From Clostridia bacterium (lineage in GTDB: Bacteria > Bacillota > Clostridia > Oscillospirales > CAG-272): 64,000 bases of DNA. The stretch covers positions 62,001 through 126,000 of the forward strand of contig JAFVVP010000004.1 of assembly GCA_017502135.1 (NCBI GenBank). The letters are read 5' to 3'. Shown piece after piece: positions 1-64,000 of the stretch. The position numbers and the translations under genes were made by a program. Numbering within the stretch: position 1 is the stretch's first letter; every line of letters begins with the position of its first letter. The notes beneath the pieces were generated by a model that saw only the letters and a list, made by a program, of their open reading frames with translations, did no database searches and was not told where the DNA came from.

Positions 1-1
1 A

Positions 2-841
2 CGCGTGATTGCCGCGATCGAAGGTAAGGCGCGCCGCATTTCCGTTATCATGCCGATGCTTTACGAGGGACGCCAGCACAAGAGAAGCTCCCGTGAGTCG
101 CTGGACTGCGCGCTGGCGCTTCAGGAGCTTGTGAATATGGGCGTTACCAACATCATTACGTTTGATGCACACGACGCACGCGTACAAAACGCTATCCCCC
201 TGCACGGATTTGATAATGTGCATCCCACTTACCAGATGCTGAAAGCCCTTGTCCGTGCGTATCCCGATATCGCGCTCTCTCATGATCAGGTAACGATCAT
301 CTCTCCCGACGAGGGCGCTATGTCCCGCTGTATGTATTACTCCTCTGTTCTCGGTGTGGATATCGGCATGTTCTATAAGCGCCGCAACTACGCCGTGATC
401 GTGAACGGTAAGAACCCGATTGTCGCACACGAGTATCTCGGTAAGGATATCAAGGATAAGGACGTGATCGTCGTGGACGATATGATCTCCTCCGGCGAGT
501 CGATCCTCGACGTGTCCGCGCAGCTTAAAGCAAAGGGTGCTCGCAGAATCTTTCTCTTTGTTACGTTCGGCCTCTTCTGCAACGGCATGAAGATCTTTGA
601 CGAGGCTTACGAGCAGGGACTTATTGATAAGGTGTTCACAACGAACCTCGTATACCAGCCGACGGAGCTTCGTGAGCGTCCCTGGTATCAAGAAGTCAAC
701 ATGTGCAAGTATGTCTCGTACATCATCGACACCTTGAATCACGACGAATCCATTAGCACGCTCCTTGATCCCGTACAGAGAATCCATACGCTTCTCGATA
801 AGCAGGCGAAGAGAGTGGCTGAATCGAAAACAGAGGAATAA
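2..841 (+). CDS. prs: Ribose-phosphate pyrophosphokinase (PRPP synthetase), 5' end cut by window edge
   Basis: This enzyme makes 5-phosphoribosyl diphosphate from ribose 5-phosphate and ATP for purine, pyrimidine, His, Trp and NAD synthesis in the cytosol. About 279 residues are visible and the frame is open to the first base, so the true start lies outside the window; the GTG at base 5 is internal. A catalytic-loop-like segment 'YEGRQHKRSSRES' lies near the visible start. The PRPP-binding loop reads 'VIVVDDMISSGES', the type I phosphoribosyltransferase fold signature. The C-terminal tail is of the longer clostridial PRPP synthetase type. It ends 2 bases before argS, so the two are probably co-transcribed. 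Family assignment is secure; exact length is unknown. Confidence 0.9.
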   Translation, partial: RVIAAIEGKARRISVIMPMLYEGRQHKRSSRESLDCALALQELVNMGVTNIITFDAHDARVQNAIPLHGFDNVHPTYQMLKALVRAYPDIALSHDQVTIISPDEGAMSRCMYYSSVLGVDIGMFYKRRNYAVIVNGKNPIVAHEYLGKDIKDKDVIVVDDMISSGESILDVSAQLKAKGARRIFLFVTFGLFCNGMKIFDEAYEQGLIDKVFTTNLVYQPTELRERPWYQEVNMCKYVSYIIDTLNHDESISTLLDPVQRIHTLLDKQAKRVAESKTEE

Positions 842-843
842 AT

Positions 844-2556
844 ATGCTTCTTTTCAAACAAACGATTGCATCCGCTATTCTGAATGCAGCGAATGCACTT
901 TGGCAGGATAACGGACTCACGGATAAAGAACTTTTTGATATGCTCGAGTATCCGCCGGATGATACGATGGGTGACGTGGCGCTCCCGTGCTTTAAACTGA
1001 GCAAATTGCTCCGTTCGGCACCGCCGAAGATTGCTTCCATGCTGGCGGAACAGATCGGCGAGCTTGACGCGGCCGCCGTAAGCGTTGCGGGCGGGTATCT
1101 GAACTTCAAGATTTCGCCTGCATACCTTCTGAAGAACGTCCTCACGGCTGTGGAGACGGCAGGCGATCGCTACGGTAAGAACGATATGGGTGAGGGAAAG
1201 ACGGTCGTTCTTGACTATTCCTCCCCCAATACCTCAAAGCCGTTCCACATCGGCCATCTCGGCACGACCGTCATCGGTCATTCGTTGAAACTGCTCCACG
1301 AATACTGCGGTTATAAGTGCATCGGCATCAATCACCTCGGCGACTGGGGTACCCAGAACGGCAAGCAGATCGTCGCATACAAGAGGTGGGGCGATAAGGC
1401 AGAGGTTGAAGCAAAGGGTTGCGACGGCCTTGTGGAACTGTACGTGAAATTTCACGAGGAAGCCGAAAAAGACCCCACGCTCAACGATGAGGCAAGAGCC
1501 GAGTTCAAAAAGCTTGAGGAGCACGTTCCCGAGAACATTGAACTGTGGAAATGGTTTTTGGAGATCAGCCTCAAGGAGTACAATGTAACCTACAAACAGC
1601 TCGGAATCACGTTCGATCACTATATGGGTGAGAGTTTCTTCTCCGATAAGATGGACGCGCAGATTCAGATCATGCGCGATAAGGGGCTTCTCAAACTGGA
1701 TGACGGTGCTTCTATCGTTGATCTCTCCGAGTACAATATGCCGCCGTGCCTTATCCTTAAGAGAGACGGCGCGTCTCTGTATCCGTCCCGTGACATTGCC
1801 GCCGCCGTCTACAGAAAACAGAATTTTGGCTTTGATAAATGTATCTACGTGACGTCTGCCGGCCAGAGTCTCCATTTTGCCCAGTGGTTCAAGGTTATGG
1901 AACTTATGGGCTACGATTGGTGTGATCAGCTCGTCCACGTTCCGTACGGTACGGTCAGCATCGGCGGTGAAAAGCTCGCGACCCGTACGGGCAACGTAGT
2001 TCTTCTGAAGGATCTGTTCCGTCAGTCAATCGAAAAGGTTTATGAGATCATGAACGAAAAGAACCCTGATCTTCCCAATAAGGATGAGGTCGCAGAGGCT
2101 GTCGGTGTGGGCGCGATCGTGTTCCACTACCTCTATAACAGCCGTATCAAGGATATCAATTTCATGCTTGAGAATGCGCTCAGCTTTGAGGGAAGCACAG
2201 GACCGTACGCGCAGTACACCTATGCGAGAACGTGCAGTATCCTCGAGAAAGCCGACGATATGGATCTCACCGGTGAGGCTGTTCTCACAAAGCCGGAGGA
2301 ATCCGCCCTTCTTCTCACGCTTTCGAAATTCCCCGAGAAGGTGCTCGATGCTGTTGCGCAGTACGAGCCGTCCGTTATCACGCGGTACGTTATCGACGTG
2401 TGCACGGCGTTCAACCGCTTCTATCAAGCGTGCCCCGTTGTAACGGCAGAGGACGAGAGTGTCCGCGCTACCCGCGTCCGTCTTACGCGTGCGGCCGGCC
2501 ACGTTCTTAGAAACGCGCTTCGTCTTATTTGCATTAAGACGCCCGAGAAAATTTAA
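844..2556 (+). CDS. argS: Arginyl-tRNA synthetase
   Basis: Class I aminoacyl-tRNA synthetase that charges tRNA-Arg with arginine. At 570 residues it has the usual length. An N-terminal additional domain (about residues 1-110) is followed by the Rossmann catalytic core with the HIGH-type motif 'FHIGHLGT' (near residue 137). The KMSKS position reads 'GEKLATRTGN', which is the relaxed form common in ArgRS. The C-terminal anticodon-binding helical domain contains the conserved 'GPYAQYTYARTCS' stretch. The ATG follows the PRPP synthetase stop after 2 bases, indicating translational coupling, and there is no room for a T-box leader. Nothing unusual was seen. Confidence 0.96.
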   Translation: MLLFKQTIASAILNAANALWQDNGLTDKELFDMLEYPPDDTMGDVALPCFKLSKLLRSAPPKIASMLAEQIGELDAAAVSVAGGYLNFKISPAYLLKNVLTAVETAGDRYGKNDMGEGKTVVLDYSSPNTSKPFHIGHLGTTVIGHSLKLLHEYCGYKCIGINHLGDWGTQNGKQIVAYKRWGDKAEVEAKGCDGLVELYVKFHEEAEKDPTLNDEARAEFKKLEEHVPENIELWKWFLEISLKEYNVTYKQLGITFDHYMGESFFSDKMDAQIQIMRDKGLLKLDDGASIVDLSEYNMPPCLILKRDGASLYPSRDIAAAVYRKQNFGFDKCIYVTSAGQSLHFAQWFKVMELMGYDWCDQLVHVPYGTVSIGGEKLATRTGNVVLLKDLFRQSIEKVYEIMNEKNPDLPNKDEVAEAVGVGAIVFHYLYNSRIKDINFMLENALSFEGSTGPYAQYTYARTCSILEKADDMDLTGEAVLTKPEESALLLTLSKFPEKVLDAVAQYEPSVITRYVIDVCTAFNRFYQACPVVTAEDESVRATRVRLTRAAGHVLRNALRLICIKTPEKI

Positions 2557-2624
2557 TTTGTAAGTTCGTCCCGCATTTTCAGCGGGGAAGAAAGGATAGC
2601 CCGAACCGTCGGGCAGGTTTTGAG

Positions 2625-3356
2625 ATGTCTGGACACAGCAAATGGAATAATATCAAAAACAAAAAAGCAAAGACTGACGCACAGAAAGCAAAAATCTTTA
2701 CGAAAATCGGTAAGGAGATCGCGATTGCTGTTCGTGAGGGCGGCCCCGATCCGTCCGGCAACAGCAAACTGCGCGAGTTGATCGTAAAAGCGAAAGCGAA
2801 CAACGTGCCGAACGATAATATTGAGCGCGCGATCAAGAAGGCAAGCAGCGCAGACGCCGTTGAGTACGAAGAGATCGTCTACGAGGGATACGGTCCGTCC
2901 GGTGTTGCCGTGATTGTGGAAGCCGCAACCGACAGCCGCAACCGTACTGCCTCCGACGTACGGCACTATTTTGATAAGTACGGCGGAAACCTCGGCCAGA
3001 GCGGATGCGTATCGTTCATGTTTGAGGATAAGGGCGTGATCGTCGTTCTTCGCGAGGACGGCGTAGATGAGGATGCGCTCATGGAGACGGCTCTCGAAGC
3101 CGGTGCCGCCGACTTTACCGCCGACGAGGAAGCGTTCGAGATTCTTACCGAGGTTTCTGATCTGTACGCCGTGCGCGATGCACTCGCCGAGGCAGGCTAC
3201 GCGATCGAATCTGCGGAAAAAGACAAGATCCCGAGCACATACGTTACGCTCACCAGCGAAGAGGATATTAAAAACATGAACCTCCTCATTGAGCATCTCG
3301 AGGATTCCGACGATATCAGCGAGATCTATCACAACTGGGAAAATGCCGATCAGTAA
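2625..3356 (+). CDS. yebC: YebC/PmpR-family protein
   Basis: Member of the YebC/PmpR/TACO1 family, 243 residues, usual length. Family members were described as DNA-binding regulators, and more recent work links some of them to translation of difficult peptide stretches. The hallmark N-terminus 'MSGHSKWNNIKNKKAK' is present, followed by the conserved 'FTKIGKEI' and the middle domain with 'EIVYEGYGPSGVAV' and 'NRTASDVRHYFDKYGGN'. The start ATG lies after 'GCAGG'. The gene begins 68 bases after argS on the same strand and is closed by the hairpin at 3358-3393. The molecular target in this organism cannot be read from sequence. Confidence 0.95.
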   Translation: MSGHSKWNNIKNKKAKTDAQKAKIFTKIGKEIAIAVREGGPDPSGNSKLRELIVKAKANNVPNDNIERAIKKASSADAVEYEEIVYEGYGPSGVAVIVEAATDSRNRTASDVRHYFDKYGGNLGQSGCVSFMFEDKGVIVVLREDGVDEDALMETALEAGAADFTADEEAFEILTEVSDLYAVRDALAEAGYAIESAEKDKIPSTYVTLTSEEDIKNMNLLIEHLEDSDDISEIYHNWENADQ

Positions 3357-3357
3357 T

Positions 3358-3393
3358 AAAAAACGGATGCCGAATGGCATCCGTTTTATTTTT
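3358..3393. terminator. Bidirectional intrinsic terminator between yebC and the cotJC fragment
   Basis: A perfect stem (3358-3371 with 3376-3388, core CGGATGCC/GGCATCCG) has a GAAT loop and is flanked by an A-run and a T-run. It can therefore end transcription of yebC on + and of the recombinase/cotJC fragment on -. Confidence 0.9.
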
Positions 3394-3613
3394 ACTTGCA
3401 CGGTTTGTATGCGGGGTTGAAGGCGTAGAAGTTTTTTGAATCCATACTGTCCTTCGCAATACGGAGTGCATCGCCGAAGCGCTGATAGTGAACAATTTCG
3501 CGTTCGCGGAGGAATTTAAGGGGTTCGCGTACGTCCGGATCGTCAATGAGTCGAAGAAGATTGTCGTAGGTTACGCGCGCCTTTTGCTCTGCTGCGTTCT
3601 CATAAAAGCAACC
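3392..3613 (-). pseudogene. cotJC: 3' fragment of cotJC (spore coat manganese-catalase-like protein)
   Basis: The minus strand encodes the last ~70 residues of CotJC, a spore-coat protein of the manganese catalase family. The frame ends at TAA (3392-3394) and contains 'AAEQKARVTYDNLLRLIDD', 'FLREREIVHYQRFGDAL' and the terminal 'NFYAFNPAYKPCK'. All of these match the CotJC C-terminus as I know it from Bacillus and Clostridia. There is no start codon and homology stops at about base 3600. Directly upstream on the same strand sits the stop codon of a serine recombinase. The N-terminal two thirds of CotJC, and cotJA/cotJB, are nowhere in the window. This is either a broken gene or the 3' half of a gene split by a rearrangement; see findings. 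Confidence 0.85.
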
Positions 3614-3614
3614 T

Positions 3615-5174
3615 TCAGAAATTCCAGCAGATCGTGATAGGTACGTTTCGCGTACCCGCGATCCGCCGCCCTACGGATATGTGATCGATCAAACGCAAAA
3701 CTGTTTCGCGGTCAAGTTTTGATACGTTCAGTCTCGTTTCAATTTCTGCATCAAAATCACGGACGGCGGTCGCCGCTTCAAGGTGCTCGAGTGCTTCTTT
3801 GCTCCCGGCGGCAAGTTTTTCAAATCGCGATTTTTCTTCGGCAAAATTATGGGACAGCAGTAAAAAATCTTCTTCCCGAACGATCCCGTTTACCCGATCG
3901 AGATACAGTTTTTGCAAAACCGATTCATTTTCGCGGATCTTTTTTTCGTACCGATCGGCGTCTGCACGGAGACGCGTTTTTTCGGTGTCACTTTCATCTC
4001 TTAGTTGGGCGTTTTCTAGGAGCATCTCCCGATCAAGATATTTTTCATTAAACGTGCGAATGGCGTGGAGAACGGTTTGTTCAAGCCTATCGGCGGAGAT
4101 GAAAGCGCCGGTGCATGCATCCTTGGCGATGTAGCGATTGGGACAAGAGAGATACCGACGCCCGCGGTTTTGGGACGAGCGAAGTGTATAGCCGCACGCG
4201 GCGCACCGCGCAATCCCTGCGAAAACCCCCACGGTGCCGCTCCCAAACGGCTTCGTTTTCTCTGAGAGTGTGGCTTGCACTTTCTCCCAAAGCGTCATGT
4301 CGATAATCGGCTCGTGCGTCCCTTTTACGACTATCCATTCATTACGCGGGCGGGAGTGGTTTGTTTTTGTTTTGTAGGAAACGCTTCCGTATTTTCCCTG
4401 TACCATGTTCCCGATGTACATCTCGTTTTTCAGCATATCCGAGATCGCGCTGTATTTCCAAAGCGTGCCTGTTTTCCCGTTCGGTTGTTTGTAGCGCATC
4501 CCCGAGAGACGCTTGTATTCGGTCGGATTCGGTATGGCACGATCGTTCAGAATGCGTGCGATCGCCGTTTTTCCGTAGCCCTTTGAAAATAGCGTGAAAA
4601 CTTCCCGCACCACGGCGGCGGCTTCGGCATCGATGATGAGATGTCCTTTTTTTTCGGGGTCCTTTTTGTAGCCGTAGAGCGCAAATGAGCCGATATGAAA
4701 ACCGTTTTTGCGGCGGCTGGTGAGCACATCACGTATGTTGTCCGACATATCCTCAAGATACCATTCATTCACAAGACCGTTTATCTGTCGGGATTTTTTG
4801 TTTCCGCGGTTGGCGGTGTCCGCGTTATCAACGATGCTCACGAATCGGATCCCCCATAGCGGAAATAGACCGTGTATGTATTTTTCCACCAGTTCCATCT
4901 CTCGTGTAAAACGCGACTGCGTTTTGCAGAGTATAATATCGAAACGCCGTGCCTCTGCATCGTTCAAAAGTTGGTTAAACGCGGGTCGTTTCCGGTCGGC
5001 ACCCGTGTAGTCGTCGTCGCTGTAAACGCCGTAGATATCCCAGCCTTCGCGCACGGCGTACTGTGTCAGCATTGCTTTTTGGTTCTGTATGCTTCTTGAA
5101 TCGTCCGTCTCGCATTCTTTGTTTCTATCTTCTTCGGATAATCGGCAGTAAAGTGCCGCTTTCGGTTTATTCAT
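3615..5174 (-). CDS. Large serine recombinase (site-specific recombinase/resolvase family)
   Basis: Large serine integrase of 519 residues, full length for the family. The N-terminal resolvase domain carries the catalytic serine in 'ALYCRLSEEDRN' (Ser13) and 'QSRFTRE' further on. Then come the recombinase domain (about 160-300), a zinc ribbon with four cysteines (C324, C327, C344, C354), a coiled-coil arm (about 390-450), and the '..ITICWNF' tail typical of these enzymes. Such enzymes integrate, excise or invert DNA between short att sites. No reading-frame damage is seen, so it may be active. It overlaps the upstream 47-codon gene by 8 bases. Its stop codon lies only ~15 bases from where cotJC homology begins, as expected when a recombinase gene ends right at its own attachment site. 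Target gene and function of the recombination are inferred. Confidence 0.92.
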   Translation of the reverse strand: MNKPKAALYCRLSEEDRNKECETDDSRSIQNQKAMLTQYAVREGWDIYGVYSDDDYTGADRKRPAFNQLLNDAEARRFDIILCKTQSRFTREMELVEKYIHGLFPLWGIRFVSIVDNADTANRGNKKSRQINGLVNEWYLEDMSDNIRDVLTSRRKNGFHIGSFALYGYKKDPEKKGHLIIDAEAAAVVREVFTLFSKGYGKTAIARILNDRAIPNPTEYKRLSGMRYKQPNGKTGTLWKYSAISDMLKNEMYIGNMVQGKYGSVSYKTKTNHSRPRNEWIVVKGTHEPIIDMTLWEKVQATLSEKTKPFGSGTVGVFAGIARCAACGYTLRSSQNRGRRYLSCPNRYIAKDACTGAFISADRLEQTVLHAIRTFNEKYLDREMLLENAQLRDESDTEKTRLRADADRYEKKIRENESVLQKLYLDRVNGIVREEDFLLLSHNFAEEKSRFEKLAAGSKEALEHLEAATAVRDFDAEIETRLNVSKLDRETVLRLIDHISVGRRIAGTRNVPITICWNF

Positions 5175-5310
5175 TACGCTTGGGCGGACGGTACGTTAGA
5201 ACTTTTGGCTTCCCTACGATCTCGATCCATTTTTTCGTGTAGAGATGCGTTCTCGCCGCTTCATCTTCTGTTTTGAAAACGTGCGTTACAAAAGAGTCAG
5301 GTATCTGCAT
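5167..5310 (-). CDS. Small 47-residue protein translationally coupled to the recombinase
   Basis: Short gene too small for most gene callers. A strong ribosome-binding site (GGGAGGTG, 5321-5328) lies 10 bases before ATG at 5308-5310. The product begins MQIPDSFVTHVFKTEDEA and ends basic (RPPKRNE). Its stop codon overlaps the start of the recombinase (ATGAATAA arrangement), so the two are translationally coupled. I do not recognise a family. Size, charge and position would fit a recombination directionality factor or another accessory of the recombinase, but this is only positional inference. It has no membrane segment or cysteines. Confidence 0.7.
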   Translation of the reverse strand: MQIPDSFVTHVFKTEDEAARTHLYTKKWIEIVGKPKVLTYRPPKRNE

Positions 5311-5334
5311 ATAGGTAATACACCTCCCGATGAG

Positions 5335-5362
5335 AGTGTATGCCGTAAAGGCCGTCCTTGTT
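5335..5362 (-). promoter_or_regulatory. Candidate mother-cell (sigma-E/sigma-K-like) promoter of the recombinase operon
   Basis: On the minus strand CATACACT (5342-5335) matches the -10 consensus of sigma-E (CATACAMT) and fits that of sigma-K (CATAnnnT). An AAC at 5362-5360 lies 17 bases upstream, like the sigma-K -35 (mAC). No sigma-A promoter with acceptable spacing is visible in this short gap. The predicted start would lie only a few bases before the Shine-Dalgarno. The match is short and the -35 is weak, so this is a proposal. Confidence 0.4.
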
Positions 5363-5367
5363 ACAAA

Positions 5368-5403
5368 ACTTCCCCGTCGGCAAGCTTCTGCCGACGGGGA
5401 AGT
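5368..5403 (-). terminator. Intrinsic terminator of the histidine kinase operon
   Basis: A perfect 15-bp inverted repeat (5368-5382 / 5389-5403) with a 6-base loop is followed on the minus strand by TTTTGTAA. It lies directly after the histidine kinase stop codon and separates that operon from the recombinase. Confidence 0.9.
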
Positions 5404-5405
5404 GC

Positions 5406-6866
5406 TTATTCGGCGGAGGGATCTCTTTCGACCTCGGGAAGGGAGAACCAGAACGTGCTGCCGAAGCCGACGGTGCTTGTAACGCCAAACTTTGCACCGT
5501 GGAGCAGAAGGATGTTTTTTACAATAGACAAGCCGAGTCCGGAGCCGGAGACGGCACGTTTGTGGTAGTTTTTCACCTTGTAATAGCGATCCCAGATTTT
5601 CGAAAGCTGCTCGGCCGGGATGCCCTCACCGGTGTCGGTAATCTCTATACGGCACTGACCGTTTTTCGAAAGTTGCCGGATATTCACCTTTTTATCCTCG
5701 CCCGTGTAATTGATTGCGTTATTTACGAGATTGTACAGCACCTGCAGAATTTTCGATTTATCCGCGTATATGAATATTTCCCGATCAAAGGAGAAGGTGA
5801 TCTCGTATCCGTCACGGACGGTAAGTTTTTGATAGCGCTCCAGCGTTTTTTGAACGGTATCCGTAACGGATAGAATCTCGCAGTCGAGTTTTTGCGATTC
5901 TGCGGACAGTTTCGATAAATCGAGAATATCGCCGACAAGGTCGGTAAGTCTGGCTGTCTCGTCAATAATGATCTGCATATTTTCAGCCGTCATCTCGCCG
6001 GGAATGTCGCGCATCACCTGACTGTATCCCGAGATCATGGTGAGCGGCGTTCGGAGATCGTGCGAGATGTTGGCGAGCAGTTCCTTCTGCATCGTGTCAA
6101 TGGTGGAAAGTTCTCCCGCGGCGTAGTTGAGCGCGTCGCCGAGTTCTGCTATTTCTTTCACACTGCCGCCGTCAAAGCAGACGTCGTACGTGCCCTCTGC
6201 GAGTTTTTTTGCTTCTTTACTCATCTGAACGATGGGGCGGGAGATGGCGCCGGAGACGATCACAGCAGTGATACCGGCGAACAAAAGGAGGACTCCCGTG
6301 ATGATACCGAGCTGCAGGGTGAGCGTGTCGGTGGTTGTGCCGATCGGCTCGATCTCCGCATTCAGAAGAATGAGAAACGCTTTTCCGTCCGATGTAACGG
6401 TCATCTCGGAGGTGATGATGCTCTCGGGGATGTTGTCGGCATTATCAGCGTTGCGGCCGGTCAGGAAATTGCCCGCGATGCGTTCCGTGTAGAATCCGTC
6501 CGTCAGCGCGTTCGTGTACAGTCGGTTCATCATCGAATCGGACGCGAGGTTGTGGAGAATACAACTGCTTTGGATATGTGAGGAGGCGCACAGATGCGCG
6601 CTCTGGCCTCGGATTTCATAAACGGATATGCATATATTTTTGGACTGTGCGAGGGAGTCGGAGAGGGAAGAGAGGGCATCCCCGCTCGCGTCCCTTGCGA
6701 GCGTCTCAGAAACTGTCCTAAGCTCGTGTGTTTTTATGGATGCGTACATCGGTTTGAGCATGAAGATTTGAAAAAACCACAGAACGGACAGAATCACGAG
6801 CACAAAAACGGCAAGGAGCAGAAAGATGTGCCGCCTGAGAGGGCGGTGCATACCTGTGTTTTTCAT
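5406..6866 (-). CDS. Sensor histidine kinase, HAMP type
   Basis: Membrane two-component sensor of 486 residues. It has TM1 at about 13-36, an extracytoplasmic sensor region of ~145 residues and TM2 at about 184-207. A HAMP linker follows, then HisKA with the phospho-accepting His269 in 'ANISHDLRTPLTMISGYS'. The HATPase domain shows the N box 'LVNNAINYTG', 'DTGEGIP' and 'GSGLGLSIVK'. All catalytic motifs are intact. Its ATG overlaps the stop of the response regulator gene by 4 bases, so they form a cognate pair. The sensor region has no recognisable domain, so the stimulus is unknown. Closest in architecture to VanS/ResE-like kinases. Confidence 0.93.
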   Translation of the reverse strand: MKNTGMHRPLRRHIFLLLAVFVLVILSVLWFFQIFMLKPMYASIKTHELRTVSETLARDASGDALSSLSDSLAQSKNICISVYEIRGQSAHLCASSHIQSSCILHNLASDSMMNRLYTNALTDGFYTERIAGNFLTGRNADNADNIPESIITSEMTVTSDGKAFLILLNAEIEPIGTTTDTLTLQLGIITGVLLLFAGITAVIVSGAISRPIVQMSKEAKKLAEGTYDVCFDGGSVKEIAELGDALNYAAGELSTIDTMQKELLANISHDLRTPLTMISGYSQVMRDIPGEMTAENMQIIIDETARLTDLVGDILDLSKLSAESQKLDCEILSVTDTVQKTLERYQKLTVRDGYEITFSFDREIFIYADKSKILQVLYNLVNNAINYTGEDKKVNIRQLSKNGQCRIEITDTGEGIPAEQLSKIWDRYYKVKNYHKRAVSGSGLGLSIVKNILLLHGAKFGVTSTVGFGSTFWFSLPEVERDPSAE

Positions 6867-7558
6867 TGTACGTGCTCCGTATCAAAGCGGTAGCCCATGC
6901 CGCGGAGCGTAACGATGTACGAGGCATACGGACCGAGGCTCTTTCGTAGAAGTTTGATGTGCGTGTCGAGGGTGCGGTCATCACCGTAGTAGTCGTACCC
7001 CCAGACCTCAGAGAGGAGCTTGTCTCTCGATAGGGCAATGTTCTTGTTTTTCAGCATATAGAAAAACAAATCGTATTCTTTCGGGGACATCTCAATCCGC
7101 TCCCCGTCAATGTAGACGATCCTGGCGGTAAGATCGGCGCGCAGTCCGCCGAGATCGACTACTTCATTTTTTGACTGTTCGTCTGTCGGTTTGCCTGTTT
7201 GCACCCGCTTCATAACGGCGGCGATGCGGAGCATCAGTTCCTTCGGGGAAAAGGGCTTTACAACGTAATCGTCTACGCCTACCTCAAAACCGTTGATCTT
7301 ATCGTATTCCTCGCCGCGTGCGCTGAGCATGATGATCGGGACATCCGAAAATTTGCGAATCTCGCGGCAGGCGGAGAATCCGTCGAGCTCGGGCATCATA
7401 ATGTCCATGATAACGACGTCGAAACGGCCGTTTCGGCAAAGCTCCACGGCAGTCATGCCGTCGCCGGCTTCGGTTACGCTGTGTCCTTCGTAGGTCGCGT
7501 ATTTGATAATCATACGGCGTATCATTTCCTCATCGTCTACAACGAGAATGTTATACAT
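6863..7558 (-). CDS. Response regulator, OmpR/PhoB family
   Basis: DNA-binding response regulator, 231 residues from the chosen start. That start (7558) follows a clear AAAGGAG and gives the canonical 'MYNILVVDDEEMIRRM' N-terminus; an upstream in-frame ATG would add nine residues before the receiver domain and lacks this site. The receiver domain has the acceptor Asp52 in 'VVIMDIMMPELDG' and the conserved Lys101 in 'VVKPFSP'. The C-terminal winged helix holds 'EYDLFFYMLKNKN' and 'TLDTHIKLLRKSL'. It overlaps the kinase gene by 4 bases. It begins 32 bases after the stop of the upstream lipoprotein gene, so it may be transcribed with it. Target genes are unknown. Confidence 0.95.
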   Translation of the reverse strand: MYNILVVDDEEMIRRMIIKYATYEGHSVTEAGDGMTAVELCRNGRFDVVIMDIMMPELDGFSACREIRKFSDVPIIMLSARGEEYDKINGFEVGVDDYVVKPFSPKELMLRIAAVMKRVQTGKPTDEQSKNEVVDLGGLRADLTARIVYIDGERIEMSPKEYDLFFYMLKNKNIALSRDKLLSEVWGYDYYGDDRTLDTHIKLLRKSLGPYASYIVTLRGMGYRFDTEHVQ

Positions 7559-7590
7559 TATGATCTCCTTTCGGTGTCGGTTCATATGTG

Positions 7591-9132
7591 TTACGGGTGG
7601 GCCGTGCGGTAAATTTCGTAAGTATAGGTGTGCCCGTTCTGTACAAATTCAAACGTATTTTTTCCGGGCACAAGATGGACGCGGACGGAGAAGTAGCCGC
7701 CCGTCGTACGAGCGACCGGCTTTCCGTTCATGGTGAGCGGCTTGTCCGGCGAGGACGCGCCGATGAGATACGTCTCCGCCGTGCTCACGGACGATCCGGC
7801 GATCGGCGAGGATACTTGCACGGAAAGGCCGGTGGGCGACGGTTCCGTGTAGATAATTGCGTCGGTGAACACGTCCGCAAGTTCGCCTATGATTCCGTGG
7901 GCATCGCGGCGGATCTCATCGTATCCGTAGAAAATACTGCCGCGATAGGTGAGTTCGTGCCGTCCGTAGAGAACCTGTTCTTTTATCTCCCCTTTGGGGT
8001 TCGTCCACTCTTCATAGTTGTGTGCGGCGTGCGATATGAGAAGATCCGTGCCTGTGCCGTCAAGAATTTTGTTCCACCATCGAACGAGTTCGTCAAACGG
8101 GGCGCTCTCAGAGGAGAAGCGCCAATAGATCTGCGGCGCAATATAATCGACGTAGCCGCCACGAGCCCACGCTACAGGATCGGCGTAAACGGTAGAATAC
8201 GCCTCCATTCCACGGGTCGGTGAGCCTCCGTTTTTGCCGTTATCATTCTGCCAGATTCCAAACGGTGCTATGCCGAAGCGGAGATCTTCGCTGACGCTTT
8301 TGACGGTGTCATACACGAGCCGTACGGTGTCGTTAACGTTCTGTCGCCGCCAATCGGCAAGGGACATATCCCCGCCGTAAAGCGAAAAGGATGCGGTGTC
8401 GTCAAACCCGGCGGTGATGCCGTTCTCATCTTTTTCGGGATACGGATAGAAATAATCGTCGAACAGAATGCCGTCCACGTTGTAGTTTTGAACGATCTCG
8501 CGAACCCCGTCCGCTATAAGTTTTCTGACCTCGGGCAGGCCGGGATCAAAATAGAGAATTCCGTCAGCGTACGGAATCGTCCATTCGGGATGGAGTTTCG
8601 CCGGACTGTTTTCGGGAATCTTTTCCCACTTAGTGCTCGTGGCGGCACGGAACGGATTTACCCAGGCATGGACGAAAATGTTTCGTTTGTGGCCTTCTTC
8701 GACGATATACTCGAGCGGATCAAACGTCAGTTCGCCGTCTGTCGTGAGATAAGCCGACACCGGAAAAATATCGGAATCGTACAGAGCATCCGCGACGGGA
8801 CGTGCCTGAAAATATACCGTGTTCAACCCGGCTTCAAGAACCGTGTCGAGGATGGCATCAATTTCCGCTTTGAGAGCGGCTGTGGTAAGATTCGGTTTTG
8901 AGGGGAAATCGATATTATAAACCGTGGCAATATAGACACCGCGTACCTCACTTGCGGGATCAATGATGGCACGGAGTATGGGCGCTTCGGGCGTTGTTTC
9001 CATAGGGAGTGAACCGCCCGAGAGGGACGTCTCTCCGTTTTTGCAGGCGGTACAAAGGAGCATCGACGCAAAAAAGAGGAGCATTAGAAAAGCGTGGGTG
9101 AGACGCTTTTTTGTCGTCGGGCAAATCTGCAT
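7591..9132 (-). CDS. Lipoprotein with GHL10 (family 10-like glycosyl hydrolase, DUF187/YngK-type) domain
   Basis: Probable cell-surface glycosidase of 513 residues. The start at 9132 is preceded by CGGAG and gives a lipoprotein signal peptide with the lipobox LCTAC (lipidated C30). Frames further upstream add an implausible N-terminus. The GHL10 TIM-barrel domain follows (about 60-400), with 'RGVYIATVYNIDFP', 'VDGILFDDYFYPYP' and 'GIAPFGIWQN', all typical of the family. A C-terminal all-beta region (about 410-510) resembles a carbohydrate-binding or Ig-like module ('GSSVSTAETYLIGASSPDKPLTMNG' region). Substrate is unknown; family members are thought to act on peptidoglycan-like or other glycans. 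It lies between a two-component system and the SpoIIQ-like gene, both on the same strand. Confidence 0.85.
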   Translation of the reverse strand: MQICPTTKKRLTHAFLMLLFFASMLLCTACKNGETSLSGGSLPMETTPEAPILRAIIDPASEVRGVYIATVYNIDFPSKPNLTTAALKAEIDAILDTVLEAGLNTVYFQARPVADALYDSDIFPVSAYLTTDGELTFDPLEYIVEEGHKRNIFVHAWVNPFRAATSTKWEKIPENSPAKLHPEWTIPYADGILYFDPGLPEVRKLIADGVREIVQNYNVDGILFDDYFYPYPEKDENGITAGFDDTASFSLYGGDMSLADWRRQNVNDTVRLVYDTVKSVSEDLRFGIAPFGIWQNDNGKNGGSPTRGMEAYSTVYADPVAWARGGYVDYIAPQIYWRFSSESAPFDELVRWWNKILDGTGTDLLISHAAHNYEEWTNPKGEIKEQVLYGRHELTYRGSIFYGYDEIRRDAHGIIGELADVFTDAIIYTEPSPTGLSVQVSSPIAGSSVSTAETYLIGASSPDKPLTMNGKPVARTTGGYFSVRVHLVPGKNTFEFVQNGHTYTYEIYRTAHP

Positions 9133-9282
9133 AAGTGATAACTCCGTTTTGATAGATTGGGAGCGGTAAAATCTTGCCCCCATCATCAGTATATGAGCGT
9201 GGGACAAGATATAGTATCTGTACTCTATCTTATCATATTCGCAGTCGAAATCAAGAGATTTTTTGTGAATATTCACGAAACA

Positions 9283-9323
9283 AGAAAAAAAGGAGTTGTT
9301 GCATTAATAAAAGCAACAACTCC
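9283..9323 (-). terminator. Intrinsic terminator downstream of the SpoIIQ-like gene
   Basis: A perfect 11-bp stem (9292-9302 GGAGTTGTTGC / 9313-9323) with a 10-base loop is followed on the minus strand by a run of seven T. It ends transcripts coming from the M23 gene. Confidence 0.88.
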
Positions 9324-9340
9324 GCTTTACACAAACATTT

Positions 9341-9370
9341 GGGGCTGTCGAATCTAAACGCAACAGCCCC
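9341..9370 (-). other. Second stem-loop just after the SpoIIQ-like gene
   Basis: GGGGCTGT (9341-9348) pairs with ACAGCCCC (9363-9370) immediately after the M23 stop codon and before the true terminator. It lacks a T-run, so it may protect the mRNA 3' end or act as a first, weak terminator in tandem. Confidence 0.5.
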
Positions 9371-9378
9371 TTGAGGTA

Positions 9379-10101
9379 TCAGCCTTCGTATGCGTTGTCA
9401 ACGGTACCGATCAGCATAAAATCCGACGGATTGACGCTTACGCCGTCGATGAGAAGCTCGTAATGCAGATGCGGTGCTTCGGCAAGCTCGATCAGTGCAC
9501 TCTCCCCGACGGAGCCGATCACATCTCCCGCCTGCACCGTGGCACCGGTGGTGATTTCAAAAGGCAGTTCCGGTGCGAGGTTTTTGTAGATGCTGACGGC
9601 TTTTCCTGCGTGGGCGATCCGGATGCACTTGCCCATCATGGGGTCTTCCCATACTTCTGTCACCGTTCCGTCGGCAGTAGCGCGAATCGGTGTGCCGAGT
9701 TCAGCGGCAATATCTATGCCGCCGTGCGTGCGGTAATCGTCCATCGTGAGAGAGTATACGGGTACTTCCGTGCTATACTCATAAGAGATAACACCGCTCA
9801 TAGGGGCGATAAAATCGGGGATTGCATCAAAGGTGTTGACCGCTGCCGTGTTCTCCGGTTCGGTGGATGCGGTGGTGTCGGCGGTTTCGGTGCCGGCGGT
9901 GGTATTCTCGGGGTGTACCGTGGGACGCTCGGGGTCATCTTCTGTTACGGTGCTGTCGGAGACGACGGGCGGCTGTTCGGTTTGCTTCTTTTGCCCACCG
10001 AGGGTGGTCAGAAGGATCATTACTACTGCAAACACGGCGATTACGGCTAGCGATAAAACGAGAACGCGGGTTTGCTTTTTTGCATTTGTGCTGTTGTTCA
10101 T
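9379..10101 (-). CDS. Membrane-anchored LytM/M23 metallopeptidase, SpoIIQ-like
   Basis: Single-pass membrane protein of 240 residues. It has a short cytoplasmic N-terminus, TM at about 13-35, a Thr/Glu-rich linker (about 40-85) and a C-terminal LytM domain. Both zinc motifs of active M23 enzymes are present: HxxxD in 'THGGIDIAAELG' and HxH in 'APHLHYELLIDG'. Size, topology and domain order match clostridial SpoIIQ, the forespore partner of SpoIIIAH in the engulfment channel, which in Clostridia keeps its zinc ligands. The sigma-F-like promoter upstream supports this role. A general cell-wall endopeptidase is the alternative. ATG at 10101 is preceded by GAGAAAGG; a CCCCGG/CCGGGG hairpin (10116-10138) sits just before that site. 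Confidence 0.8.
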   Translation of the reverse strand: MNNSTNAKKQTRVLVLSLAVIAVFAVVMILLTTLGGQKKQTEQPPVVSDSTVTEDDPERPTVHPENTTAGTETADTTASTEPENTAAVNTFDAIPDFIAPMSGVISYEYSTEVPVYSLTMDDYRTHGGIDIAAELGTPIRATADGTVTEVWEDPMMGKCIRIAHAGKAVSIYKNLAPELPFEITTGATVQAGDVIGSVGESALIELAEAPHLHYELLIDGVSVNPSDFMLIGTVDNAYEG

Positions 10102-10163
10102 AAGATTGCCTTTCTCCCCGGTCGAAAGTCAGCCGGGGCCTTTCGGATTTCTTTGTGCAACGC

Positions 10164-10192
10164 TATTTTTGCCTTCTTTTTGTCAATTATAC
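10164..10192 (-). promoter_or_regulatory. Candidate forespore (sigma-F-like) promoter of the SpoIIQ-like gene
   Basis: On the minus strand GTATA (10192-10188) and GGCAAAAATA (10173-10164), separated by 14 bases, match the sigma-F elements GYATA and GGnnAnAnTR. The TTGACA inside the spacer has no sigma-A -10 at proper distance. The spacing is about a base short of the usual value, so this remains tentative. Confidence 0.45.
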
Positions 10193-10229
10193 ATTTCATC
10201 TGCAATTTCGGGAGTTTCATAGATTTTGC

Positions 10230-10258
10230 TTGACTTTTTCGGTCTGATATGGTATAAA
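10230..10258 (+). promoter_or_regulatory. Sigma-A promoter of the ThyX-like gene
   Basis: TTGACT (10230-10235), a 17-base spacer and TATAAA (10253-10258), 48 bases before the start codon. Confidence 0.8.
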
Positions 10259-10305
10259 TATGCTATGGATAAAGAGCGAAAATCCGCAACTTGAAAGGAG
10301 ACACC

Positions 10306-10926
10306 ATGATTAAACTCGAAAGAACTTCTGTAATGAATCTGGAAAATGCCCTTCGAGGTATGCGCAATCCTCTGAACAGCTGGAACAAATGCGACAGCGC
10401 GTACAACGAAAACGGTGAATTTATCGTAGGCGAGAACGACCTTGATCTCGGCGGCAGACTTGCCCGCTCCGGATCGGATCACCGCAAATTTCTCCGCCAG
10501 ATCTTCGTATGTGTGGATATTACCGCCCCCCTCTACTGGTGGAAGGAGTTTGACACGTATAAAGTAGGAACGACCGCCAATTCGACGAGCACGATGCACA
10601 AAATCCACGCAAAACCGTTCACCCGTGAGGACTTCAGCTCGGATCGCATGACGGATGACGCACTTGCCTGCCTCGATCAGACGATCGCTTTCCTCGAAAA
10701 GCGTCGTCTTGCCTACGTGGAGACGAAGGAGCGCGCGCTTTGGGACGATATGATCCAGCTATTGCCTTCGTCCTATAATCAGATGCGTACCTGCACGATG
10801 AACTATGAGAACCTCGTCAATATGTACTACGCCCGCCGCAGCCATAAACTGCCCGAATGGCATACGTACTGTGATTGGATTCTTTCTCTTCCTTATGCGG
10901 ATACGTTTATTACGGTCAAAGAATGA
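10306..10926 (+). CDS. Conserved protein with ThyX-like (flavin-dependent thymidylate synthase-like) pattern, catalytic motif degenerate
   Basis: Cytosolic protein of 206 residues, start after GAAAGGAG. It resembles the ThyX fold by pattern: 'APLYWWKEFDTYKVGTTANSTSTMHK' (given in parts: APLYWWKEFDTYKVG, TANSTSTM) occupies the place of the ThyX signature RHRxxSxNExSxR. The later 'LPSSYNQMRTCTMNYENLVNMYYARR' region (LPSSYNQMRT, NYENLVNMYYARR) resembles the ThyX stretch with its conserved LR. The two arginines and the histidine of the signature are absent, so thymidylate synthesis is doubtful. I have seen similar uncharacterised proteins in Firmicutes and phages. It has its own promoter and terminator and so forms a single-gene unit. 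The fold call is inference; the gene itself is secure. Confidence 0.7.
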   Translation: MIKLERTSVMNLENALRGMRNPLNSWNKCDSAYNENGEFIVGENDLDLGGRLARSGSDHRKFLRQIFVCVDITAPLYWWKEFDTYKVGTTANSTSTMHKIHAKPFTREDFSSDRMTDDALACLDQTIAFLEKRRLAYVETKERALWDDMIQLLPSSYNQMRTCTMNYENLVNMYYARRSHKLPEWHTYCDWILSLPYADTFITVKE

Positions 10927-10942
10927 CGCCTTGAAAAAATCG

Positions 10943-10975
10943 AAAACCGACAGATTTTTCTGTCGGTTTTTCTCG
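10943..10975 (+). terminator. Intrinsic terminator of the ThyX-like gene
   Basis: AAAACCGACAGA (10943-10954), loop TTTT, TCTGTCGGTTTT (10959-10970), followed by T-rich sequence. Confidence 0.92.
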
Positions 10976-11005
10976 TTTTCTCCCTTGCCGATTGCCGCTC
11001 TGCGG

Positions 11006-11034
11006 TTGACTTTTTCTACATAGTGATGTATAAT
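11006..11034 (+). promoter_or_regulatory. Sigma-A promoter of the miaB-ylbF-mutSL operon
   Basis: TTGACT (11006-11011), 17-base spacer, TATAAT (11029-11034). The leader to the miaB start is about 80 bases and I see no known riboswitch in it. Confidence 0.85.
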
Positions 11035-11120
11035 AATTTAGATAAGGAGTTTTTGCGTGCGCGCATGAAGCCGCGCGAAAACAGGGAAGATATACGAGGC
11101 GGAGGTTTCTCATTCCGACT

Positions 11121-12551
11121 ATGACAGATACAAGAATGCCGGCCCCCAGCGAGCTTTCGAGGGAAGAAATAGATATACAGTTCCGGCATGCCGCTGAAGT
11201 GGCTCGATTTCACGCGAAAAACGGACGAGTCGGAGACAAAGCACCGCTCTGCTTTGTCCAGACGTTCGGCTGCCAGCAGAACGAGGCGGACAGTGAGCGG
11301 ATCGCAGGGCTTGCCGTTCTCATGGGGTATAAGATCACAAACGATCCGAGTGAGGCGAAACTGATCTTAGTCAACACCTGCGCAGTCCGCGAGCACGCGG
11401 AAAAAAAGGCGCTTTCCATCATAGGGCAGTATAAGCATCTGAAGGATGCGGATTCCGATGTACTCATCGGTGTCGGCGGCTGTATGGTTACGCAGAAGCA
11501 CCGTGCCGATCAACTGAAAAACAGTTACCCGTACGTCAGCTTTGTGTTTGATACCGGCTCCATCCACACACTTCCGTCGCTCGTGGCGGGAGCACTCGCA
11601 GGGGCAAAACGCCGCTTTGTGATCGGTGAATCCGCCGGGATTGCCGAGGGGATTCCCACGGAACGTGCACTTTCATACAAGGCTTGGCTGTCCATCATGT
11701 ACGGATGCAACAATTTCTGCACCTACTGCATCGTCCCCTATACGCGCGGCAGAGAAAGAAGCCGCACGCCCGAGGCGATCCTCGACGAGGCGCGTTCTCT
11801 TATTGCCGGCGGGGCGAAGGATATCACGCTTCTTGGGCAGAACGTGAACTCCTACGGTAAGGATCTGGAGGGAGCGGATTTCCCGTCGCTTCTCCGTTCC
11901 ATCGCCCGTCTGGACGGTGATTTCCGCGTCCGCTTTATGACGAGCCATCCGAAGGACGCGTCCGACGCACTCATTGAAGTGATGGCGGAGGAAGAGAAGA
12001 TCGTCCGGCATTTTCACCTGCCGGTGCAGTCGGGATCCGATCAGATTCTGGATAGAATGAACCGTCGCTATACGGCGGAGAAATACCTTGGGATTATCGA
12101 AAGGCTGAAGGCCGCGATCCCCGACGTGAGCATCACCTCCGACATCATCGTGGGTTTCCCCGGTGAGACGGAGGAGGATTTTGAACTTACGATGGAAATG
12201 CTCCGCCGTGTCCGCTACGATATGATCTTTTCGTTCATCTACTCGCCCAGGCGCGGAACGCCTGCGGCAGAAATGCCAAATCAGGTGCCCCACGAGGTAA
12301 GCACCGCCCGTTTTGAGAGAATGCTTGCTTTGGCGAACGAGATCTCTCTTGAGCGGAATCAGCGTTTCATCGGTCGGACGGTACGCATTCTCGCGGAGGA
12401 TGTGAGCCGCACGGATGAAACGAAGATTACGGGACGGGGCGATTCTCCCCGACCGATCCACTTTACGGCTGATCCGTCCGTGATCGGACAATTCGTAAAC
12501 GTGAAAATTACCGGTGCTGATACGTTCTCCTTGAATGCGGAACTTGTTTAA
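11121..12551 (+). CDS. miaB: tRNA-2-methylthio-N6-dimethylallyladenosine synthase
   Basis: Radical SAM methylthiotransferase that adds the 2-methylthio group to i6A37 of tRNAs; 476 residues. The N-terminal UPF0004 domain ligates the auxiliary [4Fe-4S] cluster ('FVQTFGCQQNEADSER', 'LVNTCAVREHAEKKA', 'GGCMVTQ'). The radical SAM domain has CxxxCxxC in 'YGCNNFCTYCIVPYTRG'. A C-terminal TRAM domain (about 405-475) binds tRNA. A GGAGG lies 15 bases before ATG, rather far, but no better in-frame start is visible and the N-terminal extension (about 40 residues) is normal for clostridial MiaB. It heads an operon with the ylbF-like gene and mutSL. Confidence 0.95.
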   Translation: MTDTRMPAPSELSREEIDIQFRHAAEVARFHAKNGRVGDKAPLCFVQTFGCQQNEADSERIAGLAVLMGYKITNDPSEAKLILVNTCAVREHAEKKALSIIGQYKHLKDADSDVLIGVGGCMVTQKHRADQLKNSYPYVSFVFDTGSIHTLPSLVAGALAGAKRRFVIGESAGIAEGIPTERALSYKAWLSIMYGCNNFCTYCIVPYTRGRERSRTPEAILDEARSLIAGGAKDITLLGQNVNSYGKDLEGADFPSLLRSIARLDGDFRVRFMTSHPKDASDALIEVMAEEEKIVRHFHLPVQSGSDQILDRMNRRYTAEKYLGIIERLKAAIPDVSITSDIIVGFPGETEEDFELTMEMLRRVRYDMIFSFIYSPRRGTPAAEMPNQVPHEVSTARFERMLALANEISLERNQRFIGRTVRILAEDVSRTDETKITGRGDSPRPIHFTADPSVIGQFVNVKITGADTFSLNAELV

Positions 12552-12582
12552 TATTATCGATACAGAAAGAAGGATTTTAACA

Positions 12583-13017
12583 ATGACCGAACTTTTGTCA
12601 CCCGTTATGAAAGAAGCTACCGAAGCACTCGCAAAAATGATTCGCGAGGACAAGCGGTATATCGAATACAAAAAAGCCGCTGAGGCGTACAACAACGACG
12701 CGGAGATCATCCGTATGATTACGGAGTACAATGTGCATCAGACCGCGCTCACCGAGGAATACGCGAAAAAGGAGCGTGAGGATGTCCTTATCGAGTCGAT
12801 TCAGAAGCGGATTGACGCGCTCTACGAAGCCATCACCACCGCCGATTCATACGTGAATTTCGTGCGTGCCAAAGAGGAAAGCGACGCTCTCGTAAAAGCG
12901 GTTACTGACGAACTTGATTTCCGTATTACGGGCAGACGTGCCTGCACGCACGACTGCTCATCCTGCCACGCAGATTGCGCGTCCAAATCCGCGGAGCACG
13001 ATTCCGCTGATAACTAA
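12583..13017 (+). CDS. YlbF-family regulator with cysteine-rich C-terminal tail
   Basis: Small alpha-helical protein (144 residues) of the YlbF/YmcA family. In Bacillus these form the Y-complex with YaaT, bind [4Fe-4S] clusters, and influence RNase Y specificity and phosphorelay output. The helical region 'EDKRYIEYKKAAEAYNNDAE' is the family core. The tail carries C121, C125, C128 and C132, a plausible iron-sulfur site. The start chosen (12583) follows GAAGGATTTT; an earlier in-frame ATG lies inside the miaB 3' end and has no binding site. The gene sits between miaB and mutS, a common clostridial arrangement. Confidence 0.85.
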   Translation: MTELLSPVMKEATEALAKMIREDKRYIEYKKAAEAYNNDAEIIRMITEYNVHQTALTEEYAKKEREDVLIESIQKRIDALYEAITTADSYVNFVRAKEESDALVKAVTDELDFRITGRRACTHDCSSCHADCASKSAEHDSADN

Positions 13018-13029
13018 CGGAGGTGTAAC

Positions 13030-15618
13030 ATGGCGCTGTCTCAGATGATGCAGCAGTACATGGACATAAAAAACCAGTATAAGGATTTTATTCTTTTCTA
13101 CCGGCTGGGCGATTTTTACGAGATGTTTTTTGACGACGCCAAGCTCGTCTCGTCGGAACTGGAGTTGACTCTTACCGGTCGGGACTGCGGTGAGCCGGAG
13201 CGCGCGCCCATGTGCGGCGTTCCGTACCACGCGTCAGAGGAGTACATCGGCAGACTCATCGAAAAAGGATATAAGGTCGCCGTCTGTGAGCAGATGGAAG
13301 ACCCGAAAAGCGCGAAGGGTATCGTCCGCCGCGACGTCGTCCGCATCATAACGCCGGGCACCGTGACGGACAAACAGCACCTCACCGACAATCAGAACAA
13401 CTATCTTGCGATGATCTACTACGATGGCGACAGCGCAGGTATCTGTTTTGCGGATATCTCAACGGCGTACGTTGCTGCCACTTCGTTTACAGGCGGTGAG
13501 CTTCTCTCTAACCTCGAAAATGAGATTTCGACTTATGCGCCCCGCGAGATATTGATCAATACCTCGTTTGATCTTTTGCCGGGGCTACGCTCGTTTATTG
13601 AGGAGCGCATCGGCTGTCTTACGGATGACGGGCATCCCGAATATTTCGTGCGGCACGAGTGTATCGAGCGGGCAGAGGAGCAGTTTTCTCTGAAAGAAAG
13701 CGAAGAGAATCGCTACGCACTCATCGCGGCAGGGGCGGCTGTCGGCTATATCTCCGCTATGCAGATGACGGATATCTCCTTCCTTAGAGAACTGAATCTG
13801 TATAAATCCGGCCAGTTTCTCGATATGGATATATCCACGAGAAGAAATCTTGAACTGAGAGAGACGATGCTCACGAAAGAACGGCGCGGCTCGCTTCTGT
13901 GGGTCCTGGATCACACCAGCACGTCTATGGGAGCCCGACTCCTTCGCCAGTTCATTGAGCACCCTCTTACGAACGTCAATCAAATTATGCGCCGTCAAGG
14001 TGCCGTTTCCGAACTGTACGGCGATTTTATGATGCGGGAGGATCTCATATCTCTCCTTAAGGATCGGCTGGATCTCGAACGTCTCATCACCCGTATCAGT
14101 ATCGGTACGGCGGGTGCGCGGGATCTCAGGGCGATCTCACAAAGCATCAGTACACTTCCCGAAATAAAAGCGCTTCTGCTCGAGAAGGCGCAGTCGGAAG
14201 AACTTTCGGTAATTGCAGAATCCATTGACGAGTTGACGGATATCCGAGAACTCATCGACGCCGCTATCGTAGACGAGCCGCCGTTTTCCGTAAGGGAAGG
14301 CGGCATGATCCGCGACGGATACAGCCGAGACGTGGATGCTCTTCGTGCCATTATGGCGGACGGCAAAGGCTGGATCGCGCGCGTGGAAGCAGAAGAGCGT
14401 GAGAAAACCGGTATTAAGAATCTGCGCATCAGTTACAACCGTGTGTTCGGGTATTATATCGAGGTTACGAAATCGTTCCAGAATCTCGTGCCCGAGAGTT
14501 ATATCCGTAAGCAAACTTTGGCAAATGCCGAAAGATACATAACCGACGAGCTGAAGGACACGGAAGCCACGATTTTGGGCGCGGCGGACAAGGTTCAGAA
14601 TCTCGAATACGAGCTGTTCGTCCGCATCCGCGAAGAAGTAGGGAAGGCGGCGGAAAGAATCCGTGCCGCGGCGGCCGCTTTGGCGCGCATCGACGTGTAC
14701 GTATCTCTTGCCGTGACGGCGGCGGAGAACAACTACGTTTGCCCCGAGGTCGATTACAGCGACGTCATCGACATCAAAGACGGACGCCATCCGGTCGTGG
14801 AGCGCTTCGTCAGAGATTCGTATTTTGTTCCGAACGACGCGTATCTCGACTGCTCATCGAACCGGCTTATGCTTATCACCGGGCCGAATATGGCAGGTAA
14901 ATCGACGTATATGCGCCAGACGGCGCTCATCATTCTCATGGCGCAGATCGGGTCGTTTGTGCCCGCAAGGTCAGCGCGGATCGGTGTCGTTGACCGACTC
15001 TTTACCCGCGTGGGCGCCTCGGACGATCTCGCTTCCGGACAGTCGACCTTCATGCTCGAGATGCGCGAGGTTGCGTTCATTCTTGCCCACGCCACCCGCC
15101 GCAGTTTTATCATTTACGATGAGATCGGACGCGGCACGAGCACGTACGACGGTATGAGCATCGCCCGCGCCGTGGCGGAATTTACAAACGGTAAAAAGAT
15201 CGGTGCGAAAACGATGTTCGCGACGCACTACCACGAACTGACCGCTCTCGAAGGGGAGATGGACGGCATCGTCAATTATAACATCGCCGCGAAGAAACGC
15301 GGGGCGGATATTATTTTCCTTCGTAAAATCGTACGCGGTCCGACCGACGACAGCTACGGCATCGAGGTCGCGCGTCTTGCCGGTGTTCCAGACGAGGTAA
15401 CTCGCCGCGCGAAGGAGATTCTCAAAGATCTTGAATCGGAAGGGAAGCGCGAGAGACTCATTTCTCGCGATGAACCCGAGTCGGCGGCGAACATGACGCT
15501 TACGTTTGCGGACAGTGCCGCCGAGCAGATCAAGGACGAGCTTAGAAAACTGGACATTAACACGCTAACGCCGATTGAGGCGATGACTTTCCTCTATGAG
15601 TGGAAGAAACTTTTATAA
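13030..15618 (+). CDS. mutS: DNA mismatch repair protein MutS
   Basis: Mismatch-recognition ATPase, 862 residues, usual length. The N-terminal mismatch-binding domain starts 'MMQQYMDIKNQYKDFILFYR' with the conserved 'FYEMFFDDA' (Phe-x-Glu mismatch motif). The connector, core and clamp domains follow. The ABC ATPase has Walker A 'GPNMAGKSTYMRQ', Walker B 'FIIYDEIGRGTST' and the 'ATHYHEL' H-loop. A C-terminal tail holds the helix-turn-helix dimerisation segment. It begins 12 bases after the ylbF-like gene with GGAGG and is followed by mutL after 24 bases. It acts with MutL in post-replicative repair. Confidence 0.97.
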   Translation: MALSQMMQQYMDIKNQYKDFILFYRLGDFYEMFFDDAKLVSSELELTLTGRDCGEPERAPMCGVPYHASEEYIGRLIEKGYKVAVCEQMEDPKSAKGIVRRDVVRIITPGTVTDKQHLTDNQNNYLAMIYYDGDSAGICFADISTAYVAATSFTGGELLSNLENEISTYAPREILINTSFDLLPGLRSFIEERIGCLTDDGHPEYFVRHECIERAEEQFSLKESEENRYALIAAGAAVGYISAMQMTDISFLRELNLYKSGQFLDMDISTRRNLELRETMLTKERRGSLLWVLDHTSTSMGARLLRQFIEHPLTNVNQIMRRQGAVSELYGDFMMREDLISLLKDRLDLERLITRISIGTAGARDLRAISQSISTLPEIKALLLEKAQSEELSVIAESIDELTDIRELIDAAIVDEPPFSVREGGMIRDGYSRDVDALRAIMADGKGWIARVEAEEREKTGIKNLRISYNRVFGYYIEVTKSFQNLVPESYIRKQTLANAERYITDELKDTEATILGAADKVQNLEYELFVRIREEVGKAAERIRAAAAALARIDVYVSLAVTAAENNYVCPEVDYSDVIDIKDGRHPVVERFVRDSYFVPNDAYLDCSSNRLMLITGPNMAGKSTYMRQTALIILMAQIGSFVPARSARIGVVDRLFTRVGASDDLASGQSTFMLEMREVAFILAHATRRSFIIYDEIGRGTSTYDGMSIARAVAEFTNGKKIGAKTMFATHYHELTALEGEMDGIVNYNIAAKKRGADIIFLRKIVRGPTDDSYGIEVARLAGVPDEVTRRAKEILKDLESEGKRERLISRDEPESAANMTLTFADSAAEQIKDELRKLDINTLTPIEAMTFLYEWKKLL

Positions 15619-15642
15619 CCGATAAATGAAAAGGAGGGCGCA

Positions 15643-17670
15643 ATGGGAAAAATTCAGGTTTTGAGTTTTGACGTGGCGAATCTTATCGCGGCAGGCGAGG
15701 TGGTTGACCGCCCGGCTTCCGTCATCAAAGAGCTTCTTGAAAACGCCATCGACGCCGGCGCGACTTCCGTTACGGTGGAGATCCAGAACGGCGGTATCTC
15801 GTTTATGCGCGTGTCCGACGACGGATGCGGCATGGAGCCGGATGAACTCCCTGTGGCTGTTCTCCGCCACGCGACGAGCAAGATTCGAACGGCGGAGGAT
15901 CTTGACGGAATCGAAACGCTTGGATTCCGCGGGGAGGCTTTAGCCGCGATTTCCTCCGTATCAAAAGTGCGGATATTCTCGAAAACGCACGATGCCGAGT
16001 TCGGGGCTCTTATGGAGTGCAACGGCGGCAGCGTTGTGAGTGTTACCGAAACGGGCTGTGCCCCCGGTACGACTGTAATCGTTGAGGAACTGTTTTATAA
16101 TGTTCCCGCGCGTCGGAAATTTCTCAAGAAGGATTCTACCGAAACGGTCGCCGTGGGCGGTGTTGTCGAGAAGATCGCCCTTTCCTCGCCGGAGATTTCG
16201 ATCAAATACATAGCCGACGGGGAAGTGAAGTTCATGACCGCCGGCGACGGTAATCTCAAAAACACGATTTACGCGCTCTACGGCAGAGAAACGGCCTCGC
16301 GCCTTTTGCCTGTTGATCGGAGCGAAGGCGGCATCCGCGTTACGGGATACGTTTCGGAGCCGTCTCTTATCCGTTCGAACCGCAATCAAGAGAACTTTTT
16401 TATCAACGGCCGCTACATCAAGAGCCGCACGGCAACGGCGGCGCTCGAGCAGGCGTTCGTTACGAGAATCCCCTCGGAGAAGTTTCCGTTCTGCGTTCTC
16501 AATATTGAACTGAATCCGGAGGCGGTGGATGTGAATGTGCATCCCGCAAAGCTGGAGGTCAAGTTCTCCAATGAAAAACTGATCTTTGATGCGGTCTACT
16601 ACGCCGTTATGAGCCCGCTTGAAAGCATCACGCTCCGACCGGAGCTAAAGATCGACAGCCGGGTAGCACAAGCGATGTCGAAGATCGAAATCTCGCCTGT
16701 TGCGCATCCGGCAACGCCGGCTGTACCCAACCCGGCTCCCAAAAAAGAATCGTTTTGGGTGAGCGGGGAAGAAGCACGAAAACTTTTCGGTGCGACGCAC
16801 GCGAGGGGCGATACTGTGAACGCCGTCCGTTCGCAGGTAAAAATGGAGACGCCCGGTATGACGGCCGCCGCTACCCCGACGGATTACGGATTTACTCCGT
16901 TGCGCTCCGGAAAATATGACGTGCCTCCCTTGCCGACGGACAGAGATGTACCGCCCCCGTATCGTGAACCGGTAAAACCGACCGCACCCACCGCGTCCGA
17001 GAGGGCAGAGACTTTCTCAAAGCCTCCGGTGGCAGAACCCGCAGTAGAATATGTTTCCGAAGAGTCGGATATCCCCGATTACGTCATTATAGGTGAGGCG
17101 TACAACACGTACATCATCGTTCAGCTCGATGACCGTCTCATTTTCATTGATAAGCACGCCGCGCACGAACGGATCATTTTCGACGGGCTTTGTGCACATC
17201 TGCGCGGACGACCGAAGAACGGACAGCTTCTCCTCGTCCCGATCGAGATCCCCATGTCGGAAGGACAGATCCTTGCACTCGAAGAAAATCGGGCGAATAT
17301 TGAGGCGATTGGCTTCGGCTTCAAAAAAGAGAGCAACAAAATCGCCGTTACGGAAATCCCAACGGAGATCCACCGAGACGATACGGAGAATATGCTTCTC
17401 ACCTTGGCGGATCGGCTCGCCGAGGGCATCGGCACGGTGGAGAGCACCTCGCTTGAATTCTTTGAGGAAAAACTGTTCCAGGCATCCTGCAAGGCTGCGA
17501 TCAAAGGCGGAAGACTGTACAGTATTGAGAACATCCGTTGGATCTGTGACCGCACGCTCCAAAAACCGAAAAACGGAGGTTCCGTTATCCGCACTTGTCC
17601 GCACGGGCGATCCGTAGCATTTGAACTGAGCAAAAATTCGATGGAAAGGCAGTTTTCCCGCATCGTTTGA
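15643..17670 (+). CDS. mutL: DNA mismatch repair endonuclease MutL
   Basis: GHKL ATPase of mismatch repair, 675 residues. The N-terminal ATPase region has 'KELLENAIDAGAT', 'DDGCGM', 'RHATSKI' and 'LGFRGEALAAI'. A long proline-rich linker spans about 350-470. The C-terminal dimerisation domain carries the metal-binding endonuclease motif as 'IDKHAAHERIIFD' (DQHAxxE class with Gln to Lys). It also has the later 'ACKAAIK' and 'CPHGR' motifs (usual CPHGRP), so it is the nicking type of MutL found in organisms without MutH. SD is AAGGAGG before ATG. Confidence 0.96.
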   Translation: MGKIQVLSFDVANLIAAGEVVDRPASVIKELLENAIDAGATSVTVEIQNGGISFMRVSDDGCGMEPDELPVAVLRHATSKIRTAEDLDGIETLGFRGEALAAISSVSKVRIFSKTHDAEFGALMECNGGSVVSVTETGCAPGTTVIVEELFYNVPARRKFLKKDSTETVAVGGVVEKIALSSPEISIKYIADGEVKFMTAGDGNLKNTIYALYGRETASRLLPVDRSEGGIRVTGYVSEPSLIRSNRNQENFFINGRYIKSRTATAALEQAFVTRIPSEKFPFCVLNIELNPEAVDVNVHPAKLEVKFSNEKLIFDAVYYAVMSPLESITLRPELKIDSRVAQAMSKIEISPVAHPATPAVPNPAPKKESFWVSGEEARKLFGATHARGDTVNAVRSQVKMETPGMTAAATPTDYGFTPLRSGKYDVPPLPTDRDVPPPYREPVKPTAPTASERAETFSKPPVAEPAVEYVSEESDIPDYVIIGEAYNTYIIVQLDDRLIFIDKHAAHERIIFDGLCAHLRGRPKNGQLLLVPIEIPMSEGQILALEENRANIEAIGFGFKKESNKIAVTEIPTEIHRDDTENMLLTLADRLAEGIGTVESTSLEFFEEKLFQASCKAAIKGGRLYSIENIRWICDRTLQKPKNGGSVIRTCPHGRSVAFELSKNSMERQFSRIV

Positions 17671-17681
17671 CGATGCGCGGG
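17657..17681 (+). other. Stem-loop overlapping the mutL stop codon
   Basis: CCCGCATCGT and ACGATGCGCGGG can pair around a TTG loop with one bulged base. There is no T-run, so it is not an obvious terminator. It may mark mRNA processing between mutL and tgt. Confidence 0.35.
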
Positions 17682-17697
17682 ATTTGGAATAAACCGT

Positions 17698-18834
17698 ATG
17701 TTTGAACTGATAAAAAAAGACGGAAACGCCCGCCGCGGCAGACTCATTACCCCGCACGGGGTCATAGAGACGCCGGTCTTCATGAACGTGGCGACCTGCG
17801 GCGCGATTAAGGGCGGTCTTTCGGCAATAGATCTATCCGAGATCAACTGCCAGGTTATGCTCTCGAACACGTATCATCTGCATATTCGTCCCGGCGATCA
17901 TCTCGTAAAAGAGATGGGCGGCCTTCAGAAGTTCACTGGCTGGACCGGCCCCACGCTCACCGACAGCGGCGGATTTCAGGTGTTCTCTCTGGCGGCACTT
18001 CGCCGTATCAAGGAGGAGGGCGTGTATTTCGCTTCTCACATCGACGGAAAGCGGATTTTCATGGGTCCCGAGGAGAGCATGCAGATCCAGTCGCACCTCG
18101 GCTCCACGATCGCTATGGCGTTCGACGAGTGCATTGAGAATCCCGCGGAATACAATTATACGAAAGCATCCACTGACCGGACGGTCCGATGGCTCCTCCG
18201 CTGTAAGACGGAACTCGATCGGCTGAACGCGCTTCCCGATACGGTGAACCCAAAACAGATGCTGTTCGGTATCAATCAGGGCTCCACGTACGAGGATCTT
18301 CGTATCCGTCATATGAAGCAGATCGCCGAGATGGATCTCGACGGATACGCGATCGGCGGCCTTGCCGTAGGTGAGGAGGCAGAGGAAATGTACCGCATCA
18401 TTGAAGCGGTCGAGCCGTATATGCCCACGCACAAGCCCAGATATCTCATGGGCGTAGGTACGCCGCAGAATATTCTTGAAGCGGTGCACCGCGGTGTCGA
18501 TTTCTTCGACTGCGTAATGCCGTCCCGTAACGCGCGCCACGGCAATCTCTTTACGTGGAAGGGCAAGATGAACCTTCTGAACGAGAAGTACGCAAAAGAC
18601 GAGCGCCCGATTGATGAAAACTGCGGATGTCCCGCCTGCCGTAATCACAGCCGCGGCTATATCCGCCACCTCATCAAGGCAAAAGAGGCGCTTGGTATGC
18701 GCCTTGCCTGCACGCACAATCTCTATTTCTACAATGAACTGATGCAGAAGATCCGGGATGCCCTCGACGGGGATTACTTTGAGAGCTTCTATCAGAAATA
18801 TCACGAGCTTCTGGCGGAGCGCTCGCCGGACTGA
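17698..18834 (+). CDS. tgt: tRNA-guanine(34) transglycosylase (queuine/preQ1 tRNA-ribosyltransferase)
   Basis: Exchanges guanine 34 of GUN-anticodon tRNAs for the queuosine precursor preQ1. It has 378 residues, usual length. Catalytic/base-recognition segments are 'LTDSGGFQVFSLAALR', 'AFDECIENP' and 'GGLAVGE'. The catalytic aspartate lies in 'FFDCVMPSRNARHG'. The zinc site is 'CGCPACRNHSRGYIRHL' with a later histidine. No preQ1 riboswitch fits in the 27-base gap upstream. It may be expressed from the mutSL operon. Confidence 0.96.
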   Translation: MFELIKKDGNARRGRLITPHGVIETPVFMNVATCGAIKGGLSAIDLSEINCQVMLSNTYHLHIRPGDHLVKEMGGLQKFTGWTGPTLTDSGGFQVFSLAALRRIKEEGVYFASHIDGKRIFMGPEESMQIQSHLGSTIAMAFDECIENPAEYNYTKASTDRTVRWLLRCKTELDRLNALPDTVNPKQMLFGINQGSTYEDLRIRHMKQIAEMDLDGYAIGGLAVGEEAEEMYRIIEAVEPYMPTHKPRYLMGVGTPQNILEAVHRGVDFFDCVMPSRNARHGNLFTWKGKMNLLNEKYAKDERPIDENCGCPACRNHSRGYIRHLIKAKEALGMRLACTHNLYFYNELMQKIRDALDGDYFESFYQKYHELLAERSPD

Positions 18835-18873
18835 CTGACGATTTTCTAAATACAATTTTGTGAGGACGAAAAA

Positions 18874-20031
18874 ATGGCAAACAAAATGGCAGCAATTATT
18901 AACGCGAACGTCGTACTTGAGAACGGGATCATCTGGGACGGCGTGATCATTATCGCCGACGGAAAAATCGTGAAGGCGGAGGAGAAGACAAAGATAGAGA
19001 TTCCCGCTGATGCGGAGATCATTGATGCCGAGGGCGCGTACGTCGGTCCCGGTTTCGTCGATATTCACGTGCACGGTGGCATCGGCGAAAACCTGTTTGT
19101 TGATCCGGAGACTGTCGCCGAGCATTTCTTAAAGCACGGCGAAACGACCATCTTGGCAACACCGATCTCCACGTTCCCCTTTGACGTAATGATGCAGGGC
19201 GTTGAGAACATCAGACGTGCTCTGACAACGACGAAGAACGTCAAGGGCGTATATATGGAAGGCCCGTACATGAATCCCGAGTACGGCGCAGGCCGCGGCA
19301 GACTTACGTGGAGCCTTGAGATCAACAAAGAGAACTACGAGCCGCTCGCAGACGCACTCGGCGATATGGTGAAGGTCTGGTCGATCGCGCCCGAGCGCCC
19401 GGGCATTATGCCGTTCATTCAGTACGTGCGCCGTGTGAATCCGAACGTAGTTTTGTCCGTTGGACACAGCGAGGCGACACCGGAGCAGGTGCGCGCGCTT
19501 GGTCCCGAGTACCGTCCCACTCTTATGACGCACATCATGAACGCAACGGGAAGAACGACAGGCGGCGGCGGTGTGCGCGGCTACGGCCCGGACGAATACT
19601 GCCTTGCCGATAATGAAATGTACGCAGAAATGATCAGCGACTCTCTCGGCGTGCACGTTCACTCCGATCTGCAGCGGATGATCGTGAAATGTAAGGGTAT
19701 CGAACGCGTCGTTCTGATAACGGACAGCACCTGTGCGAAGGGAACTCCCCCTCCGCAGTATGCGCACACGCCAGATATCAACTTCACGCCGGAAGGCGCT
19801 ATTTCCGGCAGCAAACTCACCATGGATCTTGCCTGCCGCAACATTATGAAGCATACGAACTGCGGCATCGCGCAGGCGTTTTTGATGGCATCACTGAACC
19901 CCGCCCGCGCGGTCGGAATGGATAAAGAGATCGGCTCGATCGAACCCGGAAAGAATGCGGACCTCGTATTCGTTGACGATAAATTCAACGTCAAGGAAGT
20001 TATGGTCGGCGGAGAAATCTGCAAGTTCTGA
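18874..20031 (+). CDS. nagA: N-acetylglucosamine-6-phosphate deacetylase
   Basis: Amidohydrolase-superfamily enzyme of 385 residues that converts GlcNAc-6-P to GlcN-6-P and acetate in amino-sugar and cell-wall recycling. Visible motifs are the metal-binding 'DIHVHGGIGENLF' (HxH) and 'MEGPYMNP' with the metal-ligating Glu. 'VSVGHSEATPEQ' and 'LMTHIMNATG' follow; the latter is a variant of the usual THLFNAM. The catalytic aspartate is in 'VLITDSTCAKG'. No nagB or PTS gene is nearby, so it appears as the last gene of the plus-strand run and ends at the hairpin 20047-20077. The variant motif leaves a small chance of a related deacetylase. Confidence 0.9.
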   Translation: MANKMAAIINANVVLENGIIWDGVIIIADGKIVKAEEKTKIEIPADAEIIDAEGAYVGPGFVDIHVHGGIGENLFVDPETVAEHFLKHGETTILATPISTFPFDVMMQGVENIRRALTTTKNVKGVYMEGPYMNPEYGAGRGRLTWSLEINKENYEPLADALGDMVKVWSIAPERPGIMPFIQYVRRVNPNVVLSVGHSEATPEQVRALGPEYRPTLMTHIMNATGRTTGGGGVRGYGPDEYCLADNEMYAEMISDSLGVHVHSDLQRMIVKCKGIERVVLITDSTCAKGTPPPQYAHTPDINFTPEGAISGSKLTMDLACRNIMKHTNCGIAQAFLMASLNPARAVGMDKEIGSIEPGKNADLVFVDDKFNVKEVMVGGEICKF

Positions 20032-20044
20032 TCTTCCTTTACAC

Positions 20045-20082
20045 GAAAAGGCTCACAATCCTCGGATTGTGAGCCTTCAATA
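20045..20082. terminator. Bidirectional terminator between nagA and the convergent CNNM gene
   Basis: AGGCTCACAATCC (20049-20061) pairs with GGATTGTGAGCCT (20064-20076), A-rich on the left and T/A-rich on the right. Both flanking genes point into it. Confidence 0.85.
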
Positions 20083-20089
20083 TTATTTG

Positions 20090-21403
20090 TCAGAGGAGAG
20101 CTTCCTCTTCTTTCTCCTCTTTAACCTCATGGAGGATCGTGAGTTTTGTTACACGCTCTTCATCCATGTGTGCTACGATAATGAAGAGATTTTCATAGCG
20201 GAAGCTGTCGCCTACGTGCGGATCGGCATCCAGCATCTCGATCGCCCAGCCGCCCATCGTGGAATACTTGCAGGCGAACTCTTCGGGCTTCGTGAAGTCG
20301 ATCTCCTCGAAAAAGTCGTCGATGTTCATATCGCCGTTCACCTCGTAGGTGTTCTCACCTGTTGCGATACACTCGTTTACGATAACGTCCGTATCGTCCC
20401 AGATGTCGCCTACGATCTCCTCGAGGATATCTTCCATACTGACGATGCCCAGCGTTCCGCCGAATTCGTCAATGACGACGGCAAGGTGCATTTTTGCTTC
20501 GCGTAGTTTTGCCAGCGCTGCAGGCAGCTTCATCGTTTTGTGAAGCTTGCACGGCTTCAGAAGGAGAGAACGGATGTCGGCGCCGTCGGTGAGATACGCC
20601 TTATAGTACCGCGTCAGAGACAATACGCCGATAATATTATCGATGCTGTCCTCGTACACGGGGATGCGTGAAAACTGCGTTGAATCGGAGAGGAGTGCCG
20701 CCACGTCTTCTTTGTCGGCGTTGATATCAAGGGCAACCATGTCCATACGCGGCGTCATGATCTCTTCGATGGTAATATCGTGAAAGAGGAGCATGGACTG
20801 GAGCAGATCACCCTGTTCTTCGTTAATGACTCCTTCTTCTTCGACCGTGTCAATGATCGTTACGAGTTCTTCTTCGGTTACGGTCGGCTCGTCGTTTTTG
20901 TGATCGTTGCCCCAGAGCTTGCGAAGGAAGAAGAGTAGGCCCATAACGATAAATACGATCGGGCTTAAGAGAATCATCAAGATACGCGTAGGAATTGCAA
21001 TAAAGTGGACGACGACATCTGCATGCTGTTTTGCAAGCACCTTCGGAATGATTTCTCCGAAAATCAGAATAATGATCGTCACGAGAATCGTAGCGATGGT
21101 GGACGCAAGTCCCACGTTATCGTGAAAGAGATTCAGAACAATGAGCGTGGTACAGGTGGAAATTGCGATATTGGCAAGGTTGTTGCCGATGAGGATTGCG
21201 GAGAGCGCCGTTGTGAATTTCTGCGTAATGTTGTAGGCGATTTTTGCTGTGGTACTGCCGTTTTCCGCTGCGTGTCGCAGACGCATCTTATTCGAGGAGT
21301 TAAACGTGATTTCGGAAGCGGAGAAGTACGCGGACAGACAGAGCATCAGGAAAATGACGAGATAAGCCCACCACATATACGCGAGATGTTCGGAGAACGT
21401 CAT
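20090..21403 (-). CDS. CNNM/HlyC-CorC family membrane protein (copy 2)
   Basis: Integral membrane protein of 437 residues with the order DUF21 (CNNM) transmembrane domain (about 1-190, four TM segments), a pair of CBS domains (about 205-330) and a CorC/HlyC C-terminal domain (about 345-425). Bacterial relatives are implicated in Mg2+ or other cation export/homeostasis. CBS pairs bind adenine nucleotides. 'MTPRMDMVALDI' and 'MEDILEEIVGDIWDD' are characteristic. The start overlaps the stop of its upstream paralogue by 4 bases, so the two are translationally coupled and may form a heteromer. Old 'hemolysin' labels for this family are not evidence of haemolysis. Confidence 0.9.
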   Translation of the reverse strand: MTFSEHLAYMWWAYLVIFLMLCLSAYFSASEITFNSSNKMRLRHAAENGSTTAKIAYNITQKFTTALSAILIGNNLANIAISTCTTLIVLNLFHDNVGLASTIATILVTIIILIFGEIIPKVLAKQHADVVVHFIAIPTRILMILLSPIVFIVMGLLFFLRKLWGNDHKNDEPTVTEEELVTIIDTVEEEGVINEEQGDLLQSMLLFHDITIEEIMTPRMDMVALDINADKEDVAALLSDSTQFSRIPVYEDSIDNIIGVLSLTRYYKAYLTDGADIRSLLLKPCKLHKTMKLPAALAKLREAKMHLAVVIDEFGGTLGIVSMEDILEEIVGDIWDDTDVIVNECIATGENTYEVNGDMNIDDFFEEIDFTKPEEFACKYSTMGGWAIEMLDADPHVGDSFRYENLFIIVAHMDEERVTKLTILHEVKEEKEEEALL

Positions 21404-22737
21404 ACACCCACCTCCTCTTCAGCCGCAAGGGCTCGTTCGGCCAGTGCCTCTTCGTCCAGAATACGGATAATTACCTCGGTAACACCTTTTTCCTGCACGG
21501 ATTTGGCTGTGAATTCGAGATTGCCGTGAAGAAATGATTCATCCTCTGCGGGCAGATGTCCGAGCGTTTCAAGAATAAAGGAAACGATCGGCTTGGAAGC
21601 CAAAGCCGGCGTAGGGGGCAAAAGTCCCATCCGTTCGTATGCGTTTCCGAGAAGCATGTGGGTGTTGACCATGTATCGATTACCGCCGAGGGAGTAGAAG
21701 TTTTTGTCTACCTGGTCGTCCTCGTCGAAAATTTCACCGACAAGTTCCTCAAGGATGTCTTCGATGGTAATAAGTCCGACTACCTTCTTGTTATCGTCGC
21801 ACACGATGGCAAGATGACACTTGTGCTGACGCATATCGTTCAGAAGATTGTCGATCTTCGCTTTGCTTTTCACGATATAAGGCGGAATCATTACGGAGCG
21901 AAGTTTCACCGCAGGATTCCGTTTGTATTCGGTGAGAAACGCGCGTGTGCGGAGAATACCGATCACGCGGTCAGAATTTGCTGCCTTGATGGGCAGACGG
22001 GAGTGGCGTGTTTCGAGAATCGTTTCGAGAATCTGTTCGGTGGAATCGTTTATATGGAGATAAACGATATCCTTTTCCATCGTCATAATATCGTCCGCCG
22101 TTGTTTTGGCGAATTCGAGGGCTGATTTGAGCATGTCGCCCTGCTCCTCGTCCACGACGCCTTCTTCCTCTGCCGTATCAATGATCTCTGTCAGTTCGTC
22201 TTCGGTGATGGAAGGCTCCGCTTCGCCGAATGAAAACAGACGGGTAACGAACGAGGAGATTTTGTTGAAAAATGCGGCAACGGGGTAGAGGATTTTCATA
22301 AGAAACCGGAGCGACCCTTGGAAAAAGAGGGAGACGCTCTCGCTGCGGTCGTTGGCAAAACTTTTGGGAATCATTTCGCTGAAAAGGAAAATGATCGCCG
22401 TGCTTGCCGCGGAGCAGATCATGGAGAAACCGAAAGAATCGAGAAAACTATCGGATTTACTGAAGTAATTCCGGGCTATATCAGTAGCCAGAATGGTAAA
22501 AATCGCGGCGCCGGCTATTTTGGTAACGTTGTTTCCTACGAGAAGCGTAGTCAACGCCTGTTCAAACCTGTTTAGTATGTACATAACGCCTTTTGCCGAT
22601 TTATTGCCGTCATCAGCCATGGCTTTGACTTTGATCTTGTTGACAGCGGAAAAAGAACTTTCCGTAGCCGCAAAATACGCACCGCCGATAACGCAAAGTA
22701 AAAACGCGCACCATAAAGGTATACTGTCACTGCCCAT
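21400..22737 (-). CDS. CNNM/HlyC-CorC family membrane protein (copy 1)
   Basis: Paralogue of the gene just downstream, 445 residues, same order: CNNM transmembrane domain, two CBS domains, CorC/HlyC domain. Signature segments include 'EAEPSITEDELTEIIDTAEEEGVVDEEQGDM' (in parts: SITEDELTEIIDTAEEEGV) and 'ITIEDILEELVGEIFDEDD'. It is preceded by a good sigma-A promoter at 22795-22823 and ends at an ATGA overlap with copy 2. Likely role is divalent-cation homeostasis at the membrane, by family knowledge only. Confidence 0.9.
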   Translation of the reverse strand: MGSDSIPLWCAFLLCVIGGAYFAATESSFSAVNKIKVKAMADDGNKSAKGVMYILNRFEQALTTLLVGNNVTKIAGAAIFTILATDIARNYFSKSDSFLDSFGFSMICSAASTAIIFLFSEMIPKSFANDRSESVSLFFQGSLRFLMKILYPVAAFFNKISSFVTRLFSFGEAEPSITEDELTEIIDTAEEEGVVDEEQGDMLKSALEFAKTTADDIMTMEKDIVYLHINDSTEQILETILETRHSRLPIKAANSDRVIGILRTRAFLTEYKRNPAVKLRSVMIPPYIVKSKAKIDNLLNDMRQHKCHLAIVCDDNKKVVGLITIEDILEELVGEIFDEDDQVDKNFYSLGGNRYMVNTHMLLGNAYERMGLLPPTPALASKPIVSFILETLGHLPAEDESFLHGNLEFTAKSVQEKGVTEVIIRILDEEALAERALAAEEEVGV

Positions 22738-22794
22738 TGAGAAATCAACTCCTTAAAGTATAGTCATATTGTAAAAATTTTGTCGCTAACTATA

Positions 22795-22823
22795 ATTCTA
22801 TCATTTTTATCGGTATTTGTCAA
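22795..22823 (-). promoter_or_regulatory. Sigma-A promoter of the CNNM gene pair
   Basis: On the minus strand TTGACA (22823-22818), 17-base spacer, TAGAAT (22800-22795). Confidence 0.8.
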
Positions 22824-22902
22824 GGTATTGCTTGCGTCTGTAAAAAGAGAGGAAGAATGCATTCGCTGCTCAATCACTTCCTTATATTCAAGGTATTAAC
22901 AC

Positions 22903-22931
22903 TTGACTTTACCGCGCGATTTATGTATAAT
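22903..22931 (+). promoter_or_regulatory. Sigma-A promoter of the rnf operon
   Basis: TTGACT (22903-22908), 17-base spacer, TATAAT (22926-22931). A leader of about 70 bases follows before rnfC. Confidence 0.87.
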
Positions 22932-22935
22932 CATG

Positions 22936-22969
22936 TACAGTGGGTGTACTGTGCGGTGGACACCTTTTT
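22936..22969 (+). promoter_or_regulatory. Possible attenuator-like leader of the rnf operon
   Basis: In the leader, ACAGT/ACTGT around 22937-22951 can form a small hairpin. This is mutually exclusive with GGTGT (22943-22947) pairing with ACACC (22960-22964), which is followed by TTTTT. Stems are short (5 bp), so this is only a hint of transcriptional control. Confidence 0.25.
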
Positions 22970-23006
22970 GCCGCATAGACACAATAGAAAAGAAAGGTAC
23001 AAAGAT

Positions 23007-24326
23007 ATGGCTTTTTATCTTCGTGGTATACATACACCGCACAGAAAAAACACGATTAAGCAGCCCACGGTACGGATAAATTCTCCTGCGTTTGTAACGA
23101 TTCCGATGACGATGCACATCGGCAAGCCTGCAATCCCTACGGTCAAGGTCGGGGATTTGGTTCAGATCGGTACGAAAATCGGCGAGGCTGACGGAAGAAT
23201 TTCGTCAAATATCTATTCCAGCGTTTCCGGCAAGGTTACAAAACTCGTGGAATATCTCCAGTACAACGGTTCTGCAACCACGGCTGTGGTGATCGAATCC
23301 GACGGCGAGATGACGGTCGATCCCGCTATCTGCCCGCCTGCCGTTCACAATAGAGAAGATCTTATTGCAGCGCTTCGCGAGAGCGGCATCGTTGGACTCG
23401 GCGGTGCAGGGTTTCCCACGCACGTAAAACTGGACGTGGAGCCGGAGCGCATTGAGCATCTCATCATAAACGGTGCCGAGTGCGAGCCGTACGTTACAAG
23501 CGACACGGTAACCATGCTGACGAGGGCTGACGATATGGCGTATGCTCTTCGAGAGCTCTATCGCTGTCTTGGGATAATAAACGTTGTGATTGCTATCGAA
23601 AACAACAAGAAGGAAGCAATCGCCGCCATGCGTGAGATGGCGGGGGCGGTAACCGAATGTAACGTGAGCGTGAAGTCTTTGCCGTCCGTATATCCCCAGG
23701 GCGGAGAAAAGGTACTCATCTACCACACGACGGGACGAAAGGTGCTTGAGAATAAACTGCCTATCGACGTTGGCTGTGTCGTTCTCAACTGCACGACGCT
23801 CGCGGCGATCGGCGCGTACCTCAAGACCGGCATGCCGCTCGTTGAAAAATGCGTAACGGTGGACGGCGGCTCTGTAAAGAATCCGCAGAACGTGATCGTA
23901 CCTATCGGTACTTCGATTGAGGATCTGTTCAATTTCTGCGGCGGCTTAACCGAACAGCCTGCGAAGATTATCTACGGCGGGCCTATGATGGGAATCACGG
24001 TGCGCAATACCGATACGCCGGTGCTCAAAAACACCAACGCGATCCTTGCTTTGACTCCGAAGGAGGCAAAACTTCCCGAGCCTACTGCTTGCATCCGATG
24101 CGGTACCTGTACCAACACCTGCCCGTTCGGACTTGCTCCTGCCGCTATTGCTCTGGCGTATGAAAAGAAAGACATCGAAGCACTTAAGGCTTTGTCGGTA
24201 GGAACCTGTATGGAGTGCGGATGCTGCAGCTTCGTTTGTCCTGCGAACCGTCCCTTGGTGCAGATGAACAAACTTTCAAAACAGCTTCTGAGAGAAGAAC
24301 AGATGAAGGAGGCTAAGAAATCGTGA
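23007..24326 (+). CDS. rnfC: Ion-translocating oxidoreductase subunit RnfC
   Basis: Peripheral NADH-binding subunit of the Rnf complex, which couples ferredoxin oxidation with NAD+ reduction to Na+ or H+ export. It has 439 residues from the ATG at 23007, which follows AAAGG; an upstream in-frame ATG would place a hydrophobic leader overlapping the promoter. The N-terminal RnfC barrel carries 'MPLVEKCVTVDGG'. The NADH/FMN-binding SLBB-like region has 'GLGGAGFPTHVKL'. Two [4Fe-4S] motifs are 'CIRCGTCTNTCP' and 'CMECGCCSFVCP'. The gene order C-D-G-E-A-B is that of Clostridium and Acetobacterium. It overlaps rnfD by 4 bases. Confidence 0.97.
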   Translation: MAFYLRGIHTPHRKNTIKQPTVRINSPAFVTIPMTMHIGKPAIPTVKVGDLVQIGTKIGEADGRISSNIYSSVSGKVTKLVEYLQYNGSATTAVVIESDGEMTVDPAICPPAVHNREDLIAALRESGIVGLGGAGFPTHVKLDVEPERIEHLIINGAECEPYVTSDTVTMLTRADDMAYALRELYRCLGIINVVIAIENNKKEAIAAMREMAGAVTECNVSVKSLPSVYPQGGEKVLIYHTTGRKVLENKLPIDVGCVVLNCTTLAAIGAYLKTGMPLVEKCVTVDGGSVKNPQNVIVPIGTSIEDLFNFCGGLTEQPAKIIYGGPMMGITVRNTDTPVLKNTNAILALTPKEAKLPEPTACIRCGTCTNTCPFGLAPAAIALAYEKKDIEALKALSVGTCMECGCCSFVCPANRPLVQMNKLSKQLLREEQMKEAKKS

Positions 24327-25243
24327 GCGCTTTAACGAAAGTAATGGTTTCTCCCCATATTCACAGCGGCCGCTCGACCGCCGGAATCATGCGGGACGTA
24401 CTTATAGCCCTTCTTCCCGCAACGGTCGCCGGTGCCGTGATCTTCGGCTGGCGTGCGCTTTTGCCTGTTTTCTTTTGTGTGGTCTCCTCCGTTCTCTTTG
24501 AGGCGCTTTTTAATCTCATCACGAAGAAAAAGCAGACGGTGGGCGATCTTTCCGCGGCTGTTACCGGCTTGCTTCTTGCTTTGAATTTGCCTGTGACTGT
24601 TCCGCTTTGGCAGTGTATCGTCGGTTCCTTGTTTGCGATCATCGTGGTGAAATGCCTGTTTGGAGGTATCGGCAACAACCTTGTAAACCCCGCCATTACC
24701 GCGCGCGTATTTATGCTGGTCGCCTTTGAATCGCTGGCTGTAGCGGCATTTCCCCTTGATGCAGTGGCGGGCGCGACGCCTCTTTCGGCGGACAAGATGC
24801 CCTCGCTTATGACGATGTTCCTGGGTAATTACGGCGGTGCGATCGGCGAAACCTGCACGGCGGCTTTGCTTCTCGGCGGTCTTTACCTGCTCGTTCGCCG
24901 TGTGATCACCTGGCACATCCCGACGGTGTTCATCGGTACGGTGTTTGCATTTTCTTTCTTCATGGAAGGCTTTGACGCGGTGGCTGCATTGTCGTTCGTT
25001 ATGGCGGGCGGTGTGTGCATCGGCGCGATCTTTATGGCGACGGATTACGTTACCTCTCCCTCGACGGGCCGGGGTAAGGTGCTGTTCGGTCTCGGATGCG
25101 GATTACTTACCTGTCTCATGCGCTATTACAGCGTATATCCCGAAGGCGTTTCCTTCGCGATTTTGCTTATGAACATACTCACTCCGTACATTGATCGCTG
25201 GACGAAACATAAAGTGTTTGCAAAAGGAGAGGGCAAAGCATGA
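24323..25243 (+). CDS. rnfD: Ion-translocating oxidoreductase subunit RnfD
   Basis: Polytopic membrane subunit (306 residues, about ten TM segments) carrying covalent FMN. The flavinylation motif DxxxGAT is seen as 'DAVAGATPL' with Thr152 as the expected phosphoester-linked residue, to be loaded by ApbE (a copy is encoded downstream at 30601). The GTG start overlaps the rnfC stop by 4 bases and is preceded by AGGAGG. It stops 4 bases into rnfG. It probably carries electrons through the membrane as part of the ion-pumping core. Confidence 0.96.
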   Translation: MSALTKVMVSPHIHSGRSTAGIMRDVLIALLPATVAGAVIFGWRALLPVFFCVVSSVLFEALFNLITKKKQTVGDLSAAVTGLLLALNLPVTVPLWQCIVGSLFAIIVVKCLFGGIGNNLVNPAITARVFMLVAFESLAVAAFPLDAVAGATPLSADKMPSLMTMFLGNYGGAIGETCTAALLLGGLYLLVRRVITWHIPTVFIGTVFAFSFFMEGFDAVAALSFVMAGGVCIGAIFMATDYVTSPSTGRGKVLFGLGCGLLTCLMRYYSVYPEGVSFAILLMNILTPYIDRWTKHKVFAKGEGKA

Positions 25244-26415
25244 AACAAAACATAAGAAACCTTTCCGTGTTCGTCTGTATCTGCACGGTGATCACGCTCC
25301 TTCTGGCATTTACCAACTCGCTGACCGCTCCCATTATAGAGCAAAACCAAAATGCCGCCGCAAATAAGGCGCTTCTTGAGGTAATGCCCGAGGGGCAAGG
25401 CTTTGAGACGGTTCTCTTGGAAGAATACACGCTCCCCACTACCGTATCCGAGGTTTACAGAGAAACCTCCGGCCTCGGCTACGTGGTGAAGCTTATCACC
25501 TCCGGTTACGGCACCGATATGGTCATCATGTGCGGCGTTGACACTAAGGGGATCGTTACCGGTGCTGTATGCCTTTCCTCGAACGAAACGCTCGCGAAAG
25601 AAAAGACGTACGGTGAAAACTTTACGGATAAAGATGCGGCCGGTGTGGATGCAGTCGATACGATCGGCGGCGCTACGAAAACGACTGCCGCCTACAAAAA
25701 CGCAGTCAAGGATGCGCTTAGTACCGCGATCATTCTCGGCGGCGGCTCTGTCGACATCCGTACGGAGGAGGAAATCCTCGCTGACAATCTGGCGGCGGCT
25801 CTGCCGGCAGGTGAGGCAAAATTTGAAAAGCTTTTCCGCGTGGAGCTTATCGAAAACGTCGATGCCATTTACGCCGCTGAAAACGGGGCAGGGTACGTCT
25901 TCGTTATCGGTGAGACGTTCGTCGGTGTTCTGGCTGACGGTACGGTTGTTACCGAAGGCATCGACAACGCAGAGATGATCACCGCGGCGGTCACCCTCAT
26001 TCAGTCGAGTACCGTGGAGGATATCGCTCTCTCTGCTTACACCGATCTTACCAAAACGGTTGTCTCTGCGAAGAAGACGGCCACCGGCAACTTCATCGTG
26101 GAAACGAAGGGCGCCGGCTACGGCATCAAAGGCGGTAATGAATATCATCCCGCATCGGGTGAATATATCATCGTACGCGTTTCGATGACGCCCGATTACA
26201 GGATCATCGACTGCCTCACCGTTTTTGAAGCGGAAACGGACGGTCTTGGCGATGCGTGCGCTGACGAAAGTTTCTACGGTCAGTTCGTCGGTAAGACGGA
26301 AGCAAATTATACCGAGATTGATGCAATCAGCGGAGCCACGATGACGACTGACGGCTACAAACAGGCGATTGAACGTGCCTTTGCGGCTGTGAAAATCCTG
26401 AAAGGAGGAGAATGA
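25240..26415 (+). CDS. rnfG: Ion-translocating oxidoreductase subunit RnfG with duplicated FMN-binding domain
   Basis: Extracytosolic flavoprotein subunit of Rnf. It has an N-terminal TM anchor (about 8-30) followed by two FMN_bind-type domains instead of the usual one, making it 391 residues rather than ~200. Flavinylation motifs are DTIGGAT (Thr146) in the first and DAISGAT (Thr367) in the second. The second is the canonical DxxSGAT form; the first has Gly for Ser. Two covalent FMNs on one RnfG would lengthen the extracytosolic electron path. It overlaps rnfD and rnfE by 4 bases each, so expression is tightly coupled. Confidence 0.94.
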   Translation: MKQNIRNLSVFVCICTVITLLLAFTNSLTAPIIEQNQNAAANKALLEVMPEGQGFETVLLEEYTLPTTVSEVYRETSGLGYVVKLITSGYGTDMVIMCGVDTKGIVTGAVCLSSNETLAKEKTYGENFTDKDAAGVDAVDTIGGATKTTAAYKNAVKDALSTAIILGGGSVDIRTEEEILADNLAAALPAGEAKFEKLFRVELIENVDAIYAAENGAGYVFVIGETFVGVLADGTVVTEGIDNAEMITAAVTLIQSSTVEDIALSAYTDLTKTVVSAKKTATGNFIVETKGAGYGIKGGNEYHPASGEYIIVRVSMTPDYRIIDCLTVFEAETDGLGDACADESFYGQFVGKTEANYTEIDAISGATMTTDGYKQAIERAFAAVKILKGGE

Positions 26416-27107
26416 GCGTGAAGGAAAAAAACTCGCTTTCCGTTTTAACGAACGGAATTCTTAAAGAAAACCCTGTGCTGGTGCTCATTCTCGGCACCTG
26501 TCCCACCCTGGCTACGACGACCACGGTTACCGGCGCTTTGGGCATGGGGATCGCGGCGCTCCTCGTTCTCCTTTGCTCCAACGTGTTCATTTCGCTTCTC
26601 CGTAAAATTATCCCCGAAACGATGCGTATCCCGTGCTACATCGTCATCATTGCGGGATTTGTAACGATCGTAAAAATGTTTGTACAGGCGTATTTTCCCG
26701 GCCTTTATGAAACGCTCGGTGTTTACCTCGATCTTATAACGGTAAACTGCATCATTCTCGGCCGTGCCGAAATGTTTGCCGGCAAAAATACCGTTTTGAA
26801 ATCTGCACTTGACGGCATCGGTATGGGCCTCGGCTTCACCCTGGCTCTCGGTGCGATGGCTACCGTCCGTGAGGTTATCGGTGCCGGTACGTTTGCGGGT
26901 ATGGCGATTCCCTTTATGGAGGAATACAAGATCGCGTTTATGGCGAAAGCGCCCGGCGGACTCCTTGTCTACGGACTTTTGATTGCGCTTGTGTACGCGA
27001 TCACCAAGGGCAAATTCCCCAAAAAGACGACGTTCTCCTGTGAGGGATGCTCGCACAGAGACACCTGCCAGATTGAAACCTGCACGAAGAAGGGGGCTGA
27101 ATGTTAA
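26412..27107 (+). CDS. rnfE: Ion-translocating oxidoreductase subunit RnfE with cysteine-rich C-terminal tail
   Basis: Membrane subunit (231 residues, six TM) homologous to NqrD. The intramembrane cysteines expected to ligate the [2Fe-2S] shared with RnfA are present (C30 in 'GTCPTLA', C113 in 'VNCIILG'). Unusually, the C-terminus continues into a hydrophilic tail with C210, C213, C219, C224 and C231 ('CEGCSHRDTCQIETC'), which looks like an extra metal or iron-sulfur site. The stop codon overlaps the rnfA start (TAATG). Confidence 0.95.
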   Translation: MSVKEKNSLSVLTNGILKENPVLVLILGTCPTLATTTTVTGALGMGIAALLVLLCSNVFISLLRKIIPETMRIPCYIVIIAGFVTIVKMFVQAYFPGLYETLGVYLDLITVNCIILGRAEMFAGKNTVLKSALDGIGMGLGFTLALGAMATVREVIGAGTFAGMAIPFMEEYKIAFMAKAPGGLLVYGLLIALVYAITKGKFPKKTTFSCEGCSHRDTCQIETCTKKGAEC

Positions 27108-27706
27108 TGGAGCAATTGAAACTTCTTATCGTTATTCTGCTTTCCGCTGTTTTTGTAGATAACTACGTGCTCTGCCGTTTTCTCGGCATCTGTCCGTTTC
27201 TGGGCGTCTCGAAGAAGCTTGATCAGGCAACAGGTATGGGACTTGCCGTTACGTTTGTCATGCTCCTCGCCGCGGCTGTAACCTGGCCGATTCAGCATTT
27301 CGTTCTCGATGCGCTCGATATGGGATATCTTCAGAATATCGTTTTTATTCTGATTATCGCAACGCTCGTGCAGATTCTCGAGATGCTTCTTAAAAAACTC
27401 TCGCCCGCCCTCTATAAAGGACTCGGCGTGTATCTCCCCCTTATTACTACGAACTGCGCGGTTCTCGGCGTTACGATCAACAATATCATTGACGGCTATT
27501 CCTTTATCGAATCCATGGTAAGCACGCTTGGATGCGGACTTGGGTTCCTTCTTGCCATGGTACTGTTCTCCGGCCTTCGTTCCCGCATCAACGAAGCGAA
27601 CATCCCCGCGCCTTTCCGCGGACTCGCAGTTACTCTTATTGCCGCTTCCTTTATATCCCTTGCGTTTATGGGATTTGCCGGCATCGTTGAAAATCTTTTC
27701 GCATAA
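27107..27706 (+). CDS. rnfA: Ion-translocating oxidoreductase subunit RnfA
   Basis: Membrane subunit homologous to NqrE (199 residues, six TM). With RnfE it holds the intramembrane [2Fe-2S] via C29 in 'LGICPFLGVS' and C117 in 'TTNCAVLGV'. Two ATGs are possible. 27107 is preferred because it overlaps the rnfE stop as TAATG and lies 10 bases after AGGGGG, whereas 27101 is too close to that site. It is followed by rnfB after 16 bases. Confidence 0.95.
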   Translation: MEQLKLLIVILLSAVFVDNYVLCRFLGICPFLGVSKKLDQATGMGLAVTFVMLLAAAVTWPIQHFVLDALDMGYLQNIVFILIIATLVQILEMLLKKLSPALYKGLGVYLPLITTNCAVLGVTINNIIDGYSFIESMVSTLGCGLGFLLAMVLFSGLRSRINEANIPAPFRGLAVTLIAASFISLAFMGFAGIVENLFA

Positions 27707-27722
27707 TTACGGGAGGTTGTAG

Positions 27723-28565
27723 ATGGAAATTTTAATTGCATTTCTTTTTATGCTTGCCGTAGCGCTTCTGGCAGGAATTTTGCTCATCGTTTTCTCCCGC
27801 CTTTTTGCGGTGGAGAAAAATCCTCTGGAAAAAAGGATCAGAGAATGTCTGCCGGGCATTAACTGCGGTGCCTGCGGTTACAAGGGCTGTGACGACTACG
27901 CCGCTGCATTGGCGGAAGATGGCGCAAAACCAAGTCTGTGTGTCCCGGGAACGCAAAAGGTCGCCGATGAGATCAGCGACTTGCTTGGCATCGAGAAAGT
28001 GCAGGTAGAGGATGTAGTTGCATTCGTTGCCTGTAACGGACATCCCGGCGTTACTTCCCGTATGGCGGAGTATGAGGGCGTTATGACGTGCCGCGCCGCG
28101 TCCATGCTTTTCGGCGGTCCCAATTCCTGTCGCTTCGGCTGTCTTGGCCTCGGTGATTGCGCGGCTGCCTGCCCGTCGGATGCGATCTGCATGGTTGGCG
28201 GTATCGCACACGTGGATACCTCCCGCTGTCTGGGATGCGGCTTGTGTGCCCGGACTTGCCCCAAAAAGATCATCAAGATGCTCCCGCAACAGGCGGCAGC
28301 CGCCGTGGTATGCAGCAATACCGAGAGCGGCGCACTTGCACGCAAAGCTTGTAAGAATTCTTGCATCGGCTGTAAAAAGTGCGAAAAAGCGTGTCCGTCA
28401 GGCGCAATCAAGATTAAGGATAATCTTGCTGTAATTGATTATAATATCTGTACGTACTGCGGCTTTTGCATAAGCCAGTGTCCGACCGGCTGCCTTAAGA
28501 AAGTGTTCTTCCCCGATCTGCCGGAGGACTGCGATGTTAAAGAACTCACGGAGGATTATGAATAA
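27723..28565 (+). CDS. rnfB: Ion-translocating oxidoreductase subunit RnfB
   Basis: Ferredoxin-accepting cytosolic subunit, 280 residues. It has an N-terminal TM anchor (about 5-27), a [4Fe-4S] domain with 'INCGACGYKGCDDYA', then several ferredoxin-type motifs. These include 'CPSDAICMVGG', 'CLGCGLCARTCP', 'CIGCKKCEKACP' and 'CTYCGFCISQCP'. It would receive electrons from ferredoxin reduced by fermentation enzymes or by the Hdr/Flx system downstream in the window. Its stop overlaps the next gene by 8 bases, which ties the following EetA-like protein to the Rnf operon. Confidence 0.96.
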   Translation: MEILIAFLFMLAVALLAGILLIVFSRLFAVEKNPLEKRIRECLPGINCGACGYKGCDDYAAALAEDGAKPSLCVPGTQKVADEISDLLGIEKVQVEDVVAFVACNGHPGVTSRMAEYEGVMTCRAASMLFGGPNSCRFGCLGLGDCAAACPSDAICMVGGIAHVDTSRCLGCGLCARTCPKKIIKMLPQQAAAAVVCSNTESGALARKACKNSCIGCKKCEKACPSGAIKIKDNLAVIDYNICTYCGFCISQCPTGCLKKVFFPDLPEDCDVKELTEDYE

Positions 28566-28944
28566 ACAGAACCGTATCAGAAACGATGTACTTCTTGTAG
28601 CAGTTCTCCTTTTGCTGTGTGCTGTCGGGATTTTGTATCTGTTTGTGTTCCGCGAGGGCGGTGACACCGTTCGTGTTACCGTGGACGGCGAGCTGTACGG
28701 CGTCTATTCTTTACATGAGGACTTTACCGAAGAGATACGAACCGGTGAGGATGACGGCCAATTCAATCGGCTGATTATACAGGATGGGCGTGCGTTTGTC
28801 GAAAGTGCGTCTTGTCCCGACGGAATCTGCGTGGGGCATCGGCCGATCTTCCGCAACGGAGAAAGCATCGTCTGCCTCCCGCACGGCGTAGTGATTACGG
28901 TGTTTACCGATAACGACAAATACGCTCCCGATATCGTGGCGTAG
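28558..28944 (+). CDS. Membrane-anchored NusG domain II protein, EetA-like
   Basis: Protein of 128 residues with one TM segment (about 10-31) and an extracytosolic NusG-II domain. The conserved 'SCPDGICVGH' and 'IVCLPHGVVI' cysteine motifs are present. NusG-II membrane proteins of this kind occur next to Rnf or with the Gx-transporter gene, and correspond to EetA of the Listeria flavin-based extracellular electron transfer locus. The start (28558) overlaps the rnfB stop by 8 bases (ATGAATAA). The biochemical role is not established. The paired cysteines suggest a redox or quinone/flavin-handling function, which is inference. Confidence 0.85.
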   Translation: MNKQNRIRNDVLLVAVLLLLCAVGILYLFVFREGGDTVRVTVDGELYGVYSLHEDFTEEIRTGEDDGQFNRLIIQDGRAFVESASCPDGICVGHRPIFRNGESIVCLPHGVVITVFTDNDKYAPDIVA

Positions 28945-28955
28945 AAAGGTTTTGT

Positions 28956-29459
28956 ATGAGGGAAAAATCCAAAAACGTTGCCTTTCTCGGTGTGTGTACA
29001 GCCCTGGCTCTGATACTCGCATACGTTGAGATACTTATCCAGCCGCTGATTCCTTCGATACCGGGAATCAAAATGGGTCTGCCAAACGTCATCATCGTCT
29101 TTCTGCTTTACCGGCGCTCTGCCGCATCTGCCATAGGAGTCTCCTTTTTACGCATCCTTTTAGTAAGCCTTCTTTTCGGCAATATGATGGCTCTTGCATA
29201 CAGTTTGGCGGGCGCTGCCCTCAGCCTTCTTTTTATGATCGTCCTTCGCCGTCTGAATCTGCTTTCGCCGGTGGGCGTCAGCATAGCCGGCGGCGTGATG
29301 CACAACGTCGGACAGATTATGATGGCGGTCCTTCTTCTCAAAACGGTTGAACTTTCGTATTACCTCGTGGTTCTGACCGTTACGGGTACGATAGCCGGTA
29401 TTCTCGTTGGACTTTGCGGATCTCTTCTCGTGCGGAAAATACCTGAAAAACTGTTTTGA
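28956..29459 (+). CDS. Gx transporter / heptaprenyl diphosphate synthase component I family membrane protein, EetB-like
   Basis: Polytopic membrane protein, 167 residues, about five TM segments. It belongs to the family annotated as 'heptaprenyl diphosphate synthase component I' or 'Gx transporter' ('IPGIKMGLPNVIIVFLLYR', 'GVMHNVGQI'), with an ECF S-component-like fold. It equals EetB in the Listeria electron-transfer locus. There is no prenyl-synthase catalytic motif, so the enzyme name is misleading. It follows the EetA-like gene after 11 bases and ends the rnf-led transcript before the next promoter at 29492. Confidence 0.85.
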   Translation: MREKSKNVAFLGVCTALALILAYVEILIQPLIPSIPGIKMGLPNVIIVFLLYRRSAASAIGVSFLRILLVSLLFGNMMALAYSLAGAALSLLFMIVLRRLNLLSPVGVSIAGGVMHNVGQIMMAVLLLKTVELSYYLVVLTVTGTIAGILVGLCGSLLVRKIPEKLF

Positions 29460-29491
29460 CGCATAGATTGTTTGGCGATCATAAAAAACGA

Positions 29492-29520
29492 TTGACAGGC
29501 AAATAACGGTATGGTACAAT
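29492..29520 (+). promoter_or_regulatory. Sigma-A promoter of the lipoprotein gene
   Basis: TTGACA (29492-29497), 17-base spacer, TACAAT (29515-29520), 44 bases before the ATG. This allows much higher expression than the upstream rnf genes. Confidence 0.85.
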
Positions 29521-29564
29521 AAAATTGTAAACCTAACAAGATAAAACTCTTTAAGGAGAAATTT

Positions 29565-30533
29565 ATGAAAAAGATTCTGATTCTTGCTCTTTCTGTTCTC
29601 ATGGTAATCCCCGTACTTTTCATTGGCTGTGATAAGGCTGAGCCAACCGTTAAGTTTGGCGCAGGCGTATACACGAGCACGCTCACCGTTACCGACGCTA
29701 CGGAAGACAAAAACGGTGCAGGAAAAATCGACGTTACCGTTGCCGCTCTTACGGTGGACGCAGACGGAAAGATCGCTGCTTGTGCACTGGATACGATCAG
29801 TTATACGACGGAGTATACGGCAGACGGCAAGGCTGTTGCCGGTGAATTCAAGACCAAGTACGAACAGGGTGCCGGCTACAACATGGTAGCATACGGCGGT
29901 GCTAAGAAGGAGTGGTTTGAGCAGGCAGATGCGTTTGAGACTGTCGTTGCCGGCAAGACTCTTGACGAAGTAAAGGCGCTCGTTGCAGATGCTAACAAGG
30001 GCACGGAGGAAGTAATGACCGCCGGCTGTACCATCATGATCCATGAATTCGTTGGTGCTATCGAAAAGGCTTACAACGCAGCAGGTGCTGAGGTCAGCGC
30101 GGATGCAGCTTTGAAGGTTAACGTTGCCACCGAGCAGACCTTGACCGATGCTACTGATGAGAAAGACGGCTCGAACAAAATCGCATGCTACTCCTTTGCC
30201 GCAGCGGTTGATGCGGACGGTAAGGTGCTTGCCGCATCCAGCGACTGCGTAGAGGTATCCTTCACGTTTACCGCAAAGGGTGTCGCAACCCTTGATACCG
30301 CGAAGACGGTTCTCTCGAAGAAAGAGCAGGGTGCTTCCTACGGTATGGTAGCATACGGCGGTGCCAAGAAAGAATGGTTCGAGCAGGCTGCTGCTTTTGA
30401 CGCTGCTTGCATCGGCAAGACCACCGAAGAGATCGCCGGCCTCCTTGGCGCAGACGGCAAGGGTGTGGAAGATCTCCAGACTGCAGGCTGCACGATCTAC
30501 GTAACCGGTTTCGTGAGGGCTGCTGCGAAGTAA
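29565..30533 (+). CDS. Repeat-containing surface lipoprotein, FMN_bind-like (PplA/COG4939-like)
   Basis: Lipoprotein of 322 residues. Lipobox is LFIGC with lipidated C22. Two internal repeats of ~150 residues (about 35-175 and 190-322) share 'MVAYGGAKKEWFEQA' almost unchanged, followed by 'GKT..E' and end in 'TAGCT'. The repeat ends align by pattern with FMN_bind domains, where DxxSGAT is flavinylated. Here the motifs read EVMTAGCT (Thr156) and DLQTAGCT (Thr310), with Cys for Ala and one extra residue. Listeria PplA is a lipoprotein with two flavinylated domains, and an ApbE gene follows directly, so a covalent-flavin electron carrier on the outer face is likely. A non-flavin lipoprotein of the COG4939 type is the alternative. 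Confidence 0.75.
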   Translation: MKKILILALSVLMVIPVLFIGCDKAEPTVKFGAGVYTSTLTVTDATEDKNGAGKIDVTVAALTVDADGKIAACALDTISYTTEYTADGKAVAGEFKTKYEQGAGYNMVAYGGAKKEWFEQADAFETVVAGKTLDEVKALVADANKGTEEVMTAGCTIMIHEFVGAIEKAYNAAGAEVSADAALKVNVATEQTLTDATDEKDGSNKIACYSFAAAVDADGKVLAASSDCVEVSFTFTAKGVATLDTAKTVLSKKEQGASYGMVAYGGAKKEWFEQAAAFDAACIGKTTEEIAGLLGADGKGVEDLQTAGCTIYVTGFVRAAAK

Positions 30534-30559
30534 TAACGATACTAAACAAATACAGTAAC

Positions 30560-30587
30560 AAAAAAGGAGACTCGTCTCCTTTTTTGT
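30560..30587 (+). terminator. Intrinsic terminator after the lipoprotein gene
   Basis: AAAAAAGGAGAC (30560-30571), loop TC, GTCTCCTTTTTT (30574-30585). It ends just before the apbE start, so apbE probably depends on read-through. Confidence 0.88.
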
Positions 30588-30600
30588 TTAAATGGGATAT

Positions 30601-31653
30601 ATGAAACAACGAATTTACTCTATAGCGCTTTCTGTTTGTTTGCTGCTTTGCGCCATGCTTTCTTCCTGTGCTTCCGAACCGCAAAAAAACAAGTATTCTG
30701 CGTATTCTATGGACTATTTCGATACGGTAATTACCATCGTCGGATATGAGTATACCGAGGAAGAATTTGATGCAGTAGCAGAAGGGATCCTCGCCGAGTT
30801 TGAGGAGTATCACAGACTGTATACCATTTACCACCGTTTTGACGGCCTTGAAAATCTCCGCACGATAAACGACCTGGTTGACGGCGCGCATCGCACCGTA
30901 ACGGTTGATCGGCGAATTATCGATTTGCTTTTGTATGCAAGAGAGATGTACGACTTCACAGACGGTACTGTGAACGTCGCTATGGGCAGCGTGCTTTCGT
31001 TGTGGCACGATTACCGTGTCCTTGGCGCTGATCCCGCTACTGCCGCTTTGCCGCCTATGGAGAGGCTTGCGGCCGCCGCAAAGCATACGGATATAACGAA
31101 GATGATCATCGACGAGGAAAACTGTACCGTTACGCTGACAGACCCGCTTATGAAGTTGGACGTTGGCGCTATTGCCAAAGGCTATGCTACGGAATGTGTC
31201 GCGCGCTCCCTTGAGGAGCGAGGGGTCACGGGTTATATCCTCAACGTTGGCGGCAATATCCGCGCCATCGGCGCAAAGCCGGACGGCAGCCTTTGGAGCG
31301 TAGGGATAGAAAATCCAAGCGGGGAAGAGTACCTCGCGTATCTTGAACTGAACGGTGAGTCCGTGGTAACGAGCGGTTCGTATCAGCGGTATTACTATGT
31401 GGACGGTAAGCCGTATCACCACATTATTCACCCGGATACACTGATGCCCGCCGAGGGCTTCATCTCCGTTTCGGTGGTGTGTGAAGATTCCGGTTTCGGA
31501 GATGCGCTCTCAACCGCACTGTTCTGTTTGTCCTTGGAGGAGGGCTTGGCGTTGGTAGAGTCCACCCCCGAGCTTGAAGCGATGTGGATGAGCGAAGACG
31601 GCACGAAAACCGTTTCCTCCGGTTGGAATGACTTCTTGAAAAATAAAGGATGA
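30601..31653 (+). CDS. apbE: FAD:protein FMN transferase (ApbE), lipoprotein form
   Basis: Extracytosolic flavin transferase that attaches FMN from FAD to Thr/Ser in DxxSGAT motifs of RnfD, RnfG and PplA-type proteins. It has 350 residues, an N-terminal signal with lipobox LSSC, and the usual ApbE core. That core contains 'YFDTVITIVGYE', 'DGTVNVAMGSVLSLWH', 'LDVGAIAKGYATE', 'NVGGNIRAIG' and the metal-site region 'DALSTALFCL'. The usual HPxxG loop is seen as 'YHHIIHPDTLMP', with the final Gly replaced. The start chosen is the second ATG (30601), which directly precedes the signal peptide. Its obvious substrates are encoded 5-7 kb upstream in the same direction. Confidence 0.92.
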   Translation: MKQRIYSIALSVCLLLCAMLSSCASEPQKNKYSAYSMDYFDTVITIVGYEYTEEEFDAVAEGILAEFEEYHRLYTIYHRFDGLENLRTINDLVDGAHRTVTVDRRIIDLLLYAREMYDFTDGTVNVAMGSVLSLWHDYRVLGADPATAALPPMERLAAAAKHTDITKMIIDEENCTVTLTDPLMKLDVGAIAKGYATECVARSLEERGVTGYILNVGGNIRAIGAKPDGSLWSVGIENPSGEEYLAYLELNGESVVTSGSYQRYYYVDGKPYHHIIHPDTLMPAEGFISVSVVCEDSGFGDALSTALFCLSLEEGLALVESTPELEAMWMSEDGTKTVSSGWNDFLKNKG

Positions 31654-31657
31654 TATT

Positions 31658-32050
31658 ATGATAGAAACATTGCTTACACAGTATAAGGATGCTCTTTATA
31701 TTTTGGCAGAGATCGCGGCCAGCACGCTGGAACTGATTGGCGTTCTCATCATCATTATCGGCTCTTTTCGTGCACTTGTGCGTCTTATCAAATGCCTCGT
31801 GAGAAAGCTCCCCTTCCACGTAGTGGTTGATCTCGGTAAAGCTTTGTCTTTGGCACTTGAATTCAAGATGGGCGCCGAGATCATAAAGACGGTTATCATT
31901 CATAATCTTGAAGAACTTGCAATACTTGGCGTGGTGATCATCATTCGCGCACTGCTCGCTTTTATCGTTCACTGGGAAATCCGAACGGAGCAAAGAGAAA
32001 GAGCCCTTAATCTCGCCAAAGAACCCGGGTCTTTCCCTGAAGAAAAATAA
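31658..32050 (+). CDS. DUF1622 family membrane protein
   Basis: Small membrane protein, 130 residues, with two to three TM segments (about 20-42, 85-110). It carries the DUF1622 pattern 'LGKALSLALEFKMGAEIIKTV'. Function is unknown. It starts 4 bases after the apbE stop, so it is co-expressed with apbE, and it ends at the hairpin 32053-32088. A role in the flavin/electron-transfer locus is suggested only by position. Confidence 0.8.
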   Translation: MIETLLTQYKDALYILAEIAASTLELIGVLIIIIGSFRALVRLIKCLVRKLPFHVVVDLGKALSLALEFKMGAEIIKTVIIHNLEELAILGVVIIIRALLAFIVHWEIRTEQRERALNLAKEPGSFPEEK

Positions 32051-32052
32051 AG

Positions 32053-32092
32053 AAAAAGCCTTGGAATGAAACGATTCCAAGGCTTTTTATGT
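32053..32092 (+). terminator. Strong intrinsic terminator closing the apbE-DUF1622 unit
   Basis: AAAAAGCCTTGGAAT (32053-32067), loop GAAACG, ATTCCAAGGCTTTTT (32074-32088). It could also serve the convergent minus-strand gene. Confidence 0.93.
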
Positions 32093-32125
32093 TGATGGCA
32101 TACTATCGAAAGTGCACTCTGTATT

Positions 32126-33394
32126 TTACGACAGCATAATTTTTATGATCTCTGCATCGGTTTTTCGCATACCCTCGGCGGCGAGACGGCTGACGTTTTG
32201 AATGGTGTTTTCCACACCCTTGCTGACAATGCCGTCTCCGCCCACGAACTGGCTGCCTTCTCTAAACATCTGCATGCCGAGGATGCCTGCATCTACCGCA
32301 GACACGATCTTTGCGGCACAGCTGGCCTTCGCACCGTCGCAGATGACACCCGAATTAATAGCGAGTGCATTAACTATTGTGTGGGCGATCTCGCGGAATT
32401 TGCCGCCGTACAGATACGTTATGCCGGCGGCCGCACCGCAGCCTGCACTGATGACGCCGCAATAGGCGCTCAGTGGGCCGATGCCGCTCTTCAGATGGAG
32501 CGTTACCAGATTCGATACGGCAAGTGCTCGGTATAACCGTTCTTCGGATGCCCCCAGCTCGCGTGCGTAGATCACAACAGGCACCGAAGCGGTAATCCCT
32601 TGATTGCCGGAGCCGGAATTGATAACGACTGGCTTTTCGCATCCGCCCATACGCGCGTCCGAGGCGGCTGCCGCGTAGGCTTTCGCGCGGGTAAGGACGT
32701 CATTTCCGTTTGCCTTGAGGAGCACTTGTCCGATGCGAGCGCCGTAGCTGTTTTTAAGTCCTTCCTCGGCGATGGCCATGTTGTAGGCAATCTGGCAATC
32801 AAAAATATCCTTTACGTCGGCAGCTTCAAGCATGTCGGCAAAGTCTATGATGCGTTCAACCGTTAAAAGCTCTTTGTCCTCCGATGACTCCGGTGCTTGA
32901 TTTTTCGGCGTGCGGCTGTAAACAGTTTCTCCGTCCCGTGAGATAGAGACGATGTTGGTGTGATTCCCTGCTATTCGGCATGATGCCGTGTGTCCGCCTT
33001 TCGTAAGGGAAATGAAAATATCAAAGAGCGCACCTGATTCCGACTCCTGCACCGTGAAGGCGGCGCTGTTCAAATATGCGGTGATCTGTGCGCGGTTTTC
33101 ATCGGTAACCTCGCTTATGACCAAAAGCTGACGGGCAGGGTCGCCTGCGATGATGCCGGCCGCGGCTGCAGCCTCAAGCCCGCGCAGGCCTCCCGTGTTG
33201 GGCACGACCACGCTTTTTACGTTTTTGATTATGTTGGCGCTGACGCAGATATCCACCGTGTCGGGAAGACAGCCAAGTTCCCGTGCGGCCGCCGCTGCGG
33301 CGTAAGCCACGGCAATGGGCTCCGTGCATCCCATAGCGGGCACAAGTTCCCGCTTCAAAAGGCGAACGTAGGCTTCGTAAATATGTTCTTCCAT
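32126..33394 (-). CDS. L-cysteine desulfidase family protein (UPF0597, CyuA/YhaM-type)
   Basis: Cytosolic enzyme of 422 residues in the UPF0597/serine dehydratase-alpha-like family. In E. coli and methanogens, members split L-cysteine into pyruvate, sulfide and ammonia using a [4Fe-4S] cluster. Family landmarks are 'PAMGCTEPIAVAYAAA', 'VVVPNTGG', 'GKFREIAHTIVNALAINSGVICDGAKASCAAK' (in parts: NALAINSGVICDGAKASCA) and 'SGSGNQGITASVPVV'. The conserved cysteines for the cluster are present (MGCTEP, SAGCGAAAG, ASCAAK). Another small-substrate beta-elimination, for example of serine, cannot be excluded. It has its own promoter, divergent from the citrate synthase operon. Confidence 0.88.
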   Translation of the reverse strand: MEEHIYEAYVRLLKRELVPAMGCTEPIAVAYAAAAAARELGCLPDTVDICVSANIIKNVKSVVVPNTGGLRGLEAAAAAGIIAGDPARQLLVISEVTDENRAQITAYLNSAAFTVQESESGALFDIFISLTKGGHTASCRIAGNHTNIVSISRDGETVYSRTPKNQAPESSEDKELLTVERIIDFADMLEAADVKDIFDCQIAYNMAIAEEGLKNSYGARIGQVLLKANGNDVLTRAKAYAAAASDARMGGCEKPVVINSGSGNQGITASVPVVIYARELGASEERLYRALAVSNLVTLHLKSGIGPLSAYCGVISAGCGAAAGITYLYGGKFREIAHTIVNALAINSGVICDGAKASCAAKIVSAVDAGILGMQMFREGSQFVGGDGIVSKGVENTIQNVSRLAAEGMRKTDAEIIKIMLS

Positions 33395-33424
33395 ATATTT
33401 ACCTCGCGTGTGATCTTTATCATA

Positions 33425-33453
33425 ATTATATCAGAGAACCATGTTTTTTGCAA
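33425..33453 (-). promoter_or_regulatory. Sigma-A promoter of the cysteine desulfidase-like gene
   Basis: On the minus strand TTGCAA (33453-33448), 17-base spacer, TATAAT (33430-33425). Its -35 lies only 7 bases from the -35 of the divergent citrate synthase promoter. Confidence 0.75.
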
Positions 33454-33460
33454 GAACATA

Positions 33461-33489
33461 TTGACATGCGTCCACACTCATGGTATACT
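33461..33489 (+). promoter_or_regulatory. Sigma-A promoter of the citrate synthase-gntR-acn-icd operon
   Basis: TTGACA (33461-33466), 17-base spacer, TATACT (33484-33489). Confidence 0.87.
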
Positions 33490-33498
33490 TGTATACAA
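33489..33498 (+). promoter_or_regulatory. Palindromic operator candidate for the operon's GntR/FCD regulator
   Basis: TTGTATACAA is a perfect 10-bp palindrome at the end of the -10 and over the likely start point. It has the shape of GntR/FCD-family operators (T-n-G-T ... A-C-n-A). The gene at 34940 in the same operon encodes such a regulator, which suggests autoregulation by blocking the start site. Confidence 0.55.
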
Positions 33499-33541
33499 TA
33501 AAAACAACTCGCAGAAATTCATCCAAAAAGGAGAGCGAAGA

Positions 33542-34918
33542 ATGATCGAAATTTCGGAAAAAACAAACCTGCTGGAGCAAAAGAATTACCGTTATCAGCT
33601 GCAGGATGTCGCATCACCGAATCTGTATCGCGAGGTTTATCCGTACGACGAGGTGCCGAAGATCACCTTCAACCACCGCCGCGTACCTCTTTCTATGCCG
33701 CGTGAGATATGGATCACGGACACCACTATGCGTGATGGTCAGCAGTCGGTTGAGCCGTATACCGTAAAGCAGATTGTTGATCTGTATAAGCTTCTCTCGC
33801 GGCTCAGCGGCCCTAAGGGCATCATTCGCCAGAGCGAGTTCTTCGTTTACAGTAAAAAGGATATCGAGGCGCTCGAAGCGTGCCGCGATCTTGGACTCAA
33901 GTTTCCAGAGATCACAACTTGGATCCGCGCCAGCCGCGAAGACTTCAAACTGGTAAAGAGCCTCAATATCAAGGAAACGGGTATTCTCGTCAGTTCTTCG
34001 GATTACCACATCTTTAAAAAGATGAAAATGACGCGCCGTGAGGCGATGAATTTCTATCTCCAAACGGTGTCGGATGCATTCGAAGCGGGCGTTGTGCCGC
34101 GCTGTCATCTGGAGGATATCACGCGCGCCGATTTCTACGGCTTCGTCGTTCCGTTTGTCAATGAACTTATGAAGATGAGCCGCGATGCCGGTATCCCCGT
34201 GAAGATCCGCGCCTGCGATACGATGGGATACGGTGTGCCGTATACGGAGGTTGCGCTTCCTCGAAGCGTCCCCGGCATCATTTACGGTCTTCAGCATTAT
34301 TCCGACGTGCCGAGCGAACAGCTTGAGTGGCACGGTCATAACGATTTCTATAAGGCGGTTTCCAACGCGTCGGCCGCTTGGCTGTACGGCGCATCTGCCG
34401 TCAACTGTTCACTTCTCGGTATCGGTGAGCGAACGGGCAATATTCCGATCGAGGCGATGGTATTCGAGTATGCGTCCCTTCGCGGTACGCTCGACGGCAT
34501 GGATCCGACGGCGATCACCGATATTGCGAACTATTTCCACGAGGAGATCGGTTACAACTTACCGCCTATGACGCCGTTCGTAGGACGCAACTTCAACGTG
34601 ACACGTGCCGGTATTCATGCGGACGGTCTTATGAAGGACGAGGAAATCTACAACATTTTTGATACCAAAACGATTTTGAACCGTGACCCGAGTGTTATGA
34701 TCACGAAGACGTCGGGACTCGCCGGCATCGCTTACTGGATCAATACCACCTACCGCCTCACGGATGCGGATAAGGTCGACAAGCGAGATCCGCTCGTCGT
34801 AGCTATGAAGGAGTGGGTGGATAAAGAGTACGAGGACGGACGTCTTACGATCCTTTCGAACCAGGAACTGGAAGAAAAGATCGCTGAGCTCTCGGGCGGA
34901 CGCTTGGTCATGCACTGA
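33542..34918 (+). CDS. Re-type citrate synthase (isopropylmalate/homocitrate synthase-like)
   Basis: DRE-TIM metallolyase of 458 residues from the ATG at 33542 (AAAAAGGAG before it). The opening 'WITDTTMRDGQQSVEPYT' is the metal- and acyl-CoA-binding start of this superfamily, and 'EWHGHNDFYKAVSNASAAW' holds the HxH metal ligands. It lacks the regulatory LeuA C-terminal domain and is long for homocitrate synthase. Proteins of this kind in Clostridium kluyveri and relatives are Re-citrate synthases. The next enzymes in the operon are aconitase and isocitrate dehydrogenase, and no gltA or leu genes are near, which strongly favours citrate from acetyl-CoA plus oxaloacetate. Homocitrate or isopropylmalate synthesis is the less likely alternative. 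Confidence 0.85.
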   Translation: MIEISEKTNLLEQKNYRYQLQDVASPNLYREVYPYDEVPKITFNHRRVPLSMPREIWITDTTMRDGQQSVEPYTVKQIVDLYKLLSRLSGPKGIIRQSEFFVYSKKDIEALEACRDLGLKFPEITTWIRASREDFKLVKSLNIKETGILVSSSDYHIFKKMKMTRREAMNFYLQTVSDAFEAGVVPRCHLEDITRADFYGFVVPFVNELMKMSRDAGIPVKIRACDTMGYGVPYTEVALPRSVPGIIYGLQHYSDVPSEQLEWHGHNDFYKAVSNASAAWLYGASAVNCSLLGIGERTGNIPIEAMVFEYASLRGTLDGMDPTAITDIANYFHEEIGYNLPPMTPFVGRNFNVTRAGIHADGLMKDEEIYNIFDTKTILNRDPSVMITKTSGLAGIAYWINTTYRLTDADKVDKRDPLVVAMKEWVDKEYEDGRLTILSNQELEEKIAELSGGRLVMH

Positions 34919-34939
34919 TCGGGAAGGACGGAATATTGT

Positions 34940-35602
34940 ATGAACGCAAATAATAAGAGCACTACCCGCGCCGATCTGGTGTTTGAAGCACTGGAGGGGG
35001 ATATTCTCAGCGGAAAGTATCAGCCCGGAGATCTTCTCACCGAAGTGAAACTGTGCGAGCGGATGGGCGTGAGCCGAACGCCCGTACGAGAGGCGCTACA
35101 CCGCCTCATGCAGGAGGGCCTCGTCCGCGAAACGACGCACGGCATGGTTGTGCGCGGTGTTACGTATCAGGACCTTATAGATATTTACGAGATCCGTCAG
35201 CGCATCGAAGGATACGCTACCAGACTGTGCGCTGAACGTATTACCGACGAGCAGCTCCGTGAACTCCGTGAGGTCGTTGAATTGCAGGACTTCTACACGG
35301 CGCGCGGCGGTGCCGCCCATATAAGAGATACGGATACGCTCTTTCACGAATTCCTTTATCGTTATTGCGGCAGCGAGATACTGGGCACTATGCTGAGTGA
35401 ACTGCACCGTAAAGTACAGCGCTTCAGAAAATCGTCGGTGGAAAATCCCGATCGTGCGCGTGTTGCCGTCAAGGAGCACGCGGATATTCTCCGTGCACTT
35501 GAAGAGCATAACGGAGATGAAGCGGAGCGCTTGGCCATCCTCCATATAGAAAATGCCAAGGGCGGCATCGTACCCGTAACAGCCGCTACTCTACATAAAT
35601 AA
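34940..35602 (+). CDS. GntR-family transcriptional regulator, FCD (FadR) subfamily
   Basis: Cytosolic DNA-binding regulator, 220 residues. The N-terminal winged helix (about 8-75) contains 'LSGKYQPGDLLTEVKLCERMGVSRTPVREALHRL' (in parts: KLCERMGVSRTPVREALHRL). The C-terminal FCD all-helical ligand domain (about 85-205) has a metal-binding-type histidine pattern ('DTLFHEFLYRY', 'EHADILRALEEHN'). FCD regulators usually sense carboxylic acids. Here citrate, isocitrate or 2-oxoglutarate would be logical, because the gene sits between citrate synthase and aconitase. The palindrome at 33489-33498 is the proposed operator. Confidence 0.92.
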   Translation: MNANNKSTTRADLVFEALEGDILSGKYQPGDLLTEVKLCERMGVSRTPVREALHRLMQEGLVRETTHGMVVRGVTYQDLIDIYEIRQRIEGYATRLCAERITDEQLRELREVVELQDFYTARGGAAHIRDTDTLFHEFLYRYCGSEILGTMLSELHRKVQRFRKSSVENPDRARVAVKEHADILRALEEHNGDEAERLAILHIENAKGGIVPVTAATLHK

Positions 35603-35620
35603 TCACGAAAGTGTGAAACA

Positions 35621-37546
35621 ATGGGACTTACGATTGCACAAAAAATTATCAAAGAGCATTTGATTGAGGGTGAAATGGTCGCCGGGCAGGAGATTGCTCT
35701 CAAAATCGATCAAACGCTGACGCAGGACGCAACAGGCACGATGGCGTATCTTGAATTTGAGGCTATCGGAATTTCGCGTGTTAAAACGGAACTCAGCGTT
35801 GCCTATATCGACCACAATACACTTCAGTCCGGCTTCGAAAATGCCGACGACCACCGCTACATTCAATCCGTTGCAAGAAAGCACGGTATCCGCTTCTCCC
35901 GCCCTGGTAACGGTATCTGCCATCAGGTGCATCTTGAGCGCTTCGGTAAGCCGGGCAAGACGCTCATTGGCTCCGATAGCCACACGCCCACGGGCGGCGG
36001 CATCGGCATGCTGGCGTTCGGCGCGGGCGGTATGGACGTGGCTGTTGCCATGGGCGGCGGTGTATATCACATCACCATGCCCAAAATGATCAAGGTGAAC
36101 TTGACTGGCAAACTCTCTCCGTGGGTGAGCGCGAAGGACGTAAGTCTGGAAATCCTGCGCATCCTCTCCGTCAAGGGCGGTGTCGGCTATATTATCGAGT
36201 GGGGCGGCGAAGGCGTCAAGACGCTGTCCGTACCCGAACGAGCCACTATCACCAACATGGGTACCGAACTTGGCGCCACGACCTCCATTTTTCCGTCTGA
36301 CGAGGCGACGAGAGCATTCCTTGCCGCCGAAGGCAGGGAAGAGGATTATACCCCCCTCGAGAGCGATCCCGATGCCGTATACGACCGCGTGATTGATATT
36401 GACCTTTCCTCGCTTGAGCCGCTTTTGGCTTGCCCGCACAGCCCTGATAATATCAAAAAAGCAAGCGAGCTTTCCGATATGAAGGTAGATCAGGTGTGCA
36501 TCGGCTCGTGCACCAATTCGTCTCTCCGTGATATGCTGCGCGTTGCCGCGATTCTGAAGGGAAAGAAGATCCACGATTCCGTCAGTCTTTCCATCTCTCC
36601 CGGATCAAAGCAGGTGCTTTCTATGCTCGCCGACTGCGGTGCTCTTACCGACATGATTGCCGCAGGCGCACGCATTCTCGAGTGCGCGTGCGGTCCTTGC
36701 ATCGGCATGGGCTTCTCGCCGCATTCCGCCGGTGTGTCCCTCAGAACCTTTAACCGCAATTTTGAGGGAAGAAGCGGCACCAAAGACGCGCAAGTCTATC
36801 TGGTTTCGCCCGAGATTGCCGCCGCATCGTCGCTCACGGGATACATCACTGATCCGAGAATGCTTGGCGATTATCCCGAGATTACCGTACCCGATGCTTT
36901 CAAGATCAACGACACAGCCGTCCTTATGCCCGCAGACGAGAACGAGGCGGCGGACGTCGAGGTCGTGCGCGGGCCGAACATCAAACCGCTCCCCGATGCC
37001 CGTCCGCTCACGGACACGATCACGGCTCCCTTGACCCTTAAGGTTGGCGACAACATCACCACCGATCATATCATGCCCGCCGGTGCGAAGATTCTGCCGT
37101 ACCGCTCCAATATTCCATATCTGTCAAAATTCTGCTTTTCCGTGTGCGATGAGAACTTTGCAGAGCGTGCTCTTTTGGCAGGTAACTCAATCATCGTCGG
37201 CGGATCCAACTACGGCCAGGGCTCATCGCGTGAACACGCCGCGCTCGTTCCGCTTTATCTGGGTGTCCGTATTGTCGTAGCAAAGAGCTTTGCACGTATC
37301 CACGTGGCAAATCTCATAAACACCGGTATTCTGCCACTCACTTTCCAAAACCCCGACGACTATGAGAAACTCACCGAGGGCGATGAGCTTGAACTCTGTG
37401 GCCTTACAGAGGCGATAAAGACGGGCGAAGTTACGCTCACGGATAAGACGAACGGCGAGAAAATTCCGCTCACGTGCGACTTCTCCGAGCGGCAGATCGA
37501 TATGCTCCTCGCCGGCGGCCTTCTGAAATACACAGCCGGTAAATAA
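35621..37546 (+). CDS. Aconitate hydratase
   Basis: [4Fe-4S] hydro-lyase isomerising citrate to isocitrate; 641 residues, the shorter clostridial/mitochondrial-like type with swivel domain at the C-terminus. Landmarks are 'GSDSHTPTGGGIGMLAFGAGG' (in parts: SDSHTPTGGGIGMLAFGAGG), the cluster cysteine in 'IGSCTNSSLRDM', and the CxxC pair in 'LECACGPCIGMG'. Substrate residues lie in 'GSNYGQGSSREHAALVP' and 'NITTDHIMPAG'. It lies 18 bases after gntR and 18 before icd, so it is in the same operon. Confidence 0.95.
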   Translation: MGLTIAQKIIKEHLIEGEMVAGQEIALKIDQTLTQDATGTMAYLEFEAIGISRVKTELSVAYIDHNTLQSGFENADDHRYIQSVARKHGIRFSRPGNGICHQVHLERFGKPGKTLIGSDSHTPTGGGIGMLAFGAGGMDVAVAMGGGVYHITMPKMIKVNLTGKLSPWVSAKDVSLEILRILSVKGGVGYIIEWGGEGVKTLSVPERATITNMGTELGATTSIFPSDEATRAFLAAEGREEDYTPLESDPDAVYDRVIDIDLSSLEPLLACPHSPDNIKKASELSDMKVDQVCIGSCTNSSLRDMLRVAAILKGKKIHDSVSLSISPGSKQVLSMLADCGALTDMIAAGARILECACGPCIGMGFSPHSAGVSLRTFNRNFEGRSGTKDAQVYLVSPEIAAASSLTGYITDPRMLGDYPEITVPDAFKINDTAVLMPADENEAADVEVVRGPNIKPLPDARPLTDTITAPLTLKVGDNITTDHIMPAGAKILPYRSNIPYLSKFCFSVCDENFAERALLAGNSIIVGGSNYGQGSSREHAALVPLYLGVRIVVAKSFARIHVANLINTGILPLTFQNPDDYEKLTEGDELELCGLTEAIKTGEVTLTDKTNGEKIPLTCDFSERQIDMLLAGGLLKYTAGK

Positions 37547-37564
37547 GAAAGAGACGGAACGAAC

Positions 37565-38764
37565 ATGCAAAAAATTCAAATGAAAACACCGCTCGTCGAG
37601 ATGGACGGCGACGAAATGACGCGAATCCTTTGGAAGCAAATCAAGGACGAACTGATTCTGCCTTTCGTGGATCTGAAGACCGAATACTATGATCTCGGCC
37701 TGCCCGAGCGCGAGCGCACGAAGGATCAGGTAACGATCGACGCTGCAAACGCCAACAAAAAATACGGTGTTGCCGTTAAATGTGCCACCATCACGCCCAA
37801 CAAACAGCGCGTGGAGGAGTATAACCTCACCGAGATGTGGAAGAGCCCGAACGGCACGATCCGTGCTGTCCTTGACGGAACGGTGTTCCGTACGCCTATC
37901 CTCATAGACAGTATCAAACCCGCCGTCCGTAACTGGAAGCGTCCGATCACGATCGCGCGCCACGCGTACGGCGACGTTTACAAGTCCACCGAGTACCGCG
38001 TGCCGGGAGAGGGAAAAGCGGAACTTATGTTCACCGCCAAGGACGGAACCCGGTACCGTCAGACGATCTACGATTTTGAGTGCAGCGGCGTTCTTCAGGG
38101 TCAGTACAACAAGGACACCTCTATCCGTTCGTTTGCACATTCGTGCTTTCAATATGCGATCAATACGAAGCAGGATCTGTGGTTCTCGACGAAGGACACG
38201 ATCTCCAAGCAGTACGACCAAACCTTCAAACTCATCTTTGAGGAGATTTATGAAAGCGAGTACAAGGACGAGTTCGGAAAACTCGGCATCGAGTATTTTT
38301 ACACGCTGATCGACGATGCGGTAGCCCGCGTTATTCGCAGTGAGGGCGGTTTCATCTGGGCGTGCAAGAACTACGACGGTGACGTCATGAGCGATATGGT
38401 CTCGACGGCGTTCGGCTCGCTCGCTATGATGACCTCCGTTTTGGTATCTCCCGACGGGAACTACGAGTACGAAGCGGCGCACGGCACGGTTACGCGTCAC
38501 TATTACCGTTATCTCAAGGGTGAGGAGACATCGACCAACCCCATGGCGACGATCTTTGCCTGGACGGGCGCACTCCGCAAGAGAGGTGAACTGGACGGAC
38601 TTTCCGATCTCAGGGCTTTTGCGGATAAACTCGAAGCCGCCTGCATTAAAACGCTTGACGACGGCATCATGACGAAGGACCTCGCCGGACTCGTCGACGA
38701 TACGGCGAAGGTGAAAGCGGTCAACAGCCTTGCATTTTTGAAGGCGATCAGAGACAGAATGTGA
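37565..38764 (+). CDS. icd: NADP-dependent isocitrate dehydrogenase, type II (eukaryote-like)
   Basis: Oxidatively decarboxylates isocitrate to 2-oxoglutarate with NADP+; 399 residues. It belongs to the homodimeric type II subfamily shared with eukaryotic cytosolic/mitochondrial enzymes rather than the E. coli Icd type. This is shown by '[18 protein letters not shown]', '[15 protein letters not shown]', '[18 protein letters not shown]', '[17 protein letters not shown]' and '[14 protein letters not shown]'. It supplies 2-oxoglutarate for glutamate synthesis; no 2-oxoglutarate dehydrogenase is in the window. Last gene of the operon. Confidence 0.96.
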
Positions 38765-38802
38765 TTACCATGCTTTCACACAATAAAAGGATAAAAGGAA
38801 AT

Positions 38803-38834
38803 GCCCGCGTCTTAGGCGCGGGTGTTTTCTTGTT
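38803..38834 (+). terminator. Intrinsic terminator after icd
   Basis: CCCGCG (38804-38809), loop TCTTAGG, CGCGGG (38817-38822), then TGTTTTCTTGTT. Short but GC-rich stem. Confidence 0.75.
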
Positions 38835-38835
38835 C

Positions 38836-38864
38836 TTGTAATTTTATGAAATATGTGCTACAAT
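38836..38864 (+). promoter_or_regulatory. Sigma-A-like promoter of the large membrane protein gene
   Basis: TTGTAA (38836-38841), 17-base spacer, TACAAT (38859-38864). The -35 is imperfect. Confidence 0.55.
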
Positions 38865-38937
38865 AATATGGAAAAGATGATCGTGATGTGTCTTTTTAAT
38901 GGAAGATTACTCTGGTCAAAAAACGGGGGGATTTGTA

Positions 38938-40764
38938 ATGCAGAAGAAACGCTTTTTTGGTGCCGTGGAATGGACACTTTTGATTGGTGCCATCGGTGCT
39001 TCCATACTCCTTTTGTCATACATTACGCTTTACAGTGATGACTACCAGTATGCTACTTATTTTTACGGCGGCCTGCGTGGCTTTTGGGACAAGACGGTTG
39101 AACACTATCTTACCGTGAACGGCCGTGCTTTGATCCACTTTTTTGCTGAAGTCTTTTTGATTTTCGGCACAAAGCTCTACGCGATCGTTTTTCCTTTTAT
39201 GATGGCGTTTTCATTTTTTCTTGCACACAAAGTGCAGAATGAAAATACGCGCCAATTTTCCCCACTGGCTGTAGCTGTGCCCCTATGTCTTTTCCTTGCC
39301 TTGCCCGTCGTTTATCTCAATCAAACTTTTCTTTGGATTGCGGGCTCCTTTAACTACTGCTTCCCGGCTTTACTCGTGTTTGCTTATTTTGCCGCCGAGC
39401 AGCGCGCTGTCGCGGGGCGGGGCATTTGGCTTTCTTGCCTTTTGGGCTTTTTCGCAGGTGCCACCACGGAGCAAAACGGTCTTATGGCGCTCGTCGGCGG
39501 ATCTCTGATCGCAATTATCGGTATTCTTCGGGCGCCGCGTAAAAAACGCCCTTTTCGATCTCTTTGTTCCGTTTTGTTTGTTCTTGCGGGTTATCTCTCT
39601 GTTATGCTTTCCCCCGGCACGTTCAGCCGTGTTTCTTTCGACGGGGAGGACGTTGGACTCTTATCGGTTATCTTAAATCCCGGGCTTCTTGCCCGTCGCT
39701 TTTATTCTGTCATGGCGTATTTCTGCGGGACAGATCGATCTATGCCCGGCGCTACCTTTCTGTTAACAGTCCTGATTCTCCTTTTGAGCTTCCTGCCGAT
39801 CATTTGTGGCTCAAAAAGACTTCGCCCGCTTTTAATCGGTCTTCCCGTTGCCGCGTCTTATCTTATGCTTTTGTTTTTCGGTAACGGCAAACTGACGGCA
39901 GGTATTCTGCAGCTCATCGTGTGCGGATACCTTGCTTTTGCAGGTATCCTTCTTCTCTTTGAGCGCGAGTTTTCAACGAGCGGCGTGTTCCTTATAGCAG
40001 GTCTTGCATCCATCGGGATAATGGTTTTCACCAATCTCGGTGCATACCGCACCGTCGTCCCCACGCTCATTATGCTGATTGCCGTGATCGTGCGCTTGTG
40101 CGAGGTTTATTTTGAGCGCGTACCGCAACTTTGGCGGGTAGTGATCGGTGTAGTTGTGATCATGCTTTGTGCATTGGCGGCTTTGCCCACTTTCCGAGGT
40201 TATCGAGTCAACAGTGTCGTCGCCGAACAAAACGAGGCGGCCATTGCTGAAGGGCTTAAAACGGGAGAAATCACCCTTTGCACGGATTATCTTGACACCT
40301 ACCGTCATACCTTGATGTTTGAAGGCGGCTATTTCTTCACCCAATTCCGCCTTTGTTACGGTATTCCATCCGATATGCCTGTTCACCTTGAGGGGGAGCA
40401 TTTCGCACATTGGCCTGTCGTAATGGATGAAATCACTTTCCGTAATCACGCTATGATGACCAATTCTGTTCTGTATCTTCCTATGCGAGAGCTCATCGAG
40501 TTTTACGGTGCCTCGTTCGTGTGGGATTTTGAACGCGGAACTGGATTCTATATAAACCGCGGCGGTGAGCAGTATTATCTTTCAAGGATTGATAACACGA
40601 TCAAAAGGCTTTCGGACGGTGAAGTAGTAACGGATGAGTGTTACACAATAGGCGTGACCGATCGCGACTATATGGAAATCCACGCAGCAGCCGATTTCTT
40701 CGGATTCACGTACACGTTCGATTGGCAGACCGTTACCGTTTTTCCGGAAGTGATAAACGAATAA
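38938..40764 (+). CDS. Polytopic membrane protein (DUF6056-like, GT-C-type pattern) with C-terminal extracytosolic domain
   Basis: Membrane protein of 608 residues from the ATG at 38938 (GGGGGGA before it). About twelve TM segments span residues ~5-415. After TM1, 'LYSDDYQYATYFYGG' and 'YLTVNGRALIHFFAE' form the acidic and NGR pattern of DUF6056 and other GT-C-like proteins, which suggests glycan or lipid-sugar transfer on the outer face. Residues ~415-608 are extracytosolic. The last ~110 ('SVLYLPMRELIEFYGASFVWD', in parts: LYLPMRELIEFYGASF, and 'YMEIHAAADFFGF') resemble the copper-amine-oxidase N-terminal-like module found on clostridial surface proteins. No enzyme activity can be assigned. 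The gene stands alone between a promoter and a terminator. Confidence 0.7.
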   Translation: MQKKRFFGAVEWTLLIGAIGASILLLSYITLYSDDYQYATYFYGGLRGFWDKTVEHYLTVNGRALIHFFAEVFLIFGTKLYAIVFPFMMAFSFFLAHKVQNENTRQFSPLAVAVPLCLFLALPVVYLNQTFLWIAGSFNYCFPALLVFAYFAAEQRAVAGRGIWLSCLLGFFAGATTEQNGLMALVGGSLIAIIGILRAPRKKRPFRSLCSVLFVLAGYLSVMLSPGTFSRVSFDGEDVGLLSVILNPGLLARRFYSVMAYFCGTDRSMPGATFLLTVLILLLSFLPIICGSKRLRPLLIGLPVAASYLMLLFFGNGKLTAGILQLIVCGYLAFAGILLLFEREFSTSGVFLIAGLASIGIMVFTNLGAYRTVVPTLIMLIAVIVRLCEVYFERVPQLWRVVIGVVVIMLCALAALPTFRGYRVNSVVAEQNEAAIAEGLKTGEITLCTDYLDTYRHTLMFEGGYFFTQFRLCYGIPSDMPVHLEGEHFAHWPVVMDEITFRNHAMMTNSVLYLPMRELIEFYGASFVWDFERGTGFYINRGGEQYYLSRIDNTIKRLSDGEVVTDECYTIGVTDRDYMEIHAAADFFGFTYTFDWQTVTVFPEVINE

Positions 40765-40784
40765 TGTTTTGTTTTAGTACAAAA

Positions 40785-40823
40785 ACAAAAGGCTCAGAAT
40801 CTTATGATTCTGAGCCTTTTTGC
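40785..40823. terminator. Bidirectional terminator between the membrane protein gene and the transporter gene
   Basis: AAAAGGCTCAGAATC (40787-40801), loop TTAT, GATTCTGAGCCTTTTT (40806-40821). A- and T-runs on both sides serve the two convergent units, including the long minus-strand fumarate operon. Confidence 0.93.
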
Positions 40824-40916
40824 GAGTAATGAATGCGTTAAAGGAGTTATGCGTCAGATCGCCGTTTCGTCAGTGCGATAGATCTGCTGTTTCCTATCAG
40901 AATGCAGGACAATCAA

Positions 40917-42179
40917 TTAAAACAGAATAACAAGAAATTGAGAAACCAAAACAACCGCAACGAGCGCGATCGGATAGGTTGCTGCATAGGCAGAGGCAAC
41001 GTCCTCCGTTTTTGCCACGTTGATCAGGGTACCAAGCGCAGGAGTACTCGTCATACCGCCGGTGAGAGAACCGAGATTGTTGAGAAGACTCATCTTAAGG
41101 ACATATTTCGCGAAGAAATAGCCGGCGATAAGCGGGATGCCGGTCATGATAACACCGTAAACGAAATACATAGGATCGAAGTTTGCGATGAATTCCGCGC
41201 CGCCGGGGATACCCGCACCGACAAGGAAGAGTACCAATCCAAGTTCACGGAAGAGTTTCAAAGTTCCGATGCCGGGCATAAGATTGATGCGGCCGATTCT
41301 GCCGAAGTGTCCGAGAACAAGGCTCGTGAGAAGGCATCCGCCGGTTGTGGTGAGCGAAAAGCACGTACCCGAAAGGCCGGCCGAGGAGAGCGGTATCTTA
41401 ATCTGACCGACAACTGTACCAATGATGGCTGCAAGCGCGAATGCAGCAATGCCCATGTGGTCAATTTCAAACAGCCTCGTAATAACGGATTCTTTCGAGT
41501 CTTCTTTTTTTACGAGGAGAAGTTCTCTTTCTTTGTCCATATTCGCTTTTACCATTTTAGGAATCAGCTGAACGAAGAGAACGACACCCACAACGCCGAA
41601 TATGTAAGCAATTCCGTGGCCTACGGAAACAAGGCCTACGTACTCGGGGGCAACGGTTGCCTTTGCTGCCGCAAAAGCAGGCGTGGATGTAAGAGAGCCG
41701 GAGAGAAGTCCTACGATCATGGCTACAAAGCCATCCTGTTCGGTGATCGTCGCACCGTAGCCGAGTACTTCGCCGAGTCCTATGCAGCCGGCAGCGGCCG
41801 CGCCGCCCGCTAAGATAACGATAAGACCGAGAAGAACGTAGGATTTGAAGTTTTTCTTGAAATTCCCGAAAAACTTCGGACCGGCTATAAAGCCAACGGA
41901 TGTTACAAAGAGGATAAGACCGAGAGCTTCTATTAGCGAAAGACCGCTTGTAAAATCGTACGGCTTTGCGGATGCACTGAAATGCAGCGCACCTTCCGTA
42001 TTTACTTGGAAAAACAGCGCGCCGAAAATAAGCGCTACGATAAATACACCGGCATCACCGAGGGAAATGCCCTTGATCGTAATTCTGCCGAGTGCGTAGC
42101 CGAGAAGAAGTACGGTAAATACCACAAACAACAGGGTATAGATATTACTGATGGAAATAACACCGCCAAATAAACTCAT
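40917..42179 (-). CDS. AspT/YidE-type (AAE family) transporter, putative dicarboxylate/succinate exporter
   Basis: Polytopic membrane protein, 420 residues, about eleven TM segments. It is built of two 'YidE/YbjL duplication' halves, each with the motif 'GxxTSTPA' ('GSLTSTPAFAAAK' at about 180, 'GGMTSTPALGTLI' near 380). The RCK_C (TrkA_C) domains between halves of AspT and YidE are missing; only a short charged loop is there. AspT exchanges aspartate for alanine. Here the gene is the last of the fumarate reductase operon, 14 bases after frdA, so succinate export or dicarboxylate exchange (for example fumarate, malate or aspartate in, succinate out) is the likely job. The substrate is inference. 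Confidence 0.82.
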   Translation of the reverse strand: MSLFGGVISISNIYTLLFVVFTVLLLGYALGRITIKGISLGDAGVFIVALIFGALFFQVNTEGALHFSASAKPYDFTSGLSLIEALGLILFVTSVGFIAGPKFFGNFKKNFKSYVLLGLIVILAGGAAAAGCIGLGEVLGYGATITEQDGFVAMIVGLLSGSLTSTPAFAAAKATVAPEYVGLVSVGHGIAYIFGVVGVVLFVQLIPKMVKANMDKERELLLVKKEDSKESVITRLFEIDHMGIAAFALAAIIGTVVGQIKIPLSSAGLSGTCFSLTTTGGCLLTSLVLGHFGRIGRINLMPGIGTLKLFRELGLVLFLVGAGIPGGAEFIANFDPMYFVYGVIMTGIPLIAGYFFAKYVLKMSLLNNLGSLTGGMTSTPALGTLINVAKTEDVASAYAATYPIALVAVVLVSQFLVILF

Positions 42180-42193
42180 TCTGTTATCCCTCC

Positions 42194-43798
42194 TTAAATA
42201 TTTTCCTGTTTTGTGTAGTTTGGCAGGAGTTTCGGGGAAACGGTTTCCGTTTTGATTCCCGCATCGGCGAGCATCGCTTCAAATTTTGCAATATGATCGA
42301 GCGTGAGCTTGCCGACGGTGGTCTCTTTAGCGACAGCGGCTGCGTGCTGACCTGCATTTCTGCCGAAAACAATAATGTCAAGAAGGCTATTGCCCATCAG
42401 TCTGTTTTTGCCGTGAATGCCGCCAACGGCTTCGCCTGCGACAAAGAGGTTCTTCACGTTTGTGGTTTCGCCGTTAACTTTAATGTCGAGACCGCCGTTC
42501 TGGTAGTGCAGGGTAGGATAAATGAGAATCGGTTCCTTGCGGATATCAATGCCGTATTTACCGAACATACGCATCATCGCGGGAATTCTCTTTTCGATCG
42601 TGCCTTCACCGCCGATTTTTTCAATCATAGGTGTGTCGAGCCATACAGCCTGACCGTTTCCTGTATCGACGCCGTTACCGCGCTCAGAGCATTCGCGGAT
42701 GACGGAGGCAGCGGTAACATCGCGGGTTTCCAAGGGGTGCATAAATACTTCGCCATTTTTATTGACGAGTTTAGCACCGAGGGAACGGACCTTTTCGGTT
42801 ACGAGCGCGCCGAAAATCTGTGTGGGATAGGCAGCGCCGGTGGGGTGATACTGAAGTGTTTCCGCATAGAGAAGTTTTGCGCCCGCGCGGTAGCCGAGAA
42901 CAAGGCCGTCAGCGGTTGCACCGTAGTGGTTAGAGGTTGGGAAGCCCTGGTAGTGCATACGACCTGCGCCACCGGTTGCGATAATGACGGTTTTTGCCTT
43001 CGCAACGAGGAGTTCCTTTGTCTCCATATTCATAAGAACCGCCCCGGCTGCCGCACCGTTTTCATCGAGAATAAGCTCGATTGCCGCCGTGAAGTCAACA
43101 ACGGTGATGCCGCGGTTGAGAACTTCATCGCGGAGGGTTCTCATAATTTCGGCACCGGAGTAGTCCTTTGCCGCATGCATACGCTTGCGGGACGTACCGC
43201 CGCCGTGTGTTGTGATCATGGTGCCGTCCGGTTCCTTGTCAAACTCTACGCCCAGTTCAGACAGCCACCGGATCGCCTCGGGGGCGTCGCACACCAGTTT
43301 TGCAAGCAGATCACGCTTTGCGGAAAAGTGGCCGCCGCCGAATGCGTCGACAAAGTGGATCGCGGGTGAGTCGTTGGGCTTATCAGCCGCCTGAATACCG
43401 CCCTCTGCCATCATTGTGTTGGCATCACCCATACGAAGTTTGGTAACAATCATAACGTCAGCGCCTGCTTCATGTGCTTCGATAGCCGCGGCGGTACCCG
43501 CACCGCCGCCGCCGATGATGAGCACGTCGGTTTCGTAATCGGGTGCGGAGAGGTTTACGCTGTCTGCAGTGATGCGGCTGTGTGCCTGGAGCGTCGCCGC
43601 AAGTTCTTTCGGAACCTTTTCTCCTTTGTTAGGACCTACTGTGAGCGTTTCGAACTCATCCGTTTTATAGTCGGGATGGAAAGTGGACAGCACTTGCTCC
43701 TTTTGCTCGGCGGTCATGCGGGCCGGCTCGAACGCAATATTCTTTTCTCTTGCGGCTTCTACAAGCGCGAGAGATTCCTTAAACTGTTCAGAATACAT
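42194..43798 (-). CDS. frdA: Fumarate reductase flavoprotein subunit (soluble, Tfr/Sdh-Frd family)
   Basis: Flavoprotein of 534 residues, start after AAGGAGGACAG. An N-terminal extension (1-88) precedes the FAD dinucleotide fold 'VLIIGGGGAGTAAAIEA' (96-101). Fumarate-site residues of the Frd/Sdh family are conserved: HPTG (318-321), Arg359 in 'LETRDVTAASVIRE' (catalytic acid position), His431 in 'LHYQNGGL' and Arg466 in 'IHGKNRLMGNSLL'. At the place where quinone-linked FrdA/SdhA attach FAD through a histidine (RSHT), this protein reads 'DANTMMAEGG', so the FAD should be non-covalent, as in thiol:fumarate reductase. It is 13 bases from frdB and in one operon with fumarase, Hdr and Flx genes. 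No membrane-anchor subunit is present. Confidence 0.9.
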   Translation of the reverse strand: MYSEQFKESLALVEAAREKNIAFEPARMTAEQKEQVLSTFHPDYKTDEFETLTVGPNKGEKVPKELAATLQAHSRITADSVNLSAPDYETDVLIIGGGGAGTAAAIEAHEAGADVMIVTKLRMGDANTMMAEGGIQAADKPNDSPAIHFVDAFGGGHFSAKRDLLAKLVCDAPEAIRWLSELGVEFDKEPDGTMITTHGGGTSRKRMHAAKDYSGAEIMRTLRDEVLNRGITVVDFTAAIELILDENGAAAGAVLMNMETKELLVAKAKTVIIATGGAGRMHYQGFPTSNHYGATADGLVLGYRAGAKLLYAETLQYHPTGAAYPTQIFGALVTEKVRSLGAKLVNKNGEVFMHPLETRDVTAASVIRECSERGNGVDTGNGQAVWLDTPMIEKIGGEGTIEKRIPAMMRMFGKYGIDIRKEPILIYPTLHYQNGGLDIKVNGETTNVKNLFVAGEAVGGIHGKNRLMGNSLLDIIVFGRNAGQHAAAVAKETTVGKLTLDHIAKFEAMLADAGIKTETVSPKLLPNYTKQENI

Positions 43799-43811
43799 GG
43801 TGCTGTCCTCC

Positions 43812-44492
43812 TTATTTCTCAATCTCACGTGTGTTGTAAAGCTCTTTCATTTCGTCGATCTGCTTTTCCATGAGAGCCTCAATGAGTTCGGTAAACGTGC
43901 CGTCGTTGATCTCTCGTACGCGGTCTTCCAGGTGATCGCAGCCGGGCGCGAGATACTTGCCGTTGATACGGCGAGCAAGCATTGCCACCTGCGGGTGGGA
44001 AATGCCCGCGGGGCAACGGGAGGAGCACACGCCGCACATTACGCAGTCAAACGATTCCTCCGCGCATGCAGCGAAATCACCGCGCTGTGCGTATGCGATG
44101 TACTGCATAACGTTCAACTCCTGGGTGCACGCTTTCGTGCAGGCATTACATCCTACACAAGCGTAAATTTCGGGGTAAAGCTGCATCATGACAGCCTCGG
44201 TGGGCGTGATCTTCTCCATGTCGTAAACCTGCTTGATAAGGGGGAAGAAGGGAAGTGTTGCAATGTACATGCCGTCTTCCACCTTGGTCTGGCAGGCGAG
44301 GCAAGCCTTCAATTCATGCTGACCCTTGATGCGGTACAGCGTTGCACAGGCACCGCAGAAACCGTTTCTGCATCCGCATCCGCGAACGAGTTGATAGCCT
44401 GCGTATTCCATCGCCGTCATAATCGTCAGCTCGGCGGGAACCTCATATTTTTTGCCGAAAAGGAATATATTTACAGTATTTTCCATATTCAT
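43812..44492 (-). CDS. frdB: Fumarate reductase iron-sulfur subunit (FrdB/TfrB N-part-like)
   Basis: Iron-sulfur protein of 226 residues. The N-terminal plant-type [2Fe-2S] domain has C41, C46, C49 and C64 ('CRNGFCGAC', 'LKACLAC'). Two [4Fe-4S] motifs follow: C112/115/118/122 ('CVGCNACTKAC') and C150/153/156/160 ('CVMCGVCSSRCP'). Canonical FrdB/SdhB has a [3Fe-4S] next to the quinone. Here both C-terminal motifs are complete CxxCxxCxxxC, so a quinone-type [3Fe-4S] is not indicated. The CCG domain that completes TfrB of methanogens is absent, but the separate HdrB encoded in this operon has it. It probably bridges HdrB/Flx to the flavin of FrdA. Confidence 0.88.
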   Translation of the reverse strand: MNMENTVNIFLFGKKYEVPAELTIMTAMEYAGYQLVRGCGCRNGFCGACATLYRIKGQHELKACLACQTKVEDGMYIATLPFFPLIKQVYDMEKITPTEAVMMQLYPEIYACVGCNACTKACTQELNVMQYIAYAQRGDFAACAEESFDCVMCGVCSSRCPAGISHPQVAMLARRINGKYLAPGCDHLEDRVREINDGTFTELIEALMEKQIDEMKELYNTREIEK

Positions 44493-44502
44493 TCACCGTC
44501 CA

Positions 44503-45336
44503 TCAATATTCATCCGGAAGCTCATCCAGTTCATCACAGCGGAAGACCGGACCGTCCTTGCATACGTACTTTGCGCCAACGTTGCAACGTCCGCATTTGC
44601 CGACGCCGCACTTCATGCGCAGTTCCAGGGTCGTGTAGACCTGTGTTTTGTCAAATCCGAGTTCCGATAGCCCGTCAAGTGTGAATTTGATCATGATCGG
44701 CGGTCCGCAAAGAACTGCCATTTTATTTGTATCAAATCCGAGTTCCTTGACATAATTCGGCACGAATCCGACATGCCCGTCCCAACCCTCTTGTTCGCGG
44801 TCAATGGTTAGGTGAACGTGCACGTTTTCATCGTTCTGCCATTCTTCGATAATTTCACGGTAATCCAGAAGATCGTCCTTGGAGCGGGATCCGTATACGA
44901 TATCGATACGGCCGTATCTGTCGCGGTAGTGACGGCAATAGTTGATAACGGAGCGCAGAGGTGCAAGGCCGACACCGCCGGCGATGAACAGCATATCGTG
45001 ACCGGCAAATACGTCGTCAACGGGGAACGGCTTTCCGTACGGACCGCGGACGGTGATCATCTGACCTTCCTCGGCGGCATGAAGCCATTCGGTAACGCAG
45101 CCGCATTTTTTGATAGAGAATTCCATATACTCCGTATTCGTGGGAGAGGAGGTAATGGAAAACATTGCCTCGCCGATTCCGGGAACGGACAGCATAGCAC
45201 ACTGTCCGGGGCGGTGATCAAACGGCTTTTTGCCGTCCGGCGTAACAACGCGGAAGGTTTTGATGTCCGGGGTATCAATGCGCACGTCGGTGATTACACC
45301 CAGGATGGGAATTAAAGTTTCATTCATGTCAGTCAT
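44503..45336 (-). CDS. flxA: FlxA-like FAD/NAD(P)H-binding oxidoreductase subunit
   Basis: Ferredoxin-NADP reductase-fold protein of 277 residues. FAD domain (about 10-105, with the isoalloxazine motif in 'GEAMFSITSS'), NAD(P) domain ('MLFIAGGVGLAPLRSVI', 'VLCGPPIMI') and a C-terminal [2Fe-2S] motif C-x4-C-x2-C ('MKCGVGKCGRCNVG') with a further cysteine. It matches the NADH-oxidising subunit of the FlxABCD-HdrABC complex of Desulfovibrio vulgaris and the gamma subunit of sulfhydrogenases. Predicted role is entry of NADH electrons into the complex. It overlaps flxB by 8 bases and is 10 bases from frdB, placing NADH oxidation and fumarate reduction in one transcript. Confidence 0.88.
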   Translation of the reverse strand: MTDMNETLIPILGVITDVRIDTPDIKTFRVVTPDGKKPFDHRPGQCAMLSVPGIGEAMFSITSSPTNTEYMEFSIKKCGCVTEWLHAAEEGQMITVRGPYGKPFPVDDVFAGHDMLFIAGGVGLAPLRSVINYCRHYRDRYGRIDIVYGSRSKDDLLDYREIIEEWQNDENVHVHLTIDREQEGWDGHVGFVPNYVKELGFDTNKMAVLCGPPIMIKFTLDGLSELGFDKTQVYTTLELRMKCGVGKCGRCNVGAKYVCKDGPVFRCDELDELPDEY

Positions 45337-46354
45337 CGGTATCCACCTCCAGCGCTTTCATAACCTTGACGATATTCATAGAGATCGGACACTTGGCAAG
45401 GCATCTGCCGCAGCCGACACAAGAGAATATTCCGTCGTTGTTTTCGGGAAAGTACACAAGTTTGTGCATGAATCGCTGACGGAAGCGCTCCTTCTGCGAG
45501 TTGCGGTTGTTGCCGTGTGCCATTTTCGTGAATTCCGAGTACATGCAGGAGTCCCAGCAGCGATAACGTACTACGCCGTTGTTCGTCTTGAAATCGCGGA
45601 TATCATAGCATTGGCAAGTGGGGCAAACGAAGGTGCAGGTGCCGCAGCCGAGACAACTCTCAGACAGCTTTTCCCACTGGGGGGAATGGAAGAACTGTTC
45701 GGTTTTACTGCCGCCGAATGCATTGGCTTCCAGATCGGCAAGCGGCAGGCGCTTCATAACCTTGCGGTTTTTTTCCTTTTGCGCACTTACTGCGGAATCA
45801 TCACATGCTTCGGTGAGATCGGCAATCAGTTTCGTGAAGGCTTGGCCGCGCTCGGTATTGGCATGCAGATATAGCGCGTCGTCCGTGAGCCATGCGCTGA
45901 CGTCGCCCATGGGCTCTGCGGCGTCAATGCCGAAAGTTCCGCAGAAGCAATTTTCCGTCGGGCGATTGCAAGCAAGCGAAATAATGACTCCGTGCTCACG
46001 GCGCGAAGCGTAATAGCTGTCGCGGGGCTCGGTGAGAAAGACGCGGTCAAGAATCTCCAGACTTTTTACATCACACGCACGTACGCCAAAGACGGCAAAG
46101 TCCTCGGTTTCAGTTCTCGTGTCAATGACTTCAATTTTTTTACCTTCGGTCTTGAATGCCATCAAGTCTTCACTCTGCGGAAAGAAGAGATCCTTGGGAC
46201 CTTTTACGGTATTCGAGGCGTTGCTCCATACCGTGCCCGGCTGCCATTTTTTGAAAACGGCACCGTTTTTATCCTCCGTCGGGAGATAGAGCGGCATAGA
46301 GGCAGAAACGATCTCAAAAAGTTTATCGATGTTCGAGAGAGTACATTTAAGCAC
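45329..46354 (-). CDS. flxB: FlxB-like [4Fe-4S] dicluster protein
   Basis: Cytosolic iron-sulfur protein of 341 residues, similar in build to AsrA and the beta subunit of NAD(P)-reducing sulfhydrogenases. The N-terminal region has a conserved 'FGVRACDVKSLEILDRVF' and 'CFCGTFG' segment. Two C-terminal ferredoxin motifs are 'CLGCGTCTFVCPTCQC' and 'CVGCGRCLAKCPIS'. Expected to pass electrons between FlxA and the MvhD-like FlxD. Start overlaps the flxC stop by 8 bases. Confidence 0.85.
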   Translation of the reverse strand: MLKCTLSNIDKLFEIVSASMPLYLPTEDKNGAVFKKWQPGTVWSNASNTVKGPKDLFFPQSEDLMAFKTEGKKIEVIDTRTETEDFAVFGVRACDVKSLEILDRVFLTEPRDSYYASRREHGVIISLACNRPTENCFCGTFGIDAAEPMGDVSAWLTDDALYLHANTERGQAFTKLIADLTEACDDSAVSAQKEKNRKVMKRLPLADLEANAFGGSKTEQFFHSPQWEKLSESCLGCGTCTFVCPTCQCYDIRDFKTNNGVVRYRCWDSCMYSEFTKMAHGNNRNSQKERFRQRFMHKLVYFPENNDGIFSCVGCGRCLAKCPISMNIVKVMKALEVDTDD

Positions 46355-47345
46355 GATCGAAGCCTCCTTTCACAACGTCAGAGGGCTCGGGATCATCCAG
46401 ACTGAAGTTAACAAGCGGTGCACGCTGATTGTCGTATTCGCCTGCCTGGTACTCTCCGTACGTTTCATTCATATCTTTGATGAACTTACGGTTCAACAGG
46501 TGAAGCGGGATGTTCTGCGGGCATACGCGTGAGCATTCGCCGCAGTCCGTGCATCTGCCCGCTACGTGGTACGCGCGGATGATGTGGAACAGCTTTTCTT
46601 CAAATTCTCCGCCGGGTGCTTTGCTCTGTACGCCGGAGTTCGGATTGTCAAATACGCACTTTTCGCAGGTGCAAGCAGGACATGCATCGCGGCAAGCATT
46701 ACAGCGGATGCAGCGGGAGAGTTCGTTCTGCCAGAAAGCAAAACGTTCGTCTGCACTCAGCGCTTCAATCTTTTCAACTTCGTCAAAACGGTTGGAGGTG
46801 AGAACCTCGCCCTCGTCTCCGATAAGCTCGTCGTATGCAACGTGTTTCTTTGATTTGCAGTTGAGACAGCGTTCCGTGAGAACCTCGGCGCAGCTTACCG
46901 ATATCGGTTCGTCATCATAGAGCGTATGAACGAGAAGGGAATTCTCGCACGCTTCGATTGCCGTGATACCTTCACCGACGATCTTGCGGATTTTTTGAAT
47001 ATCTGCCATGCCACTGCAAGGTATGCCGATCGCGTACACCTTTTCGCGGTCGAAGCGATGCTCAGAAAGGAGCTGGTTGAAACTGTATGTATCACAGGGC
47101 TTCAAAAATACAAGAATCTTACCGTCGATCTCGCGGGTTTTCTTGAGAAGATATTTTGAAAGGTTCGCTCCGGAGAAATCGTTGTAGATAAAGCCTTCGG
47201 TCAGTTCCTCGGCGGCTGTGAAGACTGCGGGTGTCAGATCGTAGTCAAATTCGCCGCGTTTCCAGCCGAGAACAGCGGCAACGGTGCCTTCGCCGAGCAG
47301 GGATGCTGCGCGCTCGCACAATGATTTGGTTGTTACTGTTTGCAT
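46347..47345 (-). CDS. flxC: FlxC-like [4Fe-4S] dicluster protein
   Basis: Iron-sulfur protein of 332 residues of the F420-hydrogenase-beta/formate dehydrogenase-beta-like group. Its N-terminal domain has 'FLKPCDTYSFNQLLSE' and 'GIPCSGMADIQKI', and the ferredoxin domain has 'CIRCNACRDACPACTC' and 'CTDCGECSRVCPQNIP'. The chosen ATG at 47345 removes an arginine-rich tail that would overlap flxD more deeply. It still overlaps flxD by 13 bases. It is the second iron-sulfur relay of the Flx module. Confidence 0.85.
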   Translation of the reverse strand: MQTVTTKSLCERAASLLGEGTVAAVLGWKRGEFDYDLTPAVFTAAEELTEGFIYNDFSGANLSKYLLKKTREIDGKILVFLKPCDTYSFNQLLSEHRFDREKVYAIGIPCSGMADIQKIRKIVGEGITAIEACENSLLVHTLYDDEPISVSCAEVLTERCLNCKSKKHVAYDELIGDEGEVLTSNRFDEVEKIEALSADERFAFWQNELSRCIRCNACRDACPACTCEKCVFDNPNSGVQSKAPGGEFEEKLFHIIRAYHVAGRCTDCGECSRVCPQNIPLHLLNRKFIKDMNETYGEYQAGEYDNQRAPLVNFSLDDPEPSDVVKGGFDRA

Positions 47346-47770
47346 CGCAGATCCTCCAATCTTTTGTTCGGGCCAAGCGCCGTAACTTTTTCTACAAACT
47401 CGTTCATCGTAGCGGCAAATTTCGCACCTTCGGCGGCGGATACCCACTCAACACGCGTGCGGTCACGCTCAATGCCAAGAAAATCAAGCATCGAGAAGAG
47501 CATCGACATACGGCGGCGGGTGTAGTAGTTGCCGGTGGAATAGTGGCAGTCGCCCGGATGACATCCGCAAAGGATTACGCCGTCCGCGCCGCGCTGAAAT
47601 GCGCGAAGGATAAACATAGGATTGACACGACAGGAGCAGGGTACGCGAATGATTTTTACGTCAGCCGGGTATGCGAGGCGATTGCTTCCTGCAAGGTCTG
47701 CACCGGCGTATGAGCACCAGTTGCAGCAGAATGCAACGATAACGGGCTTGAATTCTTTTACATCTTGCAT
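47333..47770 (-). CDS. flxD: FlxD / MvhD-like iron-sulfur subunit
   Basis: Small iron-sulfur protein, 145 residues, of the methyl-viologen-reducing hydrogenase delta (MvhD) family. It has the characteristic cysteines 'FCCNWCSYAGADLAG', 'IRVPCSCRVNP' and 'CGCHPGDCHY' for a [2Fe-2S] cluster. MvhD is the direct docking partner of HdrA in methanogens, so this subunit ties the Flx module to HdrA. It overlaps hdrA by 13 bases, the usual sign of stoichiometric co-expression. Confidence 0.9.
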   Translation of the reverse strand: MQDVKEFKPVIVAFCCNWCSYAGADLAGSNRLAYPADVKIIRVPCSCRVNPMFILRAFQRGADGVILCGCHPGDCHYSTGNYYTRRRMSMLFSMLDFLGIERDRTRVEWVSAAEGAKFAATMNEFVEKVTALGPNKRLEDLRCKQ

Positions 47771-49755
47771 ATTGCATCCACCTCCGCCATGATTTGATTG
47801 TTTTTAAATCCGTTCAGATCCATTGCACCGGACGGGCAGGCAACCGTACAAGCACCGCATCCCTGACAAACTGCAGGATTGACCGAGGCAACACGTCGGA
47901 GCTTTGTCGTGCGGTCAGGCATTCTGAATTCTTTTTCTTCATAAGTGATAGCGCCGTACGGACAGACGCGTTCACAGCTTGAACAGCCGTTGCACATCAG
48001 CTCATTAGACTGTGCGATGCACGGGTTACCGGTCAGATGATCCTTAACAAGAAGACCGATGACTTTAGAAGCCGCGGCACTTGCCTGGGATACCGTTTCG
48101 GGAATATCCTTCGGGCCCTGGCAGCAGCCGGAAAGGAATACGCCGGCAGTGGGGGATTCCACGGGACGTAGTTTCGGGTGCGCTTCGGTGAAGAAATCGT
48201 TTGTGTCCATAGAAGCTGTCAGCATGGTAGCCAGCGGTCGGGCGGACTTGTCCGGCTCGATTGCCGCCGCGAGAACGACGAGATCGGCGTCGATGTGAAG
48301 CTGCTTTCCGTTTATGAGATCGGATGCCTGTACCAGCAGCTTTTTACCCTCCGGAACGACCTTCCCCACCATACCTTTGATGTAATGCACGCCGTACTCT
48401 TCCACCGCGCGGCGGTAGAATTCGTCAAACGCCTTACCGGGGGTACGTACGTCAATATAGAACACGTAAACGTCGGTATCGGGGTATTTATCACGGATAA
48501 GCATTGCGTGCTTTGCCGTGTACATACAGCAGATTTTTGAGCAGTATTCTTTGCCTTTTTCGGCGCAGTTTTCGCATCTGGAGCCGACACACTGTACGAA
48601 AACGATCTTATGCGGATGCTCACCGTCGGAAGGGCGGAGCAGTTTTCCGGAAGTAGGGCCTGCCGCATTGGTGAGACGTTCGAACTCAAGAGAGGTAATG
48701 ACGTCCTTTGACTGGCTGTACGCGAACTCGTCGAACTTCTCCATGGAGATGGGGTTGTAGCCGGTTGCAACGACGATCGCACCGTATTTTTCCTTTACAA
48801 ACTCGTCTTTTGCATTGTAATCGATGGCGCCGGCGGTGCACACCTTGGCACATACACCGCACTTGCCGGTTTTCAGCATAGTGCAGTAATCGGCATCAAT
48901 GGTTGCGACCTTCGGTACGGCCTGCGCAAACGGAATATAAATAGCGCGGCGGTTGTCCATACCGAGATTGAATTCGTTGGGGACTTTCTTCTGCGGGCAC
49001 TTTTCCGTACAGAGTCCGCATCCGGTACAAATATCTTCCTTTACGTAACGTGCCTTGCGCTTGATGGTAACGTCGAAGTTACCAACGTAACCGCCGACCT
49101 CCGTTACTTCGCTGTAAGAATAGATGCGGATATTTTCGTTTTGTGCCGCATCGACCATTTTCGGAGTGAGAATACACGCGGCGCAGTCGAGCGTAGGGAA
49201 AGTCTTATCCAGCTGCGCCATCTTGCCGCCGATAGTGGGCTTTTTTTCTACGATATCAACGGGGAAACCTGCATCGGCAATATCGAGCGCGGTCTGAATA
49301 CCCGCAATACCGCCGCCGATCACGAGCGCGCGCTTGGTGACGGTTGATTGACCGGGAGTAAGCGGGGCGTTGAGGTTTACCTTAGCCACGGCTGCTTTGC
49401 CGAGGATAATAGCTTTTTCCGTGCCGGAAAGCATATCCTTATGTATCCAGGAGCATTGCTCGCGGATGTTGGCGATCTCCACCATGTACGGATTGAGTCC
49501 GGCGGCCGCCGCTGTTTTACGGAAGGTTGCTTCGTGCATACGGGGTGAGCAGGAGCAGACAACGATGCCGGTCAAAGAATGTTCGTGGATCGCATTTTTG
49601 ATAATATCCTGACCCGCCTGGGAGCACATATACTGATAATCGGTGGAAAAGACCACACCGGATTCCGTTTTGAGTGCTTCTGCAACGGCGTGAACATCTA
49701 CGGTGCCCGCAATATTCGAGCCGCACCAGCATACAAATACGCCAATTCTTTGCAT
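47758..49755 (-). CDS. hdrA: Heterodisulfide reductase-like subunit HdrA (electron-bifurcating FAD subunit)
   Basis: Flavin/iron-sulfur protein of 665 residues. The N-terminal domain has 'VFVCWCGSNIAG', followed by the thioredoxin-reductase-like FAD domain with 'VIGGGIAGIQTALDIADAG'. The HdrA-specific cluster region is 'DKTFPTLDCAACILTPKM'. Inserted ferredoxin motifs are 'CTGCGLCTEKCPQKK' and 'GKCGVCAKVC', and two C-terminal motifs are 'CNGCSSCERVCP' and 'CQGCGACTVACP'. In Hdr-Mvh this FAD is the bifurcation site, sending one electron towards HdrB and one to ferredoxin. The selenocysteine or cysteine disulfide chemistry itself is not here but in HdrB. Located between flxD and hdrC. Confidence 0.93.
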   Translation of the reverse strand: MQRIGVFVCWCGSNIAGTVDVHAVAEALKTESGVVFSTDYQYMCSQAGQDIIKNAIHEHSLTGIVVCSCSPRMHEATFRKTAAAAGLNPYMVEIANIREQCSWIHKDMLSGTEKAIILGKAAVAKVNLNAPLTPGQSTVTKRALVIGGGIAGIQTALDIADAGFPVDIVEKKPTIGGKMAQLDKTFPTLDCAACILTPKMVDAAQNENIRIYSYSEVTEVGGYVGNFDVTIKRKARYVKEDICTGCGLCTEKCPQKKVPNEFNLGMDNRRAIYIPFAQAVPKVATIDADYCTMLKTGKCGVCAKVCTAGAIDYNAKDEFVKEKYGAIVVATGYNPISMEKFDEFAYSQSKDVITSLEFERLTNAAGPTSGKLLRPSDGEHPHKIVFVQCVGSRCENCAEKGKEYCSKICCMYTAKHAMLIRDKYPDTDVYVFYIDVRTPGKAFDEFYRRAVEEYGVHYIKGMVGKVVPEGKKLLVQASDLINGKQLHIDADLVVLAAAIEPDKSARPLATMLTASMDTNDFFTEAHPKLRPVESPTAGVFLSGCCQGPKDIPETVSQASAAASKVIGLLVKDHLTGNPCIAQSNELMCNGCSSCERVCPYGAITYEEKEFRMPDRTTKLRRVASVNPAVCQGCGACTVACPSGAMDLNGFKNNQIMAEVDAICKM

Positions 49756-49770
49756 GTATCTTCTCCTCTC

Positions 49771-50157
49771 TTATTTCGTGTATTTCCGGAATGCGCTGAC
49801 GAGCAACTGTCCTGGCGTGTTATCATCAAGCATCTGGGGAACGTCATCGGCAGTCATGCGGTTAGCCCCCTGCTTACGGATCGCGGTAAGACGAACTGCT
49901 TCAATGAGTTTGGCAGGCTCTACACCGCGCGGGCACCGTTCCATGCAGGCAAAGCATGACAGACAGCGGTAGAGTGAGTCAGAACGAAGAAGCGGTTCGA
50001 TCTCGCCGTTATCGATCATGGATGCAAACTGATGAGGATGAAATTCCATTTCATCGTATGCAGGGCAAGATGCAGAGCATTTGCCGCATTTCATGCATTT
50101 TTTTACGTTAACGCCGCTGATACGGAGGATTTCCTTTTTCAGTTCGGTGTTATTCAT
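49771..50157 (-). CDS. hdrC: Heterodisulfide reductase-like subunit HdrC
   Basis: Small [4Fe-4S] dicluster protein (128 residues) with 'CMKCGKCSASCPAYDEMEFHP' (in parts: CMKCGKCSASCP) and 'CLSCFACMERCPRGVEP'. In Hdr complexes it relays electrons from HdrA to HdrB. It overlaps hdrB by 8 bases and lies 15 bases from hdrA. The order hdrB-hdrC-hdrA is complete and intact. Confidence 0.92.
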   Translation of the reverse strand: MNNTELKKEILRISGVNVKKCMKCGKCSASCPAYDEMEFHPHQFASMIDNGEIEPLLRSDSLYRCLSCFACMERCPRGVEPAKLIEAVRLTAIRKQGANRMTADDVPQMLDDNTPGQLLVSAFRKYTK

Positions 50158-50941
50158 TGACTTCCTCCTTAATGCCCAATGCCTCCGCTAAAATCTCCGT
50201 GAAGTAAACGATAGGGAGTTTTGAGGAGTACTTTTCGAGATTGTACTTGCAAAGCGGGCAAGCGGTAACGAGCATTTCGGCCCCGGCAGCCGCGGCATTA
50301 TCTATAACCTTACCACTGTTCTTTTCCGCGAGCGCGGGCGATTCGGCGGAAACATAACCGCCGCAGCATTCGTTACGTCTTGCATAGATGACGGGCTCGC
50401 CGCCGAGCGCAACGATAAGATCTTCGATAATACGCGGATTTTCCGGATCGTCCATGCCGAGAACTTTGCCGGGACGAAGAAGCAGGCAGCCGTAGTAAGC
50501 GCCGATTTTCTTGCCTGCAAGCGGCTTTTTGACCGCCATTGCCACATTGGAGAAGCCAACTACGTCGCGAAGGAGCTCAAGATAATGATAAACGGTCGTT
50601 TCGCCGTTGTACGGCGTTTCTTCTGCCATGTACCGGTTGACACGGTCTCTGAAGACGATGTCGTTTTTCATAGCGTGATTGGTTTGCTTTACAACGTTGT
50701 GGCATGCAGAGCAAACGGTAACGAGCGGCTGATCGGCATCTTTTGCAGAACGAAGCAGACGAACTGAAGAGAGCTTGGTGGCAATTTCATCGTTAGCGGT
50801 GGTGAACACACCGCCGCAGCACTGCCACGCTTTTGGCTCTTCCAGGGTTATGCCGAGCACTTCTGCAGATTTTCTCCCATATTCGTCAAGATCCCGTGCC
50901 TTGTTTTTTAAGGTACAGCCGGGAAAATACGTTACTTTCAT
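50150..50941 (-). CDS. hdrB: Heterodisulfide reductase-like subunit HdrB (two CCG domains)
   Basis: Protein of 263 residues with two intact CCG domains that bind the non-cubane [4Fe-4S] clusters of HdrB. The first domain has C9, C41-C42, C77 and C80 (spacing C-x31-CC-x34-CxxC). The second has 'YYGCLLLRPG', 'NECCGGYVSA' and 'CPLCKYN'. In methanogens this is where the CoM-CoB disulfide is reduced. Bacteria lack those thiols, and HdrB instead meets DsrC or other partners. Here the gene lies in an operon with FrdAB, so delivery of electrons to fumarate reductase is proposed. The start at 50941 follows GGGGGTC. Confidence 0.92.
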   Translation of the reverse strand: MKVTYFPGCTLKNKARDLDEYGRKSAEVLGITLEEPKAWQCCGGVFTTANDEIATKLSSVRLLRSAKDADQPLVTVCSACHNVVKQTNHAMKNDIVFRDRVNRYMAEETPYNGETTVYHYLELLRDVVGFSNVAMAVKKPLAGKKIGAYYGCLLLRPGKVLGMDDPENPRIIEDLIVALGGEPVIYARRNECCGGYVSAESPALAEKNSGKVIDNAAAAGAEMLVTACPLCKYNLEKYSSKLPIVYFTEILAEALGIKEEVNE

Positions 50942-50957
50942 AATGACCCCCATTCAA

Positions 50958-52334
50958 TCAGCACATTTCTTCGGGATGGAACACCTCGTCAAATTTTTCG
51001 GCTGTGAGGAAGCCGAGCTCTACACATGCTTCTTTCAGCGAAATATTGTCTTTATAAGCCTTTTTAACAGTTTTTGCTGCGTTTTCATAACCGATGTAGG
51101 GGTTAAGAGCGGTAACGAGCATAAGAGAATTGTGCAGATTGTGATGCATTTTCTCCTTGTTTGCTTTAATTCCTACAGCACAGTTGTTGTTGAAGGAAAC
51201 GATGGCCTCGGCGAGAAGTCTTGCCGACTGGAGGAAATTGTATGCGGCTACGGGCATAAATACGTTCAATTCAAAGTTGCCCTGGGATGCCGCCATACCA
51301 ACGGCGACGTCGTTGCCCATTACCTGAACGGCTACCATGGTAACTGCTTCACACTGGGTGGGGTTGACCTTACCGGGCATGATCGAGGAGCCGGGCTCAT
51401 TCTCGGGAATAAAGATTTCGCCCAGACCGTCGCGGGGGCCGGATGCGAGCCAGCGGACGTCGTTTGCGATCTTCATCATATCGCAGGCAAGGGCCTTGAT
51501 CGCACCGTGTGCGAATACGAGCTCGTCCTTAGAGGTGAGTGCGTGGAATTTATTGGAAGCCGTTACAAACGGTTTTCCGGTCAGTTCTGCGCACTTCTGG
51601 GCAACGAGTACGTCAAAGCCTTTCGGTGCATTGAGACCGGTACCGACAGCCGTGCCGCCGAGCGCAAGCTCATAGAGAGGCTTTACGGAAAGTTTCAAGA
51701 GTTCAACATCGCGCTCAAGAGAGGAGCGCCAGCCGGAGATTTCCTGGCTGAACCGGATCGGCGTCGCATCCTGAAGATGCGTACGTCCGGATTTGACGAT
51801 ACCTTCATTTTCTGCTTCCAGACGCTTGAAGGTCTCGATAAGGAGTTCGGTTGCCGGGATGAGTTTGTCCTCAATCGCGATGGCGGCGGAAATGTGCATA
51901 GCCGTCGGGAACGTGTCGTTCGACGACTGGCTCATGTTGATGTCATCATTGGGATGGGTCAATTCCTTGCCTGCAATCTGATTGGCGCGGTTGCGAATGA
52001 CTTCGTTCGTATTCATGTTCGACTGCGTGCCGGATCCGGTCTGCCATACGACGAGAGGGAAGTGATCCATCAGTTTTCCTGCGATGACTTCGTCGCAAGC
52101 CGCGGTGATAGCATCCAATTTTTCTTTTGTCATCTTTTCGGGCTTCAACTCGTGATTGGCGAGTGCTGCCGCTTTCTTGAGAATGCCGAAAGCGTGTACG
52201 ATCTCAGCCGGCATCGTTTCGATGCCTACACCGATTTCAAAGTTTTCGCGGCTTCTCTGTGTCTGTGCTGCCCAAAGTTTGTCAGCAGGTACTTTCATCT
52301 CACCCATCGAGTCATGTTCAATACGGTATTCCAT
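50958..52334 (-). CDS. fumC: Fumarate hydratase class II
   Basis: Oxygen-stable fumarase converting malate to fumarate; 458 residues, usual length. The superfamily signature is '[15 protein letters not shown]'. Also present are '[18 protein letters not shown]', '[12 protein letters not shown]' and '[16 protein letters not shown]', which together form the active site. The start at 52334 follows AAAGGACC. It is the first gene of the operon and supplies the substrate for the reductase encoded downstream. Confidence 0.96.
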
Positions 52335-52467
52335 TTTTTCAGGTCCTTTCAAAAAATATATTTTATAAAATTTTTATTTTTAAACTGATATTGGATCTCC
52401 GATTGTTGTCCGACGCTTTGCACCGGTATTTATCTGCGGCGGAGTCACTTGAAAACATACCACATAC

Positions 52468-52496
52468 ATTATATAACAAATTGTGTTAAATTTCAA
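52468..52496 (-). promoter_or_regulatory. Sigma-A promoter of the fumarase-Hdr-Flx-fumarate reductase operon
   Basis: On the minus strand TTGAAA (52496-52491), 17-base spacer, TATAAT (52473-52468). It is the only good promoter upstream of fumC, consistent with one transcript of about 11.6 kb. Confidence 0.82.
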
Positions 52497-52645
52497 GATA
52501 AAAGTAAGGCATGACGGAAAAAAGAAAGACATATGTGATAAAATACATACAGGTCTTCCGGCAGAAACTTTTGTGAACCGTTTTGTGTTTTTTGCAAAAT
52601 CGGTGTCCAATAAGCGAAAACGGAAAAGTCTGTGTTTATCCATAA

Positions 52646-52701
52646 AAACAGGAGTCACTTTCTCACAGTCCAATTAAACTGTTCAAAACATGACTCCTGT
52701 T
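52646..52701 (-). terminator. Terminator of the opp-DUF3899 transcript
   Basis: AACAGGAGTCA (52647-52657) pairs with TGACTCCTGTT (52691-52701). A smaller ACAGT/ACTGT hairpin is nested in the loop, and the stem is followed on the minus strand by TTTTTATGG. Confidence 0.8.
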
Positions 52702-52710
52702 CGGATCATC

Positions 52711-53130
52711 TTATGCGTTATAAAATTTTACGTACCAAATAAGCGCAAAGACGGTTCCAAGAACAAGGAAGAAAAGACCCGTAACAAGAATACAGCTGTT
52801 ATTTCGCTTTTTGGCCTCGCTGAGCTTACGCGCGCGGTAATCGGCATATAACTCGTGCTTTGCTCTGCCCATGGGGACAAAGGCGAGCGCGACGTTTCTG
52901 AGAACGAATCCGATGCCTATGAGCGCCCCCTCGCTGCTGACGTACAGCATTCCCGCAAAAAGCGTCATGAGTACGCCCGAGACGAAGAAAGCGTCTGATA
53001 AGATCTGGATATTTACCGCCGTGCTTTCTGTGAAAAAGCCCTTTGACCAAATCACAAGGAACGCGATAAGTGCTTCAATGCCAAAACAAATAGCATATTT
53101 TGTTAACGTTACTTTGGATTCCTGTTTCAC
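52711..53130 (-). CDS. Small membrane protein, DUF3899-like
   Basis: Protein of 139 residues with three TM segments (about 10-30, 43-64, 112-135) and a basic cytosolic loop (about 88-108). The pattern fits the DUF3899 family of unknown function. It starts 22 bases after the oppF stop and is followed by a terminator, so it is the last gene of the opp operon. There is no evidence for a transport role. Confidence 0.65.
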   Translation of the reverse strand: MKQESKVTLTKYAICFGIEALIAFLVIWSKGFFTESTAVNIQILSDAFFVSGVLMTLFAGMLYVSSEGALIGIGFVLRNVALAFVPMGRAKHELYADYRARKLSEAKKRNNSCILVTGLFFLVLGTVFALIWYVKFYNA

Positions 53131-53152
53131 TGTCCTTTAACCATCCGTTTTG

Positions 53153-54412
53153 TTACTTGACCAACTGCCTGTATTTTTTCTCTTCAATGTCGTTGCAGTA
53201 TACGAAATGTCCGGGGGTGATCTCACGGAATGAGGGAGTATCTACCGAATAATCGTGTTCCGCAATGGGGTTGTAGGGAATTCTCGTGCGCTGCTTCTCA
53301 TATACGGGGTCGGGCAGCGGGATCGCCGAAAGAAGCGATTTCGTATAAGGATGCAGGGGATTATTGAAGAGCTCGTCCGAATCGGCAAGTTCGACAATCT
53401 TTCCGAAGTACATAACGCCGATTCGATCGGAGAAATATTTAACCACCGACAGGTCGTGCGCGATGAACATAATGGTAAGTCCCAAGCGCTCCCGGAGATC
53501 GTTGAGCAGGTTGATCACCTGTGCCTGAATAGATACGTCAAGCGCAGAGATAGGCTCGTCGGCGATGATCATCTCGGGCTGCATGATAACCGCTCTCGCG
53601 ATGCCGATACGCTGGCGTTGACCGCCGGAGAACTCGTGAGGATAACGGTCTGCGTGCTCGCGCACAAGACCGACCATCTCAAGTATCTCATAGACCTTCT
53701 CGTTGATATAATCCTTATCGGTGATGCCGTTTATCACGAGTCCCTCAGCAATAATATCACGTACGGTCATACGGGGGTCAAGAGAAGCGATAGGATCCTG
53801 GAAGATCATCTGTATCTGGGTTATGAGTCTGCTCTTCTTTGCTACGCGGCATCGGTTATTGAATTCTTTCTTGAGGGCCTTGAGTTTTTCGGCATTGCCC
53901 TCTGCCGCTCTGAATTTCTCGGCATACTCTGCCTCCAGTGCCTGGATAAGTGACTTGACGTACTGCTTATCAACTTCCTTGCTGTCAGACTTTGCATCTT
54001 TGATGAGTGCTCGGTTCTTGTCAACGACAGCACCAAGCTCCTTGTTGATCTTTTGGATCTCTTCCCGGATCGCAGCCTTTCTCGCGTCGTCCGCGTTCTT
54101 CTCGGCGCGGAGAAGCTTGATTTTCTCTGCGGCATCGGCGCGGGCAGCGGCGATCGCATCCTTGTAGGAGCGTGTTCCAGCCCCGATTCTCTGACCCTTG
54201 AAGTATACATTACCCGAGGTAATGTTATATAGCTTGATGATGGAACGACCCGTTGTGGTCTTTCCGCAGCCGGACTCACCCACAAGGCCAAAGGATTCGC
54301 CCTTCTTAATCTCAAAACTTACATCATCAACGGCCTTAAGATCCTTACGTCCCAAACGAAAATACTGACAAAGGTGGTCAACCTTCAACAATACTTCATA
54401 ATTATTCTCCAT
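53153..54412 (-). CDS. oppF: Oligopeptide ABC transporter ATPase OppF-like, with coiled-coil insertion
   Basis: ABC ATPase of 419 residues. Walker A is GESGCGKTT (45-53), the Q-loop is at 'QMIFQDPIASLDP' (Gln205), the signature is 'FSGGQRQRIGIARA', Walker B is 'MIIADEPISALD', the H-loop is 'FIAHDLSVV', and the OppF-type C-terminal zinc/peptide-transporter extension is present. Between Walker A and the Q-loop there is an extra, highly charged, helical segment (about 77-195) that predicts as coiled coil, so the protein is ~100 residues longer than OppF. All catalytic motifs are intact. It overlaps oppD by 11 bases. Confidence 0.9.
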   Translation of the reverse strand: MENNYEVLLKVDHLCQYFRLGRKDLKAVDDVSFEIKKGESFGLVGESGCGKTTTGRSIIKLYNITSGNVYFKGQRIGAGTRSYKDAIAAARADAAEKIKLLRAEKNADDARKAAIREEIQKINKELGAVVDKNRALIKDAKSDSKEVDKQYVKSLIQALEAEYAEKFRAAEGNAEKLKALKKEFNNRCRVAKKSRLITQIQMIFQDPIASLDPRMTVRDIIAEGLVINGITDKDYINEKVYEILEMVGLVREHADRYPHEFSGGQRQRIGIARAVIMQPEMIIADEPISALDVSIQAQVINLLNDLRERLGLTIMFIAHDLSVVKYFSDRIGVMYFGKIVELADSDELFNNPLHPYTKSLLSAIPLPDPVYEKQRTRIPYNPIAEHDYSVDTPSFREITPGHFVYCNDIEEKKYRQLVK

Positions 54413-56633
54413 GGTTGCCTCCTCTTTCTTTCATTCGCCGGATACGCTCGGTAATGATCTTGGGGATTTCTACCTTGGGTGCGTTAGGATGGAGCAGCCA
54501 CGTTGCAGCAAAGTGTGTGGGAGAAACCTCATACATGGGGGGCTGCATCTCAAAGTCAATCTCCATTGCATACTTATTTCTTTCAGCAAACGCATCTCCG
54601 ACAGGGGGATATATCATATTCGGGGGTGTACCGGGGATCGCATCTAACCTCTCATCGGTGTCAAGGTCAGGCATAGAAGAAAGCAGTGCCCAAGTATAGG
54701 GATGCTGAGGATTGTAAAATACCTCTTCCGCCGTGCCGTACTCTACGATCTTACCTGCATACATAACGGCAATTCTGTCCGCCATATTGGCAACGACACC
54801 GAGGTCGTGCGTGATAAAGATAATCGAAAGGTTGTGTTCGCGCTTGAGTCGGTTGATAAGTTCGAGGATCTGCGCCTGGATCGTAACGTCAAGTGCCGTC
54901 GTTGGCTCGTCGCAAATGAGGATATCGGGGTTAGCCGAAAGCGCGATAGCAATAACGATACGCTGACGCATACCGCCCGAAAACTCGAACGGATACTGTC
55001 TGTAACGCATTCTCGCTTCAGGAATACCGACCTCTTCCATGAGTTTTATAGCCTTTTCCTTTGCGATTCGCTTGGTAAGCGTATACACTACCTGCGACGC
55101 CTTTTCCTTGAGGTAATCGATGATCTCTACGCAACGCTTATCGACGTTAAAGGTCTCTGCAGTCTCAACGTCTGCTTTGAATTTGTTCATTACGCGGGAG
55201 AGAACTGAAACGATCGTTTCGATCTGCACCTCGGGCTCGATAACCGACTTGGGAACGATCTTCCAGTCAACCTTTTTGCCTTTCGCCAGCAAAGCCTCTC
55301 TCTGCGCGGTCTGACGTGCAAAGCGGGCCTCCTCCTTGGGATTGTTCTTAACGTAGAAGAAGTACTTCTCCACTTCTCTTTGGAGTGCTCCGCCAAAGGT
55401 GTAAGCCACGTTATCCTTGACAATGGCAAGCGGATCGATCGCCGAGAGAACACTCTTGTTTACGTTCTTGCAGGTCACATCCGCCTCTTGAGCAGAAAAC
55501 GTTCCTGCTCTGAAGAAGTTGATCGCATTTTCGAGTGCCACGATAGCGGCCTTCTTGTTTTGGATGGTCTTATCAAACGAATACTGGACCGCGATCTTCT
55601 CGAGAGCGATAAAGGAGTCCATAAAATCCTCGTTGAGGAACTTTCCCGCGATCTCGTTAGCCTCGTCTGCGGGCATCCGACTAAGATCGGTCTCGGGATG
55701 CTTGTATACGTAATAACCGATTCTGAAGAAGTTGTACTGGGGCTGCTCAAGCATCTCCTTTGCCGTTTTCTTGAGTGCCTCAAGCACTTGAACCGTCTCA
55801 GGGGAAGCCTCGTTCTTAGACGCACCCGCGCCAACAAATTTCTTTGCGGAATCAACAATAGTTACCTTCTTACGCTCTGCACGCTTTACTCCGTCAAGAG
55901 CAGATTTATGCGTCTTGAGTGTATCCACGTATTTCGAAGCAAAGAACTTGTCGTCGATCTCCTTGAGTCTGCGTCCTATGAGACCAAGCGTTGATACCAC
56001 GTCGACCTTCTGCTTCTTCTCGGTGAGGAAAAGAAGATCTTCGATTACCGCGATCATTTCCTCCGCGGCGGTGCGTGCTGCGTTGTAGCTGTTCTCAAGC
56101 TTTATCGCTTGAATATTGAAGTCATCAAAGGTTTTGATATATCTTTCAACGTCCGAGATGGAAACGTTGGCATCGGGAGTATCGGCAAGTGCCCTTTTCA
56201 TCATTTCGGACAATTCCGCAAGAGTTTTATTAAAGGTCACGCGACCCTCTTTGCGGTTTGCCTTATTTTTCAAAAGCATGGCCTCGGTGATCTGTCTGCC
56301 AATTCGCATGATGGGGTTAAGAGAGGACAAGGGATCCTGGAAGATCATTGCGATCTTATCGCCGCGAAGCTTGTGCATCTCTTCCTCGGGGATACGCACG
56401 AGGTCCTGCCCGTCATAAAGTATCTCGCCGCTCTCATAGATAGCGTTGACTGCGGAAATACCCATGATCGCCTTAGAGGTAACGGACTTACCCGACCCCG
56501 ATTCTCCAACGATCGCCAGAGTTTCACCTTTGTAAAGATCGAAGGAAATGTTGCGTACGGCCTGTACCTTGCCGGCATCAGTACGGAAGGAGACCTTAAG
56601 ATCGTTTACCGATAATTTGATTTCTTTATTCAT
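54402..56633 (-). CDS. oppD: Oligopeptide ABC transporter ATPase OppD-like, with ~390-residue insertion
   Basis: ABC ATPase of 743 residues, about double the normal OppD (~330-340). Walker A is GESGSGKSV (43-51) and the Q-loop is 'MIFQDPLSSLNP' (Gln99). The signature 'FSGGMRQRIVIA' starts only at residue 551, Walker B is 'ILICDEPTTALD' (571-582), and the H-loop is His609. The OppD C-terminal peptide-transporter extension is present. Q-loop and signature are normally ~55-65 residues apart; here ~450, so the helical subdomain carries an insert at about 125-520, mostly alpha-helical and charged, without recognised domain. The frame is unbroken and the motifs intact, so it is not a fusion artefact of two genes. 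Confidence 0.9.
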   Translation of the reverse strand: MNKEIKLSVNDLKVSFRTDAGKVQAVRNISFDLYKGETLAIVGESGSGKSVTSKAIMGISAVNAIYESGEILYDGQDLVRIPEEEMHKLRGDKIAMIFQDPLSSLNPIMRIGRQITEAMLLKNKANRKEGRVTFNKTLAELSEMMKRALADTPDANVSISDVERYIKTFDDFNIQAIKLENSYNAARTAAEEMIAVIEDLLFLTEKKQKVDVVSTLGLIGRRLKEIDDKFFASKYVDTLKTHKSALDGVKRAERKKVTIVDSAKKFVGAGASKNEASPETVQVLEALKKTAKEMLEQPQYNFFRIGYYVYKHPETDLSRMPADEANEIAGKFLNEDFMDSFIALEKIAVQYSFDKTIQNKKAAIVALENAINFFRAGTFSAQEADVTCKNVNKSVLSAIDPLAIVKDNVAYTFGGALQREVEKYFFYVKNNPKEEARFARQTAQREALLAKGKKVDWKIVPKSVIEPEVQIETIVSVLSRVMNKFKADVETAETFNVDKRCVEIIDYLKEKASQVVYTLTKRIAKEKAIKLMEEVGIPEARMRYRQYPFEFSGGMRQRIVIAIALSANPDILICDEPTTALDVTIQAQILELINRLKREHNLSIIFITHDLGVVANMADRIAVMYAGKIVEYGTAEEVFYNPQHPYTWALLSSMPDLDTDERLDAIPGTPPNMIYPPVGDAFAERNKYAMEIDFEMQPPMYEVSPTHFAATWLLHPNAPKVEIPKIITERIRRMKERGGNHGE

Positions 56634-56635
56634 GC

Positions 56636-58216
56636 TTAATCCTCCGTTCCTCTGAGCGATGGATTAAACGCATCGCGCAATCCGTTGCCGAACAAATTGA
56701 AACTGAGCATCAAAAGAACCAAGAACATACAGGGGAAGAGTGCCACATATCCGGCGTTTGCCATAATGGACTGCTGTCCTGCTGCGATAAGAGTACCGAC
56801 ACTGGTCGTGTTTCCTGCTTCAAGGTTGATGATTCCCAGGTAGGTAAAACTGGTCTCCGAATAGATCATTGAGGGAATAACCAAAGCAAAGCTCGTTACG
56901 ATCGTACCGAGGCCGTTCGGGAAAATATGCTTGAACATAATTCTTGCATCCCGGGCACCCAGTGTTCTTGCCGCCAGAACGTATTCCTGATTCTTGAAGC
57001 GGTAGAACTGCATACGCGTTCTGCCTGCCATGCCGATCCATCCTGTCAAGAAGAATGCGATGAACAAAACGAGCGCTTGGCTCGCCGTACCCATATGGTA
57101 CTTCAGAAGCGTAATGACAATGATGGTAGGAATGGCCCCCAAGATCTCAGCAATTCTTTCCATAAAGAGGTCGATCTTACCGCCAAAGTAACCCGAAATG
57201 GAGCCCCAGATAACACCGACAATAAAGTTTGCGATTGCAACAACAGTTGCGAAAATGAACGAGAATCTTGCGCCGTATGCAAGGCAGGCAAAGATATCCT
57301 TGCCCGTTTGAGTAGTTCCAAACAGGAAGAGAGGCTCCTTGATGCCGTCATTCAGTACCTCGTTATGCTGATAGATATAGTATTCGTAGTATTCAGCTCT
57401 TACCTCAATACCGCCGTCTACCTTTCGGCCGTAAACATAGAAGTACTGCTTGCCGTCCTCCTCTATGCCGGTCTCTCCTTCAATTCTGAGGGAGTTATAC
57501 TCAGCCATAAGATTACTGAAGTCGCCCGCCTCATATTTCCAATAATTGGGGATGATCTGGCCGTCCTTGTCAAGCTTGGGACGGAGGGTGGTTGCCTTGG
57601 GGTTTTCTACCTCATAGTAGATGTTAGCATCATATTTGTTCTTCTCAAGCGTAGGTCTGTCAGCGAACTTTACGACAGGATACAGCACCTGTCTGCCCGT
57701 TTCGTTCTGATATCTCTGAATAGCATTAAACTCTTCCAGGGAGATTATCTTATACTTACCGAAGCCTACACCGTAATAGGTATCGTAACGGTAAGAATAA
57801 TTGGAACCGTCTTCACTTACGACATACTCGCCGTTTTTGATTACGTCTCTGCCGGTTTCTGTAGCAAGAGCGAGGTCCTTGAGATATCCGATATAATTCG
57901 TGTCCTTTTTTCTGCATCCGTCCCAAAATCCAATATTGCTGTTGGCAAACAGGTTTGACTTGGGGGTTACGTATGCATACACCATGTCGTAGTATGCGGG
58001 CTGGAATGGTGTGAACAAGGGCGCAAATATAGCAAAAAGCACCAGTACAGCAATAACCACACCGCCAACGACCGCTCCCTTATTCTTACAGAAGCGGCGG
58101 AAAGCACCCTGAAAATAACTTACGGGCTTGGTTTCAAATTTGCTGTCATGAAGCAGATCGTTTCTTGTCGCAAATTGAAATTTTTCTACGGGGATGTTAT
58201 TTATATTATTATCCAT
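56636..58216 (-). CDS. oppC: Oligopeptide ABC transporter permease OppC-like, with large extracytosolic insertion
   Basis: Permease of 526 residues (normal ~300). TM1 lies at about 47-68. An extra ~200-residue hydrophilic, Tyr-rich stretch (about 78-290) would lie outside the membrane between TM1 and the core. The usual 'LFGTTQTGKDIFACLAYGAR' (in parts: FGTTQTGKDIF) and the five-TM binding-protein-dependent transport domain follow. That domain has its EAA-type loop 'EYVLAARTLGARDARIMFKHIFPN' (in parts: AARTLGARDARIMFKH). The insert sits where it could touch the substrate-binding protein. It is 2 bases from oppB and oppD, in one operon. Confidence 0.9.
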   Translation of the reverse strand: MDNNINNIPVEKFQFATRNDLLHDSKFETKPVSYFQGAFRRFCKNKGAVVGGVVIAVLVLFAIFAPLFTPFQPAYYDMVYAYVTPKSNLFANSNIGFWDGCRKKDTNYIGYLKDLALATETGRDVIKNGEYVVSEDGSNYSYRYDTYYGVGFGKYKIISLEEFNAIQRYQNETGRQVLYPVVKFADRPTLEKNKYDANIYYEVENPKATTLRPKLDKDGQIIPNYWKYEAGDFSNLMAEYNSLRIEGETGIEEDGKQYFYVYGRKVDGGIEVRAEYYEYYIYQHNEVLNDGIKEPLFLFGTTQTGKDIFACLAYGARFSFIFATVVAIANFIVGVIWGSISGYFGGKIDLFMERIAEILGAIPTIIVITLLKYHMGTASQALVLFIAFFLTGWIGMAGRTRMQFYRFKNQEYVLAARTLGARDARIMFKHIFPNGLGTIVTSFALVIPSMIYSETSFTYLGIINLEAGNTTSVGTLIAAGQQSIMANAGYVALFPCMFLVLLMLSFNLFGNGLRDAFNPSLRGTED

Positions 58217-58218
58217 AA

Positions 58219-59226
58219 TTATTTAGCCCCCATTCTGATTCTCGGGTCAATGAAACCGTAACTGATATCTATAACGATACCTGCCGTAAGGCTTACCAAG
58301 GTATAAAAGCCCGATAACAACATAAAGAAGTCATAATCCTGGAATGTGATAGAGTTGAGGTAGAGTCCGCCAACGCCGTTAATTCCAAACATCTTCTCAA
58401 TAATAAGCGATCCCGAAAGAACCGAGATAAACTCACTAAGTATGGAAGGGAAGATTACGACCATAGAGTTACGCATCGCATGACGGTAAATAGCTTGTCT
58501 TTTAGTAAGGCCTTTGGTTCTCGCCAAAAGCATAAACTCTCCCGTAAGCACCTCGGAGAGCTCGGCGCGGGTGTAACGCGCATATCCCGCAATGGAGCCC
58601 AGACACAAAGCAAATACAGCAGGGAGCATGGAACGGAATACTTCCCAAGTGAAGTACTCGTTGCTCGTTGACATTGTCAGCGGGAACCAACCAAGCTTAA
58701 AGCAGAATACGTACTGGATCATAAGAGCCAATACGATGGAGGGAACCGATATCAACAGAATAATGAAAATATTGATCAACTGGTCCTGCCACTTATTCTT
58801 TTTGAGTGCAGCCAAAATACCCAAGCCAAGGCCGATCGGCACTCCAATAAGGGTTGAATAAATGTTTATCAGGATTGTGGGCGGGAGATGGCTGACAAAT
58901 ACCTCCCATATATTCATATTAAGGTATTCACCGTATGTGGTTACAATACCGAAGTCGCCCTGTGTCACTATTCTCTTGATATAGGTTCCGAACTGGATGA
59001 ATATCGGTACTCGGTCATAGGTCCAGACACCGTTCTCTCCCTCTTTAATGTTGGTGATCCAACCTCTTCCTTCAAGAGTTTTCATGACGATCTCAGGGTC
59101 CTGACCCGGTAGAGCATTAGTGGGGATAGGCAGGAGCTTGATAAGCACAAAACACATCGTGAAAATGATGAAAAATGTGAACAGCATCAAGCCCAAACGC
59201 TTCGACACATATTTAAACATATACAT
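58219..59226 (-). CDS. oppB: Oligopeptide ABC transporter permease OppB-like
   Basis: Permease of 335 residues, normal size, with six TM segments. It has the OppB pattern: the N-terminal TM 'RLGLMLFTFFIIFTMCFVLI', a periplasmic-side loop with 'LPGQDPEIV', and 'PTILINIYSTLIGVPIGLGLG' (in parts: ILINIYSTLIGVPIGLG). The EAA loop is 'LLARTKGLTKRQAIYRHAMRN'-like (in parts: ARTKGLTKRQAIYRHAMRN), and it ends 'GFIDPRIRMGAK'. It is the only subunit of this transporter without a large insertion. Start after GGAG; oppC follows after 2 bases. Confidence 0.93.
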   Translation of the reverse strand: MYMFKYVSKRLGLMLFTFFIIFTMCFVLIKLLPIPTNALPGQDPEIVMKTLEGRGWITNIKEGENGVWTYDRVPIFIQFGTYIKRIVTQGDFGIVTTYGEYLNMNIWEVFVSHLPPTILINIYSTLIGVPIGLGLGILAALKKNKWQDQLINIFIILLISVPSIVLALMIQYVFCFKLGWFPLTMSTSNEYFTWEVFRSMLPAVFALCLGSIAGYARYTRAELSEVLTGEFMLLARTKGLTKRQAIYRHAMRNSMVVIFPSILSEFISVLSGSLIIEKMFGINGVGGLYLNSITFQDYDFFMLLSGFYTLVSLTAGIVIDISYGFIDPRIRMGAK

Positions 59227-59569
59227 AGGTTTTTCTCCTCTGTTTTGTTGCTTTCCAATTCATAGTGTTCGAGCCCAAAAATGCAGTTGTTTGTAAGGCT
59301 CTGCTGCGCACTGAAGCTGCGCACTGACAAAACTGACGTTTAAAACCATCTTCATTTTATCAATTAATAGTTTCCCATTTTTAACTGTTATCAAACAGCC
59401 CGTTTGCTATTATTTATCTTCGTAATAGTCTTGTTTTTTACTGTTGTAATTTTTGGGTTTGCCGGCTCAACTTTTTTAAATGTCGCATAAATGCCAAACT
59501 AGCGGTGAGCACATTGGCTCACCGCCGTTTGCATTAATTCAAATAGTCTAAGGAATTAGTTGTCTGAAA
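59227..59569 (-). other. Intergenic region between oppA and oppB with a stem-loop
   Basis: 343 AT-rich bases without a gene. A perfect 9-bp stem (GCGGTGAGC 59502-59510 / GCTCACCGC 59517-59525) lies 45 bases after the oppA stop, with only a weak T-run. This is the usual place for a hairpin that lets the binding-protein mRNA outnumber the permease mRNA. A 12-base direct repeat (59303-59314 and 59316-59327) has no evident meaning. Confidence 0.6.
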
Positions 59570-62131
59570 TTACTCGGACTTCTTGTACTCAGCAGAGAGG
59601 TCGTTGTTGTTCGCAGCAACGTAATCAGCCCACTCAGCATCGGTATAGTTAACTTCGATGTATCTGAGACCACCGAAGCCCATGAAGGTGTGCTCGTCTT
59701 CAGAGAAGTAAGAGAACTTAGCGCCGAGGAAGGATCCGCCACCGTCAGCGATCAGCATTACGGAACGGCTTTCCTTAATAGCGATCTCCTCAAGAGCGGA
59801 GAGAATAAGAAGTCTTGCTTCAACGGGAGCGAAGCCTTCACCCCAGTTGTAAGTCTTAGCCTGATTCTCAGTTGCTGCAAGGCCGTTGAGACAGTAGTAC
59901 CAGTTCTGAACGCTCATGGTGATGGTCTCACCTGCACCCTCGTAATCACCTGCGGGCATTGTGAGTGTCAGATCGATAGCGGAGGTATCCCAGTACATGT
60001 GGTAGTTGAGATCGTCATCGGGGTTAACGAATGCGCCAATGATATCGAAGGGATTGAATGCGTTACCGGAGAAGCCGTAACCGAAACCGATCTGGGTCGC
60101 GCCGGTACGGAAAGCTTCAGCCCACTGAGCACCTGCGGATGCGTCAAATACAACGTCGATCTTGTCTTCAAGAACGGTTCCTACAGTAAGTCCATCGAGA
60201 ACTTCCTGGAGGTAGTTTGCTCTGAATCTCTGCTTATCGGTATCGGAAGACGAACCGTAAATGAGAGTGATGTTCTTCGTTGCGTCGTAGCCGTACTCTG
60301 CGGGGTTAGCAAGGAGGATGTCAATAGCTTCCTGCATCTTCTGCTTTGCAAGAGTGGGGTTGTAGCCGGTAAGAGCATCGTAAGCGTCATCGGTGGAAAG
60401 AGCGGTGAGATCGCCGTTGGACCACTTGCCGTCAGCATCCTGCGTGAAGCCGTAAGCGCGGAGGATACCCTCTTTTGCAACGGTAGCGTTACGGTACTGA
60501 CCGCCGTCCTCAAGCTCGGGAGAATTTTCAATATCGTAGTAGTAAGCAACGTTTACAAGACCGAAGCAGGGAACTGCAGTGCCGGGCCAGATCTTCTCAA
60601 CGATGTCGCTTCTGTTAAGAGCGAGGTTGAATGCATGTCTGAACTCCTGGATTGCAAGAATACCGTTGTTGTTCTCGCTGTTCTTAAGAACATTGAGGTT
60701 GCTGTAAAGCTGCATACCGAAGGTACCGGTAGAGGTGGAGGTGAAGTAAACGTACTTGGAGTCAAGGTAATCAGCTACGTTCTCCGTTTGGAGAGCCGCA
60801 TCATCGTAAGTACCGTTCAGGAAGCCCATCCACTTGGTAGCGAACTCTTCAACCTTACGGCAGTTGATAGCGGTGATGTTGTACTGGTTCTTGTACTGAT
60901 CAAGATTCCAACCGTACCAGTTCTCGTTCTTTTCGAGCTTGTAGTGAGAGCCTGCCTCAAACTCTGTGAGCTTGAAGGGACCCCAGCTTGCGGTGGTCTC
61001 GAGAGAAGAGTTGTAGTTAGAGGTCCAAAGCGTTGCACCGTCAGCGGGAGCGATCTTGGAAGCCTCGTACTTAGCCTTGTGAACTACGGGGAGGCTGGAG
61101 AAGTAGTAAGGAGCCCAAACAGAGAGGCTGCCGTCTTCCTTCAGGAAGGAGTAAGCCTTATCCAGGCACAGAACGATAGCATTCTCGCCTTCAACAGCGT
61201 AGATACCAACGTCTTCCCACTTCACGTCGCGAACGGTGTTCTCAACATACACTGCAACGGAGCTTGCATAGCTTGCGCCGACTTCCAGGTATGCTGCATT
61301 GTAAGTATCGTAGATCCACTTACCGGAGATACCGTTGTCTTTTACAGTACCTTTGGTGAAGTCGTCTGCGGTAGCGTACCAGGTATCGTTAACCTTGATC
61401 CACTCAGGCATGGGGTTGCCCTGCTCGTCCTGGAAGCCTTCCAGGCCGGAGAACAGATCGGTGGGACGGACGTACAGGTCAACACCAGCGTCCAGAACGT
61501 CCTGGTTCTTGCTGTAACCCTGGCTTGCAACAGTCTCATAGGTGCCTTCTTGGTTCTGGAAGAAGTAAGCCTTAGAGTTCTTGATCATAAGGGTGTCGTA
61601 GTAGGTGTTAGCGCGGAAGTTCATGAAAGCGGGGTCAAGCAGCTGCTGCATAGAGTATTCGAAGTCAGCAGCGGTGATGGCCGTGCCGTCATCCCACTTA
61701 AGGTCGTCGCGAAGAGTGATCTTCCAAGCGTAGCCGCCCTCTTCCTTCTGCGCATCGGTGTAGCCCCACTTAGCATCAACAGTCGAGGTTACGTCCTCGA
61801 GCTTGGTTGCTGCAGAGTAGTTGGTGGTGTATGCGCCGGGAACGATAGCGTCCTTGTTGATGGTTCCATCCTTGTTGAACTTCTCGTCATTCTCGAACTT
61901 GTAGTCGTATTCGAAGAAGGAAGAGCCAATGTAACTCATGATCTGAGTATCATTGTTGTCCGCATAGGTGAACTCGTTCCAGTTGCTGGGCATTACGGAA
62001 GTGGTTGTATTGTACGCAGCCTGCTTGAGGTCAGCAGAGGGAATTTCGTTTTTGTTACAACCAACGAATGTTGCCGCGACAAGCACCAAGCACAAAACCA
62101 CCGAGAGTATGGATCTGAGGTTCCTGTTCAT
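59570..62131 (-). CDS. oppA: Oligopeptide ABC transporter substrate-binding lipoprotein (family 5), enlarged
   Basis: Solute-binding lipoprotein of 853 residues (typical OppA ~540-600). The start at 62131 follows TGGAGGAAAAC. The signal peptide ends in the lipobox TFVGC. Family 5 features are 'YAWKITLRDDLKWDDGTAITAADF' (in parts: LRDDLKWDDGTAITAADF) and 'FRHAFNLALNRSDIVEKIWPG' (in parts: RHAFNLALNRSDIV). The extra sequence is spread through the N-terminal lobe and around the aromatic-rich middle. The peptide or other substrate cannot be predicted. First gene of the operon, with its own strong promoter. Confidence 0.9.
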   Translation of the reverse strand: MNRNLRSILSVVLCLVLVAATFVGCNKNEIPSADLKQAAYNTTTSVMPSNWNEFTYADNNDTQIMSYIGSSFFEYDYKFENDEKFNKDGTINKDAIVPGAYTTNYSAATKLEDVTSTVDAKWGYTDAQKEEGGYAWKITLRDDLKWDDGTAITAADFEYSMQQLLDPAFMNFRANTYYDTLMIKNSKAYFFQNQEGTYETVASQGYSKNQDVLDAGVDLYVRPTDLFSGLEGFQDEQGNPMPEWIKVNDTWYATADDFTKGTVKDNGISGKWIYDTYNAAYLEVGASYASSVAVYVENTVRDVKWEDVGIYAVEGENAIVLCLDKAYSFLKEDGSLSVWAPYYFSSLPVVHKAKYEASKIAPADGATLWTSNYNSSLETTASWGPFKLTEFEAGSHYKLEKNENWYGWNLDQYKNQYNITAINCRKVEEFATKWMGFLNGTYDDAALQTENVADYLDSKYVYFTSTSTGTFGMQLYSNLNVLKNSENNNGILAIQEFRHAFNLALNRSDIVEKIWPGTAVPCFGLVNVAYYYDIENSPELEDGGQYRNATVAKEGILRAYGFTQDADGKWSNGDLTALSTDDAYDALTGYNPTLAKQKMQEAIDILLANPAEYGYDATKNITLIYGSSSDTDKQRFRANYLQEVLDGLTVGTVLEDKIDVVFDASAGAQWAEAFRTGATQIGFGYGFSGNAFNPFDIIGAFVNPDDDLNYHMYWDTSAIDLTLTMPAGDYEGAGETITMSVQNWYYCLNGLAATENQAKTYNWGEGFAPVEARLLILSALEEIAIKESRSVMLIADGGGSFLGAKFSYFSEDEHTFMGFGGLRYIEVNYTDAEWADYVAANNNDLSAEYKKSE

Positions 62132-62250
62132 GATGTTTTCCTCCATATTGTTAAAAAATACTTTGTCTCATTATTCGCAAGGCTTTTTTGCAATTTTTAT
62201 GCCAGAACCCGCATTATTGCACAAAAAACCGCGAATATATGGATACATTA

Positions 62251-62279
62251 ATTATATCACACAAACTTCTGATAGTCAA
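62251..62279 (-). promoter_or_regulatory. Sigma-A promoter of the opp operon
   Basis: On the minus strand TTGACT (62279-62274), 17-base spacer, TATAAT (62256-62251). Confidence 0.87.
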
Positions 62280-62496
62280 CCGTCTTTCCAAATTAATTAC
62301 CGACTTTGCATTACCGATATGTAATTGTCAACAGGTATAATTTAAAAAAGTTTTTATATTTTTTAAACTTTTTACACTTATGACACTTATGACACCTTAT
62401 ACCAAAACAGATAACTCTATTTAAAATCAACCAATAGCTAATATAATTATCAACTAATCGGAAAACTGCTCCACTGATTTCTCTATGAACAAACAG

Positions 62497-62535
62497 AAAA
62501 AAGACACAGCCTGCACCGTACAGTGTAAACTGTGC
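62497..62535 (-). terminator. Intrinsic terminator of the XRE-membrane protein gene
   Basis: On the minus strand GGCACAG and CTGTGTC form a 7-bp stem (one G-U pair) around an 18-base loop and are followed by TTTTTT. Confidence 0.75.
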
Positions 62536-62551
62536 CTTTTGCTTTGTTAGA

Positions 62552-63850
62552 TTATTTCCACTTGATACAGAAGATGTGATCAAAATGTTTTTTGCGTTTT
62601 CTTAAATACACAAGTAAAGTACCTACAACTTCCAAACAATAAATAACTCCAAATAACATATCCCGCTCTATAAGCTCTGTGTCTGTAGGATACTGGTAGT
62701 AATAAACGGTAATTGGAAGCATATCAGCGTCAGAATCAGGCTCAATGCGCGCAACAAGCCCGTTTCTGAGAATATAATCACACAAAACCTTTCCGTCATT
62801 ATTAAAGAGGGTGTTATGACGGAACGCATCTTCACTGATTTTGTTGCCGTACACATCTTTATACATTGTTGTTTCATCTTTCACGATTTCGCTGATAGTG
62901 TGGCCATCATATATGTAATTTGGGATATCCATCTCCATAAATTTTACAAAACTATCGTAATTATCAAAGGTGATTTCTTCAGTAATCCAAAAAGCAGAAG
63001 TGCTGATCTCGTGTACAATAGCAGTTACCGCAACCAGCGCCACAAGAACGATTGCCATGGTTTTCTGCAGTTTGTGATTATAATGATATACCGGCGTTTC
63101 TTTTTCGCTCAACACATACGCACCGTTTTTCAAAAGGCGTGCATTCACAAACCACAATACCACAGCATAGATCACAAGAAAGGCTGTCATACCGATTAGC
63201 CCAAAGAGAAGTATACTGTCTGCGCCGAGTCCGAGATAGGCATCAATCAGAACCGGCGGAAATGTGAATCCGACAAACAGAACAGTCAGCCCGATAGAGA
63301 GTTCCGTAAGCCGGACGACATTCCGTTTGAACCCATTCAAATCTGGCAGGGTCTGAAACTTTTCTCCGTCTACGCTGAACATGGCGCGGTTCAAAAAGAC
63401 GATCTGAATGACAAGGCTTGTTGTAAAGAATACTGCTCCCACAAGGAAGCTAAGGGATGCTTTCAGAAACACCAGATTGCAGATGAGTGCCGCAATCAGA
63501 CCGACCACGGAAATTCCCATGGAGATATAGGAGCGCGTCTTATACTGCGACATAGCGGATTTCAGAATCCGCTGACGCTGCTTTTCCGCTTTGGAGGATG
63601 TCTCTGCCTCGGCAGCAGGTTCCATCCGCTCCTCGGGAGATTTCCGCTCTCCGCGCAGAAGCTCATCACAGGTTACACCGAAAATTTCAGCAATTACAGG
63701 AATTAGTGAAAGATCCGGAGCCCCTTCGTTGCACTCCCAGCGGCTGACCGATTTATCGGAAACATTCAGCCGTTCCGCCAAATCCTTTTGCGTCATTCCG
63801 TTTGCTTTTCTGAGCGCGGAGATAAATCCGCCGATTGTTTTCTTTTCCAT
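62552..63850 (-). CDS. XRE-family helix-turn-helix protein with multi-pass membrane domain
   Basis: Protein of 432 residues. The N-terminal XRE DNA-binding domain (about 5-62) has 'LRKANGMTQKDLAERLNVSDKSVSRWE' (in parts: MTQKDLAERLNVSDKSVSRW). A charged linker follows, then five or six TM segments (about 112-135, 140-160, 190-215, 225-245, 275-295, 408-425). An extracytosolic domain spans ~300-400, between the last two. The start at 63850 follows AGGAGG. Similar XRE-membrane proteins are common in Clostridia and are thought to respond to envelope signals, but no target is known. Genes next to it give no clue. Confidence 0.85.
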   Translation of the reverse strand: MEKKTIGGFISALRKANGMTQKDLAERLNVSDKSVSRWECNEGAPDLSLIPVIAEIFGVTCDELLRGERKSPEERMEPAAEAETSSKAEKQRQRILKSAMSQYKTRSYISMGISVVGLIAALICNLVFLKASLSFLVGAVFFTTSLVIQIVFLNRAMFSVDGEKFQTLPDLNGFKRNVVRLTELSIGLTVLFVGFTFPPVLIDAYLGLGADSILLFGLIGMTAFLVIYAVVLWFVNARLLKNGAYVLSEKETPVYHYNHKLQKTMAIVLVALVAVTAIVHEISTSAFWITEEITFDNYDSFVKFMEMDIPNYIYDGHTISEIVKDETTMYKDVYGNKISEDAFRHNTLFNNDGKVLCDYILRNGLVARIEPDSDADMLPITVYYYQYPTDTELIERDMLFGVIYCLEVVGTLLVYLRKRKKHFDHIFCIKWK

Positions 63851-63973
63851 AACAGTTCCTCCTGTATGTTTTTTGTACATTCATTCTATCATTTCGACAG
63901 TGAGAATACCACCAAACAGATGCGGAATTACTCTCGGAATTCGGGAATTCGTCATACCACATCGAGAAACGAG

Positions 63974-63999
63974 AAAAACTACCCGATTGGGTGGTTTTT
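63974..63999. terminator. Hairpin with flanking A/T runs at window end
   Basis: AAAAACTACCC (63974-63984), loop GATT, GGGTGGTTTTT (63989-63999), one G-T pair. The A-run makes it usable on the minus strand for a gene beyond the window. Confidence 0.65.
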
Positions 64000-64000
64000 C

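Follow-up and report, generated by a model that had tools for sequence, protein, structure and literature searches.

The window, meaning the whole 64,000-nucleotide stretch of DNA that was analysed, comes from a gut-type Clostridia bacterium. The 11 ORFs of the operon were all listed on the minus strand, in the order fumC-hdrBCA-flxDCBA-frdBA followed by a gene for an AspT-type transporter. Gene starts were trimmed to ATG (or GTG) codons, and a Shine-Dalgarno-like sequence lay 5' of most of them. The ten gene junctions then ranged from an overlap of 13 bases to a gap of 16 bases (-13 to +16), in agreement with the original prediction of eleven close or overlapping genes on one strand. The single promoter and single terminator also predicted were both distinguished from shuffled sequence. 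The promoter-like site (52468..52496, minus strand) matched the consensus at 11 of 12 positions; no other minus-strand site in the 13.5-kb region was as good, and 60 shuffles gave 0.05 such sites on average. The intrinsic terminator (40787..40820, minus strand) combines a stem of 15 pairs and a 4-base loop with a T-run; perfect stems of at least 13 pairs were found in none of 20 shuffles of the region. At looser default thresholds, the region was no richer than shuffles in sites resembling promoters or terminators.

The family assignments of the operon genes, all of which are on the minus strand, held upon comparison with Pfam, NCBIfam/TIGR profiles and PDB matches. The first gene, fumC (50958..52334), encodes a class II fumarase, which converts malate to fumarate (Pfam Lyase_1, 364 bits; FumaraseC_C, 84 bits). 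The last (40917..42179) encodes a transporter of the AspT/YidE/YbjL family (TIGR01625, 111 bits; cut-off 72), a putative dicarboxylate exporter or exchanger, with the dicarboxylate substrate suggested by gene context. The AspT type originally assigned to it is borne out at the level of the AspT/YidE/YbjL duplication domain, but the cut-off of the Asp:Ala antiporter profile itself was not reached.

All seven subunit types of HdrABC and of a FlxABCD-like module were identified by Pfam, NCBIfam and PDB comparison, so that the module is complete, as had been claimed. HdrB (50150..50941) has two CCG domains (PF02754, two stretches) with cysteines for two non-cubane [4Fe-4S] clusters, and resembles PDB HdrB 8rvv_B (E 1e-32); ten of its Cys were conserved without exception across 76 loci. 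HdrC (49771..50157; TIGR03290, 62 bits, cut-off 160) has two four-Cys [4Fe-4S] motifs, and these 8 Cys were invariant in the same number of loci. HdrA (47758..49755) is a candidate FAD-containing bifurcation subunit, matching methanogen HdrA 5odc_A over its full length (E 3e-207), with the FAD domain and the inserted and C-terminal ferredoxin-type motifs present. Its cluster-motif cysteines, including those of both C-terminal ferredoxin-type motifs, were invariant in 76/76 loci, as was Lys415, which aligns with Lys409 of methanogen HdrA. FlxD (47333..47770) is MvhD-like (PF02662, 187 bits) and resembles the C-terminal part of NF040770; FlxC (46347..47345) is an Fe-S subunit akin to FdhB of formate dehydrogenase-Hdr complexes (PDB 7bkb_E, E 4e-22; 8rvu_E, E 2e-21). 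The GTG-started flxB (45329..46354) encodes an AsrA/sulfhydrogenase-beta-like Fe-S subunit (NF040829, 180 bits, cut-off 690; PF17179), and flxA (44503..45336) an NAD(P)H/FAD subunit that carries a [2Fe-2S] motif (PF00175 and PF10418; PDB sulfhydrogenase-1 gamma 9nez_C, E 2e-55).

The fumarate reductase flavoprotein FrdA is encoded at 42194..43798. Its best Foldseek match was E. coli FrdA (1kf6), and H328, T344, E345, R369, H441 and R476 (numbered from the GTG of the original ORF call) were invariant in 17 rows and aligned with the E. coli FrdA active site; we take this His, Thr-Glu, Arg, His, Arg set to be the fumarate reductase catalytic residues. These results uphold the assignment of FrdA as a fumarate reductase flavoprotein. 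L-aspartate oxidase (NadB) was considered and rejected for FrdA, as TIGR00551 scored 267 bits, below the cut-off of 453; fold alone cannot separate the two, the TM-score of 0.64 with 1knp being like that with 1kf6. Fold and catalytic residues are common to FrdA and the E. coli enzyme, but FrdA has an N-terminal extension of approximately 85 residues and lacks both the C-terminal domain and the FAD-binding His. The position of that His, the site of covalent FAD attachment, is occupied by Asn137, also invariant in 17 rows. Only one FrdA-family gene was found in the window's own genome, which is 64.6% complete.

In profile scans, FrdB (43812..44492; 226 aa) showed a [2Fe-2S] motif together with two [4Fe-4S] motifs of four Cys each. 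All 12 motif Cys, eight of them in the two four-Cys motifs, were invariant in 76/76 loci, whereas E. coli fumarate reductase carries a [3Fe-4S] cluster. A Pfam scan found no CCG (HdrB-like, thiol-oxidising) domain in FrdB, and neither the ORF list nor a profile scan of the operon revealed a membrane anchor among its genes, again different from E. coli FrdABCD. With eight Cys in its two four-Cys motifs, no CCG domain of its own and no anchor in the operon, FrdB probably receives its electrons from a protein partner.

A search of genomes for hdr-flx-frd adjacency, suggested as a check on the original prediction, gave a consistent picture: all 57 named loci long enough to hold the nine-gene core carried it intact, these 57 belonging to the best 80 of 526 candidates. 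Among 20 more diverse regions, 18 had the core in the same order, 1 was permuted and 1 lay on a contig too short. Across the window's class, 391 genomes were surveyed, its own among them: HdrA and FrdB were both present in 52, FrdB only in 2, HdrA only in 5 and neither in 332, counts that take no account of shared ancestry. Three of the 7 exceptions, the two with FrdB only and one of those with HdrA only, were contig cuts inside the same operon. Correlation of distance matrices was also tried as a sign of a tie between frdAB and hdrA and was discarded: on the same 59 rows the values were 0.79 for hdrA-frdA, 0.74 for hdrA-frdB and 0.64 for hdrB-frdB, and fumC-hdrA reached 0.77, so these correlations are no evidence.

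Outside this arrangement, a second gene order in which FrdBA adjoins Hdr-Flx was found, forming its own clade. Four 99%-complete genomes from the phylum (G757, G459, G677 and G456) also carried related FrdBA but gave no match to HdrA at E values up to 1e-60, indicating that FrdBA can draw electrons from something else. Elsewhere in the phylum, other electron partners adjoin related FrdBA, which makes FrdBA look like a plug-in module.

MenD was above cut-off in none of the 80 genomes tested, nor in the genome of the window, where absences are weak evidence given its 64.6% completeness. Weak futalosine-family matches were found in 5 of 40 genomes (39 FrdB-positive and the window's own). As a possible sink for reduced ferredoxin, a separate rnfCDGEAB operon (22857..28565, plus strand) was identified by TIGR profiles; RnfC, D, E and A scored above their TIGR cut-offs, RnfB above TIGR01944 and RnfG below cut-off. 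The Rnf complex is complete within the window. Rnf presence does not track the operon in general: it was above cut-off in 21/39 FrdB-positive genomes and 29/40 others, showing no enrichment. [FeFe] hydrogenase was likewise not clearly enriched (33/39 versus 32/40).

All seven Hdr and Flx subunit types are shared with the HdrABC-FlxABCD NADH dehydrogenase/heterodisulfide reductase, reportedly described by Ramos et al. in 2015. The acceptor in Desulfovibrio is thiol/disulfide; the operon here differs in containing FrdBA as an acceptor module, co-occurring with HdrA. An operon of the same content, and of the same order when the Hdr/Flx genes are taken as one block of the locus-tag listing, was published in 2020 for Pseudoclostridium thermosuccinogenes under the name "succinate operon" (CDQ83_RS03365 to RS03315); according to the excerpted text of PMC7282089, it starts with fumarate hydratase, continues with seven locus tags for Hdr/Flx and two for fumarate reductase, and closes with a putative transporter of succinate. 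In the same excerpts, ferredoxin-coupled fumarate reduction is assumed with reference to a 2019 preprint, and the biochemistry there is likewise a proposal. Expression was approximately 4-fold higher at low CO2, not significantly for every subunit; the effect of H2 on succinate was judged by those authors consistent with ferredoxin coupling, and Na2S affected the fermentation in the opposite sense to H2 (PMC7282089, excerpts). In tubeworm symbionts, related hdr-flx-kor-tfr clusters also mix fumarate reductase genes with flxABCD-hdrABC, and direct electron delivery has been proposed; as far as the excerpts of PMC6315080 and PMC11636981 go, these symbionts differ in being Gammaproteobacteria, whose clusters include 2-oxoglutarate:ferredoxin oxidoreductase and carry genes named tfrAB. 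The earlier statement that no characterised fumarate reductase is joined to an Hdr-Flx module stands in that none was found in the open-licence literature, but the interpretation is not new, given these reports of the same content and coupling and of related clusters. No assay, purification or complex structure for ferredoxin-coupled FrdBA was found in that literature.

The gene content, Fe-S motifs, catalytic residues and HdrA-FrdB co-occurrence in the sampled class observed here lead us to propose, with a probability of roughly 70%, that the operon encodes one soluble, NADH-fed complex in which HdrA would bifurcate electrons between fumarate, reduced at FrdBA, and ferredoxin. FlxABCD would accept hydride electrons from NADH, likely in preference to NADPH, and pass them to the FAD of HdrA. 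There, one electron would probably travel through HdrC, HdrB and FrdB to FrdA, where fumarate would be reduced to succinate, and the other to ferredoxin. Reduced ferredoxin may be reoxidised by Rnf or hydrogenase, and succinate would leave through the AspT/YidE/YbjL-family transporter. In net terms, as originally written, 2 NADH, fumarate and oxidised ferredoxin would yield 2 NAD+, succinate and reduced ferredoxin, the last carrying two electrons; the energy is about -33 to -49 kJ/mol by arithmetic from E0' values of -320 and +33 mV and an assumed ferredoxin potential of -500 to -420 mV. As for the NADH-fed bifurcating reductase originally predicted, NADH-fed reduction via HdrABC-FlxABCD is supported by gene content, co-occurrence and cofactor anatomy, and the one line pointing to ferredoxin reduction is the homology of HdrA to bifurcating HdrA.

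The complex might be real but send all electrons to fumarate, with HdrA a mere conduit, the potential drop lost as heat and NADH rapidly reoxidised. Uncoupled transfer from NADH to fumarate is strongly downhill by the potentials, and the lack of Rnf enrichment would fit; a whole HdrA, with its cluster-motif Cys and aligned Lys kept in 76/76 loci, would however be superfluous for simple conduction, and we regard this as unlikely. Somewhat less probable still is a thiol-linked route, in which HdrABC-FlxABCD would reduce a disulfide or DsrC-like protein, HdrB-FrdBA would act as a split thiol:fumarate reductase, and a diffusible thiol would link NADH and fumarate. Retention of the ten cysteines for both non-cubane clusters of HdrB may leave room for a thiol substrate, hdrCB-frdBA occurred without adjacent HdrA in four loci (HdrA lay elsewhere in all four genomes), and a DsrC-like protein is named as one option for the tubeworm symbiont in the excerpts of PMC11636981. 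Also in favour, TfrA and TfrB of methanogens were the best NCBIfam matches of FrdA (338 bits, cut-off 718) and FrdB (41 bits), albeit both far below cut-off and with only residues 19-99 of TfrB aligned. Against this route, FrdB lacks the fused HdrB-like (CCG) domain of TfrB. The two PF02754 matches in this (incomplete) genome are both in the single HdrB, and the same subunit would thus have to both reduce and oxidise the disulfide. Operation in reverse, with succinate oxidised and NADH formed by electron confurcation from succinate and reduced ferredoxin, could be suggested by locus L170, where related FrdBA adjoins sucC and 2-oxoacid:ferredoxin oxidoreductase, and bifurcating complexes are reversible in principle. 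It is nevertheless very improbable, given that the fumarase and putative dicarboxylate transporter suit succinate production and that the host of the related operon is a succinate producer (PMC7282089, excerpts).

Under the bifurcating reading, we lean towards the broader view of FrdBA as a plug-in module for fumarate/succinate, coupled more than once in evolution to HdrA-based bifurcation and serving, in the window's class, as the dedicated and practically sole acceptor of HdrA-Flx. If so, approximately 1 in 7 of the sampled genomes (54/391) would make succinate by quinone-free bifurcation, with ferredoxin going to Rnf, hydrogenases or other sinks.

The operon idea is already in print for the relative P. 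thermosuccinogenes; the addition made here is the class-wide co-occurrence of the core genes, through which that proposal becomes general. The other settings of FrdBA offer natural variants for asking which subunit passes electrons to FrdB. In animal guts, succinate ranks among the main products of fermentation, and propionate is made from it. No assay showing a ferredoxin energy route at the fumarate step was found in the open-licence literature; if the operon bifurcates, menaquinone-less Clostridia could conserve energy at this step via ferredoxin.

The eleven genes of the fumC-hdrBCA-flxDCBA-frdBA-AspT-type transporter operon (40917-52334, minus strand) were found by ORF listing and family profile searches in the place and arrangement claimed in the original prediction. 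After plausible starts were chosen, the ten junctions ranged from a 13-base overlap to a 16-base gap, and most starts were preceded by a Shine-Dalgarno-like stretch. The single promoter proposed for the operon was likewise recovered as a site matching 11 of 12 positions, the sole such site on the operon strand in 13.5 kb (mean of 0.05 sites of this quality in 60 shuffles). The proposed single terminator corresponds to a hairpin with 15 pairs, perfect stems of at least 13 pairs being present in 0 of 20 shuffles; the three stems counted in the terminator scan are probably this single hairpin, counted at nested lengths. Adjoining the operon on the plus strand (33383-38764), the family scan identified a homocitrate/isopropylmalate-synthase-family gene, an aconitase gene and an NADP-isocitrate dehydrogenase gene. 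Together these might make up the second branch of a split citric acid cycle, with the synthase-family gene as a possible Re-type citrate synthase. An ORF at 34940-35602 also sits within this cluster.

A protein search with FrdB yielded 4986 relatives at E ≤1e-3. The best 80 of 526 candidates were taken as named loci and represent close relatives; they came from metagenome-assembled genomes titled Clostridia, Oscillospiraceae, Ruminococcus and others, many of herbivore gut origin, which suggests that the window, too, comes from a gut-type Clostridia bacterium. A search for hdrA-flxD-frdA adjacency, the check suggested with the original prediction, showed hdrBCA-flxDCBA-frdBA in the same order in all 57 of these 80 loci that had room (at least 7 kb upstream and at least 1.7 kb downstream of frdB). 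Among the same best 80, fumC was directly upstream in 56 of 60 loci with room, and in 52 of 62 with room an AspT-type gene followed immediately downstream. In 20 more diverse regions, the nine-gene block was present in the window's order in 18, one of them with frdA cut by a contig end; of the other two, one locus (L033) was permuted (frdBA-hdrBCA-flxDCBA) and one contig was too short. Here fumC was directly upstream in only 6 of 20, and 8 of 20 had the AspT-type gene as a neighbour. Because they are rarer in the diverse regions, fumC and the AspT-type gene appear to be accessory to a nine-gene core.

Co-occurrence was counted in 391 genomes of the class, the window's own included, with thresholds of E ≤1e-20 for FrdB and E ≤1e-100 for HdrA. 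Both proteins were found in 52 genomes, FrdB only in 2, HdrA only in 5 and neither in 332 (Fisher p = 3e-56, uncorrected for ancestry). In the two FrdB-only genomes (G071 and G361, the HdrA of the latter being cut by the contig end) and in one HdrA-only genome (G032), the contig ends inside the same operon. The remaining HdrA-only genomes carry an HdrA that has an MvhD-like part and lies in a different context (G022) or longer HdrA-like proteins (G037, G065, and G155). The subset used for HdrA, Rnf, hydrogenase, and MenD comprised the window's own genome, 39 of the other 53 FrdB-positive genomes and 40 of the 337 FrdB-negative genomes (the leading 40 among 53 drawn at random). All 39 FrdB-positive genomes are at least 90% complete; G359, G360, G361, G366, and G378 also reach 90% but lie outside the subset. 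HdrA was present in 39/39 FrdB-positive and 0/40 FrdB-negative genomes, and coordinates placed it on one contig with FrdB in 35 of the 39. These counts indicate that, within the class, HdrA is almost exclusively a companion of FrdBA. Distance-matrix correlations, computed over one common set of 59 rows, were 0.77 for fumC-HdrA, 0.79 for FrdA-HdrA, 0.74 for FrdB-HdrA, and 0.64 for HdrB-FrdB; with the contrast to fumC gone on equal rows, co-evolution of frdAB and hdrA was withdrawn as an argument. The odds of the readings were unchanged by this, since they rested on co-occurrence and subunit anatomy.

HdrA aligned over its full length to the solved methanogen HdrA (5odc_A, E = 3e-207), and a Pfam scan showed two CCG domains in HdrB. 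The closest PDB match of FlxA was the sulfhydrogenase 1 gamma subunit (E = 2e-55); those of FlxC were the formate dehydrogenase beta subunits of HdrABC complexes (7bkb_E and 8rvu_E), a likeness consistent with docking of an input module on HdrA. In 76 of the 136 fetched loci, those with all nine core genes well covered, the recognisable cluster-motif cysteines of HdrA, HdrB (10), HdrC (8), and FrdB (12) were invariant. Also invariant was the lysine aligned to HdrA Lys409, a residue close to the flavin. In FrdB, a [2Fe-2S] motif is accompanied by two motifs of the form CxxCxxCxxxC; its predicted model (mean pLDDT 52) was too poor for use. The alignment of FrdA with E. coli FrdA showed shared His, Thr-Glu, Arg, His, and Arg residues, the catalytic ones of the E. 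coli enzyme. Unlike that enzyme, FrdA has no C-terminal domain and is extended at the N-terminus by about 85 residues. A role of this extension as an Hdr-specific docking piece seems unlikely, FrdA ORFs without Hdr neighbours being similar in length.

Three other identities were weighed for the reductase. The AlphaFold model of FrdA (mean pLDDT 75, pTM 0.82) had E. coli FrdA (1kf6) as its best structural match and fitted aspartate oxidase about equally by TM-score; L-aspartate oxidase was rejected with a score below the cut-off. A quinol:fumarate reductase was rejected as well, since the operon encodes no anchor and Asn replaces the His that binds FAD covalently in E. coli FrdA. MenD exceeded the cut-off in 0 of 80 subset genomes (weak in 11 of 80), and the futalosine-route family PF02621 was just over its cut-off (27–34 bits) in 5 of the 40 FrdB-positive and own genomes, the window's own not among them. 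A methanogen-type TfrAB was dismissed because the Pfam scan found no fused CCG domain in FrdB.

For NADH-fed fumarate reduction through HdrABC-FlxABCD, the energetics were calculated as follows. Reported E0' values are -320 mV for NADH, +33 mV for fumarate, and -70 mV for menaquinone (PMC5861303). With the potential of ferredoxin taken as -500 to -420 mV, the bifurcating reaction comes to about -33 to -49 kJ per mol. A complete rnfCDGEAB operon was identified by family profile scan at 22857-28565 on the plus strand, and the source genome has one [FeFe] hydrogenase; reduced ferredoxin could therefore be used for ion export or H2 release. The window RnfG is 391 aa long; its matches to RnfG lie near both ends and are weak, below the cut-off. 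A second RnfC of the genome lies on another contig (C3). Neither sink was enriched with FrdB in the subset, and no link to either as an obligatory ferredoxin sink was found: Rnf exceeded the cut-off in 21/39 FrdB-positive vs 29/40 FrdB-negative genomes, and [FeFe] hydrogenase was present in 33/39 vs 32/40. In the source assembly (1.14 Mb, 10 contigs, 64.6% complete), the PFOR profile TIGR02176 gave weak partial matches only.

FrdB of the window's kind was found in 38 of 397 other genomes of the phylum, a sample that includes some genomes of the class, none positive. Thirty-six of these frdB regions were fetched, with FrdB 45–59% identical to the window's. FrdBA lay beside Hdr-Flx in 5 of the 36 (L156 and, in permuted order, L143, L144, L145, and L147, the flxA of L147 being beyond the stretch taken), beside an hdrCB-hdrA-hdrA'-mvhD-flxC-like set in 11 (truncated on the upstream side in L171 and L174), beside hdrCB alone in 4 and beside neither Hdr set in 16. 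In L170, the one member of the 11 that was scanned, 2-oxoacid:ferredoxin oxidoreductase subunits and sucC come next, much like the tubeworm-symbiont clusters. Long HdrA-like proteins of 1058–1489 residues with several HdrA pieces are encoded next to an ordinary hdrA and ahead of frdBA in L170 (10355-13651) and similarly in L153 and L154; eight further loci have a similar hit pattern. Neighbours in the scanned loci without Hdr included class I fumarase and malic enzyme (L149), malic enzyme (L163 and L177), pyruvate carboxylase (L157), and, below family cut-offs, NrfH-like cytochromes (L158 and L160), a formate-dehydrogenase-type cytochrome b (L159), and RnfC-like proteins (L146). An apparent frdB-frdA fusion in L168 was rejected; the 1175-codon open frame (694-4221, minus strand) is antisense to separate frdB and frdA genes and is probably a by-product of base composition.

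In a FrdB-FrdA tree built by a quick method from 68 rows, L033 grouped with the other four permuted Hdr-Flx loci (L143, L144, L145, and L147) in one clade, separate from the main Clostridia clade. To explain the Hdr-Flx context, 4 changes are required on this tree, and well supported branches force 3 of these, a pattern compatible with both repeated assembly and repeated loss. Four of the 16 genomes without neighbouring Hdr genes, G757 (L157), G459 (L164), G677 (L172), and G456 (L161), all 99% complete, gave no HdrA match (E ≤1e-60); the other 12 and all four hdrCB genomes have HdrA elsewhere. HdrA is therefore not required by FrdBA everywhere, and FrdBA looks like a plug-in module.

A 2014 title by Meyer et al. 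reportedly ties fumarate reduction to Hdr-Flox and Rnf in Desulfovibrio alaskensis. PMC7282089 describes a "succinate operon" of Pseudoclostridium thermosuccinogenes in which fumarate hydratase is joined by Hdr-Flx genes on seven locus tags, by fumarate reductase on two, and by a putative succinate transporter. This species is in culture, and CRISPRi silencing is reported for it (PMC9044749). For tubeworm symbionts, direct electron delivery from Hdr-Flx to thiol:fumarate reductase is proposed or discussed in the parts seen of PMC6315080 and PMC11636981, the latter with tfrAB departing from the expression pattern of the remaining cluster genes. In the open-licence literature as seen (few subscription journals, no bioRxiv), neither enzymology of an Hdr-Flx-linked fumarate reductase nor a report of the near-perfect HdrA-FrdB co-occurrence in Clostridia or of the FrdBA partner range was found. 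The bifurcating NADH-fed fumarate reductase of the original prediction is thus plausible and partly supported, by co-occurrence and anatomy, with bifurcation itself as a prediction. Hdr-Flx-linked fumarate reduction is an idea already proposed elsewhere, to which this operon adds a member.
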